From assembly GCF_900104925.1 (NCBI RefSeq), contig NZ_LT629735.1:1830291-1894290 (forward strand): DNA of 64,000 bases. Direction: 5' to 3'. Positions within the stretch are counted from its first letter, which is position 1. Every line of letters begins with the position of its first letter. The DNA comes from Opitutus sp. GAS368. Its GTDB lineage: Bacteria; Verrucomicrobiota; Verrucomicrobiia; Opitutales; Opitutaceae. Positions 1 through 64,000 of the stretch are shown here, one piece after another. The position numbers were made by a program, and so were the translations under genes. Under the pieces are notes generated by a model. That model was not told the DNA's origin. It made no database searches and saw only the letters and a list, made by a program, of their open reading frames with translations.

Positions 1-569
1 ATGTCGCCGTAAAACTTCAGCGAGGCGTCGAGCTGGCCGACCATGACGCCGACGTGCGGCATATGGACCGAGACACGGGAGTCGGGCAGGAACTTGCCTT
101 TCTCGCGCATCGTCCAGCCGTCCGGCAGGTATTCCACGATCTCGACCGTGTTGCCGTTGGGATCGGTGATGAAGTAGTTCTTGTTGCCGATCTTGCCGAC
201 CGCGGTCTTGTCCGGAACCTTCACGCCCTTCGATTGGAGATAGACCCGCATGGCCTCGGCGTCATCGACCTCGAAGGCGATGTGGTAGAGGCGGTGGGCG
301 TCGGGCGCGACTTCCGCGCCCGGGAAGAGCTCGATGGTCTGGTGGTCGTTGATCTTGATCCAGACGAGATCACCGCCGTTCTTGCGCGGGATCGAGAAAG
401 GCGACGCATAGCCGAGGAAGCCCTCATAGAACGCACGGGCCTTGGCCATGTCGGTCACGTAGAAAGCGGCATGGGAGATGCCGAGGATGCGCGGGCGTTT
501 CGGCTCGGCGGCACCGAGGGCCAGCGCGGCCGCGGTGAAAAACAGGGTTAGACGGAGGGGTAGCTTCAT
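1..569 (-). CDS. VOC (glyoxalase-fold) family protein, exported, 3' end outside window
   Basis: Reading the minus strand from ATG at 569 gives a signal peptide (MKLPLRLTLFF..ALGAAE) and a vicinal-oxygen-chelate domain. It has the pattern ISHAAFYVTD, then LYHIAFEVDD, then DPNGNTVEIVEY, with His, His and Glu at metal-ligand positions. A second VOC half starts with HVGVMV just before the window edge, so the 3' end is missing. The ATG overlaps the ThuA stop codon (ATGA), which places it as the last visible gene of the EF-hand/sigma/FecR/ThuA operon. VOC proteins include isomerases, epimerases and dioxygenases, and nothing here fixes the substrate. The context suggests periplasmic sugar-derivative metabolism. 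Confidence 0.85.
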   Translation of the reverse strand, partial: MKLPLRLTLFFTAAALALGAAEPKRPRILGISHAAFYVTDMAKARAFYEGFLGYASPFSIPRKNGGDLVWIKINDHQTIELFPGAEVAPDAHRLYHIAFEVDDAEAMRVYLQSKGVKVPDKTAVGKIGNKNYFITDPNGNTVEIVEYLPDGWTMREKGKFLPDSRVSVHMPHVGVMVGQLDASLKFYGD

Positions 570-1564
570 GGGAAGGGGGTTTTATCGAGTTCGGCCTTCT
601 TATCCTTGGGCAGGCCGGCGACCGGGCCCGAGACGGGCGGCAGCTGGTGGGCGCCGGGCGCAACCTGCGCGAGGTTGGGCGTCACGTCGGCCTCGGCGTT
701 GTGCACGGCCCACGCGAGGCCGCCGAAGAGGAGGTCGAGGAAGACCGGGTTGAGCCAGGTGTCCTCACGGTGGCCGATCGAGGTGTAGAAGACGCGGCCG
801 GTGCCCTGCATCCGCGCCCATGTCGAGGGATAGGGCGGGCGCTGGTAGGGCGTGTCCCAGCCCTTGGGCGGCCAGGTGGTGCCGTTGGCGTTGAGGTCGC
901 GCATGTGGGCGGTATCCTGCAACAGGATGACGTGCAGGTCCGGCGAGAAGTCGGTGAGTGAATACCATTCCTCCTGCAGTTCGAAGCTGTCACCCCGCGC
1001 AGCGAAGCCCGGGAACTTCGGGTCGATGACCTGGACGCGGGCGAGCTGCTGGGTGCCGTGGACGATGAGCTCGCCGCCGAGCATGCGGACATAGGGGTCG
1101 GCGTCCGTCCCGGCGCGGCGGTAGCGCCAGGTGCGCGGCTGGTCGGTGTTGGTGGCGGCGGTCTCGCCGGTGTGGAACGTGTCGGCGGCGGCGTGGACGC
1201 CGACGAAGCCCTTGCCGTGCGCGACGGCATCGAGCAGCGCGGCCTTGCCGGCGGGCGTCAGGGGCGGGTTGCCGTCCTTGCCGGGTGCGAGCAGGTCGCC
1301 GCTGGTGTAGAACATGATCGCATCAAACTGGGCGAGATACTCCGGCGTGAAGAGGCTGCCGTCCTTCGAAAAGGTGAACTCCAGGCCGTGCTTCGGTCCC
1401 TCCTGGGCGAGCACCCGCTCGGCCCAGCTGGGCTGGCCGCCCCGGCGCTTGATGACGCTGTGCTCGAAGTTGGAGGACTTGGTGAAAAACAGCACTTTCT
1501 TCGGCGCGGCGAACCCGAGGACCGGCATGACCAGGGCCAGCAAAGCGGACAGGAGGCGGCGCAT
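566..1564 (-). CDS. ThuA domain-containing protein
   Basis: 332-residue exported protein with an N-terminal signal peptide ending near GFAAPKK. ThuA features follow: the beta strand KVLFFTKSSNFEHS at about 23-36, FYTSGDLL, and GFVGVHAAADTFH. ThuA-like proteins have a class-I glutamine-amidotransferase-like fold and occur in trehalose/sucrose utilisation and in conversion of 3-keto sugars. The gene lies 3 nt downstream of the FecR/LamG gene and overlaps the VOC gene by 4 nt, so it is translated within the sigma-factor operon. With DUF1080, a TIM-barrel isomerase and Gfo/Idh/MocA enzymes nearby, a role in oxidised glycoside breakdown is the best inference. Family call is sure, substrate unknown. 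Confidence 0.9.
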   Translation of the reverse strand: MRRLLSALLALVMPVLGFAAPKKVLFFTKSSNFEHSVIKRRGGQPSWAERVLAQEGPKHGLEFTFSKDGSLFTPEYLAQFDAIMFYTSGDLLAPGKDGNPPLTPAGKAALLDAVAHGKGFVGVHAAADTFHTGETAATNTDQPRTWRYRRAGTDADPYVRMLGGELIVHGTQQLARVQVIDPKFPGFAARGDSFELQEEWYSLTDFSPDLHVILLQDTAHMRDLNANGTTWPPKGWDTPYQRPPYPSTWARMQGTGRVFYTSIGHREDTWLNPVFLDLLFGGLAWAVHNAEADVTPNLAQVAPGAHQLPPVSGPVAGLPKDKKAELDKTPFP

Positions 1565-1567
1565 GGA

Positions 1568-3172
1568 TCAGAAGGGGTTGGCGGCGGCGAGCCCGGTCAC
1601 GGGCAGGCGGTTGTCGTTCATCAGGGAAACGATTTCCTGCGGCTCGAGGCCGCGGTCGGCGATGAACAGCTCGTCGAGCTCGCCGCGGAAGCGCTCCGGC
1701 TGCTTGCCGGTGAGGCGGCAGCCCAGCCAGACGACATCGGTGGCGGCCGGCGGGACAGCGGCCGGGGAAGCGGCGCGCGCGGTGCCGGGGGTGAGGGTGA
1801 TGCGGCTGCTTTCCAGCCGCCCGTCGATATATTGCTTCACCTGCACCGGCGTGTCCGACGTCTCCCCGGGGGCGAAGTAAACGGCAATGTGATGCCAGCG
1901 CCCGTCCCGCAAATCCTGCGCGCCGATGGCATAACCGCCGCCGAAATCCGTCCGCAGGGCGCCGAACGAGCCGTCGCCGGGCCGCCGGTTCCAGCTGATT
2001 TGCACCGGCCGCGAGTTGAGCTTCTTCAGGCCGGTGCCCCAGGAGACCATCCAGGCGTCGGTGACCGCGGCCTCGGGCACCTTGACCCAGAACGCGATCG
2101 TGCGGGGCGAGCTGCCGGAGATGCCCGGCACATGAGCGCTGGCCTGCCGGCGGCCGTCGAACTGCAGGGCCCGGCCATGCGGACTCGGCGGGCGCGCGGC
2201 GGCCAGGTCGCCGGCGTTGCCGATCTTCAGTGCGGTGCCGGCTTCGCTTTGGGCGGTGCCGCCAACTTGGGCCGGCACCTCGTCCCCGGCGATTTCGTCG
2301 AAAGACCAGTGAAAATAATTGATGCCCGTCGAGAAGCGCTCCAGCGGGTGCGGCTCGGCGAAGCGGGCGAACTTCTCCGCGCTGTCGCTCACCGCGGAGA
2401 CGCCGTCGGCCTCGAAGCGGCGCGACTCGCGCGCCTTGAGCAGGATCGTGTCCGACTCGGCGAAATCGTGCGGGGCGGCCTCGACCTCGCCCTTGAGCAC
2501 GAGCACGTCGGTGGCGCCCGAGGCGTCCGCGATCATGGTGAACTCGGTGCCGAGGTCGGTGACCTCGACGGAGGGGTTGGACACGCGAAAGCCGATGGCC
2601 TGCGGCGGCACGCTGGCCTTGAGCGTGCCCTTGCGCAGGGTGGAATCCCAGGCGGAGTTGATGACGAAAGAGGTCGGACCCTCGAGCACGACCCGCGCGC
2701 CGGAATCGAAGGTTACCTCGGCGTAACCGGCGGCGAGGTCGAGATGCTGGCCCTTGCGCAGCAGCGCGCCGGGTTGGAGGGAGCCGCCGCCGACCCAGGT
2801 GATGGCCTTGGCGGCGCTGAGCCGGGCCACGAAGACGACGGGCTTGGGCGCGGTGACCGCCATCTCGGCCGGGCCCGGGCGGAGAGAAAAGAAGACGGCG
2901 ACGGCGGTCGCGGTGGCGAGCAGACCGCCGAGCCAGAGGATCCGGGCCGGGAACCGCGCGGGCATCGCGCGCGGCGCCTCGGCATGCATCTCGCTGGCAT
3001 AGCTGTGCAGGCTGGCGGATTGCCCCAGAGCCCGGACGTAGAACTGACGGGCGGGCTCCGACGCCGCCAGCCACGAGGAGAGACGCGTGCGCTGGGCGTC
3101 GGACAGCGTGTCGTCAATGACGGCGTTGCAGAGCTCGTTCAGTTCGAGGATTTCAGGGTCGGTCAGATTCAT
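1568..3172 (-). CDS. FecR domain / LamG-like jellyroll protein, probable sigma-factor partner
   Basis: 534 residues from ATG at 3172, which overlaps the sigma factor stop (ATGA). The start is set by that overlap; an upstream extension would run inside the sigma gene. The N-terminal 60 residues are helical and cytoplasmic (ELNELCNAVIDDTLSD). One membrane segment follows at about 77-95 (ILWLGGLLATATAVAVFF). Next comes a FecR-type region with GSLQPGALLRKG and VTDLGTEFTMI, then a LamG/concanavalin-like domain with RTIAFWVKV and DGRWHHIAVYF. In Planctomycetes and Verrucomicrobia this architecture commonly follows an ECF sigma factor and is thought to act as its membrane-bound regulator. LamG suggests a carbohydrate or surface ligand. 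Anti-sigma function is inferred. Confidence 0.85.
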   Translation of the reverse strand: MNLTDPEILELNELCNAVIDDTLSDAQRTRLSSWLAASEPARQFYVRALGQSASLHSYASEMHAEAPRAMPARFPARILWLGGLLATATAVAVFFSLRPGPAEMAVTAPKPVVFVARLSAAKAITWVGGGSLQPGALLRKGQHLDLAAGYAEVTFDSGARVVLEGPTSFVINSAWDSTLRKGTLKASVPPQAIGFRVSNPSVEVTDLGTEFTMIADASGATDVLVLKGEVEAAPHDFAESDTILLKARESRRFEADGVSAVSDSAEKFARFAEPHPLERFSTGINYFHWSFDEIAGDEVPAQVGGTAQSEAGTALKIGNAGDLAAARPPSPHGRALQFDGRRQASAHVPGISGSSPRTIAFWVKVPEAAVTDAWMVSWGTGLKKLNSRPVQISWNRRPGDGSFGALRTDFGGGYAIGAQDLRDGRWHHIAVYFAPGETSDTPVQVKQYIDGRLESSRITLTPGTARAASPAAVPPAATDVVWLGCRLTGKQPERFRGELDELFIADRGLEPQEIVSLMNDNRLPVTGLAAANPF

Positions 3173-3714
3173 GGGGCACCTCCGGTGGCCAGCTGGTGGG
3201 AAACGCAGTCGAAAAGCAGTTTGCGGATGCGGGTCAGCGCCTTGTAGGCGGCCTCGAGCGAACGGCCGGAGCGGAGGGCGGCCTCCTCGACCCCGCTGCC
3301 GGGCTCGTAGCGGGTGAGCACGAGTTCGCGGTCGCGATTGGGGAGCTTCTGCAGGCAGTGGCCGAGGGCTTCGTGGCGGGCGTCGATTTCCGGCAGCATC
3401 GTGCCCGCGGTCGCGGCGACCGCGTCGAGCACGGTCTGGTCGAACACGACCTTCGAGCGCGCGAACTTCTGGCGCGAGTAGCGGATGCGCCAGTAGGCGA
3501 TCTGGCAGGCCCACGCCACGAAGTCGGTCCCCGGCGTGAACCCGGAGAACTTCTCGCAGATGACGACGCTGGTCTCCTGGAGCAGATCCTCGGCGTCATG
3601 ACGCCGGGGGACGAGCGTGAAGATGTAGGCGAAGATCTGCCGCTGGTGCCGCGTCATCAGCGCCATCAGCCGCTTCTGGCTGTCGGGGTCCAGCGTGAGA
3701 TCGGCGGAGGACAT
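3169..3714 (-). CDS. ECF-type RNA polymerase sigma factor
   Basis: 181 residues from ATG at 3714; an in-frame GTG at 3729 would add five residues. Region 2 is visible as RQIFAYIFTLVPRRHDAEDL followed by LQETSVVICEKF. Region 4 is visible as LPNRDRELVLTRYEPG with the helix-turn-helix VEEAALRSGRSLEAAYKALT. There is no region 1 or 3, as usual for ECF factors. The gene sits between the EF-hand gene (22 nt upstream from the ATG) and the FecR/LamG gene (4-nt overlap), the usual sigma/regulator pairing in this phylum. The operon promoter carries the TGTCCC-N16-GCTATT motif found three more times in the catabolic region, so this protein is the obvious candidate reader. That link is inference. Confidence 0.92.
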   Translation of the reverse strand: MSSADLTLDPDSQKRLMALMTRHQRQIFAYIFTLVPRRHDAEDLLQETSVVICEKFSGFTPGTDFVAWACQIAYWRIRYSRQKFARSKVVFDQTVLDAVAATAGTMLPEIDARHEALGHCLQKLPNRDRELVLTRYEPGSGVEEAALRSGRSLEAAYKALTRIRKLLFDCVSHQLATGGAP

Positions 3715-3736
3715 GGCGGCGGGAGTCACGGCAGTG

Positions 3737-4084
3737 TTATTTGGCGTCTTCCGTCTTGGCCGGGGCGTCTTTCGGCTTGTCGCCAGATTTCGCGCCGGAT
3801 TTTTCCTTCTTGTCGCCGCCCTTCTTGCCGGAGCCGGGGATCATCTTGGCGATCTCGTCGTCGGACGGCTTGCCGTCCTTGTTGGTGTCGAAGCGGGCGA
3901 GTTCGCCGGTGGGTGCCGCGGCGAAGTCCTTGCGAATGGTGGCAATCTCGTCGGCCGAGAGCTTGCCGTCATGGTCGAGGTCGTATTTGGCCATGATCTT
4001 GGCCTTCGGGCCCTCGGCCTTGGCCGCGAAGGTGGCAGGAGTGAGCAGCAGGGCGACGAGAAAGGAGCGGGTTTTCGAGGGCAT
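3737..4084 (-). CDS. Exported EF-hand calcium-binding protein
   Basis: 115 residues starting MPSKTRSFLVALLL, a signal peptide ending near TFAAKA. Two canonical EF-hand loops are visible: DLDHDGKLSADE and DTNKDGKPSDDE, both with Asp at 1, 3 and 5, Gly at 6 and Glu at 12. A Lys/Asp/Gly-rich low-complexity tail follows. The upstream in-frame extension was rejected because the promoter motif at 4123-4150 would lie inside it. It is the first gene of the operon, directly before the ECF sigma factor. Its role there is unknown; a Ca2+-binding periplasmic sensor or scaffold acting with the FecR/LamG protein is possible but speculative. Confidence 0.85.
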   Translation of the reverse strand: MPSKTRSFLVALLLTPATFAAKAEGPKAKIMAKYDLDHDGKLSADEIATIRKDFAAAPTGELARFDTNKDGKPSDDEIAKMIPGSGKKGGDKKEKSGAKSGDKPKDAPAKTEDAK

Positions 4085-4122
4085 GGGCTTTGGGGTTAAG
4101 AGACAGGGAACGTCATCAAAGC

Positions 4123-4150
4123 AATAGCGCCAGACTGGAATATCGGGACA
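4123..4150 (-). promoter_or_regulatory. Putative ECF promoter (TGTCCC-N16-GCTATT), copy 1
   Basis: On the minus strand TGTCCC (4150-4145) is followed after exactly 16 nt by GCTATT (4128-4123). Transcription would start near 4117, about 33 nt before the EF-hand ATG. The same two boxes with the same spacer recur at 8582-8609, 8624-8651 and 16913-16940. Confidence 0.65.
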
Positions 4151-4172
4151 GGTTTGCGCCCTTTTTCCGGCC

Positions 4173-4207
4173 AAAAAAAGACCCCGGCGCTACCCAGCGC
4201 CGGGGTC
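4173..4207 (-). terminator. Rho-independent terminator of the TonB receptor operon
   Basis: Perfect 12-bp stem (4180-4191 with 4196-4207) and a 4-nt loop. On the minus strand it is followed by seven T (4179-4173). It lies 29 nt past the stop of the TonB receptor gene and just upstream of the next minus-strand promoter, so it separates two operons. Confidence 0.9.
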
Positions 4208-4235
4208 AGACACCCTAACCCAAGCCGGTCCCGGC

Positions 4236-6452
4236 TCAGTGATTGAGCGTGTAGGCGACGTAATAGGCCCGGTCGTTGCCGAGGTTGCCGTTATTCGTCA
4301 CATACACCCGGTCGAGCAGGTTCTTGGCGCTGACGCGGATAGAATGCGTGAACCCATTCTCGCCCTTCCACGTATAGGTCAGGCCCGTGTTGACCAGCGT
4401 GGAGCCCGCGGCGTAGACGTTGCGCCGGGCGTCGGTCGCAGTGGAGTTGAAATAGGACCGGCCGGAGTAGGTGAGGCCGCCGTTCCACGCGAAGCCCTTC
4501 AACACGGTTTTCCGGAAGTTGTATTTCCACGCCAGGCTGGCTTGCGACTCCGGCAGACCCGCCGGTGGCCGGCCGACATCGGTGACGGAGTCACCGTTAT
4601 AGACGATCTTCGCGCCGACGATGCTGTAGCTGGCCAGGAACGTCAGTTCGTCTGTCGCGCTCCAAGAGCCCTCGAATTCGAAACCGCGGGCGCGCTGCGT
4701 GCCGGCCGCGACGGTCTCGCTGAGGCCGGTGGTGGGATCGGTCTGGGTCGTCTTCACCCCGTAACGGTCTATATAATAGCCACCGGTCGTGAAGATGAGG
4801 CGGTCATTGAGATAGCTCGCCTTGATGCCGTAGTCCCAGCCAATGGAGGTCTCGTTGTCGAGGCGCGGCGTGCCGAGCTTGGCGACCTGCCCGCTGGGCG
4901 AGAAGGATTTGCTATGGCTGGCGTAGAGGGCGATGTGGGGCGTCAGCTTGTAGTTGAAGCCGAAATTGGGCGAGAACGCGGTGTCCGTGTAGTGCAGGAC
5001 CTGGCCGGCGGTCTTGAGGCTGCCGGGGTTCGAGCCACCGGTGTTGAACTGGTCGCCGAAGTTCAGGTTATAGGTCACGCGATCAAAGCGCAGACCGGCG
5101 AAGCCGATCAACTTGTTGTCGAGCGCCATCACCTGCTGGCGCAGCAGCAGGCCCTCGATGTGCCAGCGCACATGGTCGCGGCGGGTCACAATGTTGAAGG
5201 CGTCCAGCGGCGGCAGGGAGTAGTCGGGGGCGGTGATATTGATCGTGGGGATCGTGTAGAGCTTGGTGTTGACGCCGTTTTGCTGCCGGAAACGCCAGTT
5301 GTTCGACACGTCGAAGGTGAACAGGGTCTTGTTGTCGATTTTTCCATTCATCAGCGGGTAGTGGGCGAGGGTGTCGACCTGGACGGCGAAGCCGTCCTCA
5401 TTGAGCGGATCGGTGACCACGGTCGGCCGGGTGAACTGGTTGGTCGAGGGGTCGAACTGGTCGCGGGTGCCGTTGTTGAAATTGAAGGCCTTGCGATGAT
5501 AGGCGTTGAACCCCGCGTGGGTGGACCAGACCCGGTTGTATTGCTTGTCATAGGTCAGGTAGATGGACTGCTGCTTCCGGTCCGCGATGGAGTTCGGGCC
5601 CGCCTGGCTGAAGTGGGCGAGGTCCGGGCGCAGGATCGAGGAGTAGGTCTTGGTCTTGATGTTGTATTCAAAGGGCAGGGCGCCGGTGTCCGCGGTGCCG
5701 GTGCGCTTGGACCAGTCGAACTCGAAGTTGAGGGTGCTGCCGTCCTTGAACCTGGCCAGCAGGTCGTAGCCGAAGACCCGGTTCTTGTTGTGCGCGTATT
5801 GCGTCGCGGTGTCGTTGTCCTGAGCCTCGGCGCTGATCAGCTGGGAGAAGTTGATGCCGGCCACGGTGCCGAGCGGGGTGTTCACGTTGATCTCGCCCCG
5901 CTGCATGTTGAGGCTGCCGAAGGTGCCTTGGACGCGCTCATAGGGCGTGGCCCGGGGCAGCTTGGAGACGACATTGATGAGGCCGGCCGGCGAGGTGGAG
6001 CCGTAGATGGCGGCGTTCGGGCCCTTGATGATCTCGATGCGGTCGGTGTTGACGCGGTCGATCAGGCCGAGGCGGTAAAAGCCGTTGCGCAGCATGAAGG
6101 TCGCGCCGTAACCACGCAGGGTGGAGTTGCCCTGGGTGTCCACGCTGTTCAGCGAGGCGGTGTAGGCCAGGTCCGAGCCGAGGTCAAAAAAGTCGAAATC
6201 GTTCATGAACTCGCTCGTGATCACGCTTACGCTGAACGGCAGATCCTTGATCTGGGTCTTCACGCGGGTGCCGGTGACGGATTCCGAGGCGATGTAGCCG
6301 TCGCGGTGCTCGGTCGACACGACGAACGGCGAAAGCTCGACGGTTTCGTCGGCCTTGGCCGGCGCGGTCGGGTTGGTCTGGGCCGGGGCGGCCAGCGCCA
6401 GCAGCAGGATGGCGCTGGCCGCGGTCAGGATTTGACGGGTGGGGTTGTGCAT
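4236..6452 (-). CDS. TonB-dependent receptor (Opitutaceae type)
   Basis: 738 residues. Signal peptide ends near LAAPAQ, followed by VELSPFVVSTEHRDG and TGTRVKTQIKDLPF. The plug domain (about 55-165) contains RIEIIKGPNAAIYGSTSPAG. The rest is a 22-strand type outer-membrane barrel with alternating aromatic strands to the C-terminus (YYVAYTLNH). Such receptors import glycans, chelates or cofactors using TonB energy. It is the last gene of the isomerase/DUF1080/receptor operon, 57 nt after DUF1080, ahead of a strong terminator, so the substrate is probably the sugar derivative handled by those enzymes. No siderophore-specific feature was recognised. Confidence 0.93.
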   Translation of the reverse strand: MHNPTRQILTAASAILLLALAAPAQTNPTAPAKADETVELSPFVVSTEHRDGYIASESVTGTRVKTQIKDLPFSVSVITSEFMNDFDFFDLGSDLAYTASLNSVDTQGNSTLRGYGATFMLRNGFYRLGLIDRVNTDRIEIIKGPNAAIYGSTSPAGLINVVSKLPRATPYERVQGTFGSLNMQRGEINVNTPLGTVAGINFSQLISAEAQDNDTATQYAHNKNRVFGYDLLARFKDGSTLNFEFDWSKRTGTADTGALPFEYNIKTKTYSSILRPDLAHFSQAGPNSIADRKQQSIYLTYDKQYNRVWSTHAGFNAYHRKAFNFNNGTRDQFDPSTNQFTRPTVVTDPLNEDGFAVQVDTLAHYPLMNGKIDNKTLFTFDVSNNWRFRQQNGVNTKLYTIPTINITAPDYSLPPLDAFNIVTRRDHVRWHIEGLLLRQQVMALDNKLIGFAGLRFDRVTYNLNFGDQFNTGGSNPGSLKTAGQVLHYTDTAFSPNFGFNYKLTPHIALYASHSKSFSPSGQVAKLGTPRLDNETSIGWDYGIKASYLNDRLIFTTGGYYIDRYGVKTTQTDPTTGLSETVAAGTQRARGFEFEGSWSATDELTFLASYSIVGAKIVYNGDSVTDVGRPPAGLPESQASLAWKYNFRKTVLKGFAWNGGLTYSGRSYFNSTATDARRNVYAAGSTLVNTGLTYTWKGENGFTHSIRVSAKNLLDRVYVTNNGNLGNDRAYYVAYTLNH

Positions 6453-6509
6453 GGAGTCTGGGGTTTGATCGGTGTGGGGGTTGGGGAAGGGGTGGCGGGC
6501 GGAGCCACG

Positions 6510-7502
6510 TCACGGATTCGGGGTGACAAGCCAGATATTGCGGAACTGCACCGGCATGCCGTGCTCTTGGAGCATGAGCGGCCCGGTCGGGGCCTCGCCC
6601 AGGCGGCCGGCGGCGCCGTGCGGCAGGTCCAGCACCTGCCGGTCGTAGATCTTGACGCCGTTGAAGAACACCGTGGCGGTCGCGCTCGCGGTCTTCTTGC
6701 CGGCAGCGTCAAAGCGCGGGGCGCGGAAATCGATGTCGAAGGTCTGCCACTCCAGCGGCGGCCGGCAGGCCCGGATCCGCGGGTGGATGTTGTCGGTGCA
6801 GTTGTCGAAGCCGGCGTTGGGCGTGCCGTCGGTGCGGCCGTAGGTCTCGTTGATGTTGGCCTCGTAGCGCGTTTGCAGGAAGACCCCGCTGTTGCTCGGG
6901 GCGCCGAGGGTGCGGAATTCCACGTGCAGGTGGCAGTCGCCGAATTTCTGGTGCGTGATGATGCCGCCGCCGGTGCCGGGCACGACCTCGAGGATGCCGC
7001 CGTCGACGATTTTCCACGGCGCCGGGCCGTCCTCGACGAGCCACTCCTTGCCCTTCTTGTTCGCGAACGCGTCCAGGTTTTTCCCGTCGAAGAGCACGAC
7101 GGCGCCCGCGGGAGCCTTGGCGCCGAGCGTCGGGGACGGGCGGGCGACCCGCTGCAGGTCGAAACCCTCGGTCTCCTTGGCGCCCTTGAAATGTCCGTCG
7201 GCGATGACGCCGCTCCAGCCGCCGCCCTTGAGCGTGAGGCGCCCCTCACGTTTTTGTCCGCGCAAAGTCGCCACCACAACGTTGTCCGCGACGTCGAACT
7301 GGTTCAGGAGGTTGGCTTGGTAGTCGCCGTGCTCGTCGAGGCTGACCTGCGCGACATAGGGACTGCCCGCCGGCCCTTCCCAGTCGCCGATGACCGGGTC
7401 GGTGGCGGCGGGTTTGAAGCGGGAATCGATGGCTTCCTCGACGGCGCTCCGTCCGGTGACGGCGGCGGCGAGGATCAGGGCGAACAGGGGTGAGAATTTC
7501 AT
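6510..7502 (-). CDS. DUF1080 (3-keto-disaccharide hydrolase-like) exported protein
   Basis: 330 residues with a signal peptide (MKFSPLFALILAAAVTGRSA). The C-terminal DUF1080 domain (about 130-328) shows FDGKNLDAF, FGDCHLHVEFR, SNSGVFLQ, WQTFDIDFRAPRFD and QFRNIWL, the signature of this concanavalin-like family. The N-terminal ~110 residues form an extra beta-rich module. DUF1080 proteins are now linked to hydrolysis or elimination of 3-keto-glycosides. It starts 9 nt downstream of the TIM-barrel isomerase and precedes the TonB receptor, forming a three-gene unit under the ECF-like promoter at 8582-8609. Function is inferred from family and context. Confidence 0.9.
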   Translation of the reverse strand: MKFSPLFALILAAAVTGRSAVEEAIDSRFKPAATDPVIGDWEGPAGSPYVAQVSLDEHGDYQANLLNQFDVADNVVVATLRGQKREGRLTLKGGGWSGVIADGHFKGAKETEGFDLQRVARPSPTLGAKAPAGAVVLFDGKNLDAFANKKGKEWLVEDGPAPWKIVDGGILEVVPGTGGGIITHQKFGDCHLHVEFRTLGAPSNSGVFLQTRYEANINETYGRTDGTPNAGFDNCTDNIHPRIRACRPPLEWQTFDIDFRAPRFDAAGKKTASATATVFFNGVKIYDRQVLDLPHGAAGRLGEAPTGPLMLQEHGMPVQFRNIWLVTPNP

Positions 7503-7511
7503 GGGCGAAAA

Positions 7512-8507
7512 TCAGGCGGTGGCGACGATCGCGGCGCGCAGGTCGGCGAGGAACTTCGGCACAATGGTGTAGGGATCATAGCCGCTGCCGGCCCCGCGCG
7601 GGGACAGCGCTTCGATCGGCAGGTAGCCGCGATAGCCCGAGTCGCGGACGATGCGCAGCAGCCGCTTCAGGTCCGTCGGGGCCTCAGCCTGCTTCTCCAC
7701 GCCGTAGGGGCTCTGCTTGACCTGCCAGTTGACGGCGTAGGGCGCGGCCTTGGCCATCTCGGCATACGGGTCCGGCGCCTTGAAGTAGCCGGTATCAACG
7801 ATCGCGCCGCACCACGGGGAGTCGACGCGCTTGATGAGGGCGATGAGCTGGTCGGCGGTCTTGAGGAAGTCGCCGTGGTTCTGCACGCCGATGATCACGC
7901 CGAACTTCGCCGCATGCTCCGCGCAGGCGCGGATGTCGTCGGCGATCCAGGCCTCGACCTGGTCGCGGGTGGCGCCCTGGGAGACGCTCTCCCAGGTCTC
8001 CGCGCGCATCTGGGTGTCGGCGAACACGCGCAGCACCGGCGCGCCGAGCTTGGCCGCGACCTCGGTCCAGTTCTTGATGCGCTGGACGTCCAGGGCGCGG
8101 GCGGCCTTGTCCGCGATGGTGAAGTTGTTGCCCACGCCGGTGCCGCTGATGCCGAGCCCGAGGTCGAACGCGCGGCGCTTGAGCTCGAAGATGAACTTGT
8201 CCGTCGGCACGCCCGGCCCGTTCTTCTCGTAGCCGGGGAAATAATAGCCCGTCGGGTCGAACGCGTCGAAGTTTAGCTTCGCGCACACATCCGCGAGCTG
8301 CAGCAGGTTCATCTCCCCGCTCTTGCCGAGCAGGTGGGCGAAGGAGTAGGCGTTGCAGGAGACCTTCAGAAACGGCCCGCCGGCCCGCTTGACCGGTTCG
8401 ACCGCGGCGAACGCGGAGGTGGCGCCCAGGCCGAAGCCGGAGGCGGCGAGGGGCAGGAAAGCGGCGCGCTTGATAAAATCACGACGGGTATGGTCAGGGA
8501 GGGTCAT
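7512..8507 (-). CDS. Sugar phosphate isomerase/epimerase-like TIM-barrel protein, Tat-exported
   Basis: 331 residues starting MTLPDHTRRDFIKRAAF, a twin-arginine signal (RRDFIK), followed by a xylose-isomerase-like TIM barrel. Visible parts are LQLADVCAKLNFDAFDPTGY, GVQNHGDFL, CGAIVDTGYF and GYRGYLPIEAL, with acidic and His residues typical of the AP_endonuc_2 metal site. An upstream in-frame start exists but would place the promoter motif inside the gene. It heads the operon with DUF1080 and the TonB receptor. Proteins of this type next to DUF1080 and Gfo/Idh/MocA genes act on keto-sugars or their isomers. The exact reaction cannot be read from sequence. Confidence 0.9.
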   Translation of the reverse strand: MTLPDHTRRDFIKRAAFLPLAASGFGLGATSAFAAVEPVKRAGGPFLKVSCNAYSFAHLLGKSGEMNLLQLADVCAKLNFDAFDPTGYYFPGYEKNGPGVPTDKFIFELKRRAFDLGLGISGTGVGNNFTIADKAARALDVQRIKNWTEVAAKLGAPVLRVFADTQMRAETWESVSQGATRDQVEAWIADDIRACAEHAAKFGVIIGVQNHGDFLKTADQLIALIKRVDSPWCGAIVDTGYFKAPDPYAEMAKAAPYAVNWQVKQSPYGVEKQAEAPTDLKRLLRIVRDSGYRGYLPIEALSPRGAGSGYDPYTIVPKFLADLRAAIVATA

Positions 8508-8581
8508 GGGCGGGCGGGGGAAACGCACCGGGCACGCGGAGCGGCCGGCAGCTGCGGGGTGAAAAGGGGGTTCAACGAGGT

Positions 8582-8609
8582 AATAGCACCGGTCGCAGGA
8601 TTTGGGACA
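8582..8609 (-). promoter_or_regulatory. Putative ECF promoter, copy 2 (isomerase/DUF1080/TonB operon)
   Basis: Minus-strand TGTCCC (8609-8604), 16-nt spacer, GCTATT (8587-8582). The predicted start near 8576 gives a leader of about 69 nt to the ATG at 8507. It lies back to back with copy 3, leaving 14 nt between the two -35-like boxes. Confidence 0.65.
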
Positions 8610-8623
8610 GGCGCGGCGCAATT

Positions 8624-8651
8624 TGTCCTAGTCGGAAGGCGTGGAGCTATT
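8624..8651 (+). promoter_or_regulatory. Putative ECF promoter, copy 3 (alginate-lyase-like gene)
   Basis: Plus-strand TGTCCT (8624-8629), 16-nt spacer, GCTATT (8646-8651). One base differs from the other copies. The predicted start near 8658 is about 35 nt before the ATG at 8693. With copy 2 it forms a divergent pair using one motif. Confidence 0.6.
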
Positions 8652-8692
8652 ACTGGGTGAACCCCGTTTCGTCTTCTTCTGCCTCTGTCCCT

Positions 8693-9859
8693 ATGCGTGC
8701 CCTCCGTTTCGCCGCGCTCGCGGCTGCCTTTCTCTCCGTCGCGTTCCCGGCGCTCGCGGCCGAACCGGCCGCCGGCTTCGTGCATCCCGGCGTCCTGGTC
8801 AACCGCGCGCAGCTCGATCTGATCAAGCAGCGCGTCGCCGCCGGCGCAGAGCCCCAGAAATCCGCTTTCGCGGCGCTGCTGGCCAGCCCCATGGCGGCGC
8901 TGGATTACACGGCAAGCCCGCGCGCGACCGTCGAGTGCGGCTCCTATTCCAAGCCCGACCTGGGCTGCAAGGACGAGCAACGCGACAGCGCCGCCGCTTA
9001 CACGCAGGCCCTGGCCTGGGCCGTTACGGGCAATGCCCGCTACGCGCACAACGCCATCCGCATCATGAACGCCTGGGCGACCACGCTCACCGGCGGCCAC
9101 ACCAACAACAACGGCCCGATCCAGGCCGCGTGGTGCGCCGAGGAATGGCCGCGCGCCGCCGAGATCATCCGCGCCACCACCGATTTCTGGCCGCCGGAGG
9201 AGATCGCGCGCTTTGCCACGATGCTGAAGACGCAATACGTGCCTTCGCTCATCAACGGCTCCGATGAAAACGGCAACAAGGAGATCTCCATGGCCGCGGC
9301 ACTGATCAATATCGGGGTGTTCACCGACGACCGCGCGCTCTACGATGCCGGCGTGAAGATGTGGCGCGGCCGCGCCCCGGCCCTGGTCTACCTCAGGTCC
9401 GACGGCGCCGCGCCCGTGCGGCCGGCCAGCGGCCAGGCGGCGATCTGGGGCAACAAGGGCAAGACGCCGCAATTCGTGGACGGCCTGCTGCAGGAGACGG
9501 CGCGCGATTCGCAGCATGCCAACATGGCCTTCGCCTCAATGGTCAACGGCGCCGAGACGGCCCGTCAGCAGGGCCTCGACCTCTACGCCGAGCAAGGGGC
9601 GCGTATCCGGGCCGCGATGGAATTCCAGGCGCAGTTCCTGAAACCCAATGCCGCGACCCCGCCGCCCAACCTCGAGTTCAACCTGCACCCGACCTGGGAG
9701 ATTGCCTACAACCATTTCCACGACCGGCTCGGGCTGGCGCTGCCGCTCATGGCCGCGGTGATCCCCACCAACCGGCCCACCGGCGTGAACCACCACATGG
9801 CGTGGGAAACGCTCACGCATGGCGGCATCGGGGCAGTCGGGCTGCCGCCACTCCGGTGA
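8693..9859 (+). CDS. Alginate lyase family (PL5-like) exported protein
   Basis: 388 residues starting MRALRFAALAAAFLSV, a signal peptide ending near PALAAE. A GTG at 8657 would put a non-signal-like extension in front and would abut the predicted transcription start, so the ATG is preferred. The body is an alpha-toroid like alginate lyases: HPGVLVNRAQLDLIKQRV, YAHNAIRIMNAWA, NGSDENGNKEISMAAAL, and HPTWEIAYNHFHDRLGL near the end. Such enzymes cleave uronic-acid polysaccharides by beta-elimination. It diverges from the isomerase operon and has the same promoter motif, so it probably supplies or trims the same substrate. Polysaccharide specificity is not known. Confidence 0.85.
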   Translation: MRALRFAALAAAFLSVAFPALAAEPAAGFVHPGVLVNRAQLDLIKQRVAAGAEPQKSAFAALLASPMAALDYTASPRATVECGSYSKPDLGCKDEQRDSAAAYTQALAWAVTGNARYAHNAIRIMNAWATTLTGGHTNNNGPIQAAWCAEEWPRAAEIIRATTDFWPPEEIARFATMLKTQYVPSLINGSDENGNKEISMAAALINIGVFTDDRALYDAGVKMWRGRAPALVYLRSDGAAPVRPASGQAAIWGNKGKTPQFVDGLLQETARDSQHANMAFASMVNGAETARQQGLDLYAEQGARIRAAMEFQAQFLKPNAATPPPNLEFNLHPTWEIAYNHFHDRLGLALPLMAAVIPTNRPTGVNHHMAWETLTHGGIGAVGLPPLR

Positions 9860-9952
9860 GCGCTTAACGGCTAAGACGTTGGTGGCTGTTGTGGGACGCG
9901 CAGACAGCCAAGATCAGGCAGTTTTAAACACAGAGTGCACGGAGACCACGGA

Positions 9953-10006
9953 GGTAGGGGCCGTTGCCCTCAACGGCTCGGGCGCTTGCCCCCAAGCGCC
10001 CCTACC
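9953..10006. repeat. REP/BIME-like inverted repeat pair (GGTAGGGGC ends)
   Basis: Begins GGTAGGGGC and ends with its reverse complement. Each half is a small palindrome (GCCGTTG/CAACGGC and GGGCGCTTG/CAAGCGCCC). Outside it, CAGAGTGCAC on the left and its near reverse complement GCGCACTCTG on the right extend the symmetry. It occupies the gap between the lyase and haem-protein genes. Confidence 0.75.
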
Positions 10007-10055
10007 GAAGATTCAACTCTGCGCACTCTGCGATCTTTGGGTTATAAAATCCGAG

Positions 10056-12569
10056 CTACGGCACGGTCTGCAGTTCTTCCTCGGACCAGGGCGCCTCGCG
10101 GTCGCCGACCGCCTTGCGGACCTCGGCGATGGTGGCGGGCGAGACCGGCGGCGCATTATGGCCCCACGACTGGCGGACGTAGGTGAGGGCGCCGGCGATG
10201 GTCTCGTCATCCAGGGCGCGCAGCGGCGGCATGGCCAGGCCCTCCTTTTCCTTCCCGTTGAGCACGATCCGGGCGAGCTGGCGTTCGTTGCCGAGCACGT
10301 ATTTCGAGTAGAGCAGCTGCGGGGCGAGGCCGGCCATGCCCTCGCCACCGGCCTGGTGGCACGCGGCGCAGATGGTGGCAAACGTGATGCGGCCCTTGTC
10401 GAAGAGAACCTTCTGTTCCGGCGTGAGCCGCGCGGCGATGTCGGCGGACTCCTTCTCCAGGCCGGGCTTGCCGGGCCATTTCAGAAAACCGGCAAGGCGG
10501 GCGGCCTGCTTGCCCTCCGGCGTGTTGCCCTGCACCGACAGCAACAGCAGCGCGCGCGGCTCGACCGGCAGGTTGCCGGCCACGAGCTTGCCCTCGGGGG
10601 TCTTCGGCAGGAAGCGCTCGAGGCCATCGAGCACGGCGGCGCGGCCCCAGTCGGGGAAACCGGTCTTTGGATCGAGGCCGGCCAGCAGCCCGGTGATGTG
10701 GGCGGTGTCGCCGGACTTGAACACCGCACCGGCGGCGAGCTTGAGGACGGGCGCGGCGCCGTCACCCTTGGGGTCGGCCAGGACCCGCGTGATGAAATCA
10801 AATTCGCGGCCGGCCAGGCCACTGACGATGGCGTCGGCGATGTAGGGCTGGCGGCCGGCGCGTTCCGCGATCCCGACCAGGGCCGCGAGAGCTTCCGGGG
10901 ACTTGGCTTCGCCGAGGGAGAGCGCCAGCTGCAGCGTCACGTTGGGCGCGAAGGCGTCCACGTCCGCCACGCGGCGGTAAAGGTCGTCGTCGCCCTTCGC
11001 GAGCAAGGGCTCGGACAGGCGGATGGCGGCGGCCACGACGCGGGCATCCGTGCTGCCGAGGCCGGCGAGGATGGTGTCGCGGTCGAGCTGACCGCTGCCG
11101 TCGAGGGTCCAGAGCGCGTGGAGGCGGGCCAGCGGCGGGCCCGAGCGGACCATCTCACGCAGCAAAGGCGCGGCGGCGGGATCGCGACGCTCGACGAGCA
11201 GGCGCTGCGCGGTGTCGCGCCACCAGCTGTTGGCGGCCCGAAGGTGGGTGACGAGCTGCGCGGAGGACTCAGTGGCGAGGTTGAACTTCACCTTCGAGCG
11301 GACCGCGGTCTCGGGCATGATGCGGTAGATGCGGCCCATGCCGATGCCGTCGGCGAGGCCGCGCTCCTCGACCTGCTTGCGCAGGAAGGTGGTCATATAG
11401 ATGCGGTGCTGGATGATGCCGCGATACATGTCCACGATGTAGAGGGCGCCGTCGGGGCCGTTGGCAGTGTTGACGGGGCGGAAACGTTCGTCAGTGGAGG
11501 TGATGAATTCGGATCCCTCGTAGGCGTTGCGGGCGGTGATGGTGCCGTCCGCCTCGGTGAGGATCATCCGCTTCACCAGGTTGCCGGCCGGCTCGACGAA
11601 GAAGGCGTTGTTGTAGAATTCCGCCGGGAAAAGTCCGCTGCGATAGACAAGGGGACCGCAGGCGGCGGTGACGGCGGTGATCTTGCCCTCGGCGTTGAGC
11701 GACTTGTAGCCGCGGTTGACGCCGGGGGTGACGCGGCCGGGCCAGATCGGAAGATCGGCGGGCGCAAGCTGGACGTTGCCGCCGGCGGCGTTGGTGAGGA
11801 AAGGATTGCGGCGCAGGTAGGCGGTCGGCACGAGATCGGCGCGCAGCGGGTCGCTGTTGCTGTTGTGGAAGATGCGGCCGGTGTCATCCTGCGAGAGGCC
11901 CCACTGGCCGCGCGCGAGCGTGGACTCGCTGGCGAATTTCCCGTTGCCCAGATAGCGGAAGCGCTGGGTGTGGTTGGCGTTGTAGATCCAGTTGTCGAGC
12001 CCCCACATCAGGCCGTTGGCGGTGTGCTCGGGGTTGCTGGTGCCGCCGTAGTCGGAAAAGACCTCGGTCTTCTCGTCGGCCACGCCGTCGCCGTTGGTGT
12101 CGCGGCAGAACCACAGGTGCGGGGGCTCGGCCACGAGCACGCCGTCGCCGACCAGCGCGACGGCGCGCGGCAGCACGAGTTTGTCGAGGAAGACCGTGCG
12201 TTTGTTGTAGCGCCCGTCGCCGTCAGTATCCTCAAGGACGGAAATGGTGCCGACTTTCTCCATTTCGCCCTTGCCGTCGGCGTTGCGCATGAAGCCGCGC
12301 ATCTCGACGACCCAGATGCGGCCGTCGGGCCCGAAGGTCATCGCGACCGGGTCGCCGACCAGCGGATCTGCCGCCGCGATCTCGACGCGGAAACCCGGGG
12401 CGACCTTCAGGGTCTTGAGCGCCTCTTCGGCGACCAGGACGGGCGCGGGTGGCGTCTTGATGTGCCCGGGCACGGCCTGCTGGGCCTCGCCAGGTTTGTC
12501 GCCGTGCTGGGCGAGCAGCGGGGCGGTGGTCAGGAGCAGGGCGAGCGGCAGCAAGCGGTGGAACAGCAT
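10056..12569 (-). CDS. PVC-type haem-binding CxxCH protein (sorbosone-dehydrogenase-like propeller plus cytochrome c)
   Basis: 837 residues with a signal peptide (MLFHRLLPLALLLTT). The N-terminal half (about 50-420) is a membrane-bound-dehydrogenase/glucose-sorbosone type beta-propeller with FGPDGRIWVVEMRGF, DGDGRYNKRTVF and GPDGALYIVDMYRG. A HEAT-like helical part (about 450-700) follows. The C-terminal cytochrome c domain carries the haem site CAACH (in ATICAACHQAGGEG) and an axial Met region. This architecture is nearly restricted to the PVC superphylum and is thought to oxidise sugars or alcohols in the periplasm. It follows the cupin gene by 42 nt and the MFS gene beyond it, probably one operon. 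Substrate unknown. Confidence 0.9.
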   Translation of the reverse strand: MLFHRLLPLALLLTTAPLLAQHGDKPGEAQQAVPGHIKTPPAPVLVAEEALKTLKVAPGFRVEIAAADPLVGDPVAMTFGPDGRIWVVEMRGFMRNADGKGEMEKVGTISVLEDTDGDGRYNKRTVFLDKLVLPRAVALVGDGVLVAEPPHLWFCRDTNGDGVADEKTEVFSDYGGTSNPEHTANGLMWGLDNWIYNANHTQRFRYLGNGKFASESTLARGQWGLSQDDTGRIFHNSNSDPLRADLVPTAYLRRNPFLTNAAGGNVQLAPADLPIWPGRVTPGVNRGYKSLNAEGKITAVTAACGPLVYRSGLFPAEFYNNAFFVEPAGNLVKRMILTEADGTITARNAYEGSEFITSTDERFRPVNTANGPDGALYIVDMYRGIIQHRIYMTTFLRKQVEERGLADGIGMGRIYRIMPETAVRSKVKFNLATESSAQLVTHLRAANSWWRDTAQRLLVERRDPAAAPLLREMVRSGPPLARLHALWTLDGSGQLDRDTILAGLGSTDARVVAAAIRLSEPLLAKGDDDLYRRVADVDAFAPNVTLQLALSLGEAKSPEALAALVGIAERAGRQPYIADAIVSGLAGREFDFITRVLADPKGDGAAPVLKLAAGAVFKSGDTAHITGLLAGLDPKTGFPDWGRAAVLDGLERFLPKTPEGKLVAGNLPVEPRALLLLSVQGNTPEGKQAARLAGFLKWPGKPGLEKESADIAARLTPEQKVLFDKGRITFATICAACHQAGGEGMAGLAPQLLYSKYVLGNERQLARIVLNGKEKEGLAMPPLRALDDETIAGALTYVRQSWGHNAPPVSPATIAEVRKAVGDREAPWSEEELQTVP

Positions 12570-12611
12570 GGGGCGGGAGGGGAGGTTGAAAGCGGAAAGG
12601 TGCGGGCCGGC

Positions 12612-12956
12612 TCAGTCAAACCACTCGTCGTGCGGATCGAAGGCGGGGACGGGAATGTTGACGAACTTGATCCGGCCGATGATGCGGTGGCGGCAGCCGG
12701 GCTTGATCAGGACGGTGCTCATCGGCTTCACGGGGTGCAGCAGGCCGTCGAGCTCCATGTGACCCGTGCCCTCGAGGATGAGGTAAATCTCGGTGAGCTT
12801 CTTGTGGTAGTGCGTCTGCGTGTCGACCCTGGCGTCCACGAGATGGATGGTGGCCACGGGGTTGTCGGGCGTGACGAAAGCGCGGCGCGACTGGCCGCAC
12901 GGACAGGGCACCGGCGAAATCTCGTCGAGGTGGGCGATGGCGTAGTTCGGGCTCAT
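12612..12956 (-). CDS. Small cupin domain protein
   Basis: 114 residues, a single cupin. The metal motif 1 appears as THYHKKLTEIYLILEG (His, His, Glu) and motif 2 as PGCRHRIIG with the last His. The N-terminus has CPCGQSRRAF, a Cys pair not typical of the family. No signal peptide, so it is cytoplasmic. It lies between the MFS transporter and the haem protein genes in the same direction. Small cupins often isomerise or bind sugars or act as dioxygenases; here it probably handles an intermediate of the sugar pathway. Confidence 0.85.
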   Translation of the reverse strand: MSPNYAIAHLDEISPVPCPCGQSRRAFVTPDNPVATIHLVDARVDTQTHYHKKLTEIYLILEGTGHMELDGLLHPVKPMSTVLIKPGCRHRIIGRIKFVNIPVPAFDPHDEWFD

Positions 12957-13027
12957 GACCGAAAAAGACTAAGGCATCGCGGCGGCGGCTGCCAGCCCGG
13001 TGTTTGTCCGGGTCGGGGCCCGGCAAA

Positions 13028-14368
13028 TCACTCGTCGGGCAAGGGCTGGTCCTTGGTCTCGGGCAGGAAGGGCAGGACGGCGATGCCGACGAGCAGCACG
13101 AGGCTGACCCACATGCCGGCAGTGCGGAAGCCCTCGATGTCGCCGCCGAGGCGCTTGGTGATCTGGCTCATGGTGAAGGGCGCGGTCGCCGCGATGATGC
13201 GGCCGACGTTGTAGCAGAAGCTCGTGCCGGTGCTGCGCAGGCTGGTGGGGAAAAGCTCCGGCAGGTAGACGGCGTAGACGCCGAAGACCGAGAGCTGGCC
13301 GAAGCCCATGATCGGGAGCATCCAGTAAAGATCACCGAGCGACCGCATGTAACGGAAGACCAGCAGCGTGGAAATGAACGAGAGAAACAGCGCGAGCCCG
13401 AAGGCGATGCGCCGGCCCTTCACCTGCGCGAACTTGGCCAGCGAGAGCATGCCGACAAAGCCGCCGAGGTTCTGGAGCAGCAGGCCGGCGGAGCGCCAGA
13501 AGGCTTTCTTGTCCGCGATGGCGGCCGCGTCCAGGCCCTGCCCGGCGAAGGCTTTCTCCACGATGTCGCCGACGATCTTCGGATGAAAATTGCCAATGCC
13601 CCAGAGCCCGATGATGCCGGCGCTGCAGGCGACGAGGCCGAGCCAGGCGTGCTTGCGCCACTTCGGGTGGCCGAGCAGCGCGCCGTAGGAACCGAACTTG
13701 ATGCCGGCTTTTTCGCCCGCGGCCTTGGCGTCGACCCACCTCGGCGGCTCCTTCAGCCGGCGCATGACAAACACGCAGAGGAATGCCGGCAGCGCGCCGA
13801 CGAGGAACAGCACCTGCCAGTGGGCCAGGCCGAAGGGCAGCAGGTGCCGCGCGGCCAGCACGCCGAGGCCCATGCCCGCGAGGCCCGCGAGCAGGTTGCC
13901 CCAGGTGGAGATGGATTGCAGCAGGCCGAGCGCCGGGGCCCGCGCGCGGTCCGGCACCGAGTCGGCCACGAGTGCGACGGCCAGGCCAAACACGCCGCCG
14001 ATGCCGAGGCCGGTGATGAAGCGGTAGGCGCAGAAATCAGCCATGCCGGTCGAGAACGAGCTCAGGCCCGTGCTCACCGAATAAAGCACGATGGTCCACG
14101 TGAGCACCTTCGCCCGGCCGTAGCGGTCGCCCAGCGCGCCGAAGATCAGGCCGCCGATCGCCCAGCCGACCAGGAATACCGAGGTGGTGTAGGGGCCGTA
14201 TTCCGTCGCGAGCGTCTGGTCCGGGATCAGCGCTTCCATGGCGCCGTCGCGCGCCAGGTTGAAGATCTGCTGGTCGAGGCAGTCGAAGAGCCACGCCAGC
14301 GAGGCGACGGTGAAGACGAACCAGTGCTCGCGGGTGAAGGTGCGCCACCAGGGCGCGGGGGAATTCAT
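13028..14368 (-). CDS. MFS transporter, sugar/acid permease-like
   Basis: 446 residues from ATG at 14368, with an alternative ATG at 14383. Twelve hydrophobic segments are apparent. MFS signatures include FGALGDRYGRAKVLTWTI after helix 2 and ending PFLPETKDQPLPDE, as in the metabolite:H+ symporter/sugar porter group. An in-frame extension further upstream runs into repeat sequence and was not used. It is first in the direction MFS, cupin, haem protein. It likely brings the processed sugar or sugar acid across the inner membrane, complementing the TonB receptor in the outer membrane. Confidence 0.9.
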   Translation of the reverse strand: MNSPAPWWRTFTREHWFVFTVASLAWLFDCLDQQIFNLARDGAMEALIPDQTLATEYGPYTTSVFLVGWAIGGLIFGALGDRYGRAKVLTWTIVLYSVSTGLSSFSTGMADFCAYRFITGLGIGGVFGLAVALVADSVPDRARAPALGLLQSISTWGNLLAGLAGMGLGVLAARHLLPFGLAHWQVLFLVGALPAFLCVFVMRRLKEPPRWVDAKAAGEKAGIKFGSYGALLGHPKWRKHAWLGLVACSAGIIGLWGIGNFHPKIVGDIVEKAFAGQGLDAAAIADKKAFWRSAGLLLQNLGGFVGMLSLAKFAQVKGRRIAFGLALFLSFISTLLVFRYMRSLGDLYWMLPIMGFGQLSVFGVYAVYLPELFPTSLRSTGTSFCYNVGRIIAATAPFTMSQITKRLGGDIEGFRTAGMWVSLVLLVGIAVLPFLPETKDQPLPDE

Positions 14369-14405
14369 GGAGTGAACGGGCATTCTTCGGGGCGCCTGCG
14401 AGGCT

Positions 14406-14493
14406 CCAAGCTCCAACATCCAAATCCCAAAGAGCATTCAGGATCAAAGGCTGGGAATTGAAGATTCTCTGGAGCTTGGAGGTTGGAGCTTGG
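14406..14493. repeat. Inverted repeat with 18-nt arms upstream of the MFS gene
   Basis: Arms 14406-14423 and 14476-14493 match at 17 of 18 positions when one is reverse-complemented (CCAAGCTCCAAC core). The right arm is embedded in a quasi-repeated TTGGAG stretch. It differs from the GTAG-type repeats elsewhere. Confidence 0.6.
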
Positions 14494-14554
14494 GGTTTCC
14501 GCCGATGGGTGCGAGGCGGGTCGTGGTAGACTCGCTAACGAAAGGGCCTGTCGT

Positions 14555-15598
14555 TCAGGCGAGGGTCACGGGTCTGCCGGTACCGGCGGATTGGTAGATC
14601 GCATTGACGAACGCGACGGCCTTGCGGCCCTCGCGGCCGTCGAGGGCGGGGGCGCGGCCGGCGTGGAGCGCATCGACCAGGTCCTGCAGCTGGCGGCGGT
14701 GGCCCTCGGTGTTGATGGCCTTGGGGTCGCTGGCGCCCGAGCCGAGGGCGTTGGCCGCGCCGCCGGTGCGGATGGCGTCGTCCTCCGGGCGGGCCTCGCG
14801 GAATTCCCATTTGGCAAGACGGTCGTCCTCGAGCGAGATGGAGCCGTGCTCGCCGCAGAGCTCGATGCGCCGCGACCAACCCGGCCAGAGCGCGGTGCTG
14901 GCCTCGAAGGCGCCGAGCGCGCCGCCGGGGAACTTCAGCGTGGCGGCCGCGGTGTCCTCGGCCTCGATGCCGGTGTGGACGCGCCGCGTCGACCAGGCGA
15001 ACACCTCGGCCGGCAGGCCGGCGAACCACTGGAGCAAATCGAGGCCGTGGATGGCCTGGTTGATGACCGCGCCGCCGCCATCGAGCGCGAGCGAACCGCG
15101 GTAGCCGGTGTAATACTGCGCAGTGCGGTGCCACTTCACGTAGGCGCTGGCCAGCACCATCCGGCCGAGGCGGCCGGCGTCGAGCGCGGCTTTCATGGTG
15201 CGGGCACCGTCACCAAAGCGGCCCTGGAAGATCGGAGCGACGCGCACGCCGGCTTGGTCCGCAGCGGCGAGGATCTGGTCAGCGCGCGCCGTCGTGACCT
15301 CGATGGGTTTCTCAATGACGACATGCTTGCCGGCGCGGATGGCGGCCAGGGCCGGCTCGAGGTGAGCGCCGCTGGGCGTGGTGATGCAGACGATGTGGAG
15401 GTCCGGCCGGGCCAGCAGCGCCGCCAGGTCGGCCGTGGCGAGCACGCCGTGCTGGTCGGCCACTTTCCGGGCGTTTTCGAGCGAGCGGCTGGCGACGCCG
15501 ACGAGCCGGGCCCCGGTCAGTTGCGAAATGGCCTGCGCATGAAAACCCGCAATCGTGCCGGCGCCGACGAGACCAAAGCCAAGGGGGGCGGAGGACAT
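14555..15598 (-). CDS. Gfo/Idh/MocA family oxidoreductase
   Basis: 347 residues. The Rossmann start is GFGLVGAGTIAGFHAQAI. The conserved EKP triad is in HVVIEKPIEV, and the C-terminal substrate domain has YTGYRGSLALDGGGAVINQAIHGLDLLQWF, including the His used in catalysis. No signal peptide is seen. It begins 6 nt after the redoxin gene stop, so the two are co-transcribed. These NAD(P) enzymes oxidise or reduce sugar hydroxyls, or transfer hydride between sugars in 3-keto pathways. Exact sugar unknown. Confidence 0.92.
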   Translation of the reverse strand: MSSAPLGFGLVGAGTIAGFHAQAISQLTGARLVGVASRSLENARKVADQHGVLATADLAALLARPDLHIVCITTPSGAHLEPALAAIRAGKHVVIEKPIEVTTARADQILAAADQAGVRVAPIFQGRFGDGARTMKAALDAGRLGRMVLASAYVKWHRTAQYYTGYRGSLALDGGGAVINQAIHGLDLLQWFAGLPAEVFAWSTRRVHTGIEAEDTAAATLKFPGGALGAFEASTALWPGWSRRIELCGEHGSISLEDDRLAKWEFREARPEDDAIRTGGAANALGSGASDPKAINTEGHRRQLQDLVDALHAGRAPALDGREGRKAVAFVNAIYQSAGTGRPVTLA

Positions 15599-15604
15599 GC
15601 GGTC

Positions 15605-16852
15605 TTATTTATAGTAGGGTCCCAGTTCATTAATCAAGGCGGCGCGCAGTTCGGCGAAGTCCAGCGGTCCGTTATGGCGGTAAATGATTTTCCCGCCCGG
15701 GGCGATGACCACGGTGTGCGGCAGCGGTCCGGGCCACTGCGGATCGAGCGCGGCGGCCAACGCACCGGTGCTGGCTCCGGTGTAGAGAAAATTGACGGCG
15801 TCCCGGCCCTCGGCCTTCAGCAGGCGCTTGAGCCGGCCCGGCGGGGCGGCGTGCTGCCGCTCGAGGAATTTCTTCGCCCCCGCCTGCTGCTTCGGATCAT
15901 CCAGGCTGAGCGTGACCAGTTCGAAATCGCGGTTGCCGAGCTGGCGGGCGAGCGCAACCAGGCCGGGGAACTCCGCGACACACGGCGTGCACCAGGTGGC
16001 CCAGACATTGATCAGGCGGAGGCGGTTGGAGTCGTTTTTCGCCAGCGCCGCCACCCCCGCGGCGTCGAGCAGCGCGAGATCGACGGGCTCCTGCTGCCAG
16101 CGCGCGTCAGCCTGGGCGTTTTCCGCCTTGTTGGACTTCCACTTGGTGGAGCAGCCGACCACGAGGGTTTTTTCGACAGGCACCGGTTTGTCCGCCAGCA
16201 GCGCGACGACGGCGTTGCGCGCGTCGAAGGAAGTGACCGTGGCCGGATTGGCGAAGCGCGAGTCGTCAACGCGACCGACGTAGCGGAGCCGGCGCGCCCG
16301 GTCGAAGAGAAAGACGTGCGGGGTGGCGAGGCAGCCGTAGTTTTTCGCCGTCTGCTGCGTGTCGCCGTCGTAAAGGTAAGGGAAGGGGAAACCCTGCTCC
16401 TTGGCGTAGAGAATCATCTCGGGGTAGCTGTCGTTGTATTTGCTGTAGCCGAGCTCGGTGATGGCGACGCCCTGGGGGCTGTTGGGATTGATGGCGACGA
16501 CGGCGAGGCCCCGGCCTTGGAATTCACGGGCGAGCGGCAGCAGGCGGGTCTCGGCGGCGTGCGAGTAGGGGCAGTGGTTCGACAGGAACACGACCATCAG
16601 GACGGGGGCGGCCTTGAAATCGGCCAGGGAGTAGGTTTGGCCGTCCACACCCTTGAGAGAGAAATCCAGCGCGGCGTCGCCGATGGCGAGTTGGCGGGCA
16701 TCCGCCGGCAGCTCGCTCGCGAGATCCACGCGGCCGGAGGCGTCGCGCTTTTTCTTGGCCTGGGCAAATGCGGCGGGCGTGCCCGCGAGCAGGACGGCCG
16801 TGCCGAGCAAGGCGGCCAGCGGGAGGGGAAAACGACGGGGTGGACGGATCAT
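15605..16852 (-). CDS. Double-domain redoxin/thioredoxin-like exported protein
   Basis: 415 residues from ATG at 16852 (MIRPPRRFPLPLAALL, signal peptide to about TPAAFA). An in-frame GTG at 16873 is possible. Domain 1 (about 55-215) is AhpC/TSA-redoxin-like with VVFLSNHCPYSHAAET, so its active site is CPYS rather than CxxC. Domain 2 (about 260-415) is TlpA/ResA-like with VWATWCTPCVAEFP. The tandem of a one-Cys redoxin and a classic thioredoxin on one chain is unusual. It is periplasmic by prediction and heads an operon with the Gfo/Idh/MocA gene under promoter motif copy 4. A role in redox maintenance of exported sugar enzymes is speculation. Confidence 0.85.
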   Translation of the reverse strand: MIRPPRRFPLPLAALLGTAVLLAGTPAAFAQAKKKRDASGRVDLASELPADARQLAIGDAALDFSLKGVDGQTYSLADFKAAPVLMVVFLSNHCPYSHAAETRLLPLAREFQGRGLAVVAINPNSPQGVAITELGYSKYNDSYPEMILYAKEQGFPFPYLYDGDTQQTAKNYGCLATPHVFLFDRARRLRYVGRVDDSRFANPATVTSFDARNAVVALLADKPVPVEKTLVVGCSTKWKSNKAENAQADARWQQEPVDLALLDAAGVAALAKNDSNRLRLINVWATWCTPCVAEFPGLVALARQLGNRDFELVTLSLDDPKQQAGAKKFLERQHAAPPGRLKRLLKAEGRDAVNFLYTGASTGALAAALDPQWPGPLPHTVVIAPGGKIIYRHNGPLDFAELRAALINELGPYYK

Positions 16853-16912
16853 CGGGGCAGGGGTTGGCCGCACGGAAAGCGCGGATAGGCGGCATGGTGG
16901 GTAATACCCTAC

Positions 16913-16940
16913 AATAGCACGACGGCAAAAGATTGGGACA
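16913..16940 (-). promoter_or_regulatory. Putative ECF promoter, copy 4 (redoxin operon)
   Basis: Minus-strand TGTCCC (16940-16935), 16-nt spacer, GCTATT (16918-16913), preceded by CC as in copies 1 and 2. Predicted start near 16907, leader about 55 nt to the ATG at 16852. Confidence 0.65.
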
Positions 16941-17021
16941 GGCGGTGGATTTTCCGGCCACGGACCCTCCCGAAAACGCGCAAAGGGTTGCGTTCGCGGC
17001 CGGTCAGGCCTTTTTAGCGGG

Positions 17022-18104
17022 ATGCCCCAGAAGTCCGATGGGATGAACTATGCCCCGCAGGGCAAGCCCCGCCCAGTGGTGAAACCCGGGGAATTCTTTT
17101 TCGCCGCGGCGTTCCTAGAACACGGGCACATCTACGGCCAGTGCAACGGCCTGATCGAGGCCGGCGCCGTGCTCAAGTGGGTCTACGACGCTGACCCGAA
17201 GAAGGTCGCGGCCTTCTTGGAGAAATACCCCGGGACCCAGGTCGCGCGGTCCTACGACGAGATCCTCGCCGACCCGGCGGTGAAGCTCGTGGCCGCGGCC
17301 GCGATCCCGAACGAGCGCGGTGCCATCGGCTGCCGCACCATGCAGGCCGGCAAGGACTATTTCACGGACAAGACGCCCTTCACCACGCTCGACCAGCTGG
17401 ACAATGCCCGCGGCGTCGCGGCGGCCACCGGCCGCAAATACATGGTCTACTACAGCGAGCGGCTGCACGTGGAGTGCGCCATGCACGCCGGCGATCTCGT
17501 CCACGGCGGCGCCATCGGCAAGGTTGTCCAGGTGCTCGGCCTCGGGCCGCACCGCATCGGCCCCAAAGCCAACCGCCCGGCGTGGTTCTACAACCGCGCC
17601 CAGTTCGGCGGCATTCTCTGCGACATCGGCAGCCACCAGATCGAGCAGTTCCTGTATTTCACCGGCTCGACGGACGCGACGGTGAGCAGCGCCGCCGTCG
17701 GCAACTTCGCCAACGCGGACACGCCCGAGTTCGAAGACTTCGGCGAGGCCTCGCTGCTCGGCAACAGCGGCGCGAGCCACTACTTCCGCGTGGACTGGTT
17801 CACGCCGCCGGGCCTCAGCACCTGGGGCGACGGCCGGCTCGTGATCCTCGGCACCAAGGGTTACATCGAGCTCCGCAAATACGTGGACGTCGCCCGCGAC
17901 AAGGCCGGCGACAACCTCTACCTCGTCGACGACAAGGGCGAACAGCACATCAACGTGGCCGGGAAGGTCGGCTTCCGGTTCTTCGGCGAGTTCGTCCTCG
18001 ACTGCCTGAACCGCACCGAGACCGCCATGTCGCAGGCCCACGCGTTCAAGGCCGCCGAGCTCTGCCTCAAGGCGCAGGCCGTGGCGCGCCGGATCACACC
18101 CTGA
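17022..18104 (+). CDS. Gfo/Idh/MocA family oxidoreductase
   Basis: 360 residues, with an alternative ATG at 17043. The Rossmann region is divergent at the N-terminus (GEFFFAAAFLEHGHIYGQCN) but keeps the fold. DKTPFTTLDQL stands where EKP is usual, so the catalytic Lys is retained but Glu is replaced. The C-terminal domain has GGILCDIGSHQIEQFLYF with the catalytic-position His. It diverges from the redoxin operon and is followed 5 nt later by a second Gfo/Idh/MocA gene. The pair may act in sequence on one sugar (oxidise, then reduce), as in keto-sugar pathways. That is inferred from pairing only. Confidence 0.88.
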   Translation: MPQKSDGMNYAPQGKPRPVVKPGEFFFAAAFLEHGHIYGQCNGLIEAGAVLKWVYDADPKKVAAFLEKYPGTQVARSYDEILADPAVKLVAAAAIPNERGAIGCRTMQAGKDYFTDKTPFTTLDQLDNARGVAAATGRKYMVYYSERLHVECAMHAGDLVHGGAIGKVVQVLGLGPHRIGPKANRPAWFYNRAQFGGILCDIGSHQIEQFLYFTGSTDATVSSAAVGNFANADTPEFEDFGEASLLGNSGASHYFRVDWFTPPGLSTWGDGRLVILGTKGYIELRKYVDVARDKAGDNLYLVDDKGEQHINVAGKVGFRFFGEFVLDCLNRTETAMSQAHAFKAAELCLKAQAVARRITP

Positions 18105-18109
18105 CCGCC

Positions 18110-19219
18110 ATGCAACGGGTCCGCCTCGGTCTCATCGGATACGGCAACATGGGGGCCGGCCATGCGGCGCAGGTGGTCAACGGCAAGATCCCGCGGCTTA
18201 CGCTGACCGCCGTGGCGGAGAGTTCGCCGACGCGCCAGCCCAGCCTGTCTGGCGTGAAAGTCTTCGCCGAGCCGGCCGCGCTGCTGAAGTCCGGGCTGGT
18301 CGACGCCGTGTTGATCGCGACGCCGCACCCGACGCACGCCTCGCTCGCGCTCGCGGCGCTGAAGGCCGGCCTGCACGTGCTGCTGGAAAAACCCTTTGCG
18401 GTGCACAAGGCCGAGGCGCTGCAGGTCGTGGCGGCGGCGAAGCGCCGGCCGAAGCAGGTGTTCGGCGCCGTCTTCAACCAGCGCACCGACCCGTATTTCC
18501 GGAAAATCCGCGACCTGATCCGCGGCGGCAGTTTCGGCGCGGTGCAGCGCATCAACTGGACGATCACGAACTGGTTCCGGCCCGAGGCCTACTACCAGTC
18601 GGGCGGCTGGCGCGCCACCTGGGCCGGCGAGGGCGGCGGCCTGCTGCTCAACCAGTGCGTGCACAACCTGGACCTGCTGCAATGGCTGGCCGGCATGCCG
18701 GTGCGCGTGCGGGCCCATTGCCACTTCGGCCGCTACCACGACATCGAGGTCGAGGACGACGTCAGCGCCTACCTCGAATACGCCGACGGGGCGCATGCCA
18801 CGTTCACCGCCTCGACCGGCGAGGCGCCCGGCATCAACCGCCTGGAGATCGCGGCCGACGGCGGCCGGATCGTCTATGAGCACGACGTGCTGCAGCTGGT
18901 GCGCAACGCGACCCCCGCTTCCGTCTTCAGCCGCACCTCGCGCGAGCTGTTCCTCGCGCCGGGCACGACCGAGGAAAAACTCCTCGGCCTGGGCCACGGC
19001 GGGCAGCACAGCGAGATCCTGACGAACTTCACCGCGGCGATCCTCGACGGCGTGCCGCTCATCGCCCCGGCGGTCGAGGGCATCCACTCGCTCGAGCTGG
19101 CCAACGCCATGCTGCTGTCCGCGTGGACGGAGAAGACGGTCGACCTGCCCCTCGACGCCGCCCTCTACGAAAAGTGGCTGAAACGGAAGATCGCGGGATC
19201 CAAGGTCCGGAAAAAATAA
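18110..19219 (+). CDS. Gfo/Idh/MocA family oxidoreductase
   Basis: 369 residues beginning MQRVRLGLIGYGNMGAGHAA, a clean dinucleotide-binding start. EKP is present in HVLLEKPFAV, and the substrate domain carries GEGGGLLLNQCVHNLDLLQWLAG with the conserved His. The tail is Lys-rich. The ATG is 5 nt after the stop of the preceding oxidoreductase, so they form one transcription unit. NAD(P)-dependent sugar dehydrogenase is the family function; the substrate is not evident. Confidence 0.92.
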   Translation: MQRVRLGLIGYGNMGAGHAAQVVNGKIPRLTLTAVAESSPTRQPSLSGVKVFAEPAALLKSGLVDAVLIATPHPTHASLALAALKAGLHVLLEKPFAVHKAEALQVVAAAKRRPKQVFGAVFNQRTDPYFRKIRDLIRGGSFGAVQRINWTITNWFRPEAYYQSGGWRATWAGEGGGLLLNQCVHNLDLLQWLAGMPVRVRAHCHFGRYHDIEVEDDVSAYLEYADGAHATFTASTGEAPGINRLEIAADGGRIVYEHDVLQLVRNATPASVFSRTSRELFLAPGTTEEKLLGLGHGGQHSEILTNFTAAILDGVPLIAPAVEGIHSLELANAMLLSAWTEKTVDLPLDAALYEKWLKRKIAGSKVRKK

Positions 19220-19234
19220 TCCAGAGGGCTTCCG

Positions 19235-19263
19235 GCTGATATCAACTATTGGTTGACGTCAGC
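19235..19263. repeat. Short hairpin with core ACTATTGGTTGAC
   Basis: Arms 19235-19246 and 19252-19263 pair at 10 of 12 positions around a 5-nt loop, 15 nt after the oxidoreductase stop. The core ACTATTGGTTGAC also occurs in the right arm of the large inverted repeat at 24360-24459 and, with one change, in its left arm. No T-run follows, so a plain terminator is not certain. Confidence 0.55.
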
Positions 19264-19376
19264 TCCCGGGACGCGAAACGCAAGCGGCCGGGTCGAGGGT
19301 GGGCACAGGAAGGGGTTGCCCATTTCACGCTTGGATGCGGGGGCGTCCGGCTCTAGTTAGTCGGCCTGTTCACCCC

Positions 19377-21428
<2,052 letters not shown>

Positions 21429-21431
21429 ATT

Positions 21432-21503
21432 CTGTAGCGGCGGTCTATGACCGCCGACGCTGACCATGCCGCGTTCATCGGCGGTCATAGACCGCCGCTA
21501 CAG
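21432..21503. repeat. REP/BIME-like inverted repeat pair (TGTAGCGGC ends)
   Basis: Perfect 26-nt arms (21432-21457 and 21478-21503) around a 20-nt centre. Each arm contains a palindrome, CGGCGGTC/GACCGCCG, preceded by GTAG. It sits directly after the cstA stop. Confidence 0.85.
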
Positions 21504-21591
21504 GGTTGCCGCGCAGACGGAAAACCGCACGCTGCCGGGCATGTCTCCCTTCGTCCTTGCCGCCTTCGCCGCGGCCGTGCGCTGACCGCCG

Positions 21592-22032
21592 ATGCGCATC
21601 GCGGTCATCGCCGACACGCACGACCGGTATCCCCCGGACCTGCCGGCGCGACTCGCGGCCGCCGACGAGATCTGGCACCTCGGTGACGTGTGCGAGCCGG
21701 AGACGCTCGCGGAATTTGAGGCGCTGGGGAAACCGCTGTTCGCGGTGCTCGGCAACAACGAATGGCACAACCTCTGGCCGCTGGAACGGCGCCTCGAACG
21801 GGCCGGGGTGAAGTGTCACCTCGTGCACATCCCGCCGCCCCGCGCACCGGCGGGCGTGCATCTGCTGCTGCACGGCCACACGCACGTGCCGCGGGACGAG
21901 ACCGATGCCCGCGGCGTGCGCTGGCTGAATCCAGGCTGCATCACGCGGCCAAACCGCGGGGCCCGGGCGAGCTTCGGCTGGCTGATCCTGAAGAAAGGCA
22001 CGCCGCCGGACTGGCGGCTGGAGCTGCTGTGA
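21592..22032 (+). CDS. YfcE/MJ0936-type metallophosphoesterase
   Basis: 146 residues, a compact calcineurin-like phosphoesterase. All metal motifs are visible: IADTHDR (Asp, His), WHLGDV (Asp), VLGNNEW (Asn in place of the usual GNCD), and LLHGHTHVP near the end. It is shorter than typical YfcE (about 180), with little between motifs. Substrates of this family are small phosphodiesters. It lies between cstA and the convergent prepilin pair, with no evident operon. Confidence 0.88.
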   Translation: MRIAVIADTHDRYPPDLPARLAAADEIWHLGDVCEPETLAEFEALGKPLFAVLGNNEWHNLWPLERRLERAGVKCHLVHIPPPRAPAGVHLLLHGHTHVPRDETDARGVRWLNPGCITRPNRGARASFGWLILKKGTPPDWRLELL

Positions 22033-22039
22033 GCCGCGG

Positions 22040-22840
22040 TCAGTTGACCGCGGTGACCGAGGCGGGCGCCTTCTTCCAGGCGAACCGGCCGAACATGACC
22101 TCGTCCGGGGGTGCGATGCCGGCGATGACGCCGAAGGAGGTGACGACGCAGGCGACGCTGCCCTGGCGACCGGCGCGGGCCTGCTCCTGCAAGCGGGGCT
22201 TGGTGGCCTTGCCGTCCTTGCCGATGGTGCCGACCGAAACCTGGCCGTCGGGCGTGATGATGACCAGCTGGCTGCCCGGCTTCCGGTCGGTGGAGTAGAC
22301 GCCGGCCACGGTCTTGAAAATCGTGTCCCGCTCGTCGGAGGCCGTGACGATGGCAACCCCGGGCGGCAGGTCGCTCAGGTGGCGTTGCGGCAGGCCGAAG
22401 CGCAGGCCGACGGCCACCAGCACGAGGGCGGCGGCGAAGAGGCCGACGGCCTCGATCACGGTGCGCACGGCGCCGTGGCGCGACGGGGCCGCGGCGGTCG
22501 AGGCGGTGCGCTGGGGCGCACCGGCGCCGACCTGGAACGGCGGGAGCTCGGTCAGGGCGGCCGGATCATCGGCGGTCCAGAAATCGTCGAAGAGCGACAT
22601 GCTCTTGTGCATGCGCAGGCGGCCCTGGTGGACCCCGATGCGCCAGCCCTTGTCGCCGCGCTGGACGATGATGCCGGGCTCGGCCTTGGTGCTCGAGAGG
22701 TCGAGGACGAGGAGTTTGCCGGCCAGCCGGACGATTTCCTCGACCGGGTGCGTGCCATGCTCGATCTTGTCGCTGGCGCTGCCGACGCCGCCGGCGTCGG
22801 GCTTGAGCTGGACCAGGGTGATGCGGTAGGTGACGCTCAT
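22040..22840 (-). CDS. Unknown single-pass membrane protein paired with a prepilin
   Basis: 266 residues, no family recognised. The N-terminal ~90 residues are beta-rich with YRITLVQLKPDAGG and LLVLDLSSTKAEPGIIVQRG. One membrane segment lies at about 128-150 (AVGLFAAALVLVAVGLRFG). The C-terminal part has VYSTDRKPGSQLVIITPDG and ends in a basic/hydrophobic stretch. Its ATG overlaps the stop of the prepilin gene (ATGA), so the two are coupled. The inside-out topology with short N- and C-domains resembles accessory inner-membrane proteins of type II secretion or type IV pilus machines, but no homology supports that. Function unknown. Confidence 0.75.
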   Translation of the reverse strand: MSVTYRITLVQLKPDAGGVGSASDKIEHGTHPVEEIVRLAGKLLVLDLSSTKAEPGIIVQRGDKGWRIGVHQGRLRMHKSMSLFDDFWTADDPAALTELPPFQVGAGAPQRTASTAAAPSRHGAVRTVIEAVGLFAAALVLVAVGLRFGLPQRHLSDLPPGVAIVTASDERDTIFKTVAGVYSTDRKPGSQLVIITPDGQVSVGTIGKDGKATKPRLQEQARAGRQGSVACVVTSFGVIAGIAPPDEVMFGRFAWKKAPASVTAVN

Positions 22841-23349
22841 TTCTCGATGATGAACACCAGCGAATTGGTCGAACCGAGCTGGAGGTTGCCCGTGGTGAGG
22901 TTGCCGTCGTCCATCTGCTTGTCGATCGCCTCGAGCTGGTCGAGGTCGTCCAGGATCGGATTGCCGGGCGCCGCCTGGATGATGATGGCGGCCTTGGCGG
23001 GGATGCCGTCGGCAGGGGTGTCAAAATTCCACTTGTAGACGCCGCCGATAGGGGTCCGCTGGCTGAAATTGCCGGGCAGCTGGCCGGCCACCTGGGGCGG
23101 GACGACCTGCGGGTCGCCATCATCGGGGTAGCGGCCGTTCTGGATGCTGTAGGCGATGAAGACCGTCGAAAAGGTGCGCAGGTCATTGACGACGCTGGCC
23201 GCCTTGGAACGGAGCGTGATCAGCCGGTAGGCGGGCAGGGAAGCGGCCGCGAGCAGGCCGATGATCACGACGACCACCATGATTTCCACCAAGGTGAAAG
23301 CCCTAGACCGACGGAGAACCAAAGGGGGGATGTGCGGACCTTGCGACAT
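22837..23349 (-). CDS. Type II secretion / type IV pilin-like prepilin
   Basis: 170 residues. A class III signal is plain: RSRAFTLVEIMVVVVIIGLL, with cleavage before Phe and Glu at mature position 5. The rest is an extended helix and a short globular head (NGRYPDDGDPQVVPP). In Verrucomicrobia, small prepilin-like proteins are abundant and many belong to secretion pseudopili. No secretin, ATPase or peptidase gene is adjacent; the only partner is the overlapping downstream membrane protein gene. Confidence 0.9.
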   Translation of the reverse strand: MSQGPHIPPLVLRRSRAFTLVEIMVVVVIIGLLAAASLPAYRLITLRSKAASVVNDLRTFSTVFIAYSIQNGRYPDDGDPQVVPPQVAGQLPGNFSQRTPIGGVYKWNFDTPADGIPAKAAIIIQAAPGNPILDDLDQLEAIDKQMDDGNLTTGNLQLGSTNSLVFIIEK

Positions 23350-23392
23350 TCAGTTGATTAACAGGCCGGCAGGCTACCGGTATTTATCACGG

Positions 23393-23423
23393 GTGCAAGC
23401 ATTCAGGCTGAAACAGCTTGCAC
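23393..23423. promoter_or_regulatory. Short inverted repeat upstream of the prepilin gene
   Basis: GTGCAAGC (23393-23400) and GCTTGCAC (23416-23423) are perfect reverse complements 15 nt apart, 44 nt before the prepilin ATG on the minus strand. Possible operator; no regulator is assigned. Confidence 0.35.
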
Positions 23424-23543
23424 GGGCGGGTTCTTTCAAGAGATTTTCGATGCCGACCCGCAAAAAAAAGCCGCCGGACCGATGGAACAAGGGCGCAATT
23501 GCCGGCTGGCCTCGGGTCCCGGGCCCGTTTAGCCCTGTGCCAC

Positions 23544-24314
23544 GTGAGCGGCGACCAGCAGGAATTTTTCGAAACGAGGACCCCGGCCCAGCCCGACCTG
23601 GTGTTTGTCCGGAGCCTGCGCGCCCGGCATTACCGGCTGACACTGCGCCGCGACGGGGTGGCGGTGGCCACGGTGCCCGCCCGGGGCTCGGAGCGGGAGG
23701 CCAGGGTTTTTGTCGAGCAACACCGCGACTGGCTCGAGCGGGCGCGCGCGCGCCACGCGCTCAAGCCGCGGGGGGCGGAGGTCTGGACCCTCGGCACCCA
23801 CGTGCTGTGGCGCGGGGAAATGACCGAGATCCGCCGGGCGACGGCACCGTTGCCGGCTGCCGCCGGCCCGGTGTTTGTCCCGGAAACTCCGCGCTCCGCG
23901 GGATTTCCGGGCAAACCGACCGTGTGCCTCGCCGCGGATATTTTCCGCGTGGCGTCGTTCGAAGGCGACCTGCGGCCGACGCTGGAGGCGCACTTCGCGC
24001 GCCGGGCCAAGATCGAGCTCCCCGCGCGCACCTGGGAGCTGGCGGCCGAGACCGGGGCCGACGTAAAACACGTGACCGTGCGCAACCAGCGTTCGCGCTG
24101 GGGCTCGTGCTCGGCGGGCGGCACCATCTCCCTCAACTGGCGGCTCGTGCAGACCCCCGACACCGTGCGCGACTACATCCTTTACCACGAGCTGATGCAC
24201 CTGCGGGAGATGAACCACTCCGACCGCTTCTGGGCGCGGGTCGAGGCGGTCTGCCCGTGGTGGCGCGACGCCGAGCGGTGGCTCAAGCGCAACGGCAGCC
24301 TGCTCGGACTGTAG
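23544..24314 (+). CDS. YgjP/WLM-like M48-family zinc metallopeptidase (DUF45)
   Basis: About 256 residues from GTG at 23544. A TTG at 23418 gives a longer frame without family resemblance, so the later start is preferred. The C-terminal zinc site is clear: DYILYHELMHLREMNHSDRFW, where HExxH supplies two ligands and a later His the third. Upstream is NQRSRWGSCSAGGTISLNWRL, the RWGSC pattern typical of DUF45. These cytoplasmic proteins are SprT-like peptidases often near type I restriction genes, but none is here. Convergent with the FKBP gene across a large inverted repeat. Confidence 0.85.
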   Translation: MSGDQQEFFETRTPAQPDLVFVRSLRARHYRLTLRRDGVAVATVPARGSEREARVFVEQHRDWLERARARHALKPRGAEVWTLGTHVLWRGEMTEIRRATAPLPAAAGPVFVPETPRSAGFPGKPTVCLAADIFRVASFEGDLRPTLEAHFARRAKIELPARTWELAAETGADVKHVTVRNQRSRWGSCSAGGTISLNWRLVQTPDTVRDYILYHELMHLREMNHSDRFWARVEAVCPWWRDAERWLKRNGSLLGL

Positions 24315-24359
24315 CGCCGGCCGCCACTGGCAAACAAGGCGAGAAACCGTCCGGGTTTC

Positions 24360-24459
24360 CCGCCCGATCAATGTCAACTAATAGTATACTTAAGCTGGCG
24401 GTCGTTTTCGGCTCAAGCCCGAGGTTTAAGTATACTATTGGTTGACATTGATCGGGCGG
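24360..24459. repeat. Large near-perfect inverted repeat (34-nt arms)
   Basis: Arms 24360-24393 and 24426-24459 are reverse complements apart from one position, which is a G.U wobble in RNA; the centre is 32 nt. It is AT-richer than the surroundings and contains ACTATTGGTTGAC (right arm), shared with the hairpin at 19235. It lies between two convergent genes, so it may end both transcripts, or be a small mobile palindrome. Confidence 0.85.
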
Positions 24460-24486
24460 TTTGCGGCCGGACGACAGGACCGGGCG

Positions 24487-25008
24487 CTACCGGATTTCCA
24501 GCAGCTCCACCTCGAAGACGAGCGTGGCCTTGGGCGGGATCGGACTCTTGCCCGCCGTGCCGTAGGCGAGCCACCAGGGAATGATGAGCGTGCGCTTCTC
24601 GCCCGGCTTCATGGCGGCCACGGCTTCGTCCCAGCCCTTGATGACGCTGCCCGTGCCGACACGGAAGACATAGGGGGTGCCGCGGTCGCGCGAGCTGTCG
24701 AATTTCATCCCGTCGAGCAGGTAGCCGTCGTAATGCACGACGACCTCGCTGCCGGTGGCCGGGGTCGGCCCGGTCCCGGGGTGGCGCTCGATGTAGCGCA
24801 ACCCGGAGGGATTCAGGTGCGCGTTGCCGTAGCGCTCGCGCAGGATCGCGGCGTCGGCCTCGCTCAGCTGGGGATTTTCCATGATCTGCCGCATGTATTT
24901 GTTGGCGGGCTCGCCGGGGTTGGCGCGCCGGAAGATGCCGGTGCGGGCCTGGAACGCGATGAACGCGAGCACGAGGCCGAGGATGAGCAGGATGCCGAAC
25001 TGGCGCAT
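24487..25008 (-). CDS. FKBP-type peptidyl-prolyl cis-trans isomerase, membrane-anchored
   Basis: 173 residues from ATG at 25008. An N-terminal membrane anchor (MRQFGILLILGLVLAF) precedes a short helical linker and an FKBP domain (about 75-173) with VVVHYDGYLLDGMKFDSS, IKGWDEAVAAMKPGEKRTL and IPWWLAYG. The active-site aromatics are largely present. It folds proline-containing exported proteins. It follows the M20 amidohydrolase by 4 nt, and a cyclophilin gene precedes that, giving two different prolyl isomerases in one operon. Confidence 0.92.
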   Translation of the reverse strand: MRQFGILLILGLVLAFIAFQARTGIFRRANPGEPANKYMRQIMENPQLSEADAAILRERYGNAHLNPSGLRYIERHPGTGPTPATGSEVVVHYDGYLLDGMKFDSSRDRGTPYVFRVGTGSVIKGWDEAVAAMKPGEKRTLIIPWWLAYGTAGKSPIPPKATLVFEVELLEIR

Positions 25009-25012
25009 GGGA

Positions 25013-26377
25013 TTATTTTTTCGCAAGCAGTTCCAGGGCGGAGGCGGTGAGCGCGGTGACGCCGGTCTTGATCGTGGGCTCCGGCAGCGGGGCGAACTTG
25101 CTCGAGTGCAGCGAGGGGAGCGGTTCACCGGTGCGCAGGCTCTCCGCGTATTTGGCCGGGTCGACGGCCCCGACGCGGAACATGCTGATCGGCACTTTAT
25201 CGACGGTGCGGGCAAACTGGCTGAAGTCCTCGCCGCCCATCTCGGCGTCGATGGTCTTCACGTTGTCCGCTCCGAGCCACTGCACCAAAGCCCCGCGGAT
25301 CCGGCGGGTCAGGACCGGGTCGTTGTAGGTCGCGGGCGTAAATTCATCCTCCTTCGTGATAACAATCGGCATGAGGTCGTCGGGCACGCCGGCCGCGATG
25401 GCCTCGCCGCGGCAGATGCGCTTGATGGCGGCGAGGGTGTGCTGGCGGACGTTGTCCGAATAGGAGCGGCAGGTGAGCTGCAGTTTCACTTCGTTGGGGA
25501 TGATGTTGTGCTTGGTGCCGCCGTGGATGGAGCCGACGGTGACGACGGCCGGTTCCACCGGGCGCGTCTCGCGGCTGACAATGGTCTGCAACGCCACCAC
25601 GATGCGGGCGGCGAGCACGACGGGGTCGATGGTGGTGTGCGGATAGGCGCCGTGGCCGCCACGGCCGCGCACGGTGATGTCGACCGAGTCGACGTTGGCC
25701 CAGCCGAAGCCCTCGATGGTGCCGACGGTGCCCGCGGGCAGGGTCGCGCTGTCATGGACGGCGATGGCGAAGTCCGGCACGGGGAATTTCCGATACAGGC
25801 CGGCGGCAAGCAGGTTGCGGGCGCCGGCGCCGACCTCCTCGGCGGGCTGGCCGACAAAAAGCACCGTGCCGGACCATTTGTCCTTCATGGCGGCGAGCAT
25901 CCGGGCGGTGCCGGTGAAGATGGTCATGTGGATGTCATGGCCGCAGGCCTGCATGACCGGCACGTCCTGGCCGGCGAGATTGGTGACCCGGTCCTTGCTC
26001 GCGTAGGGCAGGCCGGTTTCCTCAAGCACCGGGAGGCCGTCGAGGTCGGTGCGGATGAGCAGGGTTGGGCCGGGCCCGTTTTTGAGCAGGCCGACCACGC
26101 CGGTACCGCCGAATTTCTCGGTGACCTCGTAGCCGGCCGCGCGCAGCTCGGTCGCCACCTTGGCCGCGGTCTTCTCCTCCATCAGCGAAAGCTCGGGGTG
26201 GAGGTGCAGGTCGGTGTAGAGGGCTTCGAGTTTCGGGTAGTCGGCGGCGACCTTGTTGCTGACGAAATCGCGGATGCCGTCCCCCTTTGCCAAGGCTACC
26301 GGGGACAGGTCCGCGGCCTGGGCCCAGAGGACGGAGGACAGAAAACAGGGGGCAAAAAAGGAGATGCGGGATTTCAT
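25013..26377 (-). CDS. M20D family amidohydrolase/carboxypeptidase, exported
   Basis: 454 residues with a signal peptide (ending WAQAA). Metal and catalytic motifs of the M20D group are visible: LHLHPELSLMEEKTA, IRTDLDGLPV, QACGHDIHMTI, GQPAEEVGAGA, and the lid domain with GRGGHGAYPHTTIDPV. Relatives hydrolyse N-acyl amino acids or IAA/hippurate-like amides. It overlaps the cyclophilin gene by ATGA and is followed 4 nt later by FKBP. Why a hydrolase is co-operonic with two prolyl isomerases is not clear; a shared periplasmic location is the only common theme. Confidence 0.92.
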   Translation of the reverse strand: MKSRISFFAPCFLSSVLWAQAADLSPVALAKGDGIRDFVSNKVAADYPKLEALYTDLHLHPELSLMEEKTAAKVATELRAAGYEVTEKFGGTGVVGLLKNGPGPTLLIRTDLDGLPVLEETGLPYASKDRVTNLAGQDVPVMQACGHDIHMTIFTGTARMLAAMKDKWSGTVLFVGQPAEEVGAGARNLLAAGLYRKFPVPDFAIAVHDSATLPAGTVGTIEGFGWANVDSVDITVRGRGGHGAYPHTTIDPVVLAARIVVALQTIVSRETRPVEPAVVTVGSIHGGTKHNIIPNEVKLQLTCRSYSDNVRQHTLAAIKRICRGEAIAAGVPDDLMPIVITKEDEFTPATYNDPVLTRRIRGALVQWLGADNVKTIDAEMGGEDFSQFARTVDKVPISMFRVGAVDPAKYAESLRTGEPLPSLHSSKFAPLPEPTIKTGVTALTASALELLAKK

Positions 26378-27525
26378 TTGGGTTCGAGTTTGAGGATGAG
26401 GCCGTCGAGGATGGCATCGGTCTGGAGTTTCAAATGTTGGGCGGGTGGCGGTTGCTGATCGGCCGGGGCGGCCTGCTGCTGCCGGGCGAAAGCGGCGTCA
26501 CCCTCGGCCACGGCGGCATCGATGAAGGCGGTCTTGATCACATGCAGCGGGCCCTCCGGCGCCAGATCGGCGGCGGTGGCGTGGTGACCGAGGAAAGTAT
26601 CGGCTGCCGCGTCGCTGAGCCACACGCGCCAGTCCTTCTCGTCGGCGAAATAGGCGGCGAGCGCGCCGTGTTTGTCCACGCCGAGTTTCCGGGCCAGCGC
26701 GTGCATGTAGGCGCCGGGCACGGCATCCTCGGCGGCGGCGGGCGACTTGGCGAAAAGGCGGCCCACGACGCGCACGCCGGTGGCGCGCTCGAAGTTGGCC
26801 AGCTTGAAGTTGAAATTCTTGGCGCGCGGCGGCACGTCCGGCTGGGATTCCATCGGGTGCGGCAGCAATTGCGAGGGGTCGTCGAAATGCGCCGCGAGGC
26901 CGGGCTCGGCGGCGCCGGCATAGGGCGCGACCTTGGCGGCGAGGGCCTTGAAGGTTTCCGGATCGGCCTTGAAGGCCTTGGCCTCGGCGCCGAGGCGGAG
27001 GATCTTGATCGTAAAGGCGTCGTTGGGCTGGATCAACGGCAGCACCTCGAGGCCCTGGATGGTGCGGCCGAAGACGGTGTGCAGGTAATTGAGGCGGGTG
27101 CAGTCGCCGAGGGTGACGAAAAACTCGCAGCCGTTGGTGTCGGGGCCGGCGTTGGCCATGGAGAGCGTGCCGATCTCACGATTATGCAGGCCGGGCACGA
27201 ACTCGTCGTTGAAGGTGTAGGGCACGGGGGTGTCGCCGGTGTCCTTGAGGCCGGGGTTGCCGCTTTGGATGACGAAGCCCGGCACGACGCGATACCAGGT
27301 CAGGCCGGTGAAGAACGGTTTCCCGTCGCGCGGGGCAAGGGTGCCCTCGGCGAGGCCGACGAAGCTGGCGACGGTGAGCGGCACCTGGCGGTAATGCAGC
27401 TCGGTGACAAAAACCCCGCGCGGCGTGGTGAACTCGGCGTAGAGGCCGTCGGCCAGTTTTTCCGTGGCGAGGGCGGAGGCGAACCCCAGCGCGGCCAGCA
27501 AAACCATCGGCTTGAATGAACGCAT
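26374..27525 (-). CDS. Cyclophilin-type peptidyl-prolyl isomerase, exported, long C-terminal extension
   Basis: 383 residues from ATG at 27525 (MRSFKPMVLLAALGFASALA signal). The cyclophilin domain (about 28-200) shows FFTGLTWYRVVPGFVIQSGN, SMANAGPDTNGCEFFVTLG and LHTVFGRTIQGLEVL. The usual active-site Arg and Phe positions (YRVVPGFVIQ, FFVTL) are present. A C-terminal ~180-residue extension of helical character has no recognised domain. First gene of the cyclophilin/amidohydrolase/FKBP operon. A GTGG-type repeat lies upstream. Confidence 0.9.
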   Translation of the reverse strand: MRSFKPMVLLAALGFASALATEKLADGLYAEFTTPRGVFVTELHYRQVPLTVASFVGLAEGTLAPRDGKPFFTGLTWYRVVPGFVIQSGNPGLKDTGDTPVPYTFNDEFVPGLHNREIGTLSMANAGPDTNGCEFFVTLGDCTRLNYLHTVFGRTIQGLEVLPLIQPNDAFTIKILRLGAEAKAFKADPETFKALAAKVAPYAGAAEPGLAAHFDDPSQLLPHPMESQPDVPPRAKNFNFKLANFERATGVRVVGRLFAKSPAAAEDAVPGAYMHALARKLGVDKHGALAAYFADEKDWRVWLSDAAADTFLGHHATAADLAPEGPLHVIKTAFIDAAVAEGDAAFARQQQAAPADQQPPPAQHLKLQTDAILDGLILKLEPK

Positions 27526-27573
27526 GGCGCGAACATAGCGCCGCTCGCCGGCCACGCCAGCCCGTTTGCGAAA

Positions 27574-27646
27574 GGTGGAGCGCGGCCTTCGGACGCGCTT
27601 TCGGGATGTGCGCTGGGAAAAACGCGTCCAGAGGCCGCGTCCCACC
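27574..27646. repeat. REP/BIME-like inverted repeat pair (GGTGGAGCGCGG ends)
   Basis: Outer ends GGTGGAGCGCGGCC and, reverse-complemented, GGTGGGACGCGGCC. Each half continues into GGACGCG, so the two ~28-nt units are near-identical and head-to-head. It lies between the cyclophilin and PpnP genes. Confidence 0.8.
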
Positions 27647-27653
27647 TATACAA

Positions 27654-27977
27654 TCACAGGAAGGAGCAGATGTATTCGCACAGGCCGCTCTTCACCTCGA
27701 TGGTGAAGCCGCTCTTGCCCGGGACGTCGAAAAAGGTGCCGGTGGGGTAGTCCTTGGCGGCGGTCGAGCCGTCGAGGGTGACGCGGCAGGCGCCGGCCAC
27801 GATCTCCATCCGCTCGGGCGCGCCGGTGCCGAAATGATAGTTGCCGGGGTAGATGAGCCCGAGGGTTTTCTTGGCGCCGTCGGGCATCAACACGGTATGG
27901 CTGACGACCCGGCCGTCGAAGTAGACATTGGCCTTGGTGTGGACGGTAACGCCGGCGAACTGGGCGGGCAGGGACAT
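27654..27977 (-). CDS. ppnP: Pyrimidine/purine nucleoside phosphorylase (PpnP, DUF1255)
   Basis: 107 residues from ATG at 27977; the longer in-frame extension upstream lacks similarity. The protein is a small cupin-like fold typical of PpnP (94 residues in E. coli): ANVYFDGRVVSHTVLM, TLGLIYPGNYHFGTGAPERM and FDVPGKSGFTIEV. PpnP phosphorolyses several nucleosides to base and ribose-1-phosphate. It is monocistronic, with a repeat at its 3' side. Confidence 0.92.
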   Translation of the reverse strand: MSLPAQFAGVTVHTKANVYFDGRVVSHTVLMPDGAKKTLGLIYPGNYHFGTGAPERMEIVAGACRVTLDGSTAAKDYPTGTFFDVPGKSGFTIEVKSGLCEYICSFL

Positions 27978-28149
27978 GGGCAGACTTTGGCGGCGCGGCC
28001 CGGGTCGAGTCAATCCACCGGGGCAAACATGACAGGAATTTAAGGGCTTTCCCCCGGGCCGGCGGCAATACATCGTGAATCCCGGGCCGCCCGTTGGTTT
28101 TCCATCCCAAGCCGGGAGACAACCGTTATTTATCCATGAAGGCGTCCCC

Positions 28150-28422
28150 ATGAACCCATCCACCTGCCAGAGTTGCGGCAAGCCGATCAAGAAAGCGGTC
28201 GATCGCGGCACAAACTTGAACGGCAGCCTGTCGCTCAAATACTGCGCGCAGTGCTACTCGATGGGCGAATTCACGCCGCCGGACATCACCGCGGCCCAGA
28301 TGCAGGAGCGCGTCGTGGGCAAGATGCGCGAGATGGGCTTGCCGGGTTTCCTCGCGAAGTTCTTGGCCCGGAATGTCCCCAAGCTCGAGCGCTGGACCCG
28401 CCCGCCGGGGCCGCGGAGCTGA
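28150..28422 (+). CDS. Small putative zinc-ribbon protein
   Basis: 90 residues from ATG at 28150. Two CxxC pairs, CQSC (6-9) and CAQC (32-35), form a zinc ribbon of the PF12674 type. A helical tail with AQMQERVVGKMREMGLPGFL follows, ending basic (KLERWTRPPG). The family is found alone or beside regulators; role unknown. No operon partner is evident: the following two-component genes start 155 nt downstream, and nothing is recognised between. Confidence 0.85.
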   Translation: MNPSTCQSCGKPIKKAVDRGTNLNGSLSLKYCAQCYSMGEFTPPDITAAQMQERVVGKMREMGLPGFLAKFLARNVPKLERWTRPPGPRS

Positions 28423-28577
28423 CGCGAAGGCAGGCGGGCGGGAAAATCGTCCACCGCGGCGTGGCCCACGACGAATGGCGCGATTCCACGGCGAACCCTG
28501 CAATCGCGTCGGTGGCGCGGCACGGCGCGACGGGCGGGTGCTTGCTTTTGTCGGGAACGGCGGCTTAACCCTGCACC

Positions 28578-29681
28578 ATGCCTGAAACCCGCCGGCTCAA
28601 CTGGCGCGTCGTCCTCGGTCTGTGGACCGCGCTGGGCTTCTTGCTGATCCTGCAATCGTATGTCACGACGGCGGCGGACGGCCGTGCCTTCACCTTGACC
28701 GAGCACGCCTACACCTGGGTGGCGCAAATGTATCGGGCCTGGCTCTGGGCGCTGCTGACCCCACTCATCTTTCGGTTGCGGCGCGACCTCAACCGCCGCC
28801 ACCAGAGCGTCGCCGTCATCGGTGCGCTGCACTTCCTCGGGGCGCTGACCGTCCTGGCGGTGGGCAACGTGGTGCGCATCTGGGCGATCGAAATCAGCTT
28901 TGGCTACTGGAAGCTGGAATACCTCTCGCTCAAGTCGGTCTACAGCCAGCTCAGCGTCTACACCCTGATCGACTTTTACATCTACTGGGCGGTGCTGCTC
29001 GTGGCGTATGTGACGGACGTCAACTGGCAGAAGCGCCAGGTAGAGTTGCGCGAGGAGCGGCTGCGCACCCAGCTGGCCCAGGCCGAGCTGGCCGCGCTCA
29101 AACAGCAGGTGCAGCCGCATTTCCTCTTCAACTCGCTCAACGCCGTCGCCGCGCTCATGCGCGAGGGCGAGTCGGCCAAGGCCGTCGAGGCGCTCGCGCT
29201 CCTCTCCACGCTGCTCCGCCAGCTGATGAACCACGCCGGCCGGCCCGAGATCGAGCTCTGGCGGGAGTTCGACTACGCCCAGTGCTACCTTTCGGTCGAG
29301 CAGGTGCGTTTCGAGGACAAGCTCGTGCCGCACTTCGACGCCGACGAGGAGTGCCTCAACGCCCTCGTGCCCACGCTGATCCTCCAGCCGCTGGTGGAGA
29401 ACGCCGTGAAGCACGGCATCGCCCAGCGCCGCACGCCGGGGCGCGTCTCCGTCACCGCCCGGCGCGCCGGCGGCCGGCTGCGCCTGCAGGTGGCCAACGA
29501 CCCGGCCGAGGGCGGCCACCACGTTCGCGAGGGGGAGAGCCACGGCATCGGCCTGAGCGCCACCCGCACCCGGCTGGAGCGCACGTTCGGCCCCCACCAC
29601 CGGCTGGACTGCGCGATCAACGGACCCGACGGCACCGTCATCACCCTCGAGCTGCCGTGGCACCCGGCGCCCGCAGCCTGA
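28578..29681 (+). CDS. LytS-type membrane sensor histidine kinase (His_kinase family)
   Basis: 367 residues. Four hydrophobic segments occupy about 10-155. A cytoplasmic kinase follows: the phosphoacceptor is in QPHFLFNSLNAV (His about 181), then LVENAVKHGI (N box) and HGIGLSATRTRLERTFG (G box). It pairs with the LytTR regulator that starts 11 nt after its stop. The sensor part has no known ligand domain, so it probably senses a membrane or envelope signal. Confidence 0.93.
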   Translation: MPETRRLNWRVVLGLWTALGFLLILQSYVTTAADGRAFTLTEHAYTWVAQMYRAWLWALLTPLIFRLRRDLNRRHQSVAVIGALHFLGALTVLAVGNVVRIWAIEISFGYWKLEYLSLKSVYSQLSVYTLIDFYIYWAVLLVAYVTDVNWQKRQVELREERLRTQLAQAELAALKQQVQPHFLFNSLNAVAALMREGESAKAVEALALLSTLLRQLMNHAGRPEIELWREFDYAQCYLSVEQVRFEDKLVPHFDADEECLNALVPTLILQPLVENAVKHGIAQRRTPGRVSVTARRAGGRLRLQVANDPAEGGHHVREGESHGIGLSATRTRLERTFGPHHRLDCAINGPDGTVITLELPWHPAPAA

Positions 29682-29692
29682 CCCCTTTTCCT

Positions 29693-30475
29693 ATGGACCG
29701 CATCAAGACCCTCATCATTGACGACGAAAAGCCCGCGCGTCGCGCCCTGCGCGGCCTGCTGGAAAAGGACCACGCCCTCGAAGTCGTGGGCGAGGCCGCC
29801 GACGGCGAGCAGGCGCTCGAGCTCATCCGCCGGCTGCGCCCGCAGCTCATCTTCCTGGACGTGCAGATGCCGATGCTCACCGGCCTCGAGATGATCGAGC
29901 AGCTGCCCCCGGCCGGCCGGCCGGAGATCATCTTTGTCACGGCCTACGACAACCACGCCCTCACCGCCTTCAACCTGCACGCCGTGGACTACCTGGTGAA
30001 GCCGTTCACCGACACGCGTTTCGCGGCGGCGGTCGAGCGCGCCAAGCAGCGGTTGCACGATGGACACCTCAGCTCCGCGGAGCAGACGCTGCGCGCGCTG
30101 CTGGCGCACTTCCAGTCGGCCGGCGGGGTCGCCGCGCCGCCGGCCAACGAGCACGCCCGCCTGGTGGTGAAGGCCGACGGCCAGCTGCACTTCCTCAACC
30201 AGCGCGACATCCGCTGGGTGGAGGGGCAGGGGGACTTCGTGAAGATCCACCTCAAGGATCGTGGCCGGCTGCTCGTGCGCATGACGATGAACAAGATCGA
30301 CGAGGCGCTCGACCCGGGGCAGTTCGTCCGCATTCACAAGTCCACCATCGTCAACCTGTCCGGCGTGCGCCGGGTGGTGCCGATGATGGCGCGCAGTCGC
30401 GGCATGGAACTTGACGACGGCACCAAGCTGACCATCGGCCCGAGCTACCGCGCCGTGCTGGACCGTTTGAAGTGA
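29693..30475 (+). CDS. LytTR-family response regulator
   Basis: 260 residues from ATG at 29693. Receiver domain: acidic pair IIDDEKPARR, phosphoacceptor Asp56 in IFLDVQMPML, and Lys103 in DYLVKPF. The LytTR DNA-binding domain (about 155-260) has IRWVEGQGDFVKIHL and FVRIHKSTIVNLSGVRRVV. Cognate to the preceding kinase. LytTR regulators bind direct repeats upstream of target genes; a likely nearby target is the membrane protein gene 97 nt downstream, but this is inference. Confidence 0.95.
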   Translation: MDRIKTLIIDDEKPARRALRGLLEKDHALEVVGEAADGEQALELIRRLRPQLIFLDVQMPMLTGLEMIEQLPPAGRPEIIFVTAYDNHALTAFNLHAVDYLVKPFTDTRFAAAVERAKQRLHDGHLSSAEQTLRALLAHFQSAGGVAAPPANEHARLVVKADGQLHFLNQRDIRWVEGQGDFVKIHLKDRGRLLVRMTMNKIDEALDPGQFVRIHKSTIVNLSGVRRVVPMMARSRGMELDDGTKLTIGPSYRAVLDRLK

Positions 30476-30572
30476 GTCACGGCGGAAAACGCGGCGTTTG
30501 CCTTGCCCGCGGTCGCGGTCGCCGATGCCGGATTGAACCCCGGCCGCGTCCCGGCAGGCTCCCCTTGCGCCC

Positions 30573-31079
30573 ATGAACCACCCGACGGCCGCGACCGCCC
30601 AAACAGCACCCCCGGCTTGGCGGGCCATCGTGGCCGGCGGTCTCATCTGCGGCGTGCTCGACATCAACGGAGCCTTCCTCACCGCGTGGTTCAACGCCGG
30701 TCTGACGCCGGGGCGCGTGCTGCAGGTCGTCGCCAGCGGGTTGTTCGGGGCCGCCGCCCTCGCGGGCGGGTGGGGCGTCAAGGCGTTCGGCCTGGGCCTG
30801 CACTTCGGCGTGGCCTTCTCGTGGACGGTCGTCTTCTACCGGCTCAGCCGGCGCCTGCGGTTTCTCCGCGACCAGGCGGTGCTTAGCGGGTTGCTTTTCG
30901 GCGCGTTGGTCTACCTGGCCATGAACCTGGCCGTGCTGCCGCTGCTCGCGCAGTTCCGCGGCCTGTATATCCCCGACACGAAACCCTTCGTCCCGCGGCT
31001 GGCGTGGGGCCAGTTCTGCATCCATCTGACGTGCGTCGGGCTGGCGATCTCACTCGCGGTGCGGCGGTGGTCGCGCTGA
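30573..31079 (+). CDS. Conserved four-helix membrane protein of unknown function
   Basis: 168 residues with four predicted membrane helices: IVAGGLICGVLDINGAFL, VLQVVASGLFGAAALAGG, LGLHFGVAFSWTVVFY plus ALVYLAMNLAVLPLLA, and a final helix near GQFCIHLTCVGLAISL. The N-terminal GG..CGVLDIN.AF and the GLHF pattern recall small uncharacterised inner-membrane proteins of Proteobacteria and Verrucomicrobia. It follows the two-component pair in the same direction. No catalytic motif. Confidence 0.75.
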   Translation: MNHPTAATAQTAPPAWRAIVAGGLICGVLDINGAFLTAWFNAGLTPGRVLQVVASGLFGAAALAGGWGVKAFGLGLHFGVAFSWTVVFYRLSRRLRFLRDQAVLSGLLFGALVYLAMNLAVLPLLAQFRGLYIPDTKPFVPRLAWGQFCIHLTCVGLAISLAVRRWSR

Positions 31080-31288
31080 CGGCATTGCCCAAGGTGGTGC
31101 CCGGTCTCTGGCCGGGCTGATGGACCGGGACTGGCGCGGGTCCAAACCGGTCCGGCGGTCCGGTTCCACCGCGGAACCCGGCAGAGCACGGTCGTGGCGG
31201 AAATTGACGCGTTGGTCTTGAGCCGCGGCGCGGAGGTCGACGTCGCGTTGTGTCGGCGGGCGGGGCTGCGACAACCCACGCGACACAC

Positions 31289-34282
31289 ATGAACACACCA
31301 AACAACTCCTGCTGGCGGCGGGACGGGTCGCGCCTTTTGGCACCGGCCGTCCTGGCGCTGTTCGCGGCTTCCGCCGCTTGGGCCCAGTCCACTCCTAGCG
31401 CCGGCACCGGCGACACGGTGAAGCTCGAAAAATTCACCGTCACGGGCTCCTTCATTCCCCAGACCTCGGCCGAGCCGATCGCCCCGGTGGCGATCTTCAC
31501 CGAAGCCGACATCCGCGCCAGCGGCGCGATGACCCCGATCGAGGCCCTGCGCAGCCTGCCGTCCTTTGTCAGCAGCGGCGCCAACTCGAACGAGAACGAC
31601 TCCAACGGCGGCAGCGGCGCCGCGTTCGTCAGCCTCCGCGGCCAGGGCGCCGCGCAGACCCTCGTGCTGCTGGACGGCCGGCCGGCGGGCAGCCAGGCCA
31701 ACATCAACATGCTCCCGATCGAGGCCATCGCGCGGATCGAGGTGCTGCGCGACGGTGCGGGCATCATCTACGGTTCCGCCGCCATCGGCGGCGCCGTGAA
31801 CGTCATCCTGAAGAAGCACTATTCCGGCCTGACGGTGGACATCGGCGGCGAGGCCGCGACGCGCAAGCCCGGCACGGCCGACCGGCTGACGGCGTCCTTC
31901 ATCACCGGTGTGTCCAATGACAAGACCTCGATCGTCGTGACGGGCAGCTTCTACAACAAGCGCACGCTCTACGCCGGCGACCGGCCGAACTCCGCCAACG
32001 CCGACAACCGCCGCTTTGGCGGCACCAACGGCGGCTCGCCGACCTTTGCCGGTAACGTCACTTCCGCGGCCTTGGGCACCGTCGTGTTGAAGCCCGGCTT
32101 CAGCATGACGGCGACGCCCACCTCGTCGGCCGATTACGTGACGATGGACCAGAACACGTTCAGCTCGAACCAGCTGTTCAATTTCCGCCAGTATTCGCCC
32201 TCGGCCCCCGGCCAGAAGCGCAACTCGCTCTACTTCGACATCAACCACCAGATCGCGGGCAAGGCGTTGGAGTTCTTCGGCGACTTCTTCTACTCGCAAC
32301 TGCGCTCGCTCAACGGCCTGGCCCCGGCGCCCTTCGCGCTTGATTCCGAGCCCGCCGGCGGCGGCGTGTCCGTCGGCAGCCTCAGCCACTGGGGCCCTTA
32401 CAACCAGCTGCTGGGGGCCTTCGCGCTCGGCGACGACAATGGCGATCTCATCCGCTACCGCTCGGTCGAGCTCAACAACCGCACGAACGAGCAGGTCTTC
32501 AACGACTTCAAATACATCGTCGGCCTGCGCGGCGAGATCGGCAGCACCGGCTGGAGCTGGGAGGCCGCCTACACCGTCGACAACCAGCAGTTCCGCCAGC
32601 TGGACGCCGGCGTGCCCTCCCTGCCGGTGCTCGACCAGCAGGTGCAGCTGGGCAATTTCAATCCGTTCGCCCTGGCCTTTTCCACGGGCAGCGCGACCAT
32701 CGGCGGCGTCACCTACAACTGGGACAACGCGAAGGCGCTCAAGGCGGCCGAGACCCATGCGCGGCAGCTGACCGATTCGGTCGGCACGACCTGGAACGCG
32801 AAGGTCACCGGCACGGTGGCCGAACTTCCGGCCGGCCCGCTCGGCCTGGCCGCCGGTTATGAATACACCAAGGGTAGCAGCACCTTCGACGCCGATTCGC
32901 TTTATGCCTCCGGCTCGGTGCTCGGCCTGAATGCCTTCGCGACGCACGACTACACCGAGAATCTGGGCCGTTCCGTCTTCGCCGAAATCAAGGTTCCGTT
33001 GCTTTCGAAGAAGAACAACCTGCCCTTCGTCAACGATCTCTCGGTCGGCGCGCTTGCCCGCCGGGAAAATCAGACGGTCCGCGGCACCAATTCCGCCACC
33101 GGGTTGTTTGACTCCCGCACCTTCACCAAGACCAACCCGAGCGTAAATCTCCAGTTCTCGCCGCACGAGGACTACAAGATCCGCGGCAGCTGGAGCAAGG
33201 GCTTCCTGGCCCCGACCGCCGCCACCGTCTTTGCCCCGACGGCCACGAGCAATCCGACGATCGCCGATCCGCTCGGCTTTCCGACGCTCGCGCAGCAGAC
33301 CATCGTCATCCGCGGCAACTCCGCGCTCCAACCCGCCGAATCCAAGGCCTGGTCGGTCGGGCTGGTTGCCCAGCCGAAGAACCTGCTGAAGAACTTCAGC
33401 CTCACGGTGGACTATTACGCGATCGATGTGTCCGGCATCATCGCCAACAATGCCAACGCCATCCTCGCGGCCAACGCCGCCGGCCAGGGCCCGGGCTTCA
33501 TCCCCGGCAACGCGGCGACGATCAACCCGAACGCGCCGTTTGCCTCGCAGATCCGCCGGCGGGCCGACGGCCGGTTGAACAATGCCGGCAGCTTCGTGGC
33601 CGCATTTCCCGGGGTGACCGCGAAGGGAGCGGTGCTCTCCGACTTCCTGAACATCGCCTCGCGCGAAGTTTCCGGTCTGGAATACACCGCCACTTACGTC
33701 TGGAACACCGCCGACATGGGCCGCTTCACGTTCGTGGCGCAGGCGAACCAGTTCCTGAAGTTCGACCAGCAGAACGCCCCCGGCCTGCCAAAGGTCAGCT
33801 ATCTCGGCAAGTTCGTGAGCACGGTGGGCAACCCGATCTCCCCCGGCAGCATTCCGAAGTGGAAGAGCAACACCAGCGTCCGCTGGGCCTGGAAGGACCT
33901 CACGGCCATGCTGACGTTCAACCACATCGCCTCCTACCAGGACGACCCGCTCTTCGTGCTGTCGCCCAAGATGCTCGCCTTCTACCAGGCCGGCACCCCG
34001 AAGTCCGATCCGGCGTTCGCGGCCTACCTGGCGGACAGCACGCAGCTCAAGGTCGGCGGTTTCCGGATGATATCCGCGTTCGACACGTTCGACGCCCAGG
34101 TCAGCTACAAATTCGCCAACCTGAGCCACTACCTGCAGGGTCTGACGCTCACCGTGGGAGCGAACAACATCCTGGATAAGCTGGCCCCGTATGCGGCCGG
34201 CGCGTTCAACGACAGCTACGACACCCGCACGGCCAACAACTACGGCCGCATCGTCTACGCCAGCCTCCGCAAGGAGTTCTGA
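31289..34282 (+). CDS. TonB-dependent receptor, large type
   Basis: 997 residues from ATG at 31289; a GTG at 31250 is less likely. Signal peptide ends near SAAWAQS. KLEKFTVTGSFIP precedes the plug (about 45-165), which has SLRGQGAAQTLVLLDGRPAG and IEVLRDGAGIIYGSAAIGGA. The barrel ends in aromatic YASLRKEF. The plug differs from the two ELSPF-type receptors (4236 and 34551): it has the LLDGRP pattern common in carbohydrate receptors. It stands alone, with 209 nt upstream holding no motif I can name, and a strong terminator after it. Substrate unknown. Confidence 0.93.
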   Translation: MNTPNNSCWRRDGSRLLAPAVLALFAASAAWAQSTPSAGTGDTVKLEKFTVTGSFIPQTSAEPIAPVAIFTEADIRASGAMTPIEALRSLPSFVSSGANSNENDSNGGSGAAFVSLRGQGAAQTLVLLDGRPAGSQANINMLPIEAIARIEVLRDGAGIIYGSAAIGGAVNVILKKHYSGLTVDIGGEAATRKPGTADRLTASFITGVSNDKTSIVVTGSFYNKRTLYAGDRPNSANADNRRFGGTNGGSPTFAGNVTSAALGTVVLKPGFSMTATPTSSADYVTMDQNTFSSNQLFNFRQYSPSAPGQKRNSLYFDINHQIAGKALEFFGDFFYSQLRSLNGLAPAPFALDSEPAGGGVSVGSLSHWGPYNQLLGAFALGDDNGDLIRYRSVELNNRTNEQVFNDFKYIVGLRGEIGSTGWSWEAAYTVDNQQFRQLDAGVPSLPVLDQQVQLGNFNPFALAFSTGSATIGGVTYNWDNAKALKAAETHARQLTDSVGTTWNAKVTGTVAELPAGPLGLAAGYEYTKGSSTFDADSLYASGSVLGLNAFATHDYTENLGRSVFAEIKVPLLSKKNNLPFVNDLSVGALARRENQTVRGTNSATGLFDSRTFTKTNPSVNLQFSPHEDYKIRGSWSKGFLAPTAATVFAPTATSNPTIADPLGFPTLAQQTIVIRGNSALQPAESKAWSVGLVAQPKNLLKNFSLTVDYYAIDVSGIIANNANAILAANAAGQGPGFIPGNAATINPNAPFASQIRRRADGRLNNAGSFVAAFPGVTAKGAVLSDFLNIASREVSGLEYTATYVWNTADMGRFTFVAQANQFLKFDQQNAPGLPKVSYLGKFVSTVGNPISPGSIPKWKSNTSVRWAWKDLTAMLTFNHIASYQDDPLFVLSPKMLAFYQAGTPKSDPAFAAYLADSTQLKVGGFRMISAFDTFDAQVSYKFANLSHYLQGLTLTVGANNILDKLAPYAAGAFNDSYDTRTANNYGRIVYASLRKEF

Positions 34283-34307
34283 GCGGATCGGTTTGAGTTC
34301 ATCCCCC

Positions 34308-34340
34308 GCGGGCCGGCCTTCGGGCCGGCCCGCTTTCTTT
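34308..34340 (+). terminator. Rho-independent terminator of the large TonB receptor gene
   Basis: Perfect 11-bp GC stem (34308-34318 with 34323-34333), TTCG tetraloop, then TTTCTTT. It begins 26 nt after the receptor stop. Confidence 0.9.
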
Positions 34341-34348
34341 GGCACGAT

Positions 34349-34429
34349 TGTAGGAGCCGGCTTGCAGGCGATTCGGCGCGTGATCGGTGAAGCGGATGTT
34401 CCAGATCGCCTGCAAGCAGGCTCCTACAA
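34349..34429. repeat. REP/BIME-like inverted repeat pair (TTGTAGGAGCC ends)
   Basis: Left TTGTAGGAGCCGGCTTGCAG and right arm its near reverse complement, differing at one position in about 25. Each half contains a small palindrome around CTTGCAGG. Lies between two terminators. Confidence 0.85.
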
Positions 34430-34440
34430 GAGGCGGGCGC

Positions 34441-34472
34441 AAGGAAGCCGGGCCTTGCGGCCCGGCTTCCTT
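34441..34472. terminator. Hairpin terminator between convergent TonB receptor genes
   Basis: Perfect 14-bp stem (34441-34454 with 34459-34472) with a 4-nt loop. The ends are AAGGAAG/CTTCCTT, giving T-rich flanks on both strands. It probably ends the minus-strand receptor transcript coming from 34551. Confidence 0.75.
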
Positions 34473-34550
34473 ATTCTGACCTAACACCCCTGGCGCCCGG
34501 GGATCCGGGCGGCCGTCCCAAGCGGACGGCAATTGTGCGGTGAAGGCGGC

Positions 34551-36926
34551 TCAGTGCGTGAGCAGGCCGGAGAATCCGAGCGTGTAGCTCAGGTAGATGC
34601 CGCGCGGGTCGCCGATGTTCTTGCTCACCTTCAGGTAATCCTTGTCGAAGACGTTGTTCACGTTGAGGCGCAGCGTGTGGTCGGCGTGCGCGCCTTGCTT
34701 CCACCGGTAGGTGAGGCCCACGTTCCAGAGCGTGAAGGCCGGGACAGTCAGCTTCCACTGGTTGGTGCTGCGGGTCACGGTGGGCACGCCGGCGATGATC
34801 GCGACGGTGTCGCCGGCATCCGGCGCCTCGGTGTTGGTTTCCGACACGTAGGTCACGCCGACGTTGGCCGAGAAGCCCTTCAACATGCCCTCGGAGCCGC
34901 TGAACTTGAGGTAGACGCCGCCGTTCTCCGGCGAGATGTTCTGCACCTTGCGGCCGACGGCCTCCGGCCGGGCCGAGCCGAAATTCGTGTAGATGGCCTG
35001 CACATGGCCGTAGCTTAAACCGGTGGACCAGGCGCGGTCGATGGTCCAGTTGACGTCGGCTTCCCAGCCGGTGTCCTTCTGGTCGCCATCCGGCTGGGTG
35101 ACGGTCACGAAGTTGCCCGAGCCGACGGGGCTCTCGATCGAGTCGGTCACGCGCACGTTGAAGCGGCGGATGTTGTAGGCGCCGAGGGTGTAATTCAGAC
35201 GGTCGTCCAAGAGGGAGCCCTTGATGCCGTAGTCCCAGCCCTTGGCGGTCTCGGGCTTGTAGAGCGGGTTGGCGATGTCGATGGGATTGTCCGTCTGGTT
35301 GATGAAGTAGCTTTCGCTGTAGTTGGCGTAGACGCGGAAGTTTTCCTTCACCTTGTAGAGCGCGCCGATGTTGGGCTTCGACTGGGTGACGGAGCGGTTC
35401 ACGATGTTGGGCGTGGCGAGGGTCGGCACGACGCCGTTGATCGTGGTCAGGTAGTCCCGCTCCCGGAACTTCACGTTGTCATAGCGCAGCCCGAAATAAG
35501 TCAGCAGCGTGTCCTTGAGCCAGTGGGACTCCTGGCGGAACTGGCCGCCATAGACGGTGGCCCGGCGCCGGGTGTAACGGGTGAGGGCGCCCTGGCCGCC
35601 GTCGGCCAGGCTCGAGGAGAAATAGGTGAGCGGGGCGGTGGGCGTGTAATCGGGATTGAGGGCAACCACGCGGCCCGAGCCGGCCGCACCCCAGGCCGCC
35701 AGGGCGGCGGTGGCGCCGCTGTTGCGCGTGGGATCGTAGCGATAGTAGTCGTTGGCGTCGATGGTCACGAGGGTCTTGTTGGCGACCGCGCCGTCGAACA
35801 GGTTGTAGCGGGCCACGGTGTCCAGCTGGACGCCGCCGCCGTTTTCGAAGATCAGGCCGCGGTTGGGCGTGGCGCCGCGCGTCGAGGTGAGGTTGTTGGC
35901 CGCCGTGAGGCTGTTGATGGTGATGGCGCCGAACCCCGTGTTCTGGTTGTAGTCCCAGCGCCGGGCCTGGAAGACCTGGCCGCCGAGGCGGATACTGAAC
36001 ACGTCGGTCAGCTTCTTGTCGTAGGCGAGGAAGCCGGTCTGGGAGCTGCGGTTGAGTTCACTGTTCGGGCCGAAGGCGTTGTATTTGGCGAGATTCTTGG
36101 CGTAGCCGATCACCTCGAAGACCGTGTTGACCGCGGAGTTCTTCTGGTCGGTGATGATCGGCGCGGAGGTCTGCGGGGCGTTGCGGTATTGCATGAAATA
36201 CTCCGCGGAGACCAGCAGGTGGCCGCCGTTGTCGAAGTCATGCTTCACGGCGAGGAAACCCTGGTTCTCGCGGATGTGGAACCAGGGCTGGTCGGCGCCG
36301 CGGTTGAACTGGCTGGCGATGACGATGTAGTAGGTCCGGGGCGAGCCGACGGTGCCCGTCGCCTCGAACGTGCCCTGGCTGGTGTCAAAGCTGCCGTAGC
36401 GCAGGGTGAACTTCTGGGAATCCTTCGGGTTCGGCGCCTTCGAGATCATGTTGACCATGCCGCCAGGCGAGGTGCGGCCGTAGATGCCGGCGTTCGGGCC
36501 CTTGATGATCTCGATGCGGTCGACGTTCGTCTCGCCGTAGCGGCCGAGCCGGTAGAAGCCGTCGCGCAGCTGGGAGGTGGAACTGAAGCCGCGGAGATTG
36601 AAGCCGCCGCCGATGTCGAGGCCGGTGAGGCCGCCGACCTGGGTCAGCGTGTCGTCCAGCTGGAACATGCCGAAATCCTCGAAGAACTCGCTGGTGAGGA
36701 CGTTCACGGTGTAGGGCAGATCCTTGATCTGGGTGGCCACGCGCGTGCCGGTCATGGTTTCCGCGGCGATGTAGCCGCGGTTCTCCTGGGATTTGACCTC
36801 AAAGGGGGAAAGTTCGACGACCTCTTCCTTCTTAGGCGGGGGGGTGGTCTGGGCGAGCGCAGTGACGGCGCTCAGCGCCAGACACCACGCGAACAAACCG
36901 GCGGGCCGGCGGTTCAATGCGGTCAT
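34551..36926 (-). CDS. TonB-dependent receptor (Opitutaceae ELSPF type)
   Basis: 791 residues. Signal peptide ends near VTALAQT. VELSPFEVKSQENRGYIAAE and TGTRVATQIKDLPYTV match the receptor at 4236, placing both in one subfamily. The plug (about 60-165) has RIEIIKGPNAGIYGRTSPGG. The barrel ends KNIGDPRGIYLSYTLGFSG. It diverges from the LacI regulator across 119 nt, so it is a likely target of that regulator and may import the galactoside or fucoside substrates handled by the adjacent GH27/28/29 enzymes. Confidence 0.92.
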   Translation of the reverse strand: MTALNRRPAGLFAWCLALSAVTALAQTTPPPKKEEVVELSPFEVKSQENRGYIAAETMTGTRVATQIKDLPYTVNVLTSEFFEDFGMFQLDDTLTQVGGLTGLDIGGGFNLRGFSSTSQLRDGFYRLGRYGETNVDRIEIIKGPNAGIYGRTSPGGMVNMISKAPNPKDSQKFTLRYGSFDTSQGTFEATGTVGSPRTYYIVIASQFNRGADQPWFHIRENQGFLAVKHDFDNGGHLLVSAEYFMQYRNAPQTSAPIITDQKNSAVNTVFEVIGYAKNLAKYNAFGPNSELNRSSQTGFLAYDKKLTDVFSIRLGGQVFQARRWDYNQNTGFGAITINSLTAANNLTSTRGATPNRGLIFENGGGVQLDTVARYNLFDGAVANKTLVTIDANDYYRYDPTRNSGATAALAAWGAAGSGRVVALNPDYTPTAPLTYFSSSLADGGQGALTRYTRRRATVYGGQFRQESHWLKDTLLTYFGLRYDNVKFRERDYLTTINGVVPTLATPNIVNRSVTQSKPNIGALYKVKENFRVYANYSESYFINQTDNPIDIANPLYKPETAKGWDYGIKGSLLDDRLNYTLGAYNIRRFNVRVTDSIESPVGSGNFVTVTQPDGDQKDTGWEADVNWTIDRAWSTGLSYGHVQAIYTNFGSARPEAVGRKVQNISPENGGVYLKFSGSEGMLKGFSANVGVTYVSETNTEAPDAGDTVAIIAGVPTVTRSTNQWKLTVPAFTLWNVGLTYRWKQGAHADHTLRLNVNNVFDKDYLKVSKNIGDPRGIYLSYTLGFSGLLTH

Positions 36927-36959
36927 AGTGGGGGGTGGAGTTAGGTGCTGGAACGGGGG

Positions 36960-36988
36960 TTTACCCGGTCCGACAGGGTTGCTATAAT
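36960..36988 (+). promoter_or_regulatory. Sigma-70-like promoter of the LacI regulator gene
   Basis: TTTACC (36960-36965), 17-nt spacer and a consensus TATAAT (36983-36988). It is 58 nt before the regulator ATG, and the putative operator lies between. The AT-rich -10 could also serve the divergent receptor. Confidence 0.6.
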
Positions 36989-37027
36989 TATTAGCTTGGC
37001 GAAGGCAGACAGAAGCGCCCAGATACT

Positions 37028-37038
37028 TATACCGTTAA
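37028..37038. promoter_or_regulatory. Candidate LacI-family operator (TATACCGTTAA), copy 1
   Basis: TATACCGTTAA with a central CG, as in LacI-family sites, 7 nt before the regulator ATG. The same 11 bases occur upstream of the alpha-L-fucosidase gene at 43434-43444. Confidence 0.45.
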
Positions 37039-37045
37039 ATACCCC

Positions 37046-38080
37046 ATGAGCAGCCTTGTGACGATGAAGACGATCGCGGCGCAGGCGGGCGTGACCCAGG
37101 CCACCGTCTCGATGTGCCTGGCGAACAACCCCCGTATCCCGCCCGCGACCCGCACCCGCATCCAGGCGGTGGCCGAGCGCCTCGGCTACCGCCCCAATCC
37201 CTACGTGTCGGCGCTGATGCGCATCCGCCGGCAGGGCCGGGCTCACCGCGAGATGCCCGTGATCGCGCTGGTCAACGGCCTCGACGATCCCGCGGCGTGG
37301 CGCCAGACCGCCCCGCCCACGGTGCGCCTGATGCTCGAGGGCGCGGTGGAGCGCGCCGCCCTGCGCGGTTACCGCACCCAGGAATTCTGGCTGCATCAGG
37401 ACGGCATGTCGCCCGAGCGCTTCAGCGGGATGCTGCATGCCCGGGGCATTCACGGCCTGCTGCTCGGGCCGCTCGCCTACGGCGCCCCGACCCCGGCGCT
37501 GCGGTGGGAGCACTTCGCCTCCGTCCGCCTGGGCGTGCCGTTGCCCGCCCTGACCATCACCACGGTGTGCAATGACCATTACTTCTCCTCCCTGCAGGTG
37601 GTGCGCGAGTGCCACAAGCTGGGCTACCGCCGGCCCGGCTTGGTGGCGCTGCACAGCCACCTCGAGCGGTTTCACGGCCGGTGGGACGGCGGCATCGGGG
37701 TCGGCCGCCAACTGCTCGCGGGGCTCAAGCCCGTCCACTCCCTGCTCCTCGAGAACTGGGACCAGCTCGACCCGATGGCCGCGTGGCTCAAGCGCGAACA
37801 GCCCGACGTCATCGTCTCGCCCTCCGCCGATGTGCTGCAGCCTCACCTCAAGCGTCTCGGCTGGCGCGTGCCCGGCGACGTCGGCCTGGCCTCGCTGGCC
37901 TGTCCGAAACAGGGGCACGCCTTGAGTGGTATCTGGCAGAACGGCGCGCTTATCGGCGCAACGGGGATGGACACGCTCATCAGCATGCTTGAGCGCAATG
38001 AGCGCGGGCTGCCCACCCAGGCGCACACCGTCATGGTCGAGGGCATCTGGAACCCCGGCCGGAGCCTGCAGGCGGTTTAA
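37046..38080 (+). CDS. LacI-family transcriptional regulator
   Basis: 344 residues. The N-terminal helix-turn-helix is MKTIAAQAGVTQATVSMCLA, followed by the hinge RTRIQAVAERLGYRPNPYVS. The effector domain (about 65-340) is periplasmic-binding-protein-like but divergent. It is divergent from the TonB receptor and upstream of GH27 and GH28 genes in the same direction, so it probably controls galactoside or pectin use. A shared 11-bp site before this gene and before the GH29 gene supports that. The sugar it senses is not determined. Confidence 0.92.
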   Translation: MSSLVTMKTIAAQAGVTQATVSMCLANNPRIPPATRTRIQAVAERLGYRPNPYVSALMRIRRQGRAHREMPVIALVNGLDDPAAWRQTAPPTVRLMLEGAVERAALRGYRTQEFWLHQDGMSPERFSGMLHARGIHGLLLGPLAYGAPTPALRWEHFASVRLGVPLPALTITTVCNDHYFSSLQVVRECHKLGYRRPGLVALHSHLERFHGRWDGGIGVGRQLLAGLKPVHSLLLENWDQLDPMAAWLKREQPDVIVSPSADVLQPHLKRLGWRVPGDVGLASLACPKQGHALSGIWQNGALIGATGMDTLISMLERNERGLPTQAHTVMVEGIWNPGRSLQAV

Positions 38081-38198
38081 GCATACAAGCTTCGCCGCGC
38101 TTAAGCTCCGCCGCCCGCCCGCCCAAACGTGTAGGTTCCCGGGTTCGGCTGGATTCATCCCATTACCCGGTTCACCCCTTCCCAGCGTCTAGACTCCC

Positions 38199-40166
38199 AT
38201 GAAGCGGTCCTTCCTGCTCCTCCTCCTGGCGATGGCGCGGCTTTCCGCCGAGACCGTGCCGCTGGCCGCCGTCGTCAACATCCGCGACGCCGACTACGAG
38301 CACGCGCGCCCGGTGCCCGACCAAAGCGCGAAAAACTCGCCGCTGGTCATCGCCGGCCGGGCCTACCCCAAGGGGCTCGGCACGCAGGCCGACAACCGCA
38401 CGGCCGTCGAGCTGAACGGCGCCACGCGTTTCACGGCGTTCGCCGGGGTGGACGACGCCACCGAGTCGGCGCTGCCGGTCCACCTCGAGGTGCAGGTCGA
38501 CGGCCAGACGGCCTGGCAGCAGGAAATGAAGAAGGGCGAGGCCGCCGCCGCCATCGATCTCGACGTGCGCGGCAAGAAGACGCTCGTCCTCATCTGCCGC
38601 GACCTTGGCAACAACTATACCCAGGCGCTGGCCGACTGGGCCGACGCGCAATTCACCGTCGAGGGGGACAAGCCAAAATCGGTCTTTCCGCCGGCCATCG
38701 CCGAGGAATATGTCATTCTCACCCCGAAGGCCCCGGCCGCGCCGCGCCTCAACGGCGCGCGGGTGTTCGGCGTGCGGCCCGGCCACCCGTTCTTCTACCA
38801 GATCCCCGCGACCGGCGAGCGGCCGATGAAATTCTCGGCCGAAGACCTGCCCGCCGGGCTGACACTCGACGCCGCGACCGGCCGCATCACCGGCGCGATC
38901 GCGGCGCCCGGCACCCACCGGGTCACGCTCCGCGCGACCAACGCCCACGGCACCGACACGCAGCCGTGGCGCATCGAGGTCGGGGAAAAAATCGCGCTTA
39001 CGCCGGCAATGGGCTGGAACAGCTGGAACTGCTGGGGCGTGTCGGTCGACCAGGAGAAGGTGCTCGCCTCCGCCCGCGCCATCGTGGCCCAAGGTTTGGT
39101 CGAGCACGGCTGGTCTTATATCAACATCGACGACACCTGGCAGGGCGCGCGCCCGGGCCCGGCCCACGCGCTGCAGGCGAACGGAAAATTTCCCGACCTG
39201 AAGAAATTCTGCGACGAGCTCCACGCCATGGGCCTGAAGGCCGGCATCTATTCCACGCCGTGGATCACCAGTTATGCCGGTTATCCCGGTGGCAGCGCGG
39301 ACAACCCGGCGGGTGACTGGGTCAAGCCGCCGTCGCCGAAGCAGCCCAACCGCAAGATCAAGCCCTGGCATCTCGGCGACCACTCGTTCGCCGCGGTCGA
39401 TGCGCAGCAATGGGCGGAGTGGGGCATCGATTACCTCAAATACGACTGGAATCCCAACGAGGCGCCCGAGACCAAGGAAATGGCGGACGCCCTGCGCGCT
39501 TCGGGCCGCGACATCGTCTACAGCCTGTCGAACAACGCGCCCTTCGCCAACGCCGCCGCACTGGCCGCGCTCGCCAACTCCTGGCGCACGACCGGGGACA
39601 TCCGCGACGCCTGGGGCAACGTCCGCAACATCTGGTCCCAGCAGGAAAAATGGCGCGAGTTCGCCGGCCCCGGCCACTGGAACGACCCCGACATGCTCGT
39701 CATCGGCCCGGTTGATGTCGGCAGCGGCAGGAGCATCCGTCCCTCGCGCCTGACGCCCAACGAGCAATACACCCACATCACCCTCTGGTGCCTCCTGTCC
39801 GCGCCGCTGCTCATCGGCTGCCCGGTCGAGAAGGCGGACGACTTCACCCTCAGCCTGCTCACGAACGACGAGGTGCTGGCGATCGACCAGGACGAGCTCG
39901 GCCGGCCGGCGCGGCAGCTCATCGTCGACGGGCGCAAGCAGGTCTATGTGAAGGAACTCGCCGACGGTTCACGCGCCATCGGCTTCTTCAACCTCGCGCA
40001 GGAAACGCAGAAAATTTCCGTTACCTGGGCGCAGCTCGGGCTCGCCCAGCCCGCGCGGGCGCGCGACCTCTGGCGCCAGCAGGATATCATACTGTCAGGC
40101 GACGGATTTGTTGCCGGGGTGCCGCGTCATGGCACATGCTTGATCCGCGTCTGGCCCGCCCGATAA
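38199..40166 (+). CDS. GH27 alpha-galactosidase-like enzyme with NPCBM domain
   Basis: 655 residues, signal peptide MKRSFLLLLLAMARLSAE. An NPCBM carbohydrate-binding domain (about 25-160) has YPKGLGTQADNRTAVEL. A putative Ig/cadherin-like module (about 185-262) follows. The GH27 catalytic domain starts at ALTPAMGWNSWNCWG, with GWSYINIDDTW, nucleophile Asp416 in YLKYDW, and acid/base Asp near 498 in WNDPDM. The NDPDM and SAPLLIG parts are typical of family 27. It likely removes terminal alpha-galactose or a related sugar in the periplasm or at the surface. It is followed 18 nt later by the GH28 gene, so they form an operon under the LacI regulator's influence. Confidence 0.93.
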   Translation: MKRSFLLLLLAMARLSAETVPLAAVVNIRDADYEHARPVPDQSAKNSPLVIAGRAYPKGLGTQADNRTAVELNGATRFTAFAGVDDATESALPVHLEVQVDGQTAWQQEMKKGEAAAAIDLDVRGKKTLVLICRDLGNNYTQALADWADAQFTVEGDKPKSVFPPAIAEEYVILTPKAPAAPRLNGARVFGVRPGHPFFYQIPATGERPMKFSAEDLPAGLTLDAATGRITGAIAAPGTHRVTLRATNAHGTDTQPWRIEVGEKIALTPAMGWNSWNCWGVSVDQEKVLASARAIVAQGLVEHGWSYINIDDTWQGARPGPAHALQANGKFPDLKKFCDELHAMGLKAGIYSTPWITSYAGYPGGSADNPAGDWVKPPSPKQPNRKIKPWHLGDHSFAAVDAQQWAEWGIDYLKYDWNPNEAPETKEMADALRASGRDIVYSLSNNAPFANAAALAALANSWRTTGDIRDAWGNVRNIWSQQEKWREFAGPGHWNDPDMLVIGPVDVGSGRSIRPSRLTPNEQYTHITLWCLLSAPLLIGCPVEKADDFTLSLLTNDEVLAIDQDELGRPARQLIVDGRKQVYVKELADGSRAIGFFNLAQETQKISVTWAQLGLAQPARARDLWRQQDIILSGDGFVAGVPRHGTCLIRVWPAR

Positions 40167-40184
40167 ACCCGCCCCCTTTTCTCC

Positions 40185-41891
40185 ATGCGGTACCCCAAGC
40201 TGCTCCTCGCCCTCACCACGGCCTTGCTGCTCACGGCCGGTTGCACGACTCCGCCGACGGCACCGGCGGCTCCCGCCGCCGTCTCTGACGGACAGTTTAA
40301 CGTGCGCTCCTTCGGCGCCACCGGCGACGGTGTCGCCCTCGACACCGCGGCGATCAACAAGGCCATCGACGCCGCGGCCGCCGCGGGCGGCGGCACCGTG
40401 GTCTTTCCCGCGGGCAACTACCTCAGCTTCTCCATCCACCTGAAGAGCCATGTCGCGCTCCACCTCGGTGCCGGCGCGACCATCGTCGCCGCCGAGCCGC
40501 CGGCCGACCTGAGCCGCGGCTACGACGCTCCGGAGGCGACCACCGGCCTGGTGCCCAATGTCGACTACTACGAGGACTTCGGCCACTCGCACTGGCATAA
40601 CAGCCTCATCTGGGGCGAGGACCTGACCGACATCGCCATCACCGGGCCGGGCCGCATTTTCGGCCGCGGCCTGAGCCGGGGCGGCGGGCGCCGCGATTAC
40701 CTGCCGGAGGAGCGTGCCGCGCGCCGCGAAGCCGGCACGCCCGAGGGCAACCACCGCGTGGCCTTCCCGCTGCCCAAAGCCGCGCTCGATGCCGTCGCCG
40801 CGCAAAAACCCGGCCCCTTCACCTATCCCGGCCGCGACACCCTGCCGGCCGGCGTCGGCAACAAGGCCATCGCGCTGAAGAACTGTCGCAATGTCATCTT
40901 CCGCGACTTCATCATCTACCACGGCGGCCACTTTGGCATCCTCGCCACCGGCGTGCAGAACTGGACTTGCGACGGCCTGAAGATCGACACCAATCGCGAC
41001 GGCATCGACTTCGACTGCTGCCAGAACGTCCGGGTGTCCAACTGCACCGTCAACTCGCCCTACGACGACGGCATCTGTCCGAAGGCCTCCTTCGGCCTCG
41101 GCCGGGTCATGCCGACCGAGAACGTCACCATCACCAACTGCCAGGTCAGCGGCTTCGACGAGGGCACGCTGCTCGACGGCACGCGCCAGAACAAGGAGAT
41201 GAAGGGCAAGGGCACCGGCCGCATCAAGCTCGGCACCGAAGCCAATGGCGGCTTCCGCAATCTCACGATCTCGAACTGCGTCTTCGAATCCTGCCGCGGC
41301 CTCGCCCTGGAGGAAGTGGACGGCGGGCTGATGGAGGACATCACGATCACGAACATCACGATGCGCGACATCAACAACGCGCCGATCTACCTCCGCCTCG
41401 GCGAGCGCCTGCGCGGCCCGGCGCCGATCGAGGTGGGCACGGCGCGCCGCATCAAGATCGACAACATCGTCGCGCACAACGTCGCCGCCGAGAGCGGCAT
41501 CCTCATCGCCGGCGAGGAAGGCCACCCGGTCGAGGACGTCGTGCTGAGCAACATCTTCATCGACTTCGTCGGCGGCGGCACGAAGGAGCAGGCGGCCCGC
41601 GAGGTGCCCAAGTATGAGGCGGCCCGCTATCCCGAGCCTGGCCGTCTTGGGATCATGCCCAGCTGGGGCCTGTTCGCCCGGCACGTGAAGAACCTGACCC
41701 TCACGAGGGTCGAGCTCCGCACGGCAAAGGAGGACCTGCGCCCGGCCGCGATGCTGGACGACGCCACCGGCGTGCTGTTCGACAGCGTGACATGGCCGAA
41801 GGTCGCGGACGTTCCCACGTGCAACCTCCGCAACGCCCACGGCATCACGACCCGCGACTGCCCGGGCCTGGAGAGCAAGACAATCGAGTGA
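40185..41891 (+). CDS. GH28-type polygalacturonase-like lipoprotein
   Basis: 568 residues. The lipobox LLTAGC suggests a lipoprotein. A pectate-lyase/GH28 right-handed beta-helix begins at FNVRSFGATGDGVALDTAAI. Conserved glycosidase Asp positions lie in TNRDGIDFDCC and PYDDGICPK. The usual NTD...DD arrangement is modified (NRDGIDFD), so specificity may differ from polygalacturonase. Repeated ITITN and NCVFESCR rungs fit the beta-helix. It follows the GH27 gene and precedes the convergent GH29 gene across a GTAG repeat. The trio suggests degradation of a plant or algal glycan with galactose, uronic acid or fucose branches. Confidence 0.87.
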   Translation: MRYPKLLLALTTALLLTAGCTTPPTAPAAPAAVSDGQFNVRSFGATGDGVALDTAAINKAIDAAAAAGGGTVVFPAGNYLSFSIHLKSHVALHLGAGATIVAAEPPADLSRGYDAPEATTGLVPNVDYYEDFGHSHWHNSLIWGEDLTDIAITGPGRIFGRGLSRGGGRRDYLPEERAARREAGTPEGNHRVAFPLPKAALDAVAAQKPGPFTYPGRDTLPAGVGNKAIALKNCRNVIFRDFIIYHGGHFGILATGVQNWTCDGLKIDTNRDGIDFDCCQNVRVSNCTVNSPYDDGICPKASFGLGRVMPTENVTITNCQVSGFDEGTLLDGTRQNKEMKGKGTGRIKLGTEANGGFRNLTISNCVFESCRGLALEEVDGGLMEDITITNITMRDINNAPIYLRLGERLRGPAPIEVGTARRIKIDNIVAHNVAAESGILIAGEEGHPVEDVVLSNIFIDFVGGGTKEQAAREVPKYEAARYPEPGRLGIMPSWGLFARHVKNLTLTRVELRTAKEDLRPAAMLDDATGVLFDSVTWPKVADVPTCNLRNAHGITTRDCPGLESKTIE

Positions 41892-41896
41892 TTTTT

Positions 41897-41949
41897 GTAG
41901 GGGCGGCGCTTGACGCCGCCCGCGGGCGCCGGCAAGCGGCGGCCCCTAC
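41897..41949. repeat. REP/BIME-like inverted repeat pair (GTAGGGGC ends)
   Basis: Starts GTAGGGGCGGCGCTTGACG and ends with GGCCCCTAC. The left half is a palindrome, GGGCGGCG/CGCCGCCC. It touches the stop codon of the fucosidase gene and begins 5 nt after the GH28 stop. Confidence 0.8.
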
Positions 41950-43374
41950 TCATCGCTCGACTTTCGCGCCCTCGTATTCGACCACGAAGACCGTGCCGAG
42001 GGAGTCGTTAACCCAGCGCGGCGGGTTGATGAAGCGGCGGCCGTCCTTTGCGGTCTGGACCTCGAACGGCGTGCGCTTCGCATCGTCGAGCTGGTAGACC
42101 GCGGTGATCTTGTTCTTGAAGTCCGGCAGGGCGAAGTAGCCGTCGAGGCCCGCTCGCTCGACGTGGAAGAGCGTGAAGTAGAGCTTGCCGGGCTTGGCGG
42201 TGCAGCGCCAGTCGGCGAAGGCGAGGAAGACCGGCTTGCCCTCGCGATCCTTCAGGTTGGTGGCGTTGTCGCCGAATTCCTCACCAAAGGGCGAATGGGT
42301 GGTGCCGTAAATGGCGTCGCCGTTCGCCTTCAGCCATTTTCCCACCTCCCGGAGATTATCCTGGCTGGTCTGCGGGATGACGCCGTCCGCCTGCGGACCG
42401 ACGTTGAGCAGGTAGTTGCCGCCCTTGCTGACGATGTCCACGAGCTTGAAGACGAGTTCGCCGGGCGACTTCCAGTTGTGGTCGTCGCTGCGGAAGCCCC
42501 AGGTGTGGTTGAGCGTGGCGGGCACCTCCCAGGCGTCGTCGGAAGCTTTCGCCGGGATGACATTGTCCCCGGTACTGCGATAATCACCCACCTTGCCGAG
42601 CCGGCCGTCGATCAGCGTGGCCGGCTGGAGCGAGCGCACGATGTCGGTCAGGCGCTTGGGCCGGTCGCCGGTCATCATTTGCGGCGTGTCGAACCAGATG
42701 AGGCAGAGCGGGCCGTAGTTCGTGAGCAGCTCGCGCAGCTGCGGCTCGACCTTCTCGTGGAGATATTTGTCGTAGGCGCCGCTCTTGTCCTTCTCCTCGT
42801 TGCTCGGGAAATCCCAGCTGTTGCCCGTGCCGCCGGGCTCGTGCCAGTCCTGCGACTGCGAGTAGTAGACGCCGAAGCGCAGTCCGTGCCGGGCGCAGGC
42901 CGCGGCGAGCTCCTTGATGACGTCGCGGTGGAACGGCGTGGCGTCGTAGACGTTGTAGGGGCTGGCGGCGGACCGGAAGAGCGCGAAGCCGTCGTGGTGT
43001 TTCGAGGTGATGACGACGTATTTCATGCCGGCGTCCTCGGCGAACTGGGCCCAGGCCTCGGCGTCGAATTTCACCGGGTTGAACTGCGTCGCGAGCTGCG
43101 CGTATTCGGCGGCGGGGATCTTCATCCGGTTCATGACCCACTCGCCGATGCCGGGCGAGCGCTGGCCCTTCCAGTAGCCGGCGGGGATGGCGTAGAGGCC
43201 CCAGTGGATGAAGAGGCCGAACTTGTCGTGGCGGAACCACTCCAGGCGCTTTTCCTTCACGGCCGGGCTCTCGGAATCGGCGGCGGGCGCCGGATCGGCG
43301 GCACGCAGCGGCGCGAGCGCGCCGGACAGAAGGGCCGTGCAGACGGCGAACAGGGGCAGGGATTTGGTCTTCAT
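41950..43374 (-). CDS. GH29 alpha-L-fucosidase
   Basis: 474 residues from ATG at 43374 (MKTKSLPLFAVCTALLSGAL signal). GH29 features: WFRHDKFGLFIHWGLYAIPAG, GMKYVVITSKHHDGFALF, and the nucleophile Asp about 227 in CLIWFDTPQ. The C-terminal part has GGNYLLNVGPQADGVIP, another family hallmark. Cleaves alpha-L-fucose from glycans in the periplasm. The candidate operator TATACCGTTAA lies about 60 nt upstream, the same as before the LacI gene, so it is probably in that regulon although convergent with GH28. Confidence 0.94.
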   Translation of the reverse strand: MKTKSLPLFAVCTALLSGALAPLRAADPAPAADSESPAVKEKRLEWFRHDKFGLFIHWGLYAIPAGYWKGQRSPGIGEWVMNRMKIPAAEYAQLATQFNPVKFDAEAWAQFAEDAGMKYVVITSKHHDGFALFRSAASPYNVYDATPFHRDVIKELAAACARHGLRFGVYYSQSQDWHEPGGTGNSWDFPSNEEKDKSGAYDKYLHEKVEPQLRELLTNYGPLCLIWFDTPQMMTGDRPKRLTDIVRSLQPATLIDGRLGKVGDYRSTGDNVIPAKASDDAWEVPATLNHTWGFRSDDHNWKSPGELVFKLVDIVSKGGNYLLNVGPQADGVIPQTSQDNLREVGKWLKANGDAIYGTTHSPFGEEFGDNATNLKDREGKPVFLAFADWRCTAKPGKLYFTLFHVERAGLDGYFALPDFKNKITAVYQLDDAKRTPFEVQTAKDGRRFINPPRWVNDSLGTVFVVEYEGAKVER

Positions 43375-43433
43375 CGGGGTAGGAGAATGCCACGACACCA
43401 GCGGTTCGGTCCGCCGGCAATTTACCCGCTGTC

Positions 43434-43444
43434 TATACCGTTAA
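43434..43444. promoter_or_regulatory. Candidate LacI-family operator (TATACCGTTAA), copy 2
   Basis: Exact copy of the 11-mer before the LacI gene, about 60 nt upstream of the fucosidase ATG (minus strand). Confidence 0.45.
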
Positions 43445-43462
43445 GTCAACGGCGGGAACTCG

Positions 43463-43516
43463 GGTAGGGCGAATCCTCCGGATGAGCCGCGGCTCGTCGG
43501 GACGACTCGCCCTACC
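43463..43516. repeat. REP/BIME-like inverted repeat pair (GGTAGGGCGA ends)
   Basis: Left GGTAGGGCGAATCCTCCGG and right, reverse-complemented, GGTAGGGCGAGTCGTCCCG. Each half is a palindrome between GGC and GCC. It ends 3 nt before the dehydrogenase stop codon. Confidence 0.8.
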
Positions 43517-43519
43517 TGT

Positions 43520-44395
43520 TCAACCCTGAGCCTGATACAATTTGAGCAGCGCCTGGGTGCCGCTCTCCTCCCAGCCGCGGGCCGCAACCTCGTCGTAGAG
43601 CTTCTTCGCCTGCTTCAGGCCCGGCAGATCGAGCTTCATCGCCTCGGCTGATTCCAGCGCGATGCGCATGTCCTTCAGGAAATGCTTCACGTAGAAACCG
43701 GGCGCGAAGTCGCCCTTCAGCGCACGTGGCGCGAGGTTGTTGAGCGACCAGCTGGCCGCCGCGCCGCCGCCGATGCTCTCGATGACGCGGGCCGGGTCGA
43801 GTCCGGCCTTTTGCGCGTAGGTCAGCGCCTCGCACCACGACATCATGATCGAGGCGATGGAGATCTGGTTGGCCATCTTGCAATGCTGGCCCGCGCCGGG
43901 GCCGCCTTGAAGGACGATGTTCTTGCCCATGACCTCGAACAGGGGTTTGGTCCGCGCGAAGGCCGCCGCGTCGCCCCCCACCATGATGACGAGCCGCGCC
44001 TCGCGGGCGCCGACATCCCCGCCGGAAACCGGGGCATCGAGCGCCGCCAGGCCCTTCGCCGTCGCGGCCTCGGCAATCCGCCGGGCCAGCAACGGGCTGG
44101 AGGTCGTCATGTCCACGAGGACCGCGCCACGTCGGGCGGTGGCGAGCACGCCGCCGGGCCCGAAGTAGGTCGCTTCCACGTCGGCCGGAAAGCCCACGAT
44201 GGTGAACACGAAGTCCGCCTGCGCCGCCGCGGCCCCGGCGGTGTCGTGCCAGTGCGCGCCGGCGGCCAGCAGCGCCTCCGCCTTGGCCTTGGTGCGGTTG
44301 AAGACGTGCAGCGTGTGGCCGGCCTTGAGCAGGTGGCCCGCCATGCTGCGGCCCATGACGCCGGTGCCGATGAACGCGATCGAATGCGAGGACAT
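43520..44395 (-). CDS. 3-hydroxyisobutyrate dehydrogenase-like NAD(P) oxidoreductase
   Basis: 291 residues. Rossmann start IAFIGTGVMGRSMAGHLLKA, then DMTTSSPLLARRIAEA and LDAPVSGGDVGAREARL, the substrate-binding SGG motif. The catalytic Lys is in CKMANQISIAS. It belongs to the beta-hydroxyacid dehydrogenase superfamily (3-hydroxyisobutyrate, tartronate semialdehyde, glyoxylate reductases). It stands between two REP-like repeats with no operon partner. Substrate unresolved; sugar-acid semialdehydes are plausible given the region. Confidence 0.9.
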   Translation of the reverse strand: MSSHSIAFIGTGVMGRSMAGHLLKAGHTLHVFNRTKAKAEALLAAGAHWHDTAGAAAAQADFVFTIVGFPADVEATYFGPGGVLATARRGAVLVDMTTSSPLLARRIAEAATAKGLAALDAPVSGGDVGAREARLVIMVGGDAAAFARTKPLFEVMGKNIVLQGGPGAGQHCKMANQISIASIMMSWCEALTYAQKAGLDPARVIESIGGGAAASWSLNNLAPRALKGDFAPGFYVKHFLKDMRIALESAEAMKLDLPGLKQAKKLYDEVAARGWEESGTQALLKLYQAQG

Positions 44396-44480
44396 GCGCC
44401 GAACGCAACACGCCGGTCGGCACGAGGCGATACCAAAACGGGCTCGCCGCCGGTGCTGGGCCTGGGCGCGCGGAACTCAA

Positions 44481-44537
44481 GGTGGAGCGCGTTGCCCTCA
44501 ACGCGCTGAGCACGTCTTGGGGACAAGCCGCTCCACC
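44481..44537. repeat. REP/BIME-like inverted repeat pair (GGTGGAGCG ends)
   Basis: Left GGTGGAGCGCGTTGCCCTC with palindrome GCGCGTTG/CAACGCGC; the right half reverse-complemented begins GGTGGAGCGGCTTG. The outer AAGG/CCTT extend it by two bases each side. Lies between the dehydrogenase and LysM protein genes. Confidence 0.8.
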
Positions 44538-44548
44538 TTGCCCAAGCC

Positions 44549-47500
44549 CTACGGGATGCGCAGCTCCGTGCCGACCTTCAGGATGCCGTTGGGCCCGAGC
44601 AGGGTCGCGTTGGCGTTGTAGATCTCCTGCCAGCGGTTGGCGGTGCCGTAATAACGCTGGCTGATGCGCGAGAGCGAGTCACCCGAGGCCACCACGTGGG
44701 TGCGAACGCCGGGGACGGAGACTGGAGTCGCGACCGGGGCCGTTGTCGGGCTACCGGTGGTCCGGGAGAGCATCGTCTTCAGCTGGTAGTTTTCGCCGGC
44801 GAGCACGGAGTTGGCGCCCTGCAGCTGCTGCGCAAGGGCACGGGCGGCGGCGAGATCGCGGGAGGACTGGGTCGACGTGCGCTGGAGGGCGGCGACCGAC
44901 TCGTTGAGCCGGTTCAGCTCGACCTGCGTGCTGCCCGAGCTGTTCTGGGCGGCGGTGCGCAGCTGCTCGACCTGGCCGTTGAGGCTGGCGACCTGGGTGG
45001 CGAGCGAATCGCGCTCCGCGGTGACGGCAGCGGTGGACTTGCCGGCGCTATCCGCCAGGGCGTCGCGCTCGCGCTGCAGGGCGGCGTAACCACGCAAGGA
45101 GGTGGCGAGCCGGTCTTCCGTGTCGGCAAGTTTTTTGGCCAGATCGCCGGTATCGCCGGCGGCGGCCGGAGCGGGCGCCGGGGTGGCTTGGGCGGTCGCG
45201 AGTTGCTGCCGTGACTGCGCCAAGGCGGTCTCGAGCTCGCGGACGCGGCCGGAGAGATCGGGATAGGCGGGAGCGGGGCGGTCGCGGGGGGCGGCCTTCG
45301 CTTGGGCGAGCTGGGCCTCCAGTTCGCTGACGCGACCCGAGAGGTCCGCCTTCGCCGGGCCTGCGGCGGATAATTCGGCGTTGGCGCGGGTGAGTTGGGT
45401 TTCCAATTCACGCACCCGGTTGGTCAGATCGGGATAGGCGGGGGCGCCCGCTTGGAGGGGCTTGGCGGCCGCGAGCTGGGCTTTCTCCTGCTCCAACCGG
45501 GCGACGGTGTTGCGGAGCTCATTCTGGGCGGTGCGCGCGGCGTCGCGCTCGCTGACGATGCCGCCGGCCTGCGTCTGGGCGGCATCCTTCGCCGCGGTGA
45601 GCGAGGCGATCTCCTGCTTCGCACGGGAAGCTTCGGACGCCAGGGCGGCCAGCTGCGTTTCGAGGTCTTTGATGCGGGTGCTGTCCGCCGTGGTGTCGCG
45701 CATCTGGCGGCCGGCCGTGGCAATCACCTGTTGCATGCGCTCGCGATCGATGCGCAGCTGGCTGACCTCGCTGGTGAGTTCGGCGACCTTGCCGGAAAGA
45801 TCAGGGTAGGCCGGAGCGGCGGACTTTTCGGCGGCGGATTTCTCCGCGGTGGCGAGCTTGGTTTCCAGCTCGGTGACCTTGCCCGAGAGGTCGGGGTAGG
45901 CCGGGGTGCTCTGCGCGGCGGCCAGCTGTTGCTTGGTCGCGGCGAGGGTGGTCTCGAGTGCGCGCATGCGGTCCGCGTAGCCCGGCGGGGCGACGGGACG
46001 GGTGCGGGTGGCGGCGGTGGCCTCCGCCAGCTGGCGACCGGAATCGGCGAGCATTTTCTGCATGCGCTCGCGGTCGGCGCGGAGCTGGGTGACCTCGCCG
46101 GTGAGGTCGGCGACCTTGCCGGAAAGATCGGGATACGCCGGGGCGGCGGGCTTGTCCGCCTTCGCTTTGGTCAGCGCGGCAACTTGCTGTTTGGCGCTGG
46201 TGGCTTCGGAGGACAGGGCGGCGGCGGACTTCTCCGCGGCGTCCTTCGCCTGGGTGAGTGCGGCGATTTGCTGGCCGGCCTGGCCGGCGGCGGCGGCCGA
46301 GGCGGCGAGCTTGGTTTCCAACTCGGAGACCTTGTCGCTGAGGTTCGGGTAGGCCGGGGCGGCGTTGCGCGCCGTGGTGAGTGCGGCCTCAAGCTCGGTC
46401 ACGCGACCGGAGAGGTCGGGATAACTCGGCGCGGCCGGCTTGGCGGCGAGCGCGGCGTTGGTTTGGGCAAGGGAAGCTTCGAGTTCGGCGACCTTGCCCG
46501 AGAGATTGGGATAGGCCGGGGCGGCGTTGCGCGCCGCGGTGAGCGCAGCCTCGAGCTCGTTCACGCGGCCCGAAAGATCGGGATAGCTCGGCGCGGCGGG
46601 CTTGGCGGCCAGCTGGGTTTCGAGCTCGGCCACGCGCGTGGTGAGGTTGGGGTAAGCCGGCTTGGCGTTGCGGGCGGTGGTGAGCGCGGCTTCCAGCTCG
46701 GTCACACGACCGGAGAGGTCGGGATAGCTCGGGGCGGCGGGTTTGGCGGCGAGCGCTTTCCGGGAGGCCGCCAGATCGGATTCCAAGCTGGCGACGCGGT
46801 CGCGCAGATCAGGATAGACCGGCGCGACGGACTTGGTAGCGGCGGATTTCTCCGCGGCGTCCTTCGCCTGGGTGAGCGTGGCGATTTGCTGGCTGGCGGC
46901 GGCGGCCGAGGCGGCGAGCTTGGTCTCCAGCTCGGAGACCTTGTCGCTGAGGTTCGGGTAGGCGGGGGCGGCGTTGCGGGCGGTCGTGAGTGCGGCTTCC
47001 AGTTCGCTGACGCGACCGGACAGATCGGGATAGCTTGGGGCGGCGGGCTTGGCGGCGAGCGCGGCCTGGAGCTCGGCGACCTTGCCAGACAGATCGGGGT
47101 AAGCGGGCGCGGCCGGCTTGATGCCGACGGTTTGGGCTTTCAGCGTGGCCACCTGCGTGCGCAGCTGGTTCGATTCGGCCGTGGCGGCGTCCACCTGGCG
47201 GCGGAGCGCAACCTTGTCCGACTCCAGCATCTTCAGGTTCGATTGGAGCGTGGTCCGCTCGCGGGCGGCCGTGGCCGTGGCGCTCTTGTAGTCGTCAAAT
47301 TGCCGCGCGAGCTCCGTGCGGGCCTGATCGGCCGCACCGAATTTCTGCAGGGCCGTGGCCACGGCGCCTTCCAGTTCAGTGACGCGGCCGGAAAGATCGG
47401 GGTAGGCGGGAGCGGCCTTGGCGCTCTGGGCGGCGACCAGCTGGCGGCTGGAGTCGGCGAGCGCCTTTTCCAGTTCGCTGACGCGGCCCGACAGGTCCGG

Positions 47501-49582
47501 ATAGGCGGGAGCGGCGGGTTTGGCCGCGAGAGCCTGCTCGGCGTTCTGCCTGGCCTGGGTCAGCGTGGCGACCTGGGCCAGGGCCTCCGCTTTCGCCGAG
47601 GTCGCGTCATCCTTCACCTTGGTCAGGGCGGCCACTTCCTGCCTGGCGCGGCTGGCCTCGGCGGATGTGGCGGAAAGATTCGACTCCAGCTCGGCGACCC
47701 GGCCGGAAAGATTCGGGTAGGCGGGGGCGGCGTTGCGGGCGACGGTGAGCGCGGTCTCAAGCTCGCGGACGCGACCCGAGAGATCGGGATAGCTCGGCGC
47801 AGCCGGCTTGGCTGCGAGGGCTGCGCTGGTCTGCGCGAGGGTGGCCTCGAGCTCGGCGACCTTGCCGGAAAGATTGGGATAGGCCGGGGTCGCGTTGCGC
47901 GCAGTGGTGAGCGCAGCCTCGAGTTCGCGGACGCGACCCGAGAGATCGGGATAGGCGGGCGCCGCGGGTTTGGCGGCCAAGGCTTGCTCGGCGTTCGCTT
48001 TCGCCTGGGCCAGCGCGGCAATCTGCTGTTGGGCGCCGCTGGCTGCGGAGTTCGCGGCCGCGAGTTTCGTCTCCAATTCCCCGACCTGGCTGCGCAGGTC
48101 CGGGTAGGCGGGCTTGGCCGCCAAGGATTGTTTCGCGACCGCGAGCTGTTCCTCCAGCGCAGCCACATTGGCGCGCAGGTCGGGGTAGGCCGGGGCGACG
48201 GGCTGCTTGGCCTTGGTGAGCTGGGCTTCCAACTCACTGACGCGGCCGGAAAGATCGGGATAGGCGGGCGCCGTGGGTTTGGCCGCGAGGGCGGACTTGG
48301 CGGCGGCGAGCTCCCGATTGACGGCCGCGAAAGCAGACTCGTCGCCGGCCAGCTTGGTGTTGGCGCGGGCCAGTTCCTGTTCGCGAGCGGTGGCCGCGGC
48401 CTGCGCGTCATCCTTTGCCTTGGCGAGGGCCGCCATTTCCTGCTTGGTACGGCCGGCTTCCGCGGACTGCGAGGCAAACTGGGCTTCGAGTTCCGTGACG
48501 CGGGCGCGGAGATCGGGGTATTTCGGCGCGGCGTTGCGTGCGGCGGCGAGTGCGGTCTCGAGTTCGGCGACCTTGCCCGTGAGGTCCGGATACGCCGGGG
48601 CGGCGGGCTTGGCGGCGAGTTCCTGCTTCGCGGCGGCCAGCTGGGCCTCCAGCGCGGTTTTCTGGTCGTTGACCTTGTTGAGGGTGTCCTCGACCTGGTG
48701 GCCGAAATTCCTGGCGGCCTCCAGCTCCGCGGCGGCACTCGCGGCGACGCGGGCCCGGTCATCGTTGACCTTGTTGAGGGTGTCCTCGACTTGGCGGCCG
48801 AAATTCTTGGCCGCTTCGAGCTCGGCCTGCGCGGCCTGGAGTTCGCGGGATTTTGCGTCCAGCGCGGCCGTGTCGACGACGGGCTTGGGCGCCGGCGGCT
48901 TGGCGGCGAGGGCCTGGCGGGTCTGCGCGAGCTCCGCCTTCGTGGCTTCGGTGGCGCGGGCCAGCTCGGCCAGGCGCGTTTCGGCCGTGCGGGCGGCCTT
49001 TTCGTTGTCCGCGGCCAGCTTGGTCAGGCGATCGCGCTCACCGCGGAGCTCGGCGAGGTCGCCGGAGAGATTGTTGACGCGGACAGCCAGGGCGTCGCGT
49101 TCGGCCTTCAGGGTGGCGCTGGCAGAATCCTCGCCGGCGGGAACCGCCGGGGCGGATGGGCCGCGGGTTTCGATCGCGGCACCCGGGGCGGGCGGGGCGA
49201 CGACCGCGGGCGCCTCGACCGGGACTTCGGCGCGGACGGCCGTCGCGGCGGGCGCGTGGACGCCGAGGGCGGTCTTGCGTTCGGCGAGACGCTGGGTGGC
49301 CAGCTCGATCGTGGCCTTGTCGAGCGAACCGATGACGGTGTCGAGCGCGCGACCCCGGGCGCCGTTTTCGCGGGCGAGGGACAGCCAGACGAAGGCTTCG
49401 ACCTGATCAGCGGCAATGCCGCGGCCCTGCGCGTAGGCCAGGCCGAGATTATATTGGGCGATGCCGTTGCCCTTGACGGCCTTGGCGCGGAGACCGGTGA
49501 CCTCGCTGCTTTCCTGCGCATGGGCGGCGAGGCCGAGCGCGAACACGAACAAAACGGCGGCAAGCGAACGGAAAATTTTCAT
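44549..49582 (-). CDS. Giant exported coiled-coil protein with ~26 YPDL modules and C-terminal LysM
   Basis: 1677 residues. Signal peptide MKIFRSLAAVLFVFALGLAA. A Sel1/TPR-like helix pair (about 30-110) has NGIAQYNLGLAYAQGRGI. A very long Ala/Glu/Lys-rich coiled coil of about 1400 residues follows. It is organised as modules of the form AYPDLSGRVxELExxL (P, Y/S variants and YPNL), spaced by 15-60 residues; I count about 26. The end has a LysM domain: VASGDSLSRISQRYYGTANR (peptidoglycan binding). The frame is open throughout with no stop, and the repeats are diverged, so it is real and expanded by duplication. Probably a periplasmic rod or tether between peptidoglycan and the envelope. Function unknown. 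Confidence 0.88.
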   Translation of the reverse strand: MKIFRSLAAVLFVFALGLAAHAQESSEVTGLRAKAVKGNGIAQYNLGLAYAQGRGIAADQVEAFVWLSLARENGARGRALDTVIGSLDKATIELATQRLAERKTALGVHAPAATAVRAEVPVEAPAVVAPPAPGAAIETRGPSAPAVPAGEDSASATLKAERDALAVRVNNLSGDLAELRGERDRLTKLAADNEKAARTAETRLAELARATEATKAELAQTRQALAAKPPAPKPVVDTAALDAKSRELQAAQAELEAAKNFGRQVEDTLNKVNDDRARVAASAAAELEAARNFGHQVEDTLNKVNDQKTALEAQLAAAKQELAAKPAAPAYPDLTGKVAELETALAAARNAAPKYPDLRARVTELEAQFASQSAEAGRTKQEMAALAKAKDDAQAAATAREQELARANTKLAGDESAFAAVNRELAAAKSALAAKPTAPAYPDLSGRVSELEAQLTKAKQPVAPAYPDLRANVAALEEQLAVAKQSLAAKPAYPDLRSQVGELETKLAAANSAASGAQQQIAALAQAKANAEQALAAKPAAPAYPDLSGRVRELEAALTTARNATPAYPNLSGKVAELEATLAQTSAALAAKPAAPSYPDLSGRVRELETALTVARNAAPAYPNLSGRVAELESNLSATSAEASRARQEVAALTKVKDDATSAKAEALAQVATLTQARQNAEQALAAKPAAPAYPDLSGRVSELEKALADSSRQLVAAQSAKAAPAYPDLSGRVTELEGAVATALQKFGAADQARTELARQFDDYKSATATAARERTTLQSNLKMLESDKVALRRQVDAATAESNQLRTQVATLKAQTVGIKPAAPAYPDLSGKVAELQAALAAKPAAPSYPDLSGRVSELEAALTTARNAAPAYPNLSDKVSELETKLAASAAAASQQIATLTQAKDAAEKSAATKSVAPVYPDLRDRVASLESDLAASRKALAAKPAAPSYPDLSGRVTELEAALTTARNAKPAYPNLTTRVAELETQLAAKPAAPSYPDLSGRVNELEAALTAARNAAPAYPNLSGKVAELEASLAQTNAALAAKPAAPSYPDLSGRVTELEAALTTARNAAPAYPNLSDKVSELETKLAASAAAAGQAGQQIAALTQAKDAAEKSAAALSSEATSAKQQVAALTKAKADKPAAPAYPDLSGKVADLTGEVTQLRADRERMQKMLADSGRQLAEATAATRTRPVAPPGYADRMRALETTLAATKQQLAAAQSTPAYPDLSGKVTELETKLATAEKSAAEKSAAPAYPDLSGKVAELTSEVSQLRIDRERMQQVIATAGRQMRDTTADSTRIKDLETQLAALASEASRAKQEIASLTAAKDAAQTQAGGIVSERDAARTAQNELRNTVARLEQEKAQLAAAKPLQAGAPAYPDLTNRVRELETQLTRANAELSAAGPAKADLSGRVSELEAQLAQAKAAPRDRPAPAYPDLSGRVRELETALAQSRQQLATAQATPAPAPAAAGDTGDLAKKLADTEDRLATSLRGYAALQRERDALADSAGKSTAAVTAERDSLATQVASLNGQVEQLRTAAQNSSGSTQVELNRLNESVAALQRTSTQSSRDLAAARALAQQLQGANSVLAGENYQLKTMLSRTTGSPTTAPVATPVSVPGVRTHVVASGDSLSRISQRYYGTANRWQEIYNANATLLGPNGILKVGTELRIP

Positions 49583-49708
49583 GCGGCAAGCTGGTGTGTG
49601 GGCGGATACATTTGCCCGGGTGGGGGCCCGGCTGCAAGCCCGCCCGAGGCCGTCTGGTAAAAAAATAGCTGGTTAACCCGGGCTTTACCCGGCAGCCGGT
49701 GGGGCAGA

Positions 49709-51196
49709 TTATGGAGAGGTTTTGGCGCGCGCGACGGCGCCATGCCACTCGGCCAGCAGGCGGCGCGTGGTGGCGGCCGGGGCCCGCGGCCGGAAGGTGT
49801 GGTCCGCCGACCAGAGCGCGGCGATTTCCTCGCGGTTCTTCCAGAAGCCGACCGCAAGCCCGGCCAGATAGGCCGCGCCGAGCGCGGTGGTTTCAGCCGT
49901 GCGCGGGCGGACGACCGGCACGCGCAGGAGGTCCGCCTGAAACTGCATGAGCGCGTTGTTGCCGACCGCGCCGCCGTCCACGCGCAGTTCGCGCAGCTTC
50001 CGGCCGGCGTCGGCTTCCATGGCGCGGAGCAGGTCGGCGCTCTGGTAGGCGATGCTTTCGAGCGCGGCGCGGGCGAGGTGGCCGGCGTTGCTGCCGCGGG
50101 TCAGGCCGGTGATGATCCCCCGCGCCGCGGCGTCCCAATGCGGGGCGCCGAGGCCGGCGAAGGCCGGCACGAGATAAATCCCGCCGTTGTCGGTGACCCT
50201 GGCCGCCAGTTTTTCGACATCGACCGACTTGGCGATGAGCCCGAGGCCGTCGCGCAGCCACTGCACCACGGCGCCGCCGATGAAGACGGAGCCCTCGAGG
50301 GCGTATTCGAGCCGGCCGTCGATCTTCCACGCGATGGTGGTGAGGAGATGGTTTTTCGAGGCGACCGGCTGGCGGCCCGTGTGCAGGAGGAGGAAGCAGC
50401 CGGTGCCGTAGGTGTTCTTCGCCATGCCGGGCCGCCAGCACGCCTGGCCGAACAGCGCGGCCTGCTGGTCGCCGGCGACGCCGCTGATGGGAATGCCGTT
50501 CAGGGCCGGCACCGCGGAAATTTCGCCGAAGATCCCGCTGCTGGCACGCACTTCCGGCAGCACCTCGCGGGGAATGCGGAGCGCGCGCAGCAGCGCGTCG
50601 TCCCAGTCGCCGGTGCGGAGGTCGAGCAGCAGGGTGCGGGAGGCGTTGGAGACGTCGGTCGCGTGGACGCGGCCGCCGGTCAGCTGCCACAGCAGCCAGG
50701 TGTCGACCGTGCCGAAGGCAAGTTCGCCCCTTTCGGCGCGGCGGCGGGCCCCGGGCACGCGGTCGAGCAGCCACGCGAGCTTTGTGCCGCTGAAATACGG
50801 ATCGAGCAGCAGGCCGGTCTTTTTCCGGAAAAACGGTTCGAGCCCGCGTCGCTTCAGCTTGGCGCACAGGTCGGCCGTGCGGCGGTCCTGCCAGACGATG
50901 GCCCGGTGGAGCGGCCGGCCGGTGCGGCGGTCCCACAGCAGCGTGGTTTCGCGCTGGTTGGTGAGGCCGACGGCGGCGAGGTCGCGGGCCGTGAGGTTGG
51001 CCTCGGCCACGGCGCCGAGGGCGGTGCGGCGCGTGCTTTCCCAAAGGTCGAGCGGATCGTGCTCCACCCAGCCGGGGTGGGGGTAGTGCTGCGGGAACTC
51101 CTGTTGGGCCACCGCTGCGGCCCGGCCATGCCGGTCGAAGACGATGGCCCGGGACGAAGTGGTGCCTTGGTCGAGCGCGAGGACGAAGCGACTCAT
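49709..51196 (-). CDS. glpK: Glycerol kinase
   Basis: 495 residues from ATG at 51196. The FGGY start is [19 protein letters not shown], then [33 protein letters not shown] and [20 protein letters not shown], all typical of GlpK. Length matches E. coli GlpK (about 500). Phosphorylates glycerol to sn-glycerol-3-phosphate. No glpF or glpD is adjacent. An outer-membrane-like gene precedes it, separated by a terminator. Confidence 0.95.
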
Positions 51197-51254
51197 GCGG
51201 GGCGGGTGGGAGCCCGAGTGTTGCGGCCCGGGCCGTGGTTGCAAGCCGCCCGCG

Positions 51255-51288
51255 GAAAAAAGAACGGCGCCCGGGGAGCCGGGCGCCG
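51255..51288 (-). terminator. Rho-independent terminator after the beta-barrel gene
   Basis: Perfect 10-bp stem (51265-51274 with 51279-51288), 4-nt loop. On the minus strand it is followed by TTCTTTTTT. It separates the barrel gene from glpK. Confidence 0.9.
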
Positions 51289-51317
51289 CGCACAGGGCCT
51301 TCGGGCAAAACCGGAAG

Positions 51318-52088
51318 TCAAAAACGACGGTTGATCTGCAGACCGGCGCCGTAGTTCGGGCTGGCGTTGGTGAAGCCCTTCAACCCATAGCCGCCGAGCT
51401 GCCACTGGGCGTCGAGGTCGTGGGTGAAGGCCAGGGTCAGGTCGGTCGAGGAATCGCCGCCGTTGATGATGCGCTGGCCCCAATTGAACGCGGCGGTCAA
51501 AACCGTCGCGGACGAAACCCGGAAGTGCGTGCCACCGGACGCGTAAACGCCGTCGTGAAGGTGGTAGACCGCGCTGTTGCCCAGCACGCGATACCCGACC
51601 GAGGCGAACGGCGTGAGATCGCCGTAGGTGCGATAGAAGTCGAACTGACCGTAGAAGTCCGTCCTCCCCGTGCCAAGGCCCCGGGCTTCGTCGGCGGTCG
51701 GGAACTTGATGCGGCCGGTGAAATCCAGTTTCACGGGTCCCAGCGCTTCGCCAAATTGATAGGTGGCGCTGGTCAGGATATCACCGAGGCCCGATTCGGA
51801 GGCCGCGGTCGGACGGGCCGCTCCGCCCGTGCCGGTGATGGCGGCGGGACCCTTGATGGTGATCCAGGGGATCGCGACCCGCAGGATCCAGGGGCCGCGG
51901 TCGCAGCCGAGGTTGAGCGGCACGGAGAACATCTCGGTGTCGGTGGCGAAACCGTAGTCACCGCGGCTGTAGTCAAAGCCGGTGCCGAGCAGCCAATGGG
52001 TCGGGGCCGGTGACGGGGAGACACTGGGGTCCGCGAGCAGGCGGGTGCTGAAGGCGGTCAGGAGACCGAAAAGCAAAACAGTTTTCAT
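51318..52088 (-). CDS. Outer-membrane beta-barrel protein of unknown function
   Basis: 256 residues from ATG at 52088 ([19 protein letters not shown] signal). Alternating aromatic beta-strands follow with [25 protein letters not shown] and [18 protein letters not shown], ending [12 protein letters not shown] with terminal Phe. This resembles the phenol-degradation MetA-like / DUF putative transporter barrels. It may be co-transcribed with the Ala-rich exported protein upstream, although a GC hairpin lies between. Own terminator at 51255. Confidence 0.8.
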
Positions 52089-52130
52089 GGCGGGAATGCG
52101 TCGGGGGAAGGGAAGGCTGGGGTGGCGCAA

Positions 52131-52158
52131 CGCGCCCCGGATTTTCACCCGGGGCGCG
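52131..52158. other. GC-rich hairpin between two minus-strand genes
   Basis: CGCGCCCCGG (52131-52140) and CCGGGGCGCG (52149-52158) with an 8-nt loop, no T-run on the minus strand. It could attenuate read-through from the Ala-rich gene into the barrel gene. Confidence 0.5.
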
Positions 52159-52185
52159 ACAGCGGACGGGAAACGATCGCGGGGA

Positions 52186-52914
52186 TTACTTGGTCCCGGC
52201 GTCGGTTGAAGCGGAGGCTTCCGCGCGCGCGACGATCTCGGCATAGGCCCCGTAGTTTTTGGCCAGTTCCGATTGGATTGCGCCCCAGGATTCCTCCTTG
52301 GTGGCCTTGGCGGCGGCCCGCAGGCTGGTGCGCAGCGCCTTTTCGCGGGCCCGCACGTCCACGAGGATCTTGGCGAAGGCCGCGCGGGACTTTTCACCCG
52401 CCTGGGCGGTTTTCACCTCGAGGTCGGCCATGGCAGAGGCCGAGGCATCGAGGCGGGCCTGAACCTCGGTCGTCACCTCATCGCGCCGGGCAAAGGCCGC
52501 GGTTTGGATCTGCGCGACCGTGTCGGCGGTGTTCACGGTCACGGAAGCCTGCTTGGAGGCTTCGGTGGCGACCGCGAGTCCGTTGACCTGGCCCTGCGCC
52601 GCGGCGTGGGTGGTGGCGTTGGCGTTCAGGCCGGTTGACGCCGAGCCGTTGACCGCGGTGCTGCCCGCGGCATTGGTGGCAGCGGAACTGACCGGTGCCC
52701 GGACCGCGGCGGATGTGGCCGCGGCGCTCTGGGCCGCCGCGCTGGCGTTTACGCTAGGCGGTGGCGGCGGGGGCGGGGGTATGACGGGTGTGGCCGGCAT
52801 CCGGACCGCAGTGGCACCGGCGGCGGCGCCGTTCAGCACCTGGCCGGAAGAAGCCAGCGAAGCGAGGCCGGCGAGCAGTGATACAATGATGATCTTGTGA
52901 CCATAGGTATTCAT
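52186..52914 (-). CDS. Exported Ala-rich protein with proline tract, unknown function
   Basis: 242 residues, signal peptide MNTYGHKIIIVSLLAGLASL. A run of eight prolines follows VIP (about 46-53). Then a long Ala/Ser/Thr/Asn low-complexity stretch (about 55-115). A C-terminal helical half has EVQARLDASASAMADLEV and a basic REKALRTSLRAAAKATKEE. No domain recognised. It is divergent from the MarR/RND operon, with 265 nt between. Possibly a periplasmic structural or linker protein; the composition resembles that of the LysM protein's disordered parts but shares no motif. Confidence 0.7.
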   Translation of the reverse strand: MNTYGHKIIIVSLLAGLASLASSGQVLNGAAAGATAVRMPATPVIPPPPPPPPSVNASAAAQSAAATSAAVRAPVSSAATNAAGSTAVNGSASTGLNANATTHAAAQGQVNGLAVATEASKQASVTVNTADTVAQIQTAAFARRDEVTTEVQARLDASASAMADLEVKTAQAGEKSRAAFAKILVDVRAREKALRTSLRAAAKATKEESWGAIQSELAKNYGAYAEIVARAEASASTDAGTK

Positions 52915-53141
52915 GGTGGGATTCCTTTGGTTGAGGGTTCACCGCCACCGACCGTGGCTGGCGAAGCGGGTTCGACCGGAGCAAAAAACGCCGGAAAATT
53001 TTGTCGTAAAGGGCGGGTAAAATCTGGGAACAAGTGCGATCAACTTGGCCGGTTTGCCCGGGCGCAAACCGCGCCGGAACACGACCAAACGGGTGATTTC
53101 CGAGTTGATTCTGCAGCGGCCGGGAAACTTGCGCCGGAAGC

Positions 53142-53170
53142 TTGCCAGAAAAGGTAAGCTAGCTTACTAA
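53142..53170 (+). promoter_or_regulatory. MarR operon promoter with 14-bp perfect palindrome operator
   Basis: GTAAGCTAGCTTAC (53154-53167) is a perfect palindrome 12 nt before the MarR ATG. A possible promoter is TTGCCA (53142-53147), 17-nt spacer, TACTAA (53165-53170), so the palindrome would fill the spacer and block polymerase. The predicted start is within a few nt of the ATG, suggesting a nearly leaderless mRNA. Confidence 0.55.
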
Positions 53171-53179
53171 TTGCCCCTC

Positions 53180-53653
53180 ATGCCCGGCCTCCGGCCCAGT
53201 TCCGCCACCGATCGTAACCTCGCCTCCCTGCTGGCCGAGGTGAACCGGCTGGCGCGGCGGGAGTTCGACCGCCGGGTGCGGCACCTCGATCTGACGCGCG
53301 CCCAATGGCTCTTCCTTTTCCACCTCGGCCGGAAGCCCGGCGCCACGCAGAGCGAACTCGCCGAGTTGCTGCAGATGGAACGGATCAGCGTCAGCCGCCA
53401 GGCCGGCCGGCTGGAGAAAGCGGGCTGGATCGAACGCCGCAACCACGCCGCCGACGGCCGCGCCTATCACCTGAGCCTCACGCGGCGGGCCGAGAAAATC
53501 TTTGCCAAACTCGAGACCCTCGCGGGGGAACTCCGGGCCGATTACCTGCGCGGACTCCCGCCGCCCCGCCGCACGGCGCTGCTCGACGACCTCGCCCACA
53601 TCAAGGCCAACCTCCTCCGCCTGCAGGCCAACGGCCATCACTCCCTTTCATGA
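53180..53653 (+). CDS. MarR-family transcriptional regulator
   Basis: 157 residues from ATG at 53180 (TTG at 53171 in frame is an alternative). Winged helix: RAQWLFLFHLGRKPGATQSE, LAELLQMERISVSRQAGRLE (recognition), then the wing GWIERRNHAADGRAYHLSLT. It overlaps the adaptor gene by ATGA, so it heads the RND operon and probably represses it via the palindrome at 53154-53167. Likely inducers are aromatic or amphipathic compounds. Confidence 0.93.
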   Translation: MPGLRPSSATDRNLASLLAEVNRLARREFDRRVRHLDLTRAQWLFLFHLGRKPGATQSELAELLQMERISVSRQAGRLEKAGWIERRNHAADGRAYHLSLTRRAEKIFAKLETLAGELRADYLRGLPPPRRTALLDDLAHIKANLLRLQANGHHSLS

Positions 53654-54807
53654 ACATCCCCTCCCGTCTGCTTCGTTGGTTGATCCCCCTCGCGCCGTTG
53701 CCCGTGCTCCTGCTGGCCGCCGGTTGCAGCAAGAATGCCGCGACCGCGGGCGCCGCACCCGCCGTGCCGGTGCAGGTGGCGAAAGCCGTGCGGCAGGACG
53801 TGCCCCGGCGCATCGAGTCCATCGGCAATGTGCAGGCCCTGCGCAGCGTGACCGTGAAGTCGCAGGTCGACGGGATCATTGCCCAGGTCAACTTCAAGGA
53901 GGGCGATGACGTGCGGGCGGGCGACCTGCTGGTCACGCTCGACCGCCGGCCGTTCGAGAACGGGCTGCTCGCGGCCCGGGCCGACCTCGCCAACGCCCGC
54001 GCCATGGCCGGGCAGGCCCAGGCCGATCTCGATCGCTACCAGCGCTTGAACGACCAGGCCGCGATCTCGAAGGAGGAATACGTCCAGTATGCCACCAAGG
54101 CCGAGACCTCCAGGGCGCAGGTGCAGGCCAGGGAGGCGGCGGTCGCCAACGCGGAGCTGCAGCTCGGTTACACCGAGATCCGGGCAACGTTCGCGGGCCG
54201 CGCGGGCCAGCTGCTCCTGCACGAGGGCGCGCTGGTGAAGGCCAACGACATCAACACCTCCATCGTCACCATCAACCAGCTGGCGCCGATCGCCGTGGCC
54301 TACACCGTGCCGGAAACCGCCCTGGCGGCCATCCGGACCGCGCAGGCGGAAAAGCGGGCCGGCATCAGCATCACCGAGCGCACCACCCATCTCGTGCGCA
54401 CGGACGGCCGGCTCGATTTCATCGACAACACGGTCGATGCCACCACCGGCACCATCACCCTCAAGGCGCTCTTCGACAACGCCGATCACGCGCTCTGGCC
54501 CGGCCAGTTCGTGCATGTGATGACCGAGGTGGACATTGACCGCGGGGTCGTGGTCGTGCCCACCACCGCCGTGCAGAACAGCCAGGAAGGCTCGACCCTG
54601 TTCGTGGTGAAGGACGACAAGACCGTCGAGCTCCGCCAGGTGAAGGTGGCGCGCACCGACGGCGACCACACGTTGCTGGCGGAAGGGGTGCGGGACGGCG
54701 AGACGGTGGTCACCGACGGCCAGCTCCGGCTTCTGCCGGGCGTGAAGGTGGAATTCGCCACGCTGGGTGCCGCCGCGCCGGCCCCGGCGGCGGCAACCGA
54801 GGACTGA
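53650..54807 (+). CDS. RND efflux periplasmic adaptor (MFP) lipoprotein
   Basis: 385 residues from ATG at 53650. Lipobox LLAAGC gives a lipid-modified Cys26. Adaptor features: VTVKSQVDGIIAQVNFKEGD, LVTLDRRPFENGLLAARADL, a helical hairpin (about 110-175), the lipoyl/barrel return GYTEIRATFAGRAGQLLLHE and the membrane-proximal LLPGVKVEFA. Links the inner-membrane pump to an outer-membrane channel, not encoded here. Starts inside the MarR stop and ends 3 nt before the pump gene. Confidence 0.94.
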   Translation: MNIPSRLLRWLIPLAPLPVLLLAAGCSKNAATAGAAPAVPVQVAKAVRQDVPRRIESIGNVQALRSVTVKSQVDGIIAQVNFKEGDDVRAGDLLVTLDRRPFENGLLAARADLANARAMAGQAQADLDRYQRLNDQAAISKEEYVQYATKAETSRAQVQAREAAVANAELQLGYTEIRATFAGRAGQLLLHEGALVKANDINTSIVTINQLAPIAVAYTVPETALAAIRTAQAEKRAGISITERTTHLVRTDGRLDFIDNTVDATTGTITLKALFDNADHALWPGQFVHVMTEVDIDRGVVVVPTTAVQNSQEGSTLFVVKDDKTVELRQVKVARTDGDHTLLAEGVRDGETVVTDGQLRLLPGVKVEFATLGAAAPAPAAATED

Positions 54808-54810
54808 GCC

Positions 54811-57800
54811 ATGAACCTGCCCGCCCTTTGCATCCGCCGGCCCGTGATGACCACGCTGCTCACCGCGGCGCTGACCATCTTCGGCGTCATGGCCTACAAG
54901 CTCCTGCCGGTCTCCGACCTGCCCAACGTCGACTTCCCGACCATCCAGGTCAGCGCCAGCCTGCCCGGCGCGACGCCCGAAACCATGGCCAGCGCCGTGG
55001 CGACGGTGCTCGAGCAGCAGTTCTCCACCATCGCCGGCATCGACTCGATGACGTCGACCAGCGGCCTTGGTTCGACCTCCATCACGCTGCAGTTCTCGCT
55101 CGAGCGCAGCATCGACGGCGCGGCCCAGGACGTGCAGGCCGCGATTGCGGCCGTGCAGCGACGGCTTCCGAACGACATGCCCGCGCCGCCCTCCTTCCGG
55201 AAAACCAACCCCGCCGACCAGCCGATCATCTACCTGGCGCTGAGTTCGCCCACGCTGCCGCTGTCCATCGTCGACGAATACGCCGAGACCACCCTGGCCC
55301 AGCGGATTTCCACGATCGACGGCATCGCCCAGGTGCAGGTCTACGGCGCGCAGAAATACGCGCTCCGGGTCCAGCTCGACCCCCGCGCCCTCGCGGCGAA
55401 GGGCATCGCGCTCGACGACGTGCGCGCCGCGCTCGCCGCGCACAACGTGAACCTGCCGACCGGCGTCCTCGACGGCAACCGCCAGGCGATGACCATCCTT
55501 GCCACCGGGCAGCTCGCGGGCAGCGGGGAATTTTCCAAGATCGTCGTCGCCTACCGCAACGGTGCGCCGGTCCGTCTCGGCGAGCTGGCGAAGGTCATCG
55601 ACAGCGTGCAGGACATCCACGTGGCCAGCTGGTATTACCGGGGGGCCCGGGGCGACCGTTCGGTCATCCTCGCGGTGCAGAAACAGCCGGGCACGAACAC
55701 GGTCGAGGTCGTCGACCGGGTGCGCAAGCTGCTGCCGGCGTTCCGGTCCCAGCTGCCGGCTTCCGTCGAGCTCAACATCCTCGCGGACCGCTCGCAGACC
55801 GTGCGCGAGTCGGTGAACGACGTGCAGTTCACCCTCACCCTGGCCATCATCCTCGTGGTGCTGGTCATCTTCGTCTTCCTGCGCAACCTCCGCGCGACCG
55901 TCATCCCGGGCGTCGCCATCCCGATGGCCCTGTGCGGCACCTTCATCACGATGTATTTTTCCGGCTATACGCTGGATAACCTCTCGCTGCTCGCCCTCAC
56001 CCTGTCGGTCGGCTTCGTGGTCGACGATGCGATCGTCATGCTCGAGAACATCGTCCGCTACACCGAGCAGGGCATGCCGGTGCGGGAAGCCGCCTTCAAG
56101 GGCTCCGCCGAGATCGGCTTCACCATCCTCTCGATGACGCTGTCGCTCGTCGCCGTGTTCATCCCCGTGCTGTTCATGGGCGGCATCCTCGGCCGGCTGC
56201 TGCACGAGTTCGCCGTCACCATCACCGCGGCCATCCTGGTCTCGGGCGTGGTGTCGCTGACGCTGACGCCGATGCTTTGCAGCCGTTTCCTGCAGCCGCA
56301 CCGGGCGGGCGAGGTGGAGCGGCACGGCCGGCTCTACCAGGTTTTTGAGAATCTGTTCAACGGCATGCGGGACTTCTACGGGCGCACGCTGCGGATCGCG
56401 CTGCGCCACCGGCTGGTCACGGTCGGCATCGCCGGCCTGATGGCCGTGCTGACGGTCCTCGTGGCGCGCGTGTTGCCCACCGGGTTCATCCCCACGGACG
56501 ACACGGGCCAGATCTTCGCCTTCACCGAGGCGGCGCAGGATGTCTCATTCGCCGAGTTGGTGCGCCACCAGCAGGCGGCCGCGGCCATCGTGGCCAAGAA
56601 TCCCTACGTGGACACCTTCATGTCGGCCATCGGCGGCGGGCCGACGGGGACCACCGGCAACCAGGGGCGCATCTTCATGCTGCTCAAGCCGCGCAACCAG
56701 CGGCCGCACGCGGCCGTGATCGTGCAGCAGCTGCGCCAGGAGCTGTCGGTCATCCCCGGCCTGCGCGTTTTCCCCCAGCTCCTGCCCCCCATCCGGCTGG
56801 GCGGCACGCTGACCAAGGCGCTCTACCAGTTCACGCTGTTCGGCAGCGACCTGACGGAACTCTATGCCGCGGCGCAGAAAATGGAGGGAAAGATGCGCGG
56901 GCTCTCCGATCTGCAGGACGTGAACTCCGACCTGCAGATTTCCAATCCGCAGCTGCGCGTCGACATCAACCGCGACCGCGCCGCCGCCCTCGGCGTCACG
57001 CCGGCGCAGATCGAGGACGCACTCTACAGCGCCTACGGCACCCGCCAGGTCTCCACCATCTATACGCCGACCAACCAGTATTACGTGATCATGGAAACGG
57101 CGCCCGAATTCCAGAAGAACACCGAATCGCTCTCCCTGATCTACATCCGCAACCGGAACGGCAAGCTGGTCCCCCTTGACACCGTCGCCGCGCTGCGCCG
57201 CGAGGTCGGCCCGCTGACCGTCAACCACCTTGGCCAGCTGCCGGCGGTCACGATCTCCTTCAACCTTCGGCCCGGTTATTCGCTCGGCGAAGCGGCGGTT
57301 GCGATCGGCGACCTGGCCCGCCGGGAACTCCCCGCGACCATCAGCTACGGATTCCAGGGCTCGGCGCAGGCCTTCGCCTCGTCGCTCCAGGGCCTCGGGT
57401 TGCTGCTCATCATGGCGGTGCTCGTGATTTACGTGGTGCTCGGCATTCTTTATGAGGATTTCATCCATCCGCTGACGATTCTTTCGGGTTTGCCCGCGGC
57501 GAGCTTCGGCGCGCTGTTCACGCTCTGGGCCTTCCGGGAGGAGCTGAATGTCATGGGTTACGTCGGCGTCATCCTGCTCATCGGCATCGTGAAGAAGAAC
57601 GCCATCATGATGATCGATTTCGCCATCGCGAAGGAGAAGGAGCAGGGGGCGGCCTTCCACGCGCAGGAGGCCATCACCGAGGCCTGTCTCGTGCGGTTCC
57701 GGCCGATCATGATGACGACCTTTGCGGCGCTGGCGGGCGCCATTCCCATCGCCCTCGGGCTCGGCGCGGGCGCCGACTCGCGCCGGCCGCTCGGCCTCGC

Positions 57801-57948
57801 CGTGGTGGGCGGCCTGCTTGTCTCGCAGATGCTCACCCTCTACATCACGCCGGTCATCTACATCTACATGGACCGGTTCAGTCATTGGCTGGCGCACAAG
57901 CGCGGTCGCCCGGCCCCGGTGGGGTTGCCGGTTCCCGTGGCCAAGTGA
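54811..57948 (+). CDS. RND multidrug efflux permease (AcrB/MdtB-like)
   Basis: 1045 residues, the usual HAE-1 length. N-terminus MNLPALCIRRPVMTTLLTAA, then the porter domain and 12 membrane helices. The proton-relay Asp pair is in VGFVVDDAIVMLEN (about 403). Further family patterns are VSLTLTPMLCSRFL and GILYEDFIHPLTILSGLPA, near the second half. Porter loop sequences resemble MdtB/C-type multi-subunit pumps, but there is only one permease gene. Operon: MarR, adaptor, permease. Outer channel must come from elsewhere. Confidence 0.95.
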   Translation: MNLPALCIRRPVMTTLLTAALTIFGVMAYKLLPVSDLPNVDFPTIQVSASLPGATPETMASAVATVLEQQFSTIAGIDSMTSTSGLGSTSITLQFSLERSIDGAAQDVQAAIAAVQRRLPNDMPAPPSFRKTNPADQPIIYLALSSPTLPLSIVDEYAETTLAQRISTIDGIAQVQVYGAQKYALRVQLDPRALAAKGIALDDVRAALAAHNVNLPTGVLDGNRQAMTILATGQLAGSGEFSKIVVAYRNGAPVRLGELAKVIDSVQDIHVASWYYRGARGDRSVILAVQKQPGTNTVEVVDRVRKLLPAFRSQLPASVELNILADRSQTVRESVNDVQFTLTLAIILVVLVIFVFLRNLRATVIPGVAIPMALCGTFITMYFSGYTLDNLSLLALTLSVGFVVDDAIVMLENIVRYTEQGMPVREAAFKGSAEIGFTILSMTLSLVAVFIPVLFMGGILGRLLHEFAVTITAAILVSGVVSLTLTPMLCSRFLQPHRAGEVERHGRLYQVFENLFNGMRDFYGRTLRIALRHRLVTVGIAGLMAVLTVLVARVLPTGFIPTDDTGQIFAFTEAAQDVSFAELVRHQQAAAAIVAKNPYVDTFMSAIGGGPTGTTGNQGRIFMLLKPRNQRPHAAVIVQQLRQELSVIPGLRVFPQLLPPIRLGGTLTKALYQFTLFGSDLTELYAAAQKMEGKMRGLSDLQDVNSDLQISNPQLRVDINRDRAAALGVTPAQIEDALYSAYGTRQVSTIYTPTNQYYVIMETAPEFQKNTESLSLIYIRNRNGKLVPLDTVAALRREVGPLTVNHLGQLPAVTISFNLRPGYSLGEAAVAIGDLARRELPATISYGFQGSAQAFASSLQGLGLLLIMAVLVIYVVLGILYEDFIHPLTILSGLPAASFGALFTLWAFREELNVMGYVGVILLIGIVKKNAIMMIDFAIAKEKEQGAAFHAQEAITEACLVRFRPIMMTTFAALAGAIPIALGLGAGADSRRPLGLAVVGGLLVSQMLTLYITPVIYIYMDRFSHWLAHKRGRPAPVGLPVPVAK

Positions 57949-58010
57949 GGAATTCCGCCGGTTGCAATGCACGGGGAACGGGCTAGGTTTCCAGCCAGCC
58001 CACCCCCGCC

Positions 58011-58547
58011 ATGAACCTTACCCGCCTCATCCGTTGCACGCTCCTGCTCGGCTTGTCCGCCGCCGGAGCGCTGTTTGCCGCCGAGTCCAAGCCCGCCAGC
58101 CGGGTCACCGTGGTCTTCTCCCACCCCGAAAAATTCACCGACCTCCGCGACAACGCGTCGGACTCCGACAATGAGCGCGGCCGCGCGCGCTACCTGCCGC
58201 CGATTGAGGAATACCTGGAGCAGCAGGGTGAAAGCCGGCTCGCCCCAGGACAGAAGCTCACCATCACCTTCACGGACATCGACCTCGCCGGCGACTTCGA
58301 GCCGTGGCGCGGGCCGCAGTTCAACGACGTCCGCATCATCAAGGAAATCTACATTCCGCGCCTGACCTTCAGTTTCAAGCTGACCGATGCAAACGGCCAG
58401 GTGATCAAGGAAGGCGAACGCAAGCTGCAGGACATGTCCTTCCAAATGCGGATTGACGGTATCCGCGACGACCCGCTCCGCTACGAGAAGGGCATGCTGG
58501 GCGACTGGCTGCGCGACGAGTTCCGGCCCGCCGTCGCGAAGAACTGA
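58011..58547 (+). CDS. DUF3016 exported protein
   Basis: 178 residues with a signal peptide (MNLTRLIRCTLLLGLSAAGA). DUF3016 features: VVFSHPEKFTDLRDNASDS, PGQKLTITFTDIDLAGDFEP and RLTFSFKLTDANGQVIKEGE, ending with RYEKGMLGDWLRDEF. It is a beta-rich periplasmic protein found in Proteobacteria and Verrucomicrobia; function unknown. It is 62 nt after the efflux permease and ends directly against the truncated TRIC fragment, so it is the last gene before the island. Confidence 0.88.
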   Translation: MNLTRLIRCTLLLGLSAAGALFAAESKPASRVTVVFSHPEKFTDLRDNASDSDNERGRARYLPPIEEYLEQQGESRLAPGQKLTITFTDIDLAGDFEPWRGPQFNDVRIIKEIYIPRLTFSFKLTDANGQVIKEGERKLQDMSFQMRIDGIRDDPLRYEKGMLGDWLRDEFRPAVAKN

Positions 58548-58757
58548 TTAGTCTTTGCGGGGCGGGGCGTCGCCCTGCGTGAAGATGGCGCCGGAGGACA
58601 CCGGGGCCGTCCGCCAGTTGAAGGCGATGGTGACCGACCGGAAGAGGAAGGTCACCGCCATGGCCAGCAGCGCCGCCTGGGAAGCGGTGATGGCGAGGTA
58701 GACACCGGCGCAGATGAAGGTGACGGCGCCAACTGGGTTTGCTGCCAAAACATGCAC
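58548..58757 (-). pseudogene. Remnant of a TRIC/YadS-type channel gene (C-terminal part only)
   Basis: The last ~60 codons of a UPF0126/TRIC protein: VTFICAGVYLAITASQAALL then FRSVTIAFNWRTAPV. They match the C-terminus of the complete gene at 59062 (FRALTIAFNWRTTSV). Both GGGxxRD motifs of the family are missing; similarity stops near 58735, where base composition changes. The remnant has the high-GC look of the chromosome, while the complete copy is AT-richer. Best reading: the resident gene was cut by insertion of the island. Confidence 0.75.
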
Positions 58758-59041
58758 TCACGATTCGGGTGACCAAACCCGCTCCAAGGCCCATAAAACA
58801 GCGAGATACCTCAGTAATCCCTACGGCACCAAAATCACTTGGAGATTACCTCATGTGCGCGCGGTTGAAGAGGAAGTTAACCCTAAAGCAAGTTGCAGCC
58901 ATCATAGGAGTTAGCTTCGAGTCGGTGAATTTCTGGGAGCGCAATCTTCACTATCCTACCGAATGGCGGCGCGAGAAGGTCGTTACTTTCATCGGTTTCG
59001 ATCCCGAGTTGTCCGATCATGCAACCCAACAGCAGACCTGA
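58739..59041 (+). CDS. Small XRE-like helix-turn-helix protein
   Basis: 100 residues from TTG at 58739. A GTG at 58769 would give 90 and avoid the overlap with the TRIC remnant, so the start is uncertain. HTH domain (about 33-75): LGDYLMCARLKRKLTLKQVA, then GVSFESVNFWERNLHYPTEW and TFIGFDPEL. This matches a group of short regulators with a WE(K/R)N...P....I.FLGYDP ending. It lies between the TRIC remnant and the complete TRIC gene and may regulate the divergent TRIC/caspase pair. The 5' end may have been shaped by the insertion. Confidence 0.7.
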   Translation: MLPKHALTIRVTKPAPRPIKQRDTSVIPTAPKSLGDYLMCARLKRKLTLKQVAAIIGVSFESVNFWERNLHYPTEWRREKVVTFIGFDPELSDHATQQQT

Positions 59042-59061
59042 CACGTTTCGGCTGTTGGGAA

Positions 59062-59712
59062 TTATTTCTCGGGTTCCACTAGCGGAGCGACCGAGGTTGT
59101 GCGCCAGTTGAAGGCAATAGTCAGCGCACGGAAAGTGAACGTGATCGCAATCGCCCAAAGCGCAGCCTTAGTCGCCGGCATATTCAGATAAATGGTCAGA
59201 AACACGAACGCGACCGAACCGCCTAGTGCGGTCAAAACGTAAAACTGGCCCGGCTTGAATACTAGGGGTTCCTCACGGGTGATGATATCGCGGAGCAGGC
59301 CGCCGCCGGCGGCATTGATGACGCCAACCAGAATGGCGGCCGGAACGGCAAGATCGTAGGCCAACGCCTTTTGCGTGCCGAAGGCCGCATAGGCGCCAAG
59401 GCCCAAGGCATCGAGCACAGCAATGAGTCGGTGCAGATGCTTTACTCGACCTCCGAAAAGGGCGCCAAAGATGGTAGCCCCGACAACGACATGAATGTAG
59501 CGCGGATCGGCGAGGAGTGGAGTTGGTCCGGTTCCGGTGATAAAAACACCATCACGGATCAGTCCTCCGCCAATACCAGAAGCCAGCGCCAGGAAGAAGA
59601 CGCCGACGATGTCGTAACCTCGCTTGATCGCAGCCAGCGCCCCAGTGAGCGCAAAAGCGAACGTTGCGCACAGGTCGAAGACGGCCGGTAGATGAAATTC
59701 ACTCGCGGGCAT
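59062..59712 (-). CDS. TRIC/YadS (UPF0126) family membrane channel-like protein
   Basis: 216 residues from ATG at 59712 (a start eight codons upstream is possible). Seven membrane segments, with the internal duplication shown by GIGGGLIRDGVFI and AAGGGLLRDIITRE, the GGGxxRD motifs of bacterial TRIC-like channels. Relatives form trimeric cation channels or transport small metabolites. It is an AT-richer paralogue of the remnant just left of it, same strand. It diverges from the caspase-like gene with an ATTGTT...AACAAT element between. Its relation to the island's function is open: cargo, or a replacement of the disrupted gene. Confidence 0.85.
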   Translation of the reverse strand: MPASEFHLPAVFDLCATFAFALTGALAAIKRGYDIVGVFFLALASGIGGGLIRDGVFITGTGPTPLLADPRYIHVVVGATIFGALFGGRVKHLHRLIAVLDALGLGAYAAFGTQKALAYDLAVPAAILVGVINAAGGGLLRDIITREEPLVFKPGQFYVLTALGGSVAFVFLTIYLNMPATKAALWAIAITFTFRALTIAFNWRTTSVAPLVEPEK

Positions 59713-59729
59713 TGTTCCTAGATAACAAT
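59711..59729. promoter_or_regulatory. Inverted repeat ATTGTT-N7-AACAAT between TRIC and caspase-like genes
   Basis: Perfect 6-bp arms 7 nt apart, overlapping the first bases of the TRIC coding region and 49 nt before the caspase-like ATG. A candidate operator for the adjacent XRE protein. Confidence 0.35.
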
Positions 59730-59777
59730 CATCCAATGCTCGACGACCACGAACTAATCAACTCATACCAATAGGGC

Positions 59778-60617
59778 ATGGCCACTCAATACGGATTTGA
59801 TACCATACACGTTATTGAATCGTTGAAGGAGAGCGATGGCGAGCCAGGCCGGCGGCTAACCGAAAACTGGAATCGCGATACACCTGAAGGGATACAGATG
59901 GTTTATCATTTTGTTCTCTCTCGCGATGACCTGTTTCGTGAGATGGACGCAATCTACGCCGGGGTGTCGGCAGCTGTTCCTGTGCTACATTTCGAGTTGC
60001 ACGGGAATGATGAGGGATTCGGTCTCAGAGATGACAGCTTCGTTTCATGGGAAGAGTTCGGCCCGCACTTGCTGCGGTTTAATTTGGCGACCCGGTTTAA
60101 CCTGTTGGTTACTTTTTCATGCTGTTTTGGGATTCATCAAATTGTAGCAATGTCTGCTTTTAAACCGGCGCCATTTGTCGGGGTCGTCGGATGTGACCGC
60201 GAAGCGGAGACGCCGGAACTGCTCAATGGATTCGAGGCGTTTTACCGAACATTGGTTGCTACCGACGATGGCCATAAGGCGCTAGCGGCCTTGCAGGGCA
60301 AAATCTTCAGCGGTGCGCAATTTGCATTTTTCACTGTCGAAAAAGCATTTCGCGGTGCATACAAAAATGTGGTTCGCGAAAATCGCGCACGCGACCCTTT
60401 CAAGCTCAGAAGAAAACAGGTTAGAAAAGAGTTGGCCCAAAAAGCCAGAGCAGCAGGCCGAGCTAATCCGAAAGTCACTGATTGGCAGATTAAGGCTGCA
60501 CTGGCTGAAACGGAGGGTCGCACACTGCGGCAATTCTACGAAGCGTTTTTTGCCCTCGATCAAATATCTGAGAACGAAAGACGATTTCCCTACGATCTAT
60601 TGATTGCTGGGCTGTAG
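59778..60617 (+). CDS. Caspase/CHAT-like (clan CD) protein, putative effector
   Basis: 279 residues, AT-rich. The core looks like a clan CD peptidase: a strand-His motif LHFELHGNDEGF (His75), FVSWEEFGPHLL, and a strand-Cys motif LLVTFSCCFG (Cys115 or Cys116), then PFVGVVGCDREAETPELLNG and FEAFYRTL. This order (H-G, then C-x-G, then a VVG strand and an F..FY helix) is that of CHAT/caspase-like domains. The C-terminal ~90 residues are basic and helical (FKLRRKQVRKELAQKARAAG), perhaps a nucleic-acid or partner-binding tail. Such proteases are frequent effectors in bacterial defence. No profile was run, so the family call is tentative; a non-peptidase relative is possible. Convergent with the modification operon. 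Confidence 0.55.
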   Translation: MATQYGFDTIHVIESLKESDGEPGRRLTENWNRDTPEGIQMVYHFVLSRDDLFREMDAIYAGVSAAVPVLHFELHGNDEGFGLRDDSFVSWEEFGPHLLRFNLATRFNLLVTFSCCFGIHQIVAMSAFKPAPFVGVVGCDREAETPELLNGFEAFYRTLVATDDGHKALAALQGKIFSGAQFAFFTVEKAFRGAYKNVVRENRARDPFKLRRKQVRKELAQKARAAGRANPKVTDWQIKAALAETEGRTLRQFYEAFFALDQISENERRFPYDLLIAGL

Positions 60618-60648
60618 CGCAGCAGAGGCATTTCACTGCCAAAGTTTG

Positions 60649-61659
60649 CTAGGGCGATCCCACCCTAACAAACCATCGGGCCCAGAGATCCTTTAGTGCT
60701 GGATTGCTGACGCTTTCAACGACGGCGGGAATATCGTTGATCGCTCGACGGCGACGGAGGCCTTCGGCCAACAGAATGCGGACAATGTTAGCCCAGCCGA
60801 GCGGAAGAGCTGTCTGCGCCAGCATCTCCATGAGCTGCTTGCTGGAATGCGTTTCATCAGTGATCGCCTCGGCGAGACGCATTACCGATGGCCAGATGCG
60901 GTCGAATTCCGCCTCGGGAAGGCTGAGAGTATCTGTGTTCATATGCACAGTAGCTTGGACTGGAGCCACTGGGCTGCTTTGAAGGCTGTCCTCGTAGAAG
61001 TGGAGGCTATCGCTCCAGTGCGTATAGGTGCCCAGCCCAACGCCGAGCCACCCGGCAATCACTTCTTGGAGGCATGTGAACTGCACGATATTGTGCGGAG
61101 TCCCGCGGTAAGCGTCATTGCTGCGCATGACTTGTGTCCAATCAAGGCGTCCCCCGCGCACCTTGAGCATCGAAACCAGGTTGCAAGGGATGTCTGCCGA
61201 AACCGGTTGTCCGTCAATGTGCGGGAGATCATCCTCGCTGCTCCAAATCTGCAGCACGACTTGACGGCTCTGGGGATTACCGCGCAAGGCACTGGTCGCC
61301 CGTCTCAATTGATCGAGACCGAATCGTTTTCGTAGCCGCTCACCGTATGCGCCGTGATAAACCGGTGCATCTCCAGCATAGTGAGTTAGCTTTCGGTTGA
61401 AATAAACCAGGAAGCGGGCGTCGTTGCGACCTTCGAGTATCCAGATCACTTCCGCGAGGGCAAAGGCGACGTTTAGGGCATCTCTTCGTGAGACGATCCA
61501 TCGCTGGCGAGGATCCTTAATCTGCAAGGCAACGTGCAGCAATTCACGCGTCTTCCCCACCCGGCTTTCTTGGACGGTGGTGTCGGGACCTTGTAGGAGG
61601 GCGAGGGCCGCTTCGCGCCAGGCCTCGTCCGCCGTGTTGCCTTCAAAGGAGTGAATCAT
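60649..61659 (-). CDS. Thymidylate synthase-like enzyme (possible dUMP/dCMP hydroxymethylase)
   Basis: 336 residues from ATG at 61659; upstream extension was rejected because it lies inside the previous gene. ThyA-fold residues: Glu70 in FALAEVIWILEG, catalytic Cys159 in DIPCNLVSM, the phosphate/base site RSNDAYRGTPHNI (Arg179, Ser180, Asp182, Asn190) and HFY (His220, Tyr222). However the IWDEW segment of ordinary ThyA is replaced (KLTHYAGDAPVYHGAYG), and Cys-His is Cys-Asn. Loss of that Trp is associated with hydroxymethyl rather than methyl transfer in relatives. The C-terminal ~100 residues are an extra helical domain. Last gene of the island operon, overlapping the HhH gene by 17 nt. Confidence 0.8.
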   Translation of the reverse strand: MIHSFEGNTADEAWREAALALLQGPDTTVQESRVGKTRELLHVALQIKDPRQRWIVSRRDALNVAFALAEVIWILEGRNDARFLVYFNRKLTHYAGDAPVYHGAYGERLRKRFGLDQLRRATSALRGNPQSRQVVLQIWSSEDDLPHIDGQPVSADIPCNLVSMLKVRGGRLDWTQVMRSNDAYRGTPHNIVQFTCLQEVIAGWLGVGLGTYTHWSDSLHFYEDSLQSSPVAPVQATVHMNTDTLSLPEAEFDRIWPSVMRLAEAITDETHSSKQLMEMLAQTALPLGWANIVRILLAEGLRRRRAINDIPAVVESVSNPALKDLWARWFVRVGSP

Positions 61660-62698
61660 GCGGCACCATGGGTCGGAGCGTGATGCGCTCATTGATCTTC
61701 CACTTCGGCGGGAACCAGTAGGAAATGGGGGCACTATGTGGCGAGAAGCGCTGCTTGATGCGTGTGCGCCCACCACTGCCGAATTCGGGATGCGCCACGC
61801 GTGAATACTTATCTACCTCGCAAAAGAGGTTCTGGCAGTCGATGAGCTGCAGTTTTCGACCCCACAGAGATTGGAATTTCAAGCCGCGCTGGGTGAATTC
61901 TGCCTCTTGGCGCTCAGCGACAATCTTGATGAGGTCTACTTCCGTCAGTCCGCCGAAGTCCGCAAAGCATTTAGCGATGCCATTAAGTGCGCCCGGGCCG
62001 GGCACAACGAAGTGCATCTCATCGAAATTCAGCAACGGGCTATAGTTGAGGTCTGTGACGTATTGATAGGCCAGGAAGTCGCCGATGGTTGGGTAGCCCA
62101 GAAGCAGGGAGAACGCTTCTTGCATGGAGCCGGCCTCAATGAGTTTTTGAGGAAGATGGTCAGTGATCATCCGGGCGAGCAGATCAAGGTGCATACGGTG
62201 CTTCCGCCCAGTCTTGTTCAGTTTTCCACCGGAGGGCATGATATAGGCCGGAGAATAAATCCGCTTCCCTGCCGCCATGGCGCGCGTCAGCACTTGATCG
62301 TAGGCGCGAACGAAGCCCGGCGCATAACGAACTTCGCCAAATTCGCGCTCCAATAGTTCCCAAGTGTCGATCCGGTTGAAGATCTTGAAAAGCAGGATGC
62401 GGAAACAAAGCTGAATGGGATCTTGGTCTCCGCGGTAAATCACCGAACGGATGAGATATTGGCTGACTCGGTCAGAGGCCCGGTAGGCGTTTGTGAATTT
62501 GTGCGCCTGGAGCACGGGGTCGTCCGTCCAAGGTGCAGGCTGGCCGGCGATTCGCGCGAAGAAAATCCGTTGCCGCTCGGTGCTGAATTTCCAATAAGTA
62601 TCGTAAACGACGGTCGGTTTGGCCGGCGAAAGGTGAACCAAAATGTTCGGTCGTGGTGGCGTGAAAGAGGCGAGGTTTCTTCGAGCAGTTGTAGGCAT
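61643..62698 (-). CDS. HhH-fold DNA base hypermodification protein (5-hmdU DNA kinase helical / thymine-pyrophosphorylase type)
   Basis: 351 residues from ATG at 62698, which overlaps the kinase stop (TAATG). The middle is a strongly patterned helical region: YWKFSTERQRIFFARI, PWTDDPVLQAHKFTNAYRAS, DRVSQYLIRSVIY and FRILLFKIFNRIDTWELLE. TDLNYSPLLNFDE and VVPGPGALNGIAKCF follow; the latter resembles the helix-hairpin-helix of DNA glycosylases. From memory this fits the families named 5-hmdU DNA kinase helical domain and alpha-glutamyl/putrescinyl-thymine pyrophosphorylase, which act on phosphorylated 5-hydroxymethyl-dU in phage DNA. No P-loop is in this chain; the kinase is the preceding gene. 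Enzyme activity is inferred. Confidence 0.72.
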   Translation of the reverse strand: MPTTARRNLASFTPPRPNILVHLSPAKPTVVYDTYWKFSTERQRIFFARIAGQPAPWTDDPVLQAHKFTNAYRASDRVSQYLIRSVIYRGDQDPIQLCFRILLFKIFNRIDTWELLEREFGEVRYAPGFVRAYDQVLTRAMAAGKRIYSPAYIMPSGGKLNKTGRKHRMHLDLLARMITDHLPQKLIEAGSMQEAFSLLLGYPTIGDFLAYQYVTDLNYSPLLNFDEMHFVVPGPGALNGIAKCFADFGGLTEVDLIKIVAERQEAEFTQRGLKFQSLWGRKLQLIDCQNLFCEVDKYSRVAHPEFGSGGRTRIKQRFSPHSAPISYWFPPKWKINERITLRPMVPHDSLL

Positions 62699-63318
62699 TA
62701 GAGTCGCGGGAGCACACCGAGCGTTGTGAGGCGAGCCAAGCAGGATATTACGCGATCCTCGACCGATTGTGTGGGCCCCAGTTGGTCGATAGGGGCATGT
62801 GCCCCCTGAACCTCGACCAATTGGCGATAAGCAGCTTGGACGGCTTCCCATTGCGGGGTGAGCGGATCGTCGAATGGGGCCGGGCGTAGGGTGCAAAAGA
62901 TCACCGCAGGCTTAATAGGTTGCCACGCGTCGCACTCTATTTTGACGAGTTGATTAAGCAAGGTGGTGGAGAGACCCTGGGCGTGGCCATGGGCCCACAT
63001 CGACCACCAATACCGATCAAGCACAATCCAGCGGCCGGAAGCCAAGGCCGGCTTTATGCGGGACTCTATTGCATCGAGATGTGCTGCTAAATGGAGAACT
63101 TGGCGAGTTGCCGCTGGCAGCGCCGTGATCCCAAAACGGTCGGGTTTATGCTCTAGATCATAGACCACGGCTCCGATGGATGCGGTGCCGCGTCCTGGGA
63201 ATGACATGTATTCGGCGTGAACCCCCCGCTGGGCAAGGGCTGTAGGCAATACTTGCGCGAGCGTGGTTTTACCCGTGTTCTCGGGCCCCTCGACGACAAT
63301 GAGATGACCGAGGTTCAT
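62698..63318 (-). CDS. Thymidylate kinase-like P-loop nucleotide kinase
   Basis: 206 residues. Walker A GPENTGKT (11-18). FPGRGTASIG (about 40-49) equals the FPxRxTxIG of eukaryotic-type thymidylate kinases. Asp101-Arg102-Tyr103 in WIVLDRYWWSMWAHG matches the DR(Y/H) motif. A LID-like Arg cluster is weak (TLRPAPFDDP). It could phosphorylate dTMP or 5-hydroxymethyl-dUMP; alternatively it may phosphorylate the base in DNA, as 5-hmdU DNA kinases do. Starts 1 nt after the dCTP-deaminase-like stop and overlaps the next gene by one base, so the operon is tightly coupled. Confidence 0.82.
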   Translation of the reverse strand: MNLGHLIVVEGPENTGKTTLAQVLPTALAQRGVHAEYMSFPGRGTASIGAVVYDLEHKPDRFGITALPAATRQVLHLAAHLDAIESRIKPALASGRWIVLDRYWWSMWAHGHAQGLSTTLLNQLVKIECDAWQPIKPAVIFCTLRPAPFDDPLTPQWEAVQAAYRQLVEVQGAHAPIDQLGPTQSVEDRVISCLARLTTLGVLPRL

Positions 63319-63319
63319 G

Positions 63320-64000
63320 TTACGGTTTCTTGTTGGAAGGAGCCGTGGCAGGCGCTTCGTTACTCGAGTAGTGGCCGGTGTTATTCTGGATGATTAGCCC
63401 CACAATGCCGAGAATCAGGACAACGAGGCAACTCCAGAGCAGCTTGGCGTGGAACTTGGAGGTGGATTCCAGCGTGCGAATGCGCTCGGTGAGCATAGCG
63501 GGTGAAGCGATGTCCCCATCAATCTCCATGACGGCCTGTGGCTGGATTCCCCGCTGGCCGGAGTAACCGCCGGTGTAGAGATCACGCGTAGGTGCGGTCA
63601 GGTCACTGAACCAGATCAGAAAAACCGGATCTCCGCAGCCGATCCGAACCGAGCGACAACCTGCATTGTAGACTGAAAATACGAGTTGCCCGGTGAACCC
63701 CGGATCGACGTGAAACCCGGATACGTTGACAAGGCCCTTAAGCTTAATCTTGGCCTTTATGGAGATGAACGCGAGGGCGCTGTCGGGCACTTTAATGACT
63801 TCGGCCGTGTGCAGCAGGGCGAATTGGCCGGGTGGAATTTCGACATGATCGCCCGGCCAGAGAGAGACCTTTTTCTTGATCGGCGACGAGGTGACGTAGG
63901 CCTCGTTGCCCAAACTCATCTCATAGGCCGCGTGCTTGATGCGCCGAGCGTCATAAGGGGTAACCAAGTTACCCGCCGGGATACGCTGCCGAAGGGTTTC
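63320..64000 (-). CDS. dCTP deaminase/dUTPase-fold protein with C-terminal membrane helix (5' end outside window)
   Basis: The frame is open to the right edge and already matches the Dcd N-terminus there (LRQRIPAGNLVTPYDARRIK before AAYEMSLG), so a TTG at 63967 is not taken as the start. The fold is recognisable: PGQFALLHTAEVIKVPD, FISIKAKIKLKGLVNVSGFH, VDPGFTGQLVFSVYN and CGDPVFLIWF. The catalytic Glu of Dcd in the LE(L/I) strand after DPGF is replaced (QLVFSV), so deamination is doubtful; it may bind nucleotides. A membrane helix near the C-terminus (LLWSCLVVLILGIVGLII) and a short polar tail follow. First visible gene of the operon; more may lie upstream. Confidence 0.78.
   Translation of the reverse strand, partial: ETLRQRIPAGNLVTPYDARRIKHAAYEMSLGNEAYVTSSPIKKKVSLWPGDHVEIPPGQFALLHTAEVIKVPDSALAFISIKAKIKLKGLVNVSGFHVDPGFTGQLVFSVYNAGCRSVRIGCGDPVFLIWFSDLTAPTRDLYTGGYSGQRGIQPQAVMEIDGDIASPAMLTERIRTLESTSKFHAKLLWSCLVVLILGIVGLIIQNNTGHYSSNEAPATAPSNKKP

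Follow-up and report, generated by a model that had tools for sequence, protein, structure and literature searches.

The window, by which we mean the whole 64,000-nucleotide stretch of Opitutus sp. GAS368 DNA that was analysed, holds the tail of a minus-strand operon of eight genes, the remainder of which extends 2.4 kb outside the window. In operon order, these genes encode an ACP-like protein, an XRE regulator, an ImmA/IrrE protein, TS1, a Dcd-like protein, a TMK-like kinase, HMUDK_hel, and the ThyA-like TS2 (Table 1). A preliminary description of the window had recognized four tightly coupled minus-strand genes, and these open reading frames are real and spaced as it said, with 1 nt between the Dcd-like and TMK-like genes (63319), a TAATG overlap at the TMK-like/HMUDK_hel junction (62696-62700), and a 17-nt overlap of HMUDK_hel and TS2 (61643-61659, stop codon counted). 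The four genes are not the complete set, as the ACP-like, XRE, ImmA/IrrE, and TS1 genes lie upstream, and the start of the Dcd-like gene itself is located 18 nt outside the window (window part 63320..64000). The assignment of the four proteins to families held, with Pfam matches to PF22769, PF02223, PF18723, and PF00303 that are all above the curated cut-offs. Their grouping is not due to chance, because these genes are found grouped in other genomes too, and both the gene families and the gene order are well supported. A search upstream of the ACP gene for an operator or promoter returned short inverted repeats only, with no sigma-70 match.

Table 1 Features of the island and operon with coordinates in the window
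Feature	Position	Strand	Evidence or remark
Left end of the element	58726..58733		As far as this point, the flank aligns with the uninterrupted gene in a same-genus genome
Complete island copy from the same membrane-protein family as the interrupted gene	59062..59736	-	PF03458 Gly_transporter 1.3e-32
Convergent island gene, no family assigned	59778..60617	+	31 nt from operon end
TS2, ThyA-fold, MilA/SPO1-type predicted pyrimidine nucleotide 5-hydroxymethylase	60649..61659	-	PF00303 4.2e-19; phrog_5131 4.1e-60
HMUDK_hel, helical domain of 5-hmdU DNA kinase, HhH-type fold	61643..62698	-	PF18723 2.2e-110
TMK-like P-loop nucleotide kinase	62698..63318	-	PF02223 Thymidylate_kin 2.1e-13; Walker A GPENTGKTT
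Dcd-like domain with C-terminal hydrophobic segment	63320..64018 (L002:5611-6309)	-	PF22769 DCD 8.9e-14

The operon is carried on a serine-recombinase element of ~ 15.1 kb inserted in a membrane-protein gene, confirming the island location proposed earlier and placing the ends of the element. A short imperfect core at the left end is repeated at the right end (L002:16134-16141), and no tRNA was found in L002 and L003. The interrupted gene belongs to a family, presumably TRIC/UPF0126, whose second match within the same genome is the island copy. The product of the convergent gene gave no Pfam match of note, no NCBIfam match, and a best PDB E value of 0.44; by eye, its motifs suggest a CHAT/caspase-like protein, a guess that no profile supports.

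To place the operon among its relatives, the best 80 of 481 reported relatives were examined. The block ACP-XRE-IrrE-TS1-HMUDK was present in 59 of the 68 loci with sufficient upstream DNA among these 80, in identical order in all 59. Counted singly, TMK was present in 45, TS2 in 32, and the Dcd-like gene in 26 of the best 80 loci. Homologues of HMUDK_hel do occur with kinase, ThyA-like, and Dcd-like genes in other genomes, as the preliminary description had required of its reading, all three being present as separate best matches in 5 of the 80, a count made at slightly different thresholds from the per-gene counts. TMK was fused to HMUDK_hel in 30 of the best 80 loci (the fusion was checked in L032) and was a separate gene in 15, and it was found in 31 of the 32 TS2 loci (Fisher p = 3e-10, a descriptive value because the loci are related to one another). 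MazG-MazG_C occupied 29 of the 35 loci among the 80 that have no TMK. Judged by record titles, the module is carried by cyanobacteria, verrucomicrobia, planctomycetes, acidobacteria, chloroflexi, proteobacteria, rubrobacteria, and others.

Neighbouring genes were taken from a simple ORF caller, which gave 305 ORFs within 2 kb; removal of 10 longer than 900 aa left 295, of which 287 (142 + 145) were scanned and 8 of 100-138 aa were left out. Some neighbours match known defence or conflict families, as raw counts with no control set. Pfam totals for the 287 ORFs were 10 for ThsB_TIR, 11 for radical SAM, and 6 for Nmad2, and differ from the cluster counts given below, which were derived by BLAST grouping and are minimum values. 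No universal effector was found among the best 80 loci, of which at least 10 have a TIR, SLOG-TIR, or papain cluster no more than 3 kb away, and the scanned island proteins contained no signal synthase with a matched effector of the kind that defines Thoeris or CBASS.

The closest PDB relative of TS2 is the CMP 5-hydroxymethylase MilA (E 2.4e-28), with the best ThyA at only 4e-11, and its best specifically named phage matches are Bacillus phage deoxyuridylate hydroxymethyltransferases (Goe9, 9e-34). All eight NCBIfam ThyA equivalog models listed scored under their cut-offs, the best at 71.7 of 174.55 bits. The MilA paper assigns Arg and Ser to the deoxyribose enzymes and Asp to the cytosine enzymes (PMC5175136). 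In the TS2 alignment, Arg and Ser are each present in 30/30 rows and Asn replaces Asp in 29/30, while Cys, His, and Tyr are each found in 30/30. By sequence, then, TS2 is shown to group with pyrimidine nucleotide 5-hydroxymethylases and to carry the residues of a deoxyuridylate enzyme, which point to a dUMP 5-hydroxymethylase, predicted to convert dUMP to 5-hmdUMP, and not to an ordinary ThyA. The capacity to make 5-hydroxymethyl-dU nucleotides, suggested in the preliminary description, is plausible from these relatives and active-site residues.

The predicted structure of HMUDK_hel (pLDDT 89) bears a weak resemblance to HhH glycosylases in the PDB (E 0.37 and worse) and significantly matches models of phage 5-hmdU DNA kinase and thymine pyrophosphorylase, in agreement with the HhH type proposed for it before. 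Its best viral model match is the '5-hmdU DNA kinase' of phage SP10 (E 9e-15), and the modelled fold resembles that of the phage enzyme. When the fused kinase-helical protein was used as a query, no phage record was covered to 80%, the matches listed spanning the helical part only. The TMK-like kinase is the predicted partner of HMUDK_hel. It matches the PADLOC candidate model PDC-M51B (3.3e-9). A PADLOC scan of the four window proteins returned TMK-type matches only, and TS2, HMUDK_hel, and the Dcd-like protein are not represented among the PADLOC models.

For the Dcd-like protein, the dCTP-deaminase fold and the membrane segment described earlier both stand, but deaminase activity does not. 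The position of the catalytic Glu, which we take to be E138 of E. coli Dcd, is Ser in 12, Ala in 12, and Glu in 0 of 24 rows, with Ser in this island, and an active deaminase was rejected on this ground. Lys92, Gly95, Asn98, Ser100, Asp105, and Asn118 are invariant in 24/24. Because the Glu is lost and a hydrophobic tail is present, both in 24/24 rows, a receptor appears likelier than a deaminase.

Upstream, the ACP-like protein has an invariant Ser (23/23) at the putative phosphopantetheine site, and AcpS is present in 27 of the best 80 loci. A carrier-profile search of the copy in this genome gave no match, and the L015 copy scored under cut-off (PF00550 0.026, NCBIfam 0.0087). By its predicted structure (pLDDT 94.8 for the L033 member), TS1 is a divergent thymidylate-synthase-fold protein with a nucleophilic Cys, invariant in 39/39; Foldseek gave 8.5e-10 for ThyA and 1e-9 for MilA at a TM of about 0.6, and the sequence tests were weak (hhalign 7%; TIGR03283 2.4e-5, under cut-off). 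TS1 was found in 3 of 288 genomes of the phylum, including this one, always beside HMUDK_hel. Of 72,556 plasmid records, 7 carry TS1, and each of these is one of the 22 with HMUDK_hel. As a separate observation, TS1 keeps a uracil-type Asn along with its Cys, and the thymidylate synthase residues that hold the 5′-phosphate and the sugar are apparently lost.

Given these results, our preferred but tentative explanation is a mobile, probably self-regulated conflict module, most likely anti-phage, that makes and uses a thymidine analogue derived from 5-hydroxymethyl-dU. The reading as a module draws on the relatives and residues of TS2, the kinase fusion, the fold of HMUDK_hel, the fixed gene order, and the constant association of TS1 with HMUDK_hel. 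A defence role is probable, given the mobile-element setting, the defence-family neighbours, and the validation of 5-hmdU-kinase and thymidylate-synthase domains in E. coli. For the mechanism, we infer that the XRE/IrrE pair would keep the operon silent until the cell is infected or foreign DNA enters it, after which TS2 would produce 5-hmdUMP. The TMK-like kinase or host Tmk would convert this to the triphosphate, which would be built into newly made DNA, much of which in an infected cell would be phage DNA. TMK and HMUDK_hel might then flip the hmdU base in DNA and phosphorylate it. In vitro, bacterial RNA polymerase is reported to transcribe less from a template that contains phosphorylated hmU (PMC6457204), and marked DNA would therefore be blocked. 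The Dcd-like membrane protein may bind the modified nucleotide and either report it or injure the membrane, and TS1 with ACP might make or carry a further group. Against this scheme, ACP and TS1 are without a defined role in it, and since 35 of the best 80 of 481 loci have no TMK and 48 have no TS2, it cannot serve the whole family. The helical-only phage matches of the fused protein, the weak PDB resemblance of HMUDK_hel to HhH glycosylases, the absence of a universal effector, and the missing PADLOC models also count against it. If the module does confer immunity, base chemistry resembling the phage's own would be turned on the phage, and nucleotide-based defence would gain two components, a protein of carrier type and a membrane protein with a dead Dcd fold. 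The operon is small enough for cloning and testing.

Hypermodified thymine is a known device of phages (M6, ViI, and phiW-14). By sequence comparison, the island appears to share with these phages and with SP10 a dUMP hydroxymethylase and the helical domain of a 5-hmdU DNA kinase, but here the genes are bacterial and lie on a mobile island, in a probably regulated operon that also encodes regulators and a carrier-like protein and occurs in many bacterial groups. No transferase or pyrophosphorylase was seen in the scanned island proteins or among the 25 commonest neighbour families listed per set, and TS1 had no match in 50,697 phage records at E 1e-5. MilA of the mildiomycin pathway, the nearest solved structure to TS2, differs in that TS2 bears the Arg/Ser/Asn set. 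Defence dCTP deaminases exist and have the same Dcd fold, but here the catalytic Glu is absent and a hydrophobic tail is present. A defence based on a deoxynucleotide signal, presumably Clover, is an analogue by description, in that it likewise gives immunity through the nucleotide pool (PMC12265719). A close precedent is DefensePredictor (2026), which lists 5-hydroxymethyluracil kinase and thymidylate synthase among newly validated E. coli anti-phage domains with no mechanism given (PMC13092281), so that the broad idea is not unprecedented and the earlier claim of an undescribed system is true in part. No published description was found in the literature searched for the full module with ACP, XRE/IrrE, and TS1; Burroughs 2015 and Iyer 2013 may already cover part of it. 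Compared by domain names, the module family and the E. coli system or systems have the same classes (5-hydroxymethyluracil kinase, thymidylate synthase, dNMP kinase, and NMAD), and the reduced loci L026, L029, and L045 (TMK-HMUDK-TS2 with TIR and Nmad2) contain the abbreviations grouped in the legend to its Fig. 3, whereas ACP, ImmA, and hypermodif- are absent from its main text. Searches of E. coli with distant HMUDK DNA for the DefensePredictor homologue gave no match. The module may provide a setting in which to read the 5-hmdU-kinase result that the screen left unexplained.

Among the alternatives, it is possible, if rather unlikely, that the product of the enzymes is a modified, diffusible thymidine nucleotide, perhaps ACP-loaded, which a receptor (Dcd-like, Nmad2/TIR, SLOG-TIR, papain, or patatin) would turn into abortive infection. 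This fits the Dcd-like fold, conserved at six residues with its Glu lost and its tail kept, and the neighbours: Nmad2 and ThsB TIR clusters in the same 7 or more of the best 80 of 481 loci, a SLOG-TIR cluster in at least 4, a papain cluster in at least 3, and a patatin gene that overlaps HMUDK_hel on a Gloeothece plasmid. The Dcd-like gene and the effector clusters are, however, found in only the minority of the 80 loci counted above, and in phages the relatives of HMUDK_hel are reported to act on DNA (PMC6449724). Self-marking, in which part of the thymine in host or element DNA is swapped, as in phages M6, ViI, and phiW-14, for a hypermodified base that protects or marks self, is doubtful: the enzyme classes match the phage pathway and a few neighbours match DNA methylase (2/145) or Dpd-type (2/142) models, but restriction partner, transferase, and pyrophosphorylase are absent among the 25 commonest families listed per neighbour set, and the XRE/IrrE pair suggests a switch, contrary to constant marking.

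Prokaryotic viperins make chain-terminating nucleotides, and an ACP-dependent route to a nucleoside antimetabolite of that kind, or like mildiomycin, would be consistent with the kinship of TS2 and MilA, the invariant ACP-like Ser, AcpS, a radical SAM cluster directly after HMUDK_hel in at least 8 of the best 80 loci, and 7 of 145 neighbours matching the PADLOC viperin model. Such biosynthesis is quite unlikely, as no adenylation, ketosynthase, export, or resistance family is among the 25 commonest listed per set, the viperin matches are weak (best 1.5e-14), and Pfam and NCBIfam give the L096 radical SAM neighbour general radical SAM/SPASM names. Similarly improbable is a carrier-protein-dependent nucleotide immunity, in which TS1 would join a uracil C1 unit to a group held on the ACP phosphopantetheine and the thymidine-derived product, phosphorylated by HMUDK, would be read by the dead Dcd-fold membrane receptor. 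An ordinary thymidylate supply acquired by a mobile element, suggested by the ThyA-, Tmk-, and Dcd-type families and by the island holding the genome's only PF00303 and DCD matches, is highly improbable and was rejected on the ThyA scores and hydroxymethylase relatives of TS2, the lost Dcd site, usual partners (HMUDK_hel, TS1, ACP, XRE, and IrrE) that are without a place in dTTP supply, and the genome's own Tmk (E 3.0e-49) and ThyX-type match above cut-off (E 2.4e-7).

Open-reading frames were found for all four minus-strand genes of the preliminary description, encoding a ThyA-like enzyme (TS2), a protein with the helical domain of 5-hmdU DNA kinase (HMUDK_hel), a thymidylate-kinase-like protein (TMK-like) and a Dcd-like protein, and the 17-nt overlap, TAATG overlap and 1-nt gap reported among them were recovered. 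The operon is real and larger than first described. The four genes exist, but the window (G000:C1:1830291-1894290; the genome is a single contig of 4.15 Mb) does not contain all of the operon, which continues for another 2.4 kb with a divergent thymidylate-synthase-fold protein (TS1), an ImmA/IrrE protein, an XRE regulator and an ACP-like protein, whose genes overlap or are spaced by 10 nt or less.

Features of the operon and the island. L002 is DNA of the same genome overlapping the window and extending past it (L002 position = window position minus 57709)
Feature	Coordinates	Strand	Remark
TS2, ThyA-like	window 60649-61659	minus	
HMUDK_hel	window 61643-62698	minus	
TMK-like	window 62698-63318	minus	
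Dcd-like	window 63320-64018	minus	start 18 nt outside window
TS1	L002:6317-7150	operon strand	
ImmA/IrrE	L002:7131-8003	operon strand	PF06114 1.2e-11
XRE	L002:8014-8343	operon strand	HTH_31 2.1e-14
ACP-like	L002:8336-8656	operon strand	
DUF4325 STAS-like/HATPase pair	L002:8862-10147	operon strand	directly upstream of operon
TrwB/HerA-type ATPase	farther upstream, beyond DUF4325/HATPase pair	plus	
Serine recombinase	farther upstream, with TrwB/HerA-type ATPase	plus	PF00239 9.2e-32
Interrupted gene, first part	L002:16058-16627		
Interrupted gene, last part	near window 58548-58733		
Full island copy of Gly_transporter family	window 59062-59736		

The operon lies in an element that interrupts a membrane-protein gene (Pfam Gly_transporter), which we take to be of the TRIC/UPF0126 family. 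A same-genus genome carries this gene intact, with 95% identity up to residue 167, and its DNA matches the left flank to L002:1024 and the right flank from L002:16131, giving an element of ~15.1 kb whose ends have a short imperfect core in common. HMUDK_hel was absent from all three same-genus genomes in the sample searched, and at the level of sequence comparison the module is mobile. The full island copy of the interrupted family possibly offsets the gene break. G+C within the element (L002 ~1000-16200) is mostly 0.50-0.64, compared to 0.66 in parts of the flanks, as would be expected of acquired DNA.

TS2 was ruled out as a plain thymidylate synthase, falling under the cut-off of all eight ThyA models listed. 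Its nearest solved protein is MilA, a CMP 5-hydroxymethylase (2.4e-28 over residues 34-334; best ThyA, 4e-11). The best E-values to specifically named phage proteins were for Bacillus phage deoxyuridylate hydroxymethyltransferases (Goe9, 9e-34), followed by Klebsiella phage May and Salmonella phage allotria, both presumably ViI-like. In the alignment, the catalytic Cys, His and Tyr are each present in 30/30 TS2 rows. The MilA paper describes three diagnostic positions, two marking deoxyribose and one marking the base (PMC5175136); Arg and Ser, which mark deoxyribose, are each found in 30/30 rows, and at the base position 29/30 have Asn instead of Asp. From these relatives and residues, TS2 is predicted to convert dUMP to 5-hmdUMP, a hydroxymethyl and a methyl end product being indistinguishable by sequence. 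TS2 is the sole PF00303 match in the genome; elsewhere in it, a 533-aa ThyX-type reading frame (G000:C1:2302948-2304189) has two Thy1 matches, one above and one below the cut-off.

The TMK-like kinase retains its Walker A motif. Among the best 80 of 481 relatives in the genome collection, which were kept for all locus counts, the kinase is fused N-terminally to HMUDK_hel in 30, encoded separately in 15 and absent in 35; both domains of the fusion in L032, a locus of a related genome, were confirmed by Pfam. The structure model of HMUDK_hel (pLDDT 89) had no significant match in the PDB. The seven matches listed with a probability of at least 0.09 were the human queuine salvage enzyme DUF2419, presumably itself a member of the HhH DNA glycosylase superfamily, and HhH DNA glycosylases (E 0.37-8.7). 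A PGPG stretch in HMUDK_hel looks HhH-like, and together with the invariant Asp of LIDCQN (alignment position 288; protein number one lower) it is to us reminiscent of the HhH-GPD layout. The viral models that it matched were the phage SP10 5-hmdU DNA kinase (637 aa, 9e-15), further HMUDK_hel proteins and thymine pyrophosphorylases (9.5e-10 and 6.2e-5); the match to an amino acid:DNA transferase was weaker (5e-3). In the pathway proposed for phages M6, ViI and phiW-14, 5-hmdU that has already entered DNA is the substrate that 5-hmdU DNA kinase phosphorylates (PMC6449724). A point against reading TMK plus HMUDK_hel as such a phage kinase is that the phage matches listed covered only the helical part of the fused protein, with 0/500 records reaching 80% coverage. 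At G215:C16:1894-2846, in another genome, HMUDK_hel is broken across two reading frames, which may reflect a decaying module.

The deaminase fold proposed for the Dcd-like protein is clear, but the catalytic Glu is replaced in 24/24 aligned rows, half of them carrying Ser (12) and half Ala (12). All 24 have a hydrophobic segment past residue 150 (19-residue mean 1.45 to 3.22), and Lys92, Gly95, Asn98, Ser100, Asp105 and Asn118 are each conserved in 24/24. We infer that a membrane receptor is likelier than a deaminase.

TS1 matched nothing in Pfam, nor any phage record at E 1e-5, and its profile similarity is weak (MilA, E 0.033; hhalign, 7%; TIGR03283, below cut-off at 2.4e-5 for this genome's copy and 2.4e-11 for that of L015). 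The model of the L033 TS1 (pLDDT 94.8) has the thymidylate synthase fold (Foldseek 8.5e-10 to ThyA, 1e-9 to MilA, TM ~0.6). Its Cys is invariant in 39/39 rows. In our reading of the MilA alignment, the base-specificity position is occupied by an invariant Asn, and the phosphate- and sugar-holding Arg and His/Tyr are not retained; a uracil compound bound in a different way is the probable substrate. The ACP-like protein has a (F)-D/N-S type motif whose Ser is unchanged in 23/23 rows, this genome's copy among them, and two plasmid relatives are named acyl carrier protein by NCBI. A phosphopantetheinyl transferase (AcpS; PF01648 2e-16 in L017) adjoins the module in 27 of the best 80 of 481 loci and was not found in this genome's island. 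The protein is likely a carrier, short of proven given its sub-threshold profile scores.

Gene counts in the best 80 of 481 loci were HMUDK 80, TS1 74, IrrE 71, XRE 70, ACP 66, MazG 46, TMK 45, TS2 32, AcpS 27 and Dcd 26. In the 68 loci where 4 kb or more of sequence precedes HMUDK, ACP, XRE, IrrE and TS1 were all present in 59, and the order and strand ACP-XRE-IrrE-TS1-HMUDK were kept in 59/59; families, residues and gene order are read directly from sequence. Nine of the 68 miss at least one of these genes and four miss all; three of these four (L026, L029, L045) are reduced to TMK-HMUDK-TS2, joined by Dcd in two of them, and have TIR and Nmad2 clusters nearby. TMK is present in 31 of the 32 TS2 loci, and MazG-MazG_C in 29/35 loci without TMK compared to 17/45 with it, indicating two forms, the kinase/TS2 form seen in the window and a MazG form, between which intermediates exist. 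In searches with TS1, which are not seeded on HMUDK, TS1 was found in 3/288 phylum genomes, own included, always within 1.5 kb of HMUDK_hel; module-type HMUDK occurs in four, hence one without TS1. Among 72,556 plasmid records, TS1 occurs in seven, all within the 22 with HMUDK_hel, the other 15 having no TS1 match at E 1e-5.

Ordinary thymidylate metabolism accounts poorly for this module, which is probably a broader version of a type of defense recognized only very recently. One E. coli screen lists 5-hydroxymethyluracil kinase and thymidylate synthase among newly validated defense domains, on which this role also leans, and names aGPT-Pplase, MazG, MazG-C, dUTPase and a nucleotide-modification associated domain in predicted systems (PMC13092281). 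A lethal DNA mark is supported by another report, in which phosphorylation of hmU in the template reduced in vitro transcription and the authors raised a possible anti-phage role (PMC6457204). The products, trigger and target, and the roles of the ACP-like protein, TS1 and the Dcd-like protein, are ones we infer. For the carrier-like protein plus TS1, and for the dead Dcd-fold membrane protein, no counterpart was found in the literature searched.

Neighboring BLAST clusters were counted within 3 kb of the module in the best 80 of 481 loci, as raw counts without a control set. A ThsB-type TIR cluster occurs in at least seven loci, with an Nmad2 cluster in the same seven (L026, L029, L045, L046, L087, L093, L105), as would be expected of a single effector pair; by Pfam totals, some additional TIR genes lie elsewhere. 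A radical SAM cluster directly follows HMUDK_hel in at least eight loci (L061, L068, L070, L074, L090, L096, L099, L105), and some module neighbors match PADLOC viperin models. Further clusters were DUF1643 (at least five), SLOG-TIR (at least four), AbiEii-like (at least four; named from Pfam totals) and papain (at least three). DUF1643 adjoins AcpS on the same strand in L039, L059, L062, L065 and L078, which are cyanobacterial and of the MazG form. Raw Pfam totals over 287 neighboring ORFs were radical SAM 11, ThsB_TIR 10, Nmad2 6, AbiEii 5 and DUF1643 5. Uncontrolled PADLOC matches included ThsB and AbiE; those to the pAgo and to the Druantia-, BREX- and Dpd-type models numbered two members each, and the same helicases may account for some of them. 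Plasmid neighbors included a patatin labeled CBASS phospholipase, SIR2, and a caspase with pYEATS. A 727-aa neighbor at L087:10580-12760 is a calcineurin-type phosphoesterase (3.3e-8) that also has a thymidylate-synthase (PF00303) match under the threshold (1.9e-4), and at the corresponding place in L079 a large ORF matches TS1 weakly.
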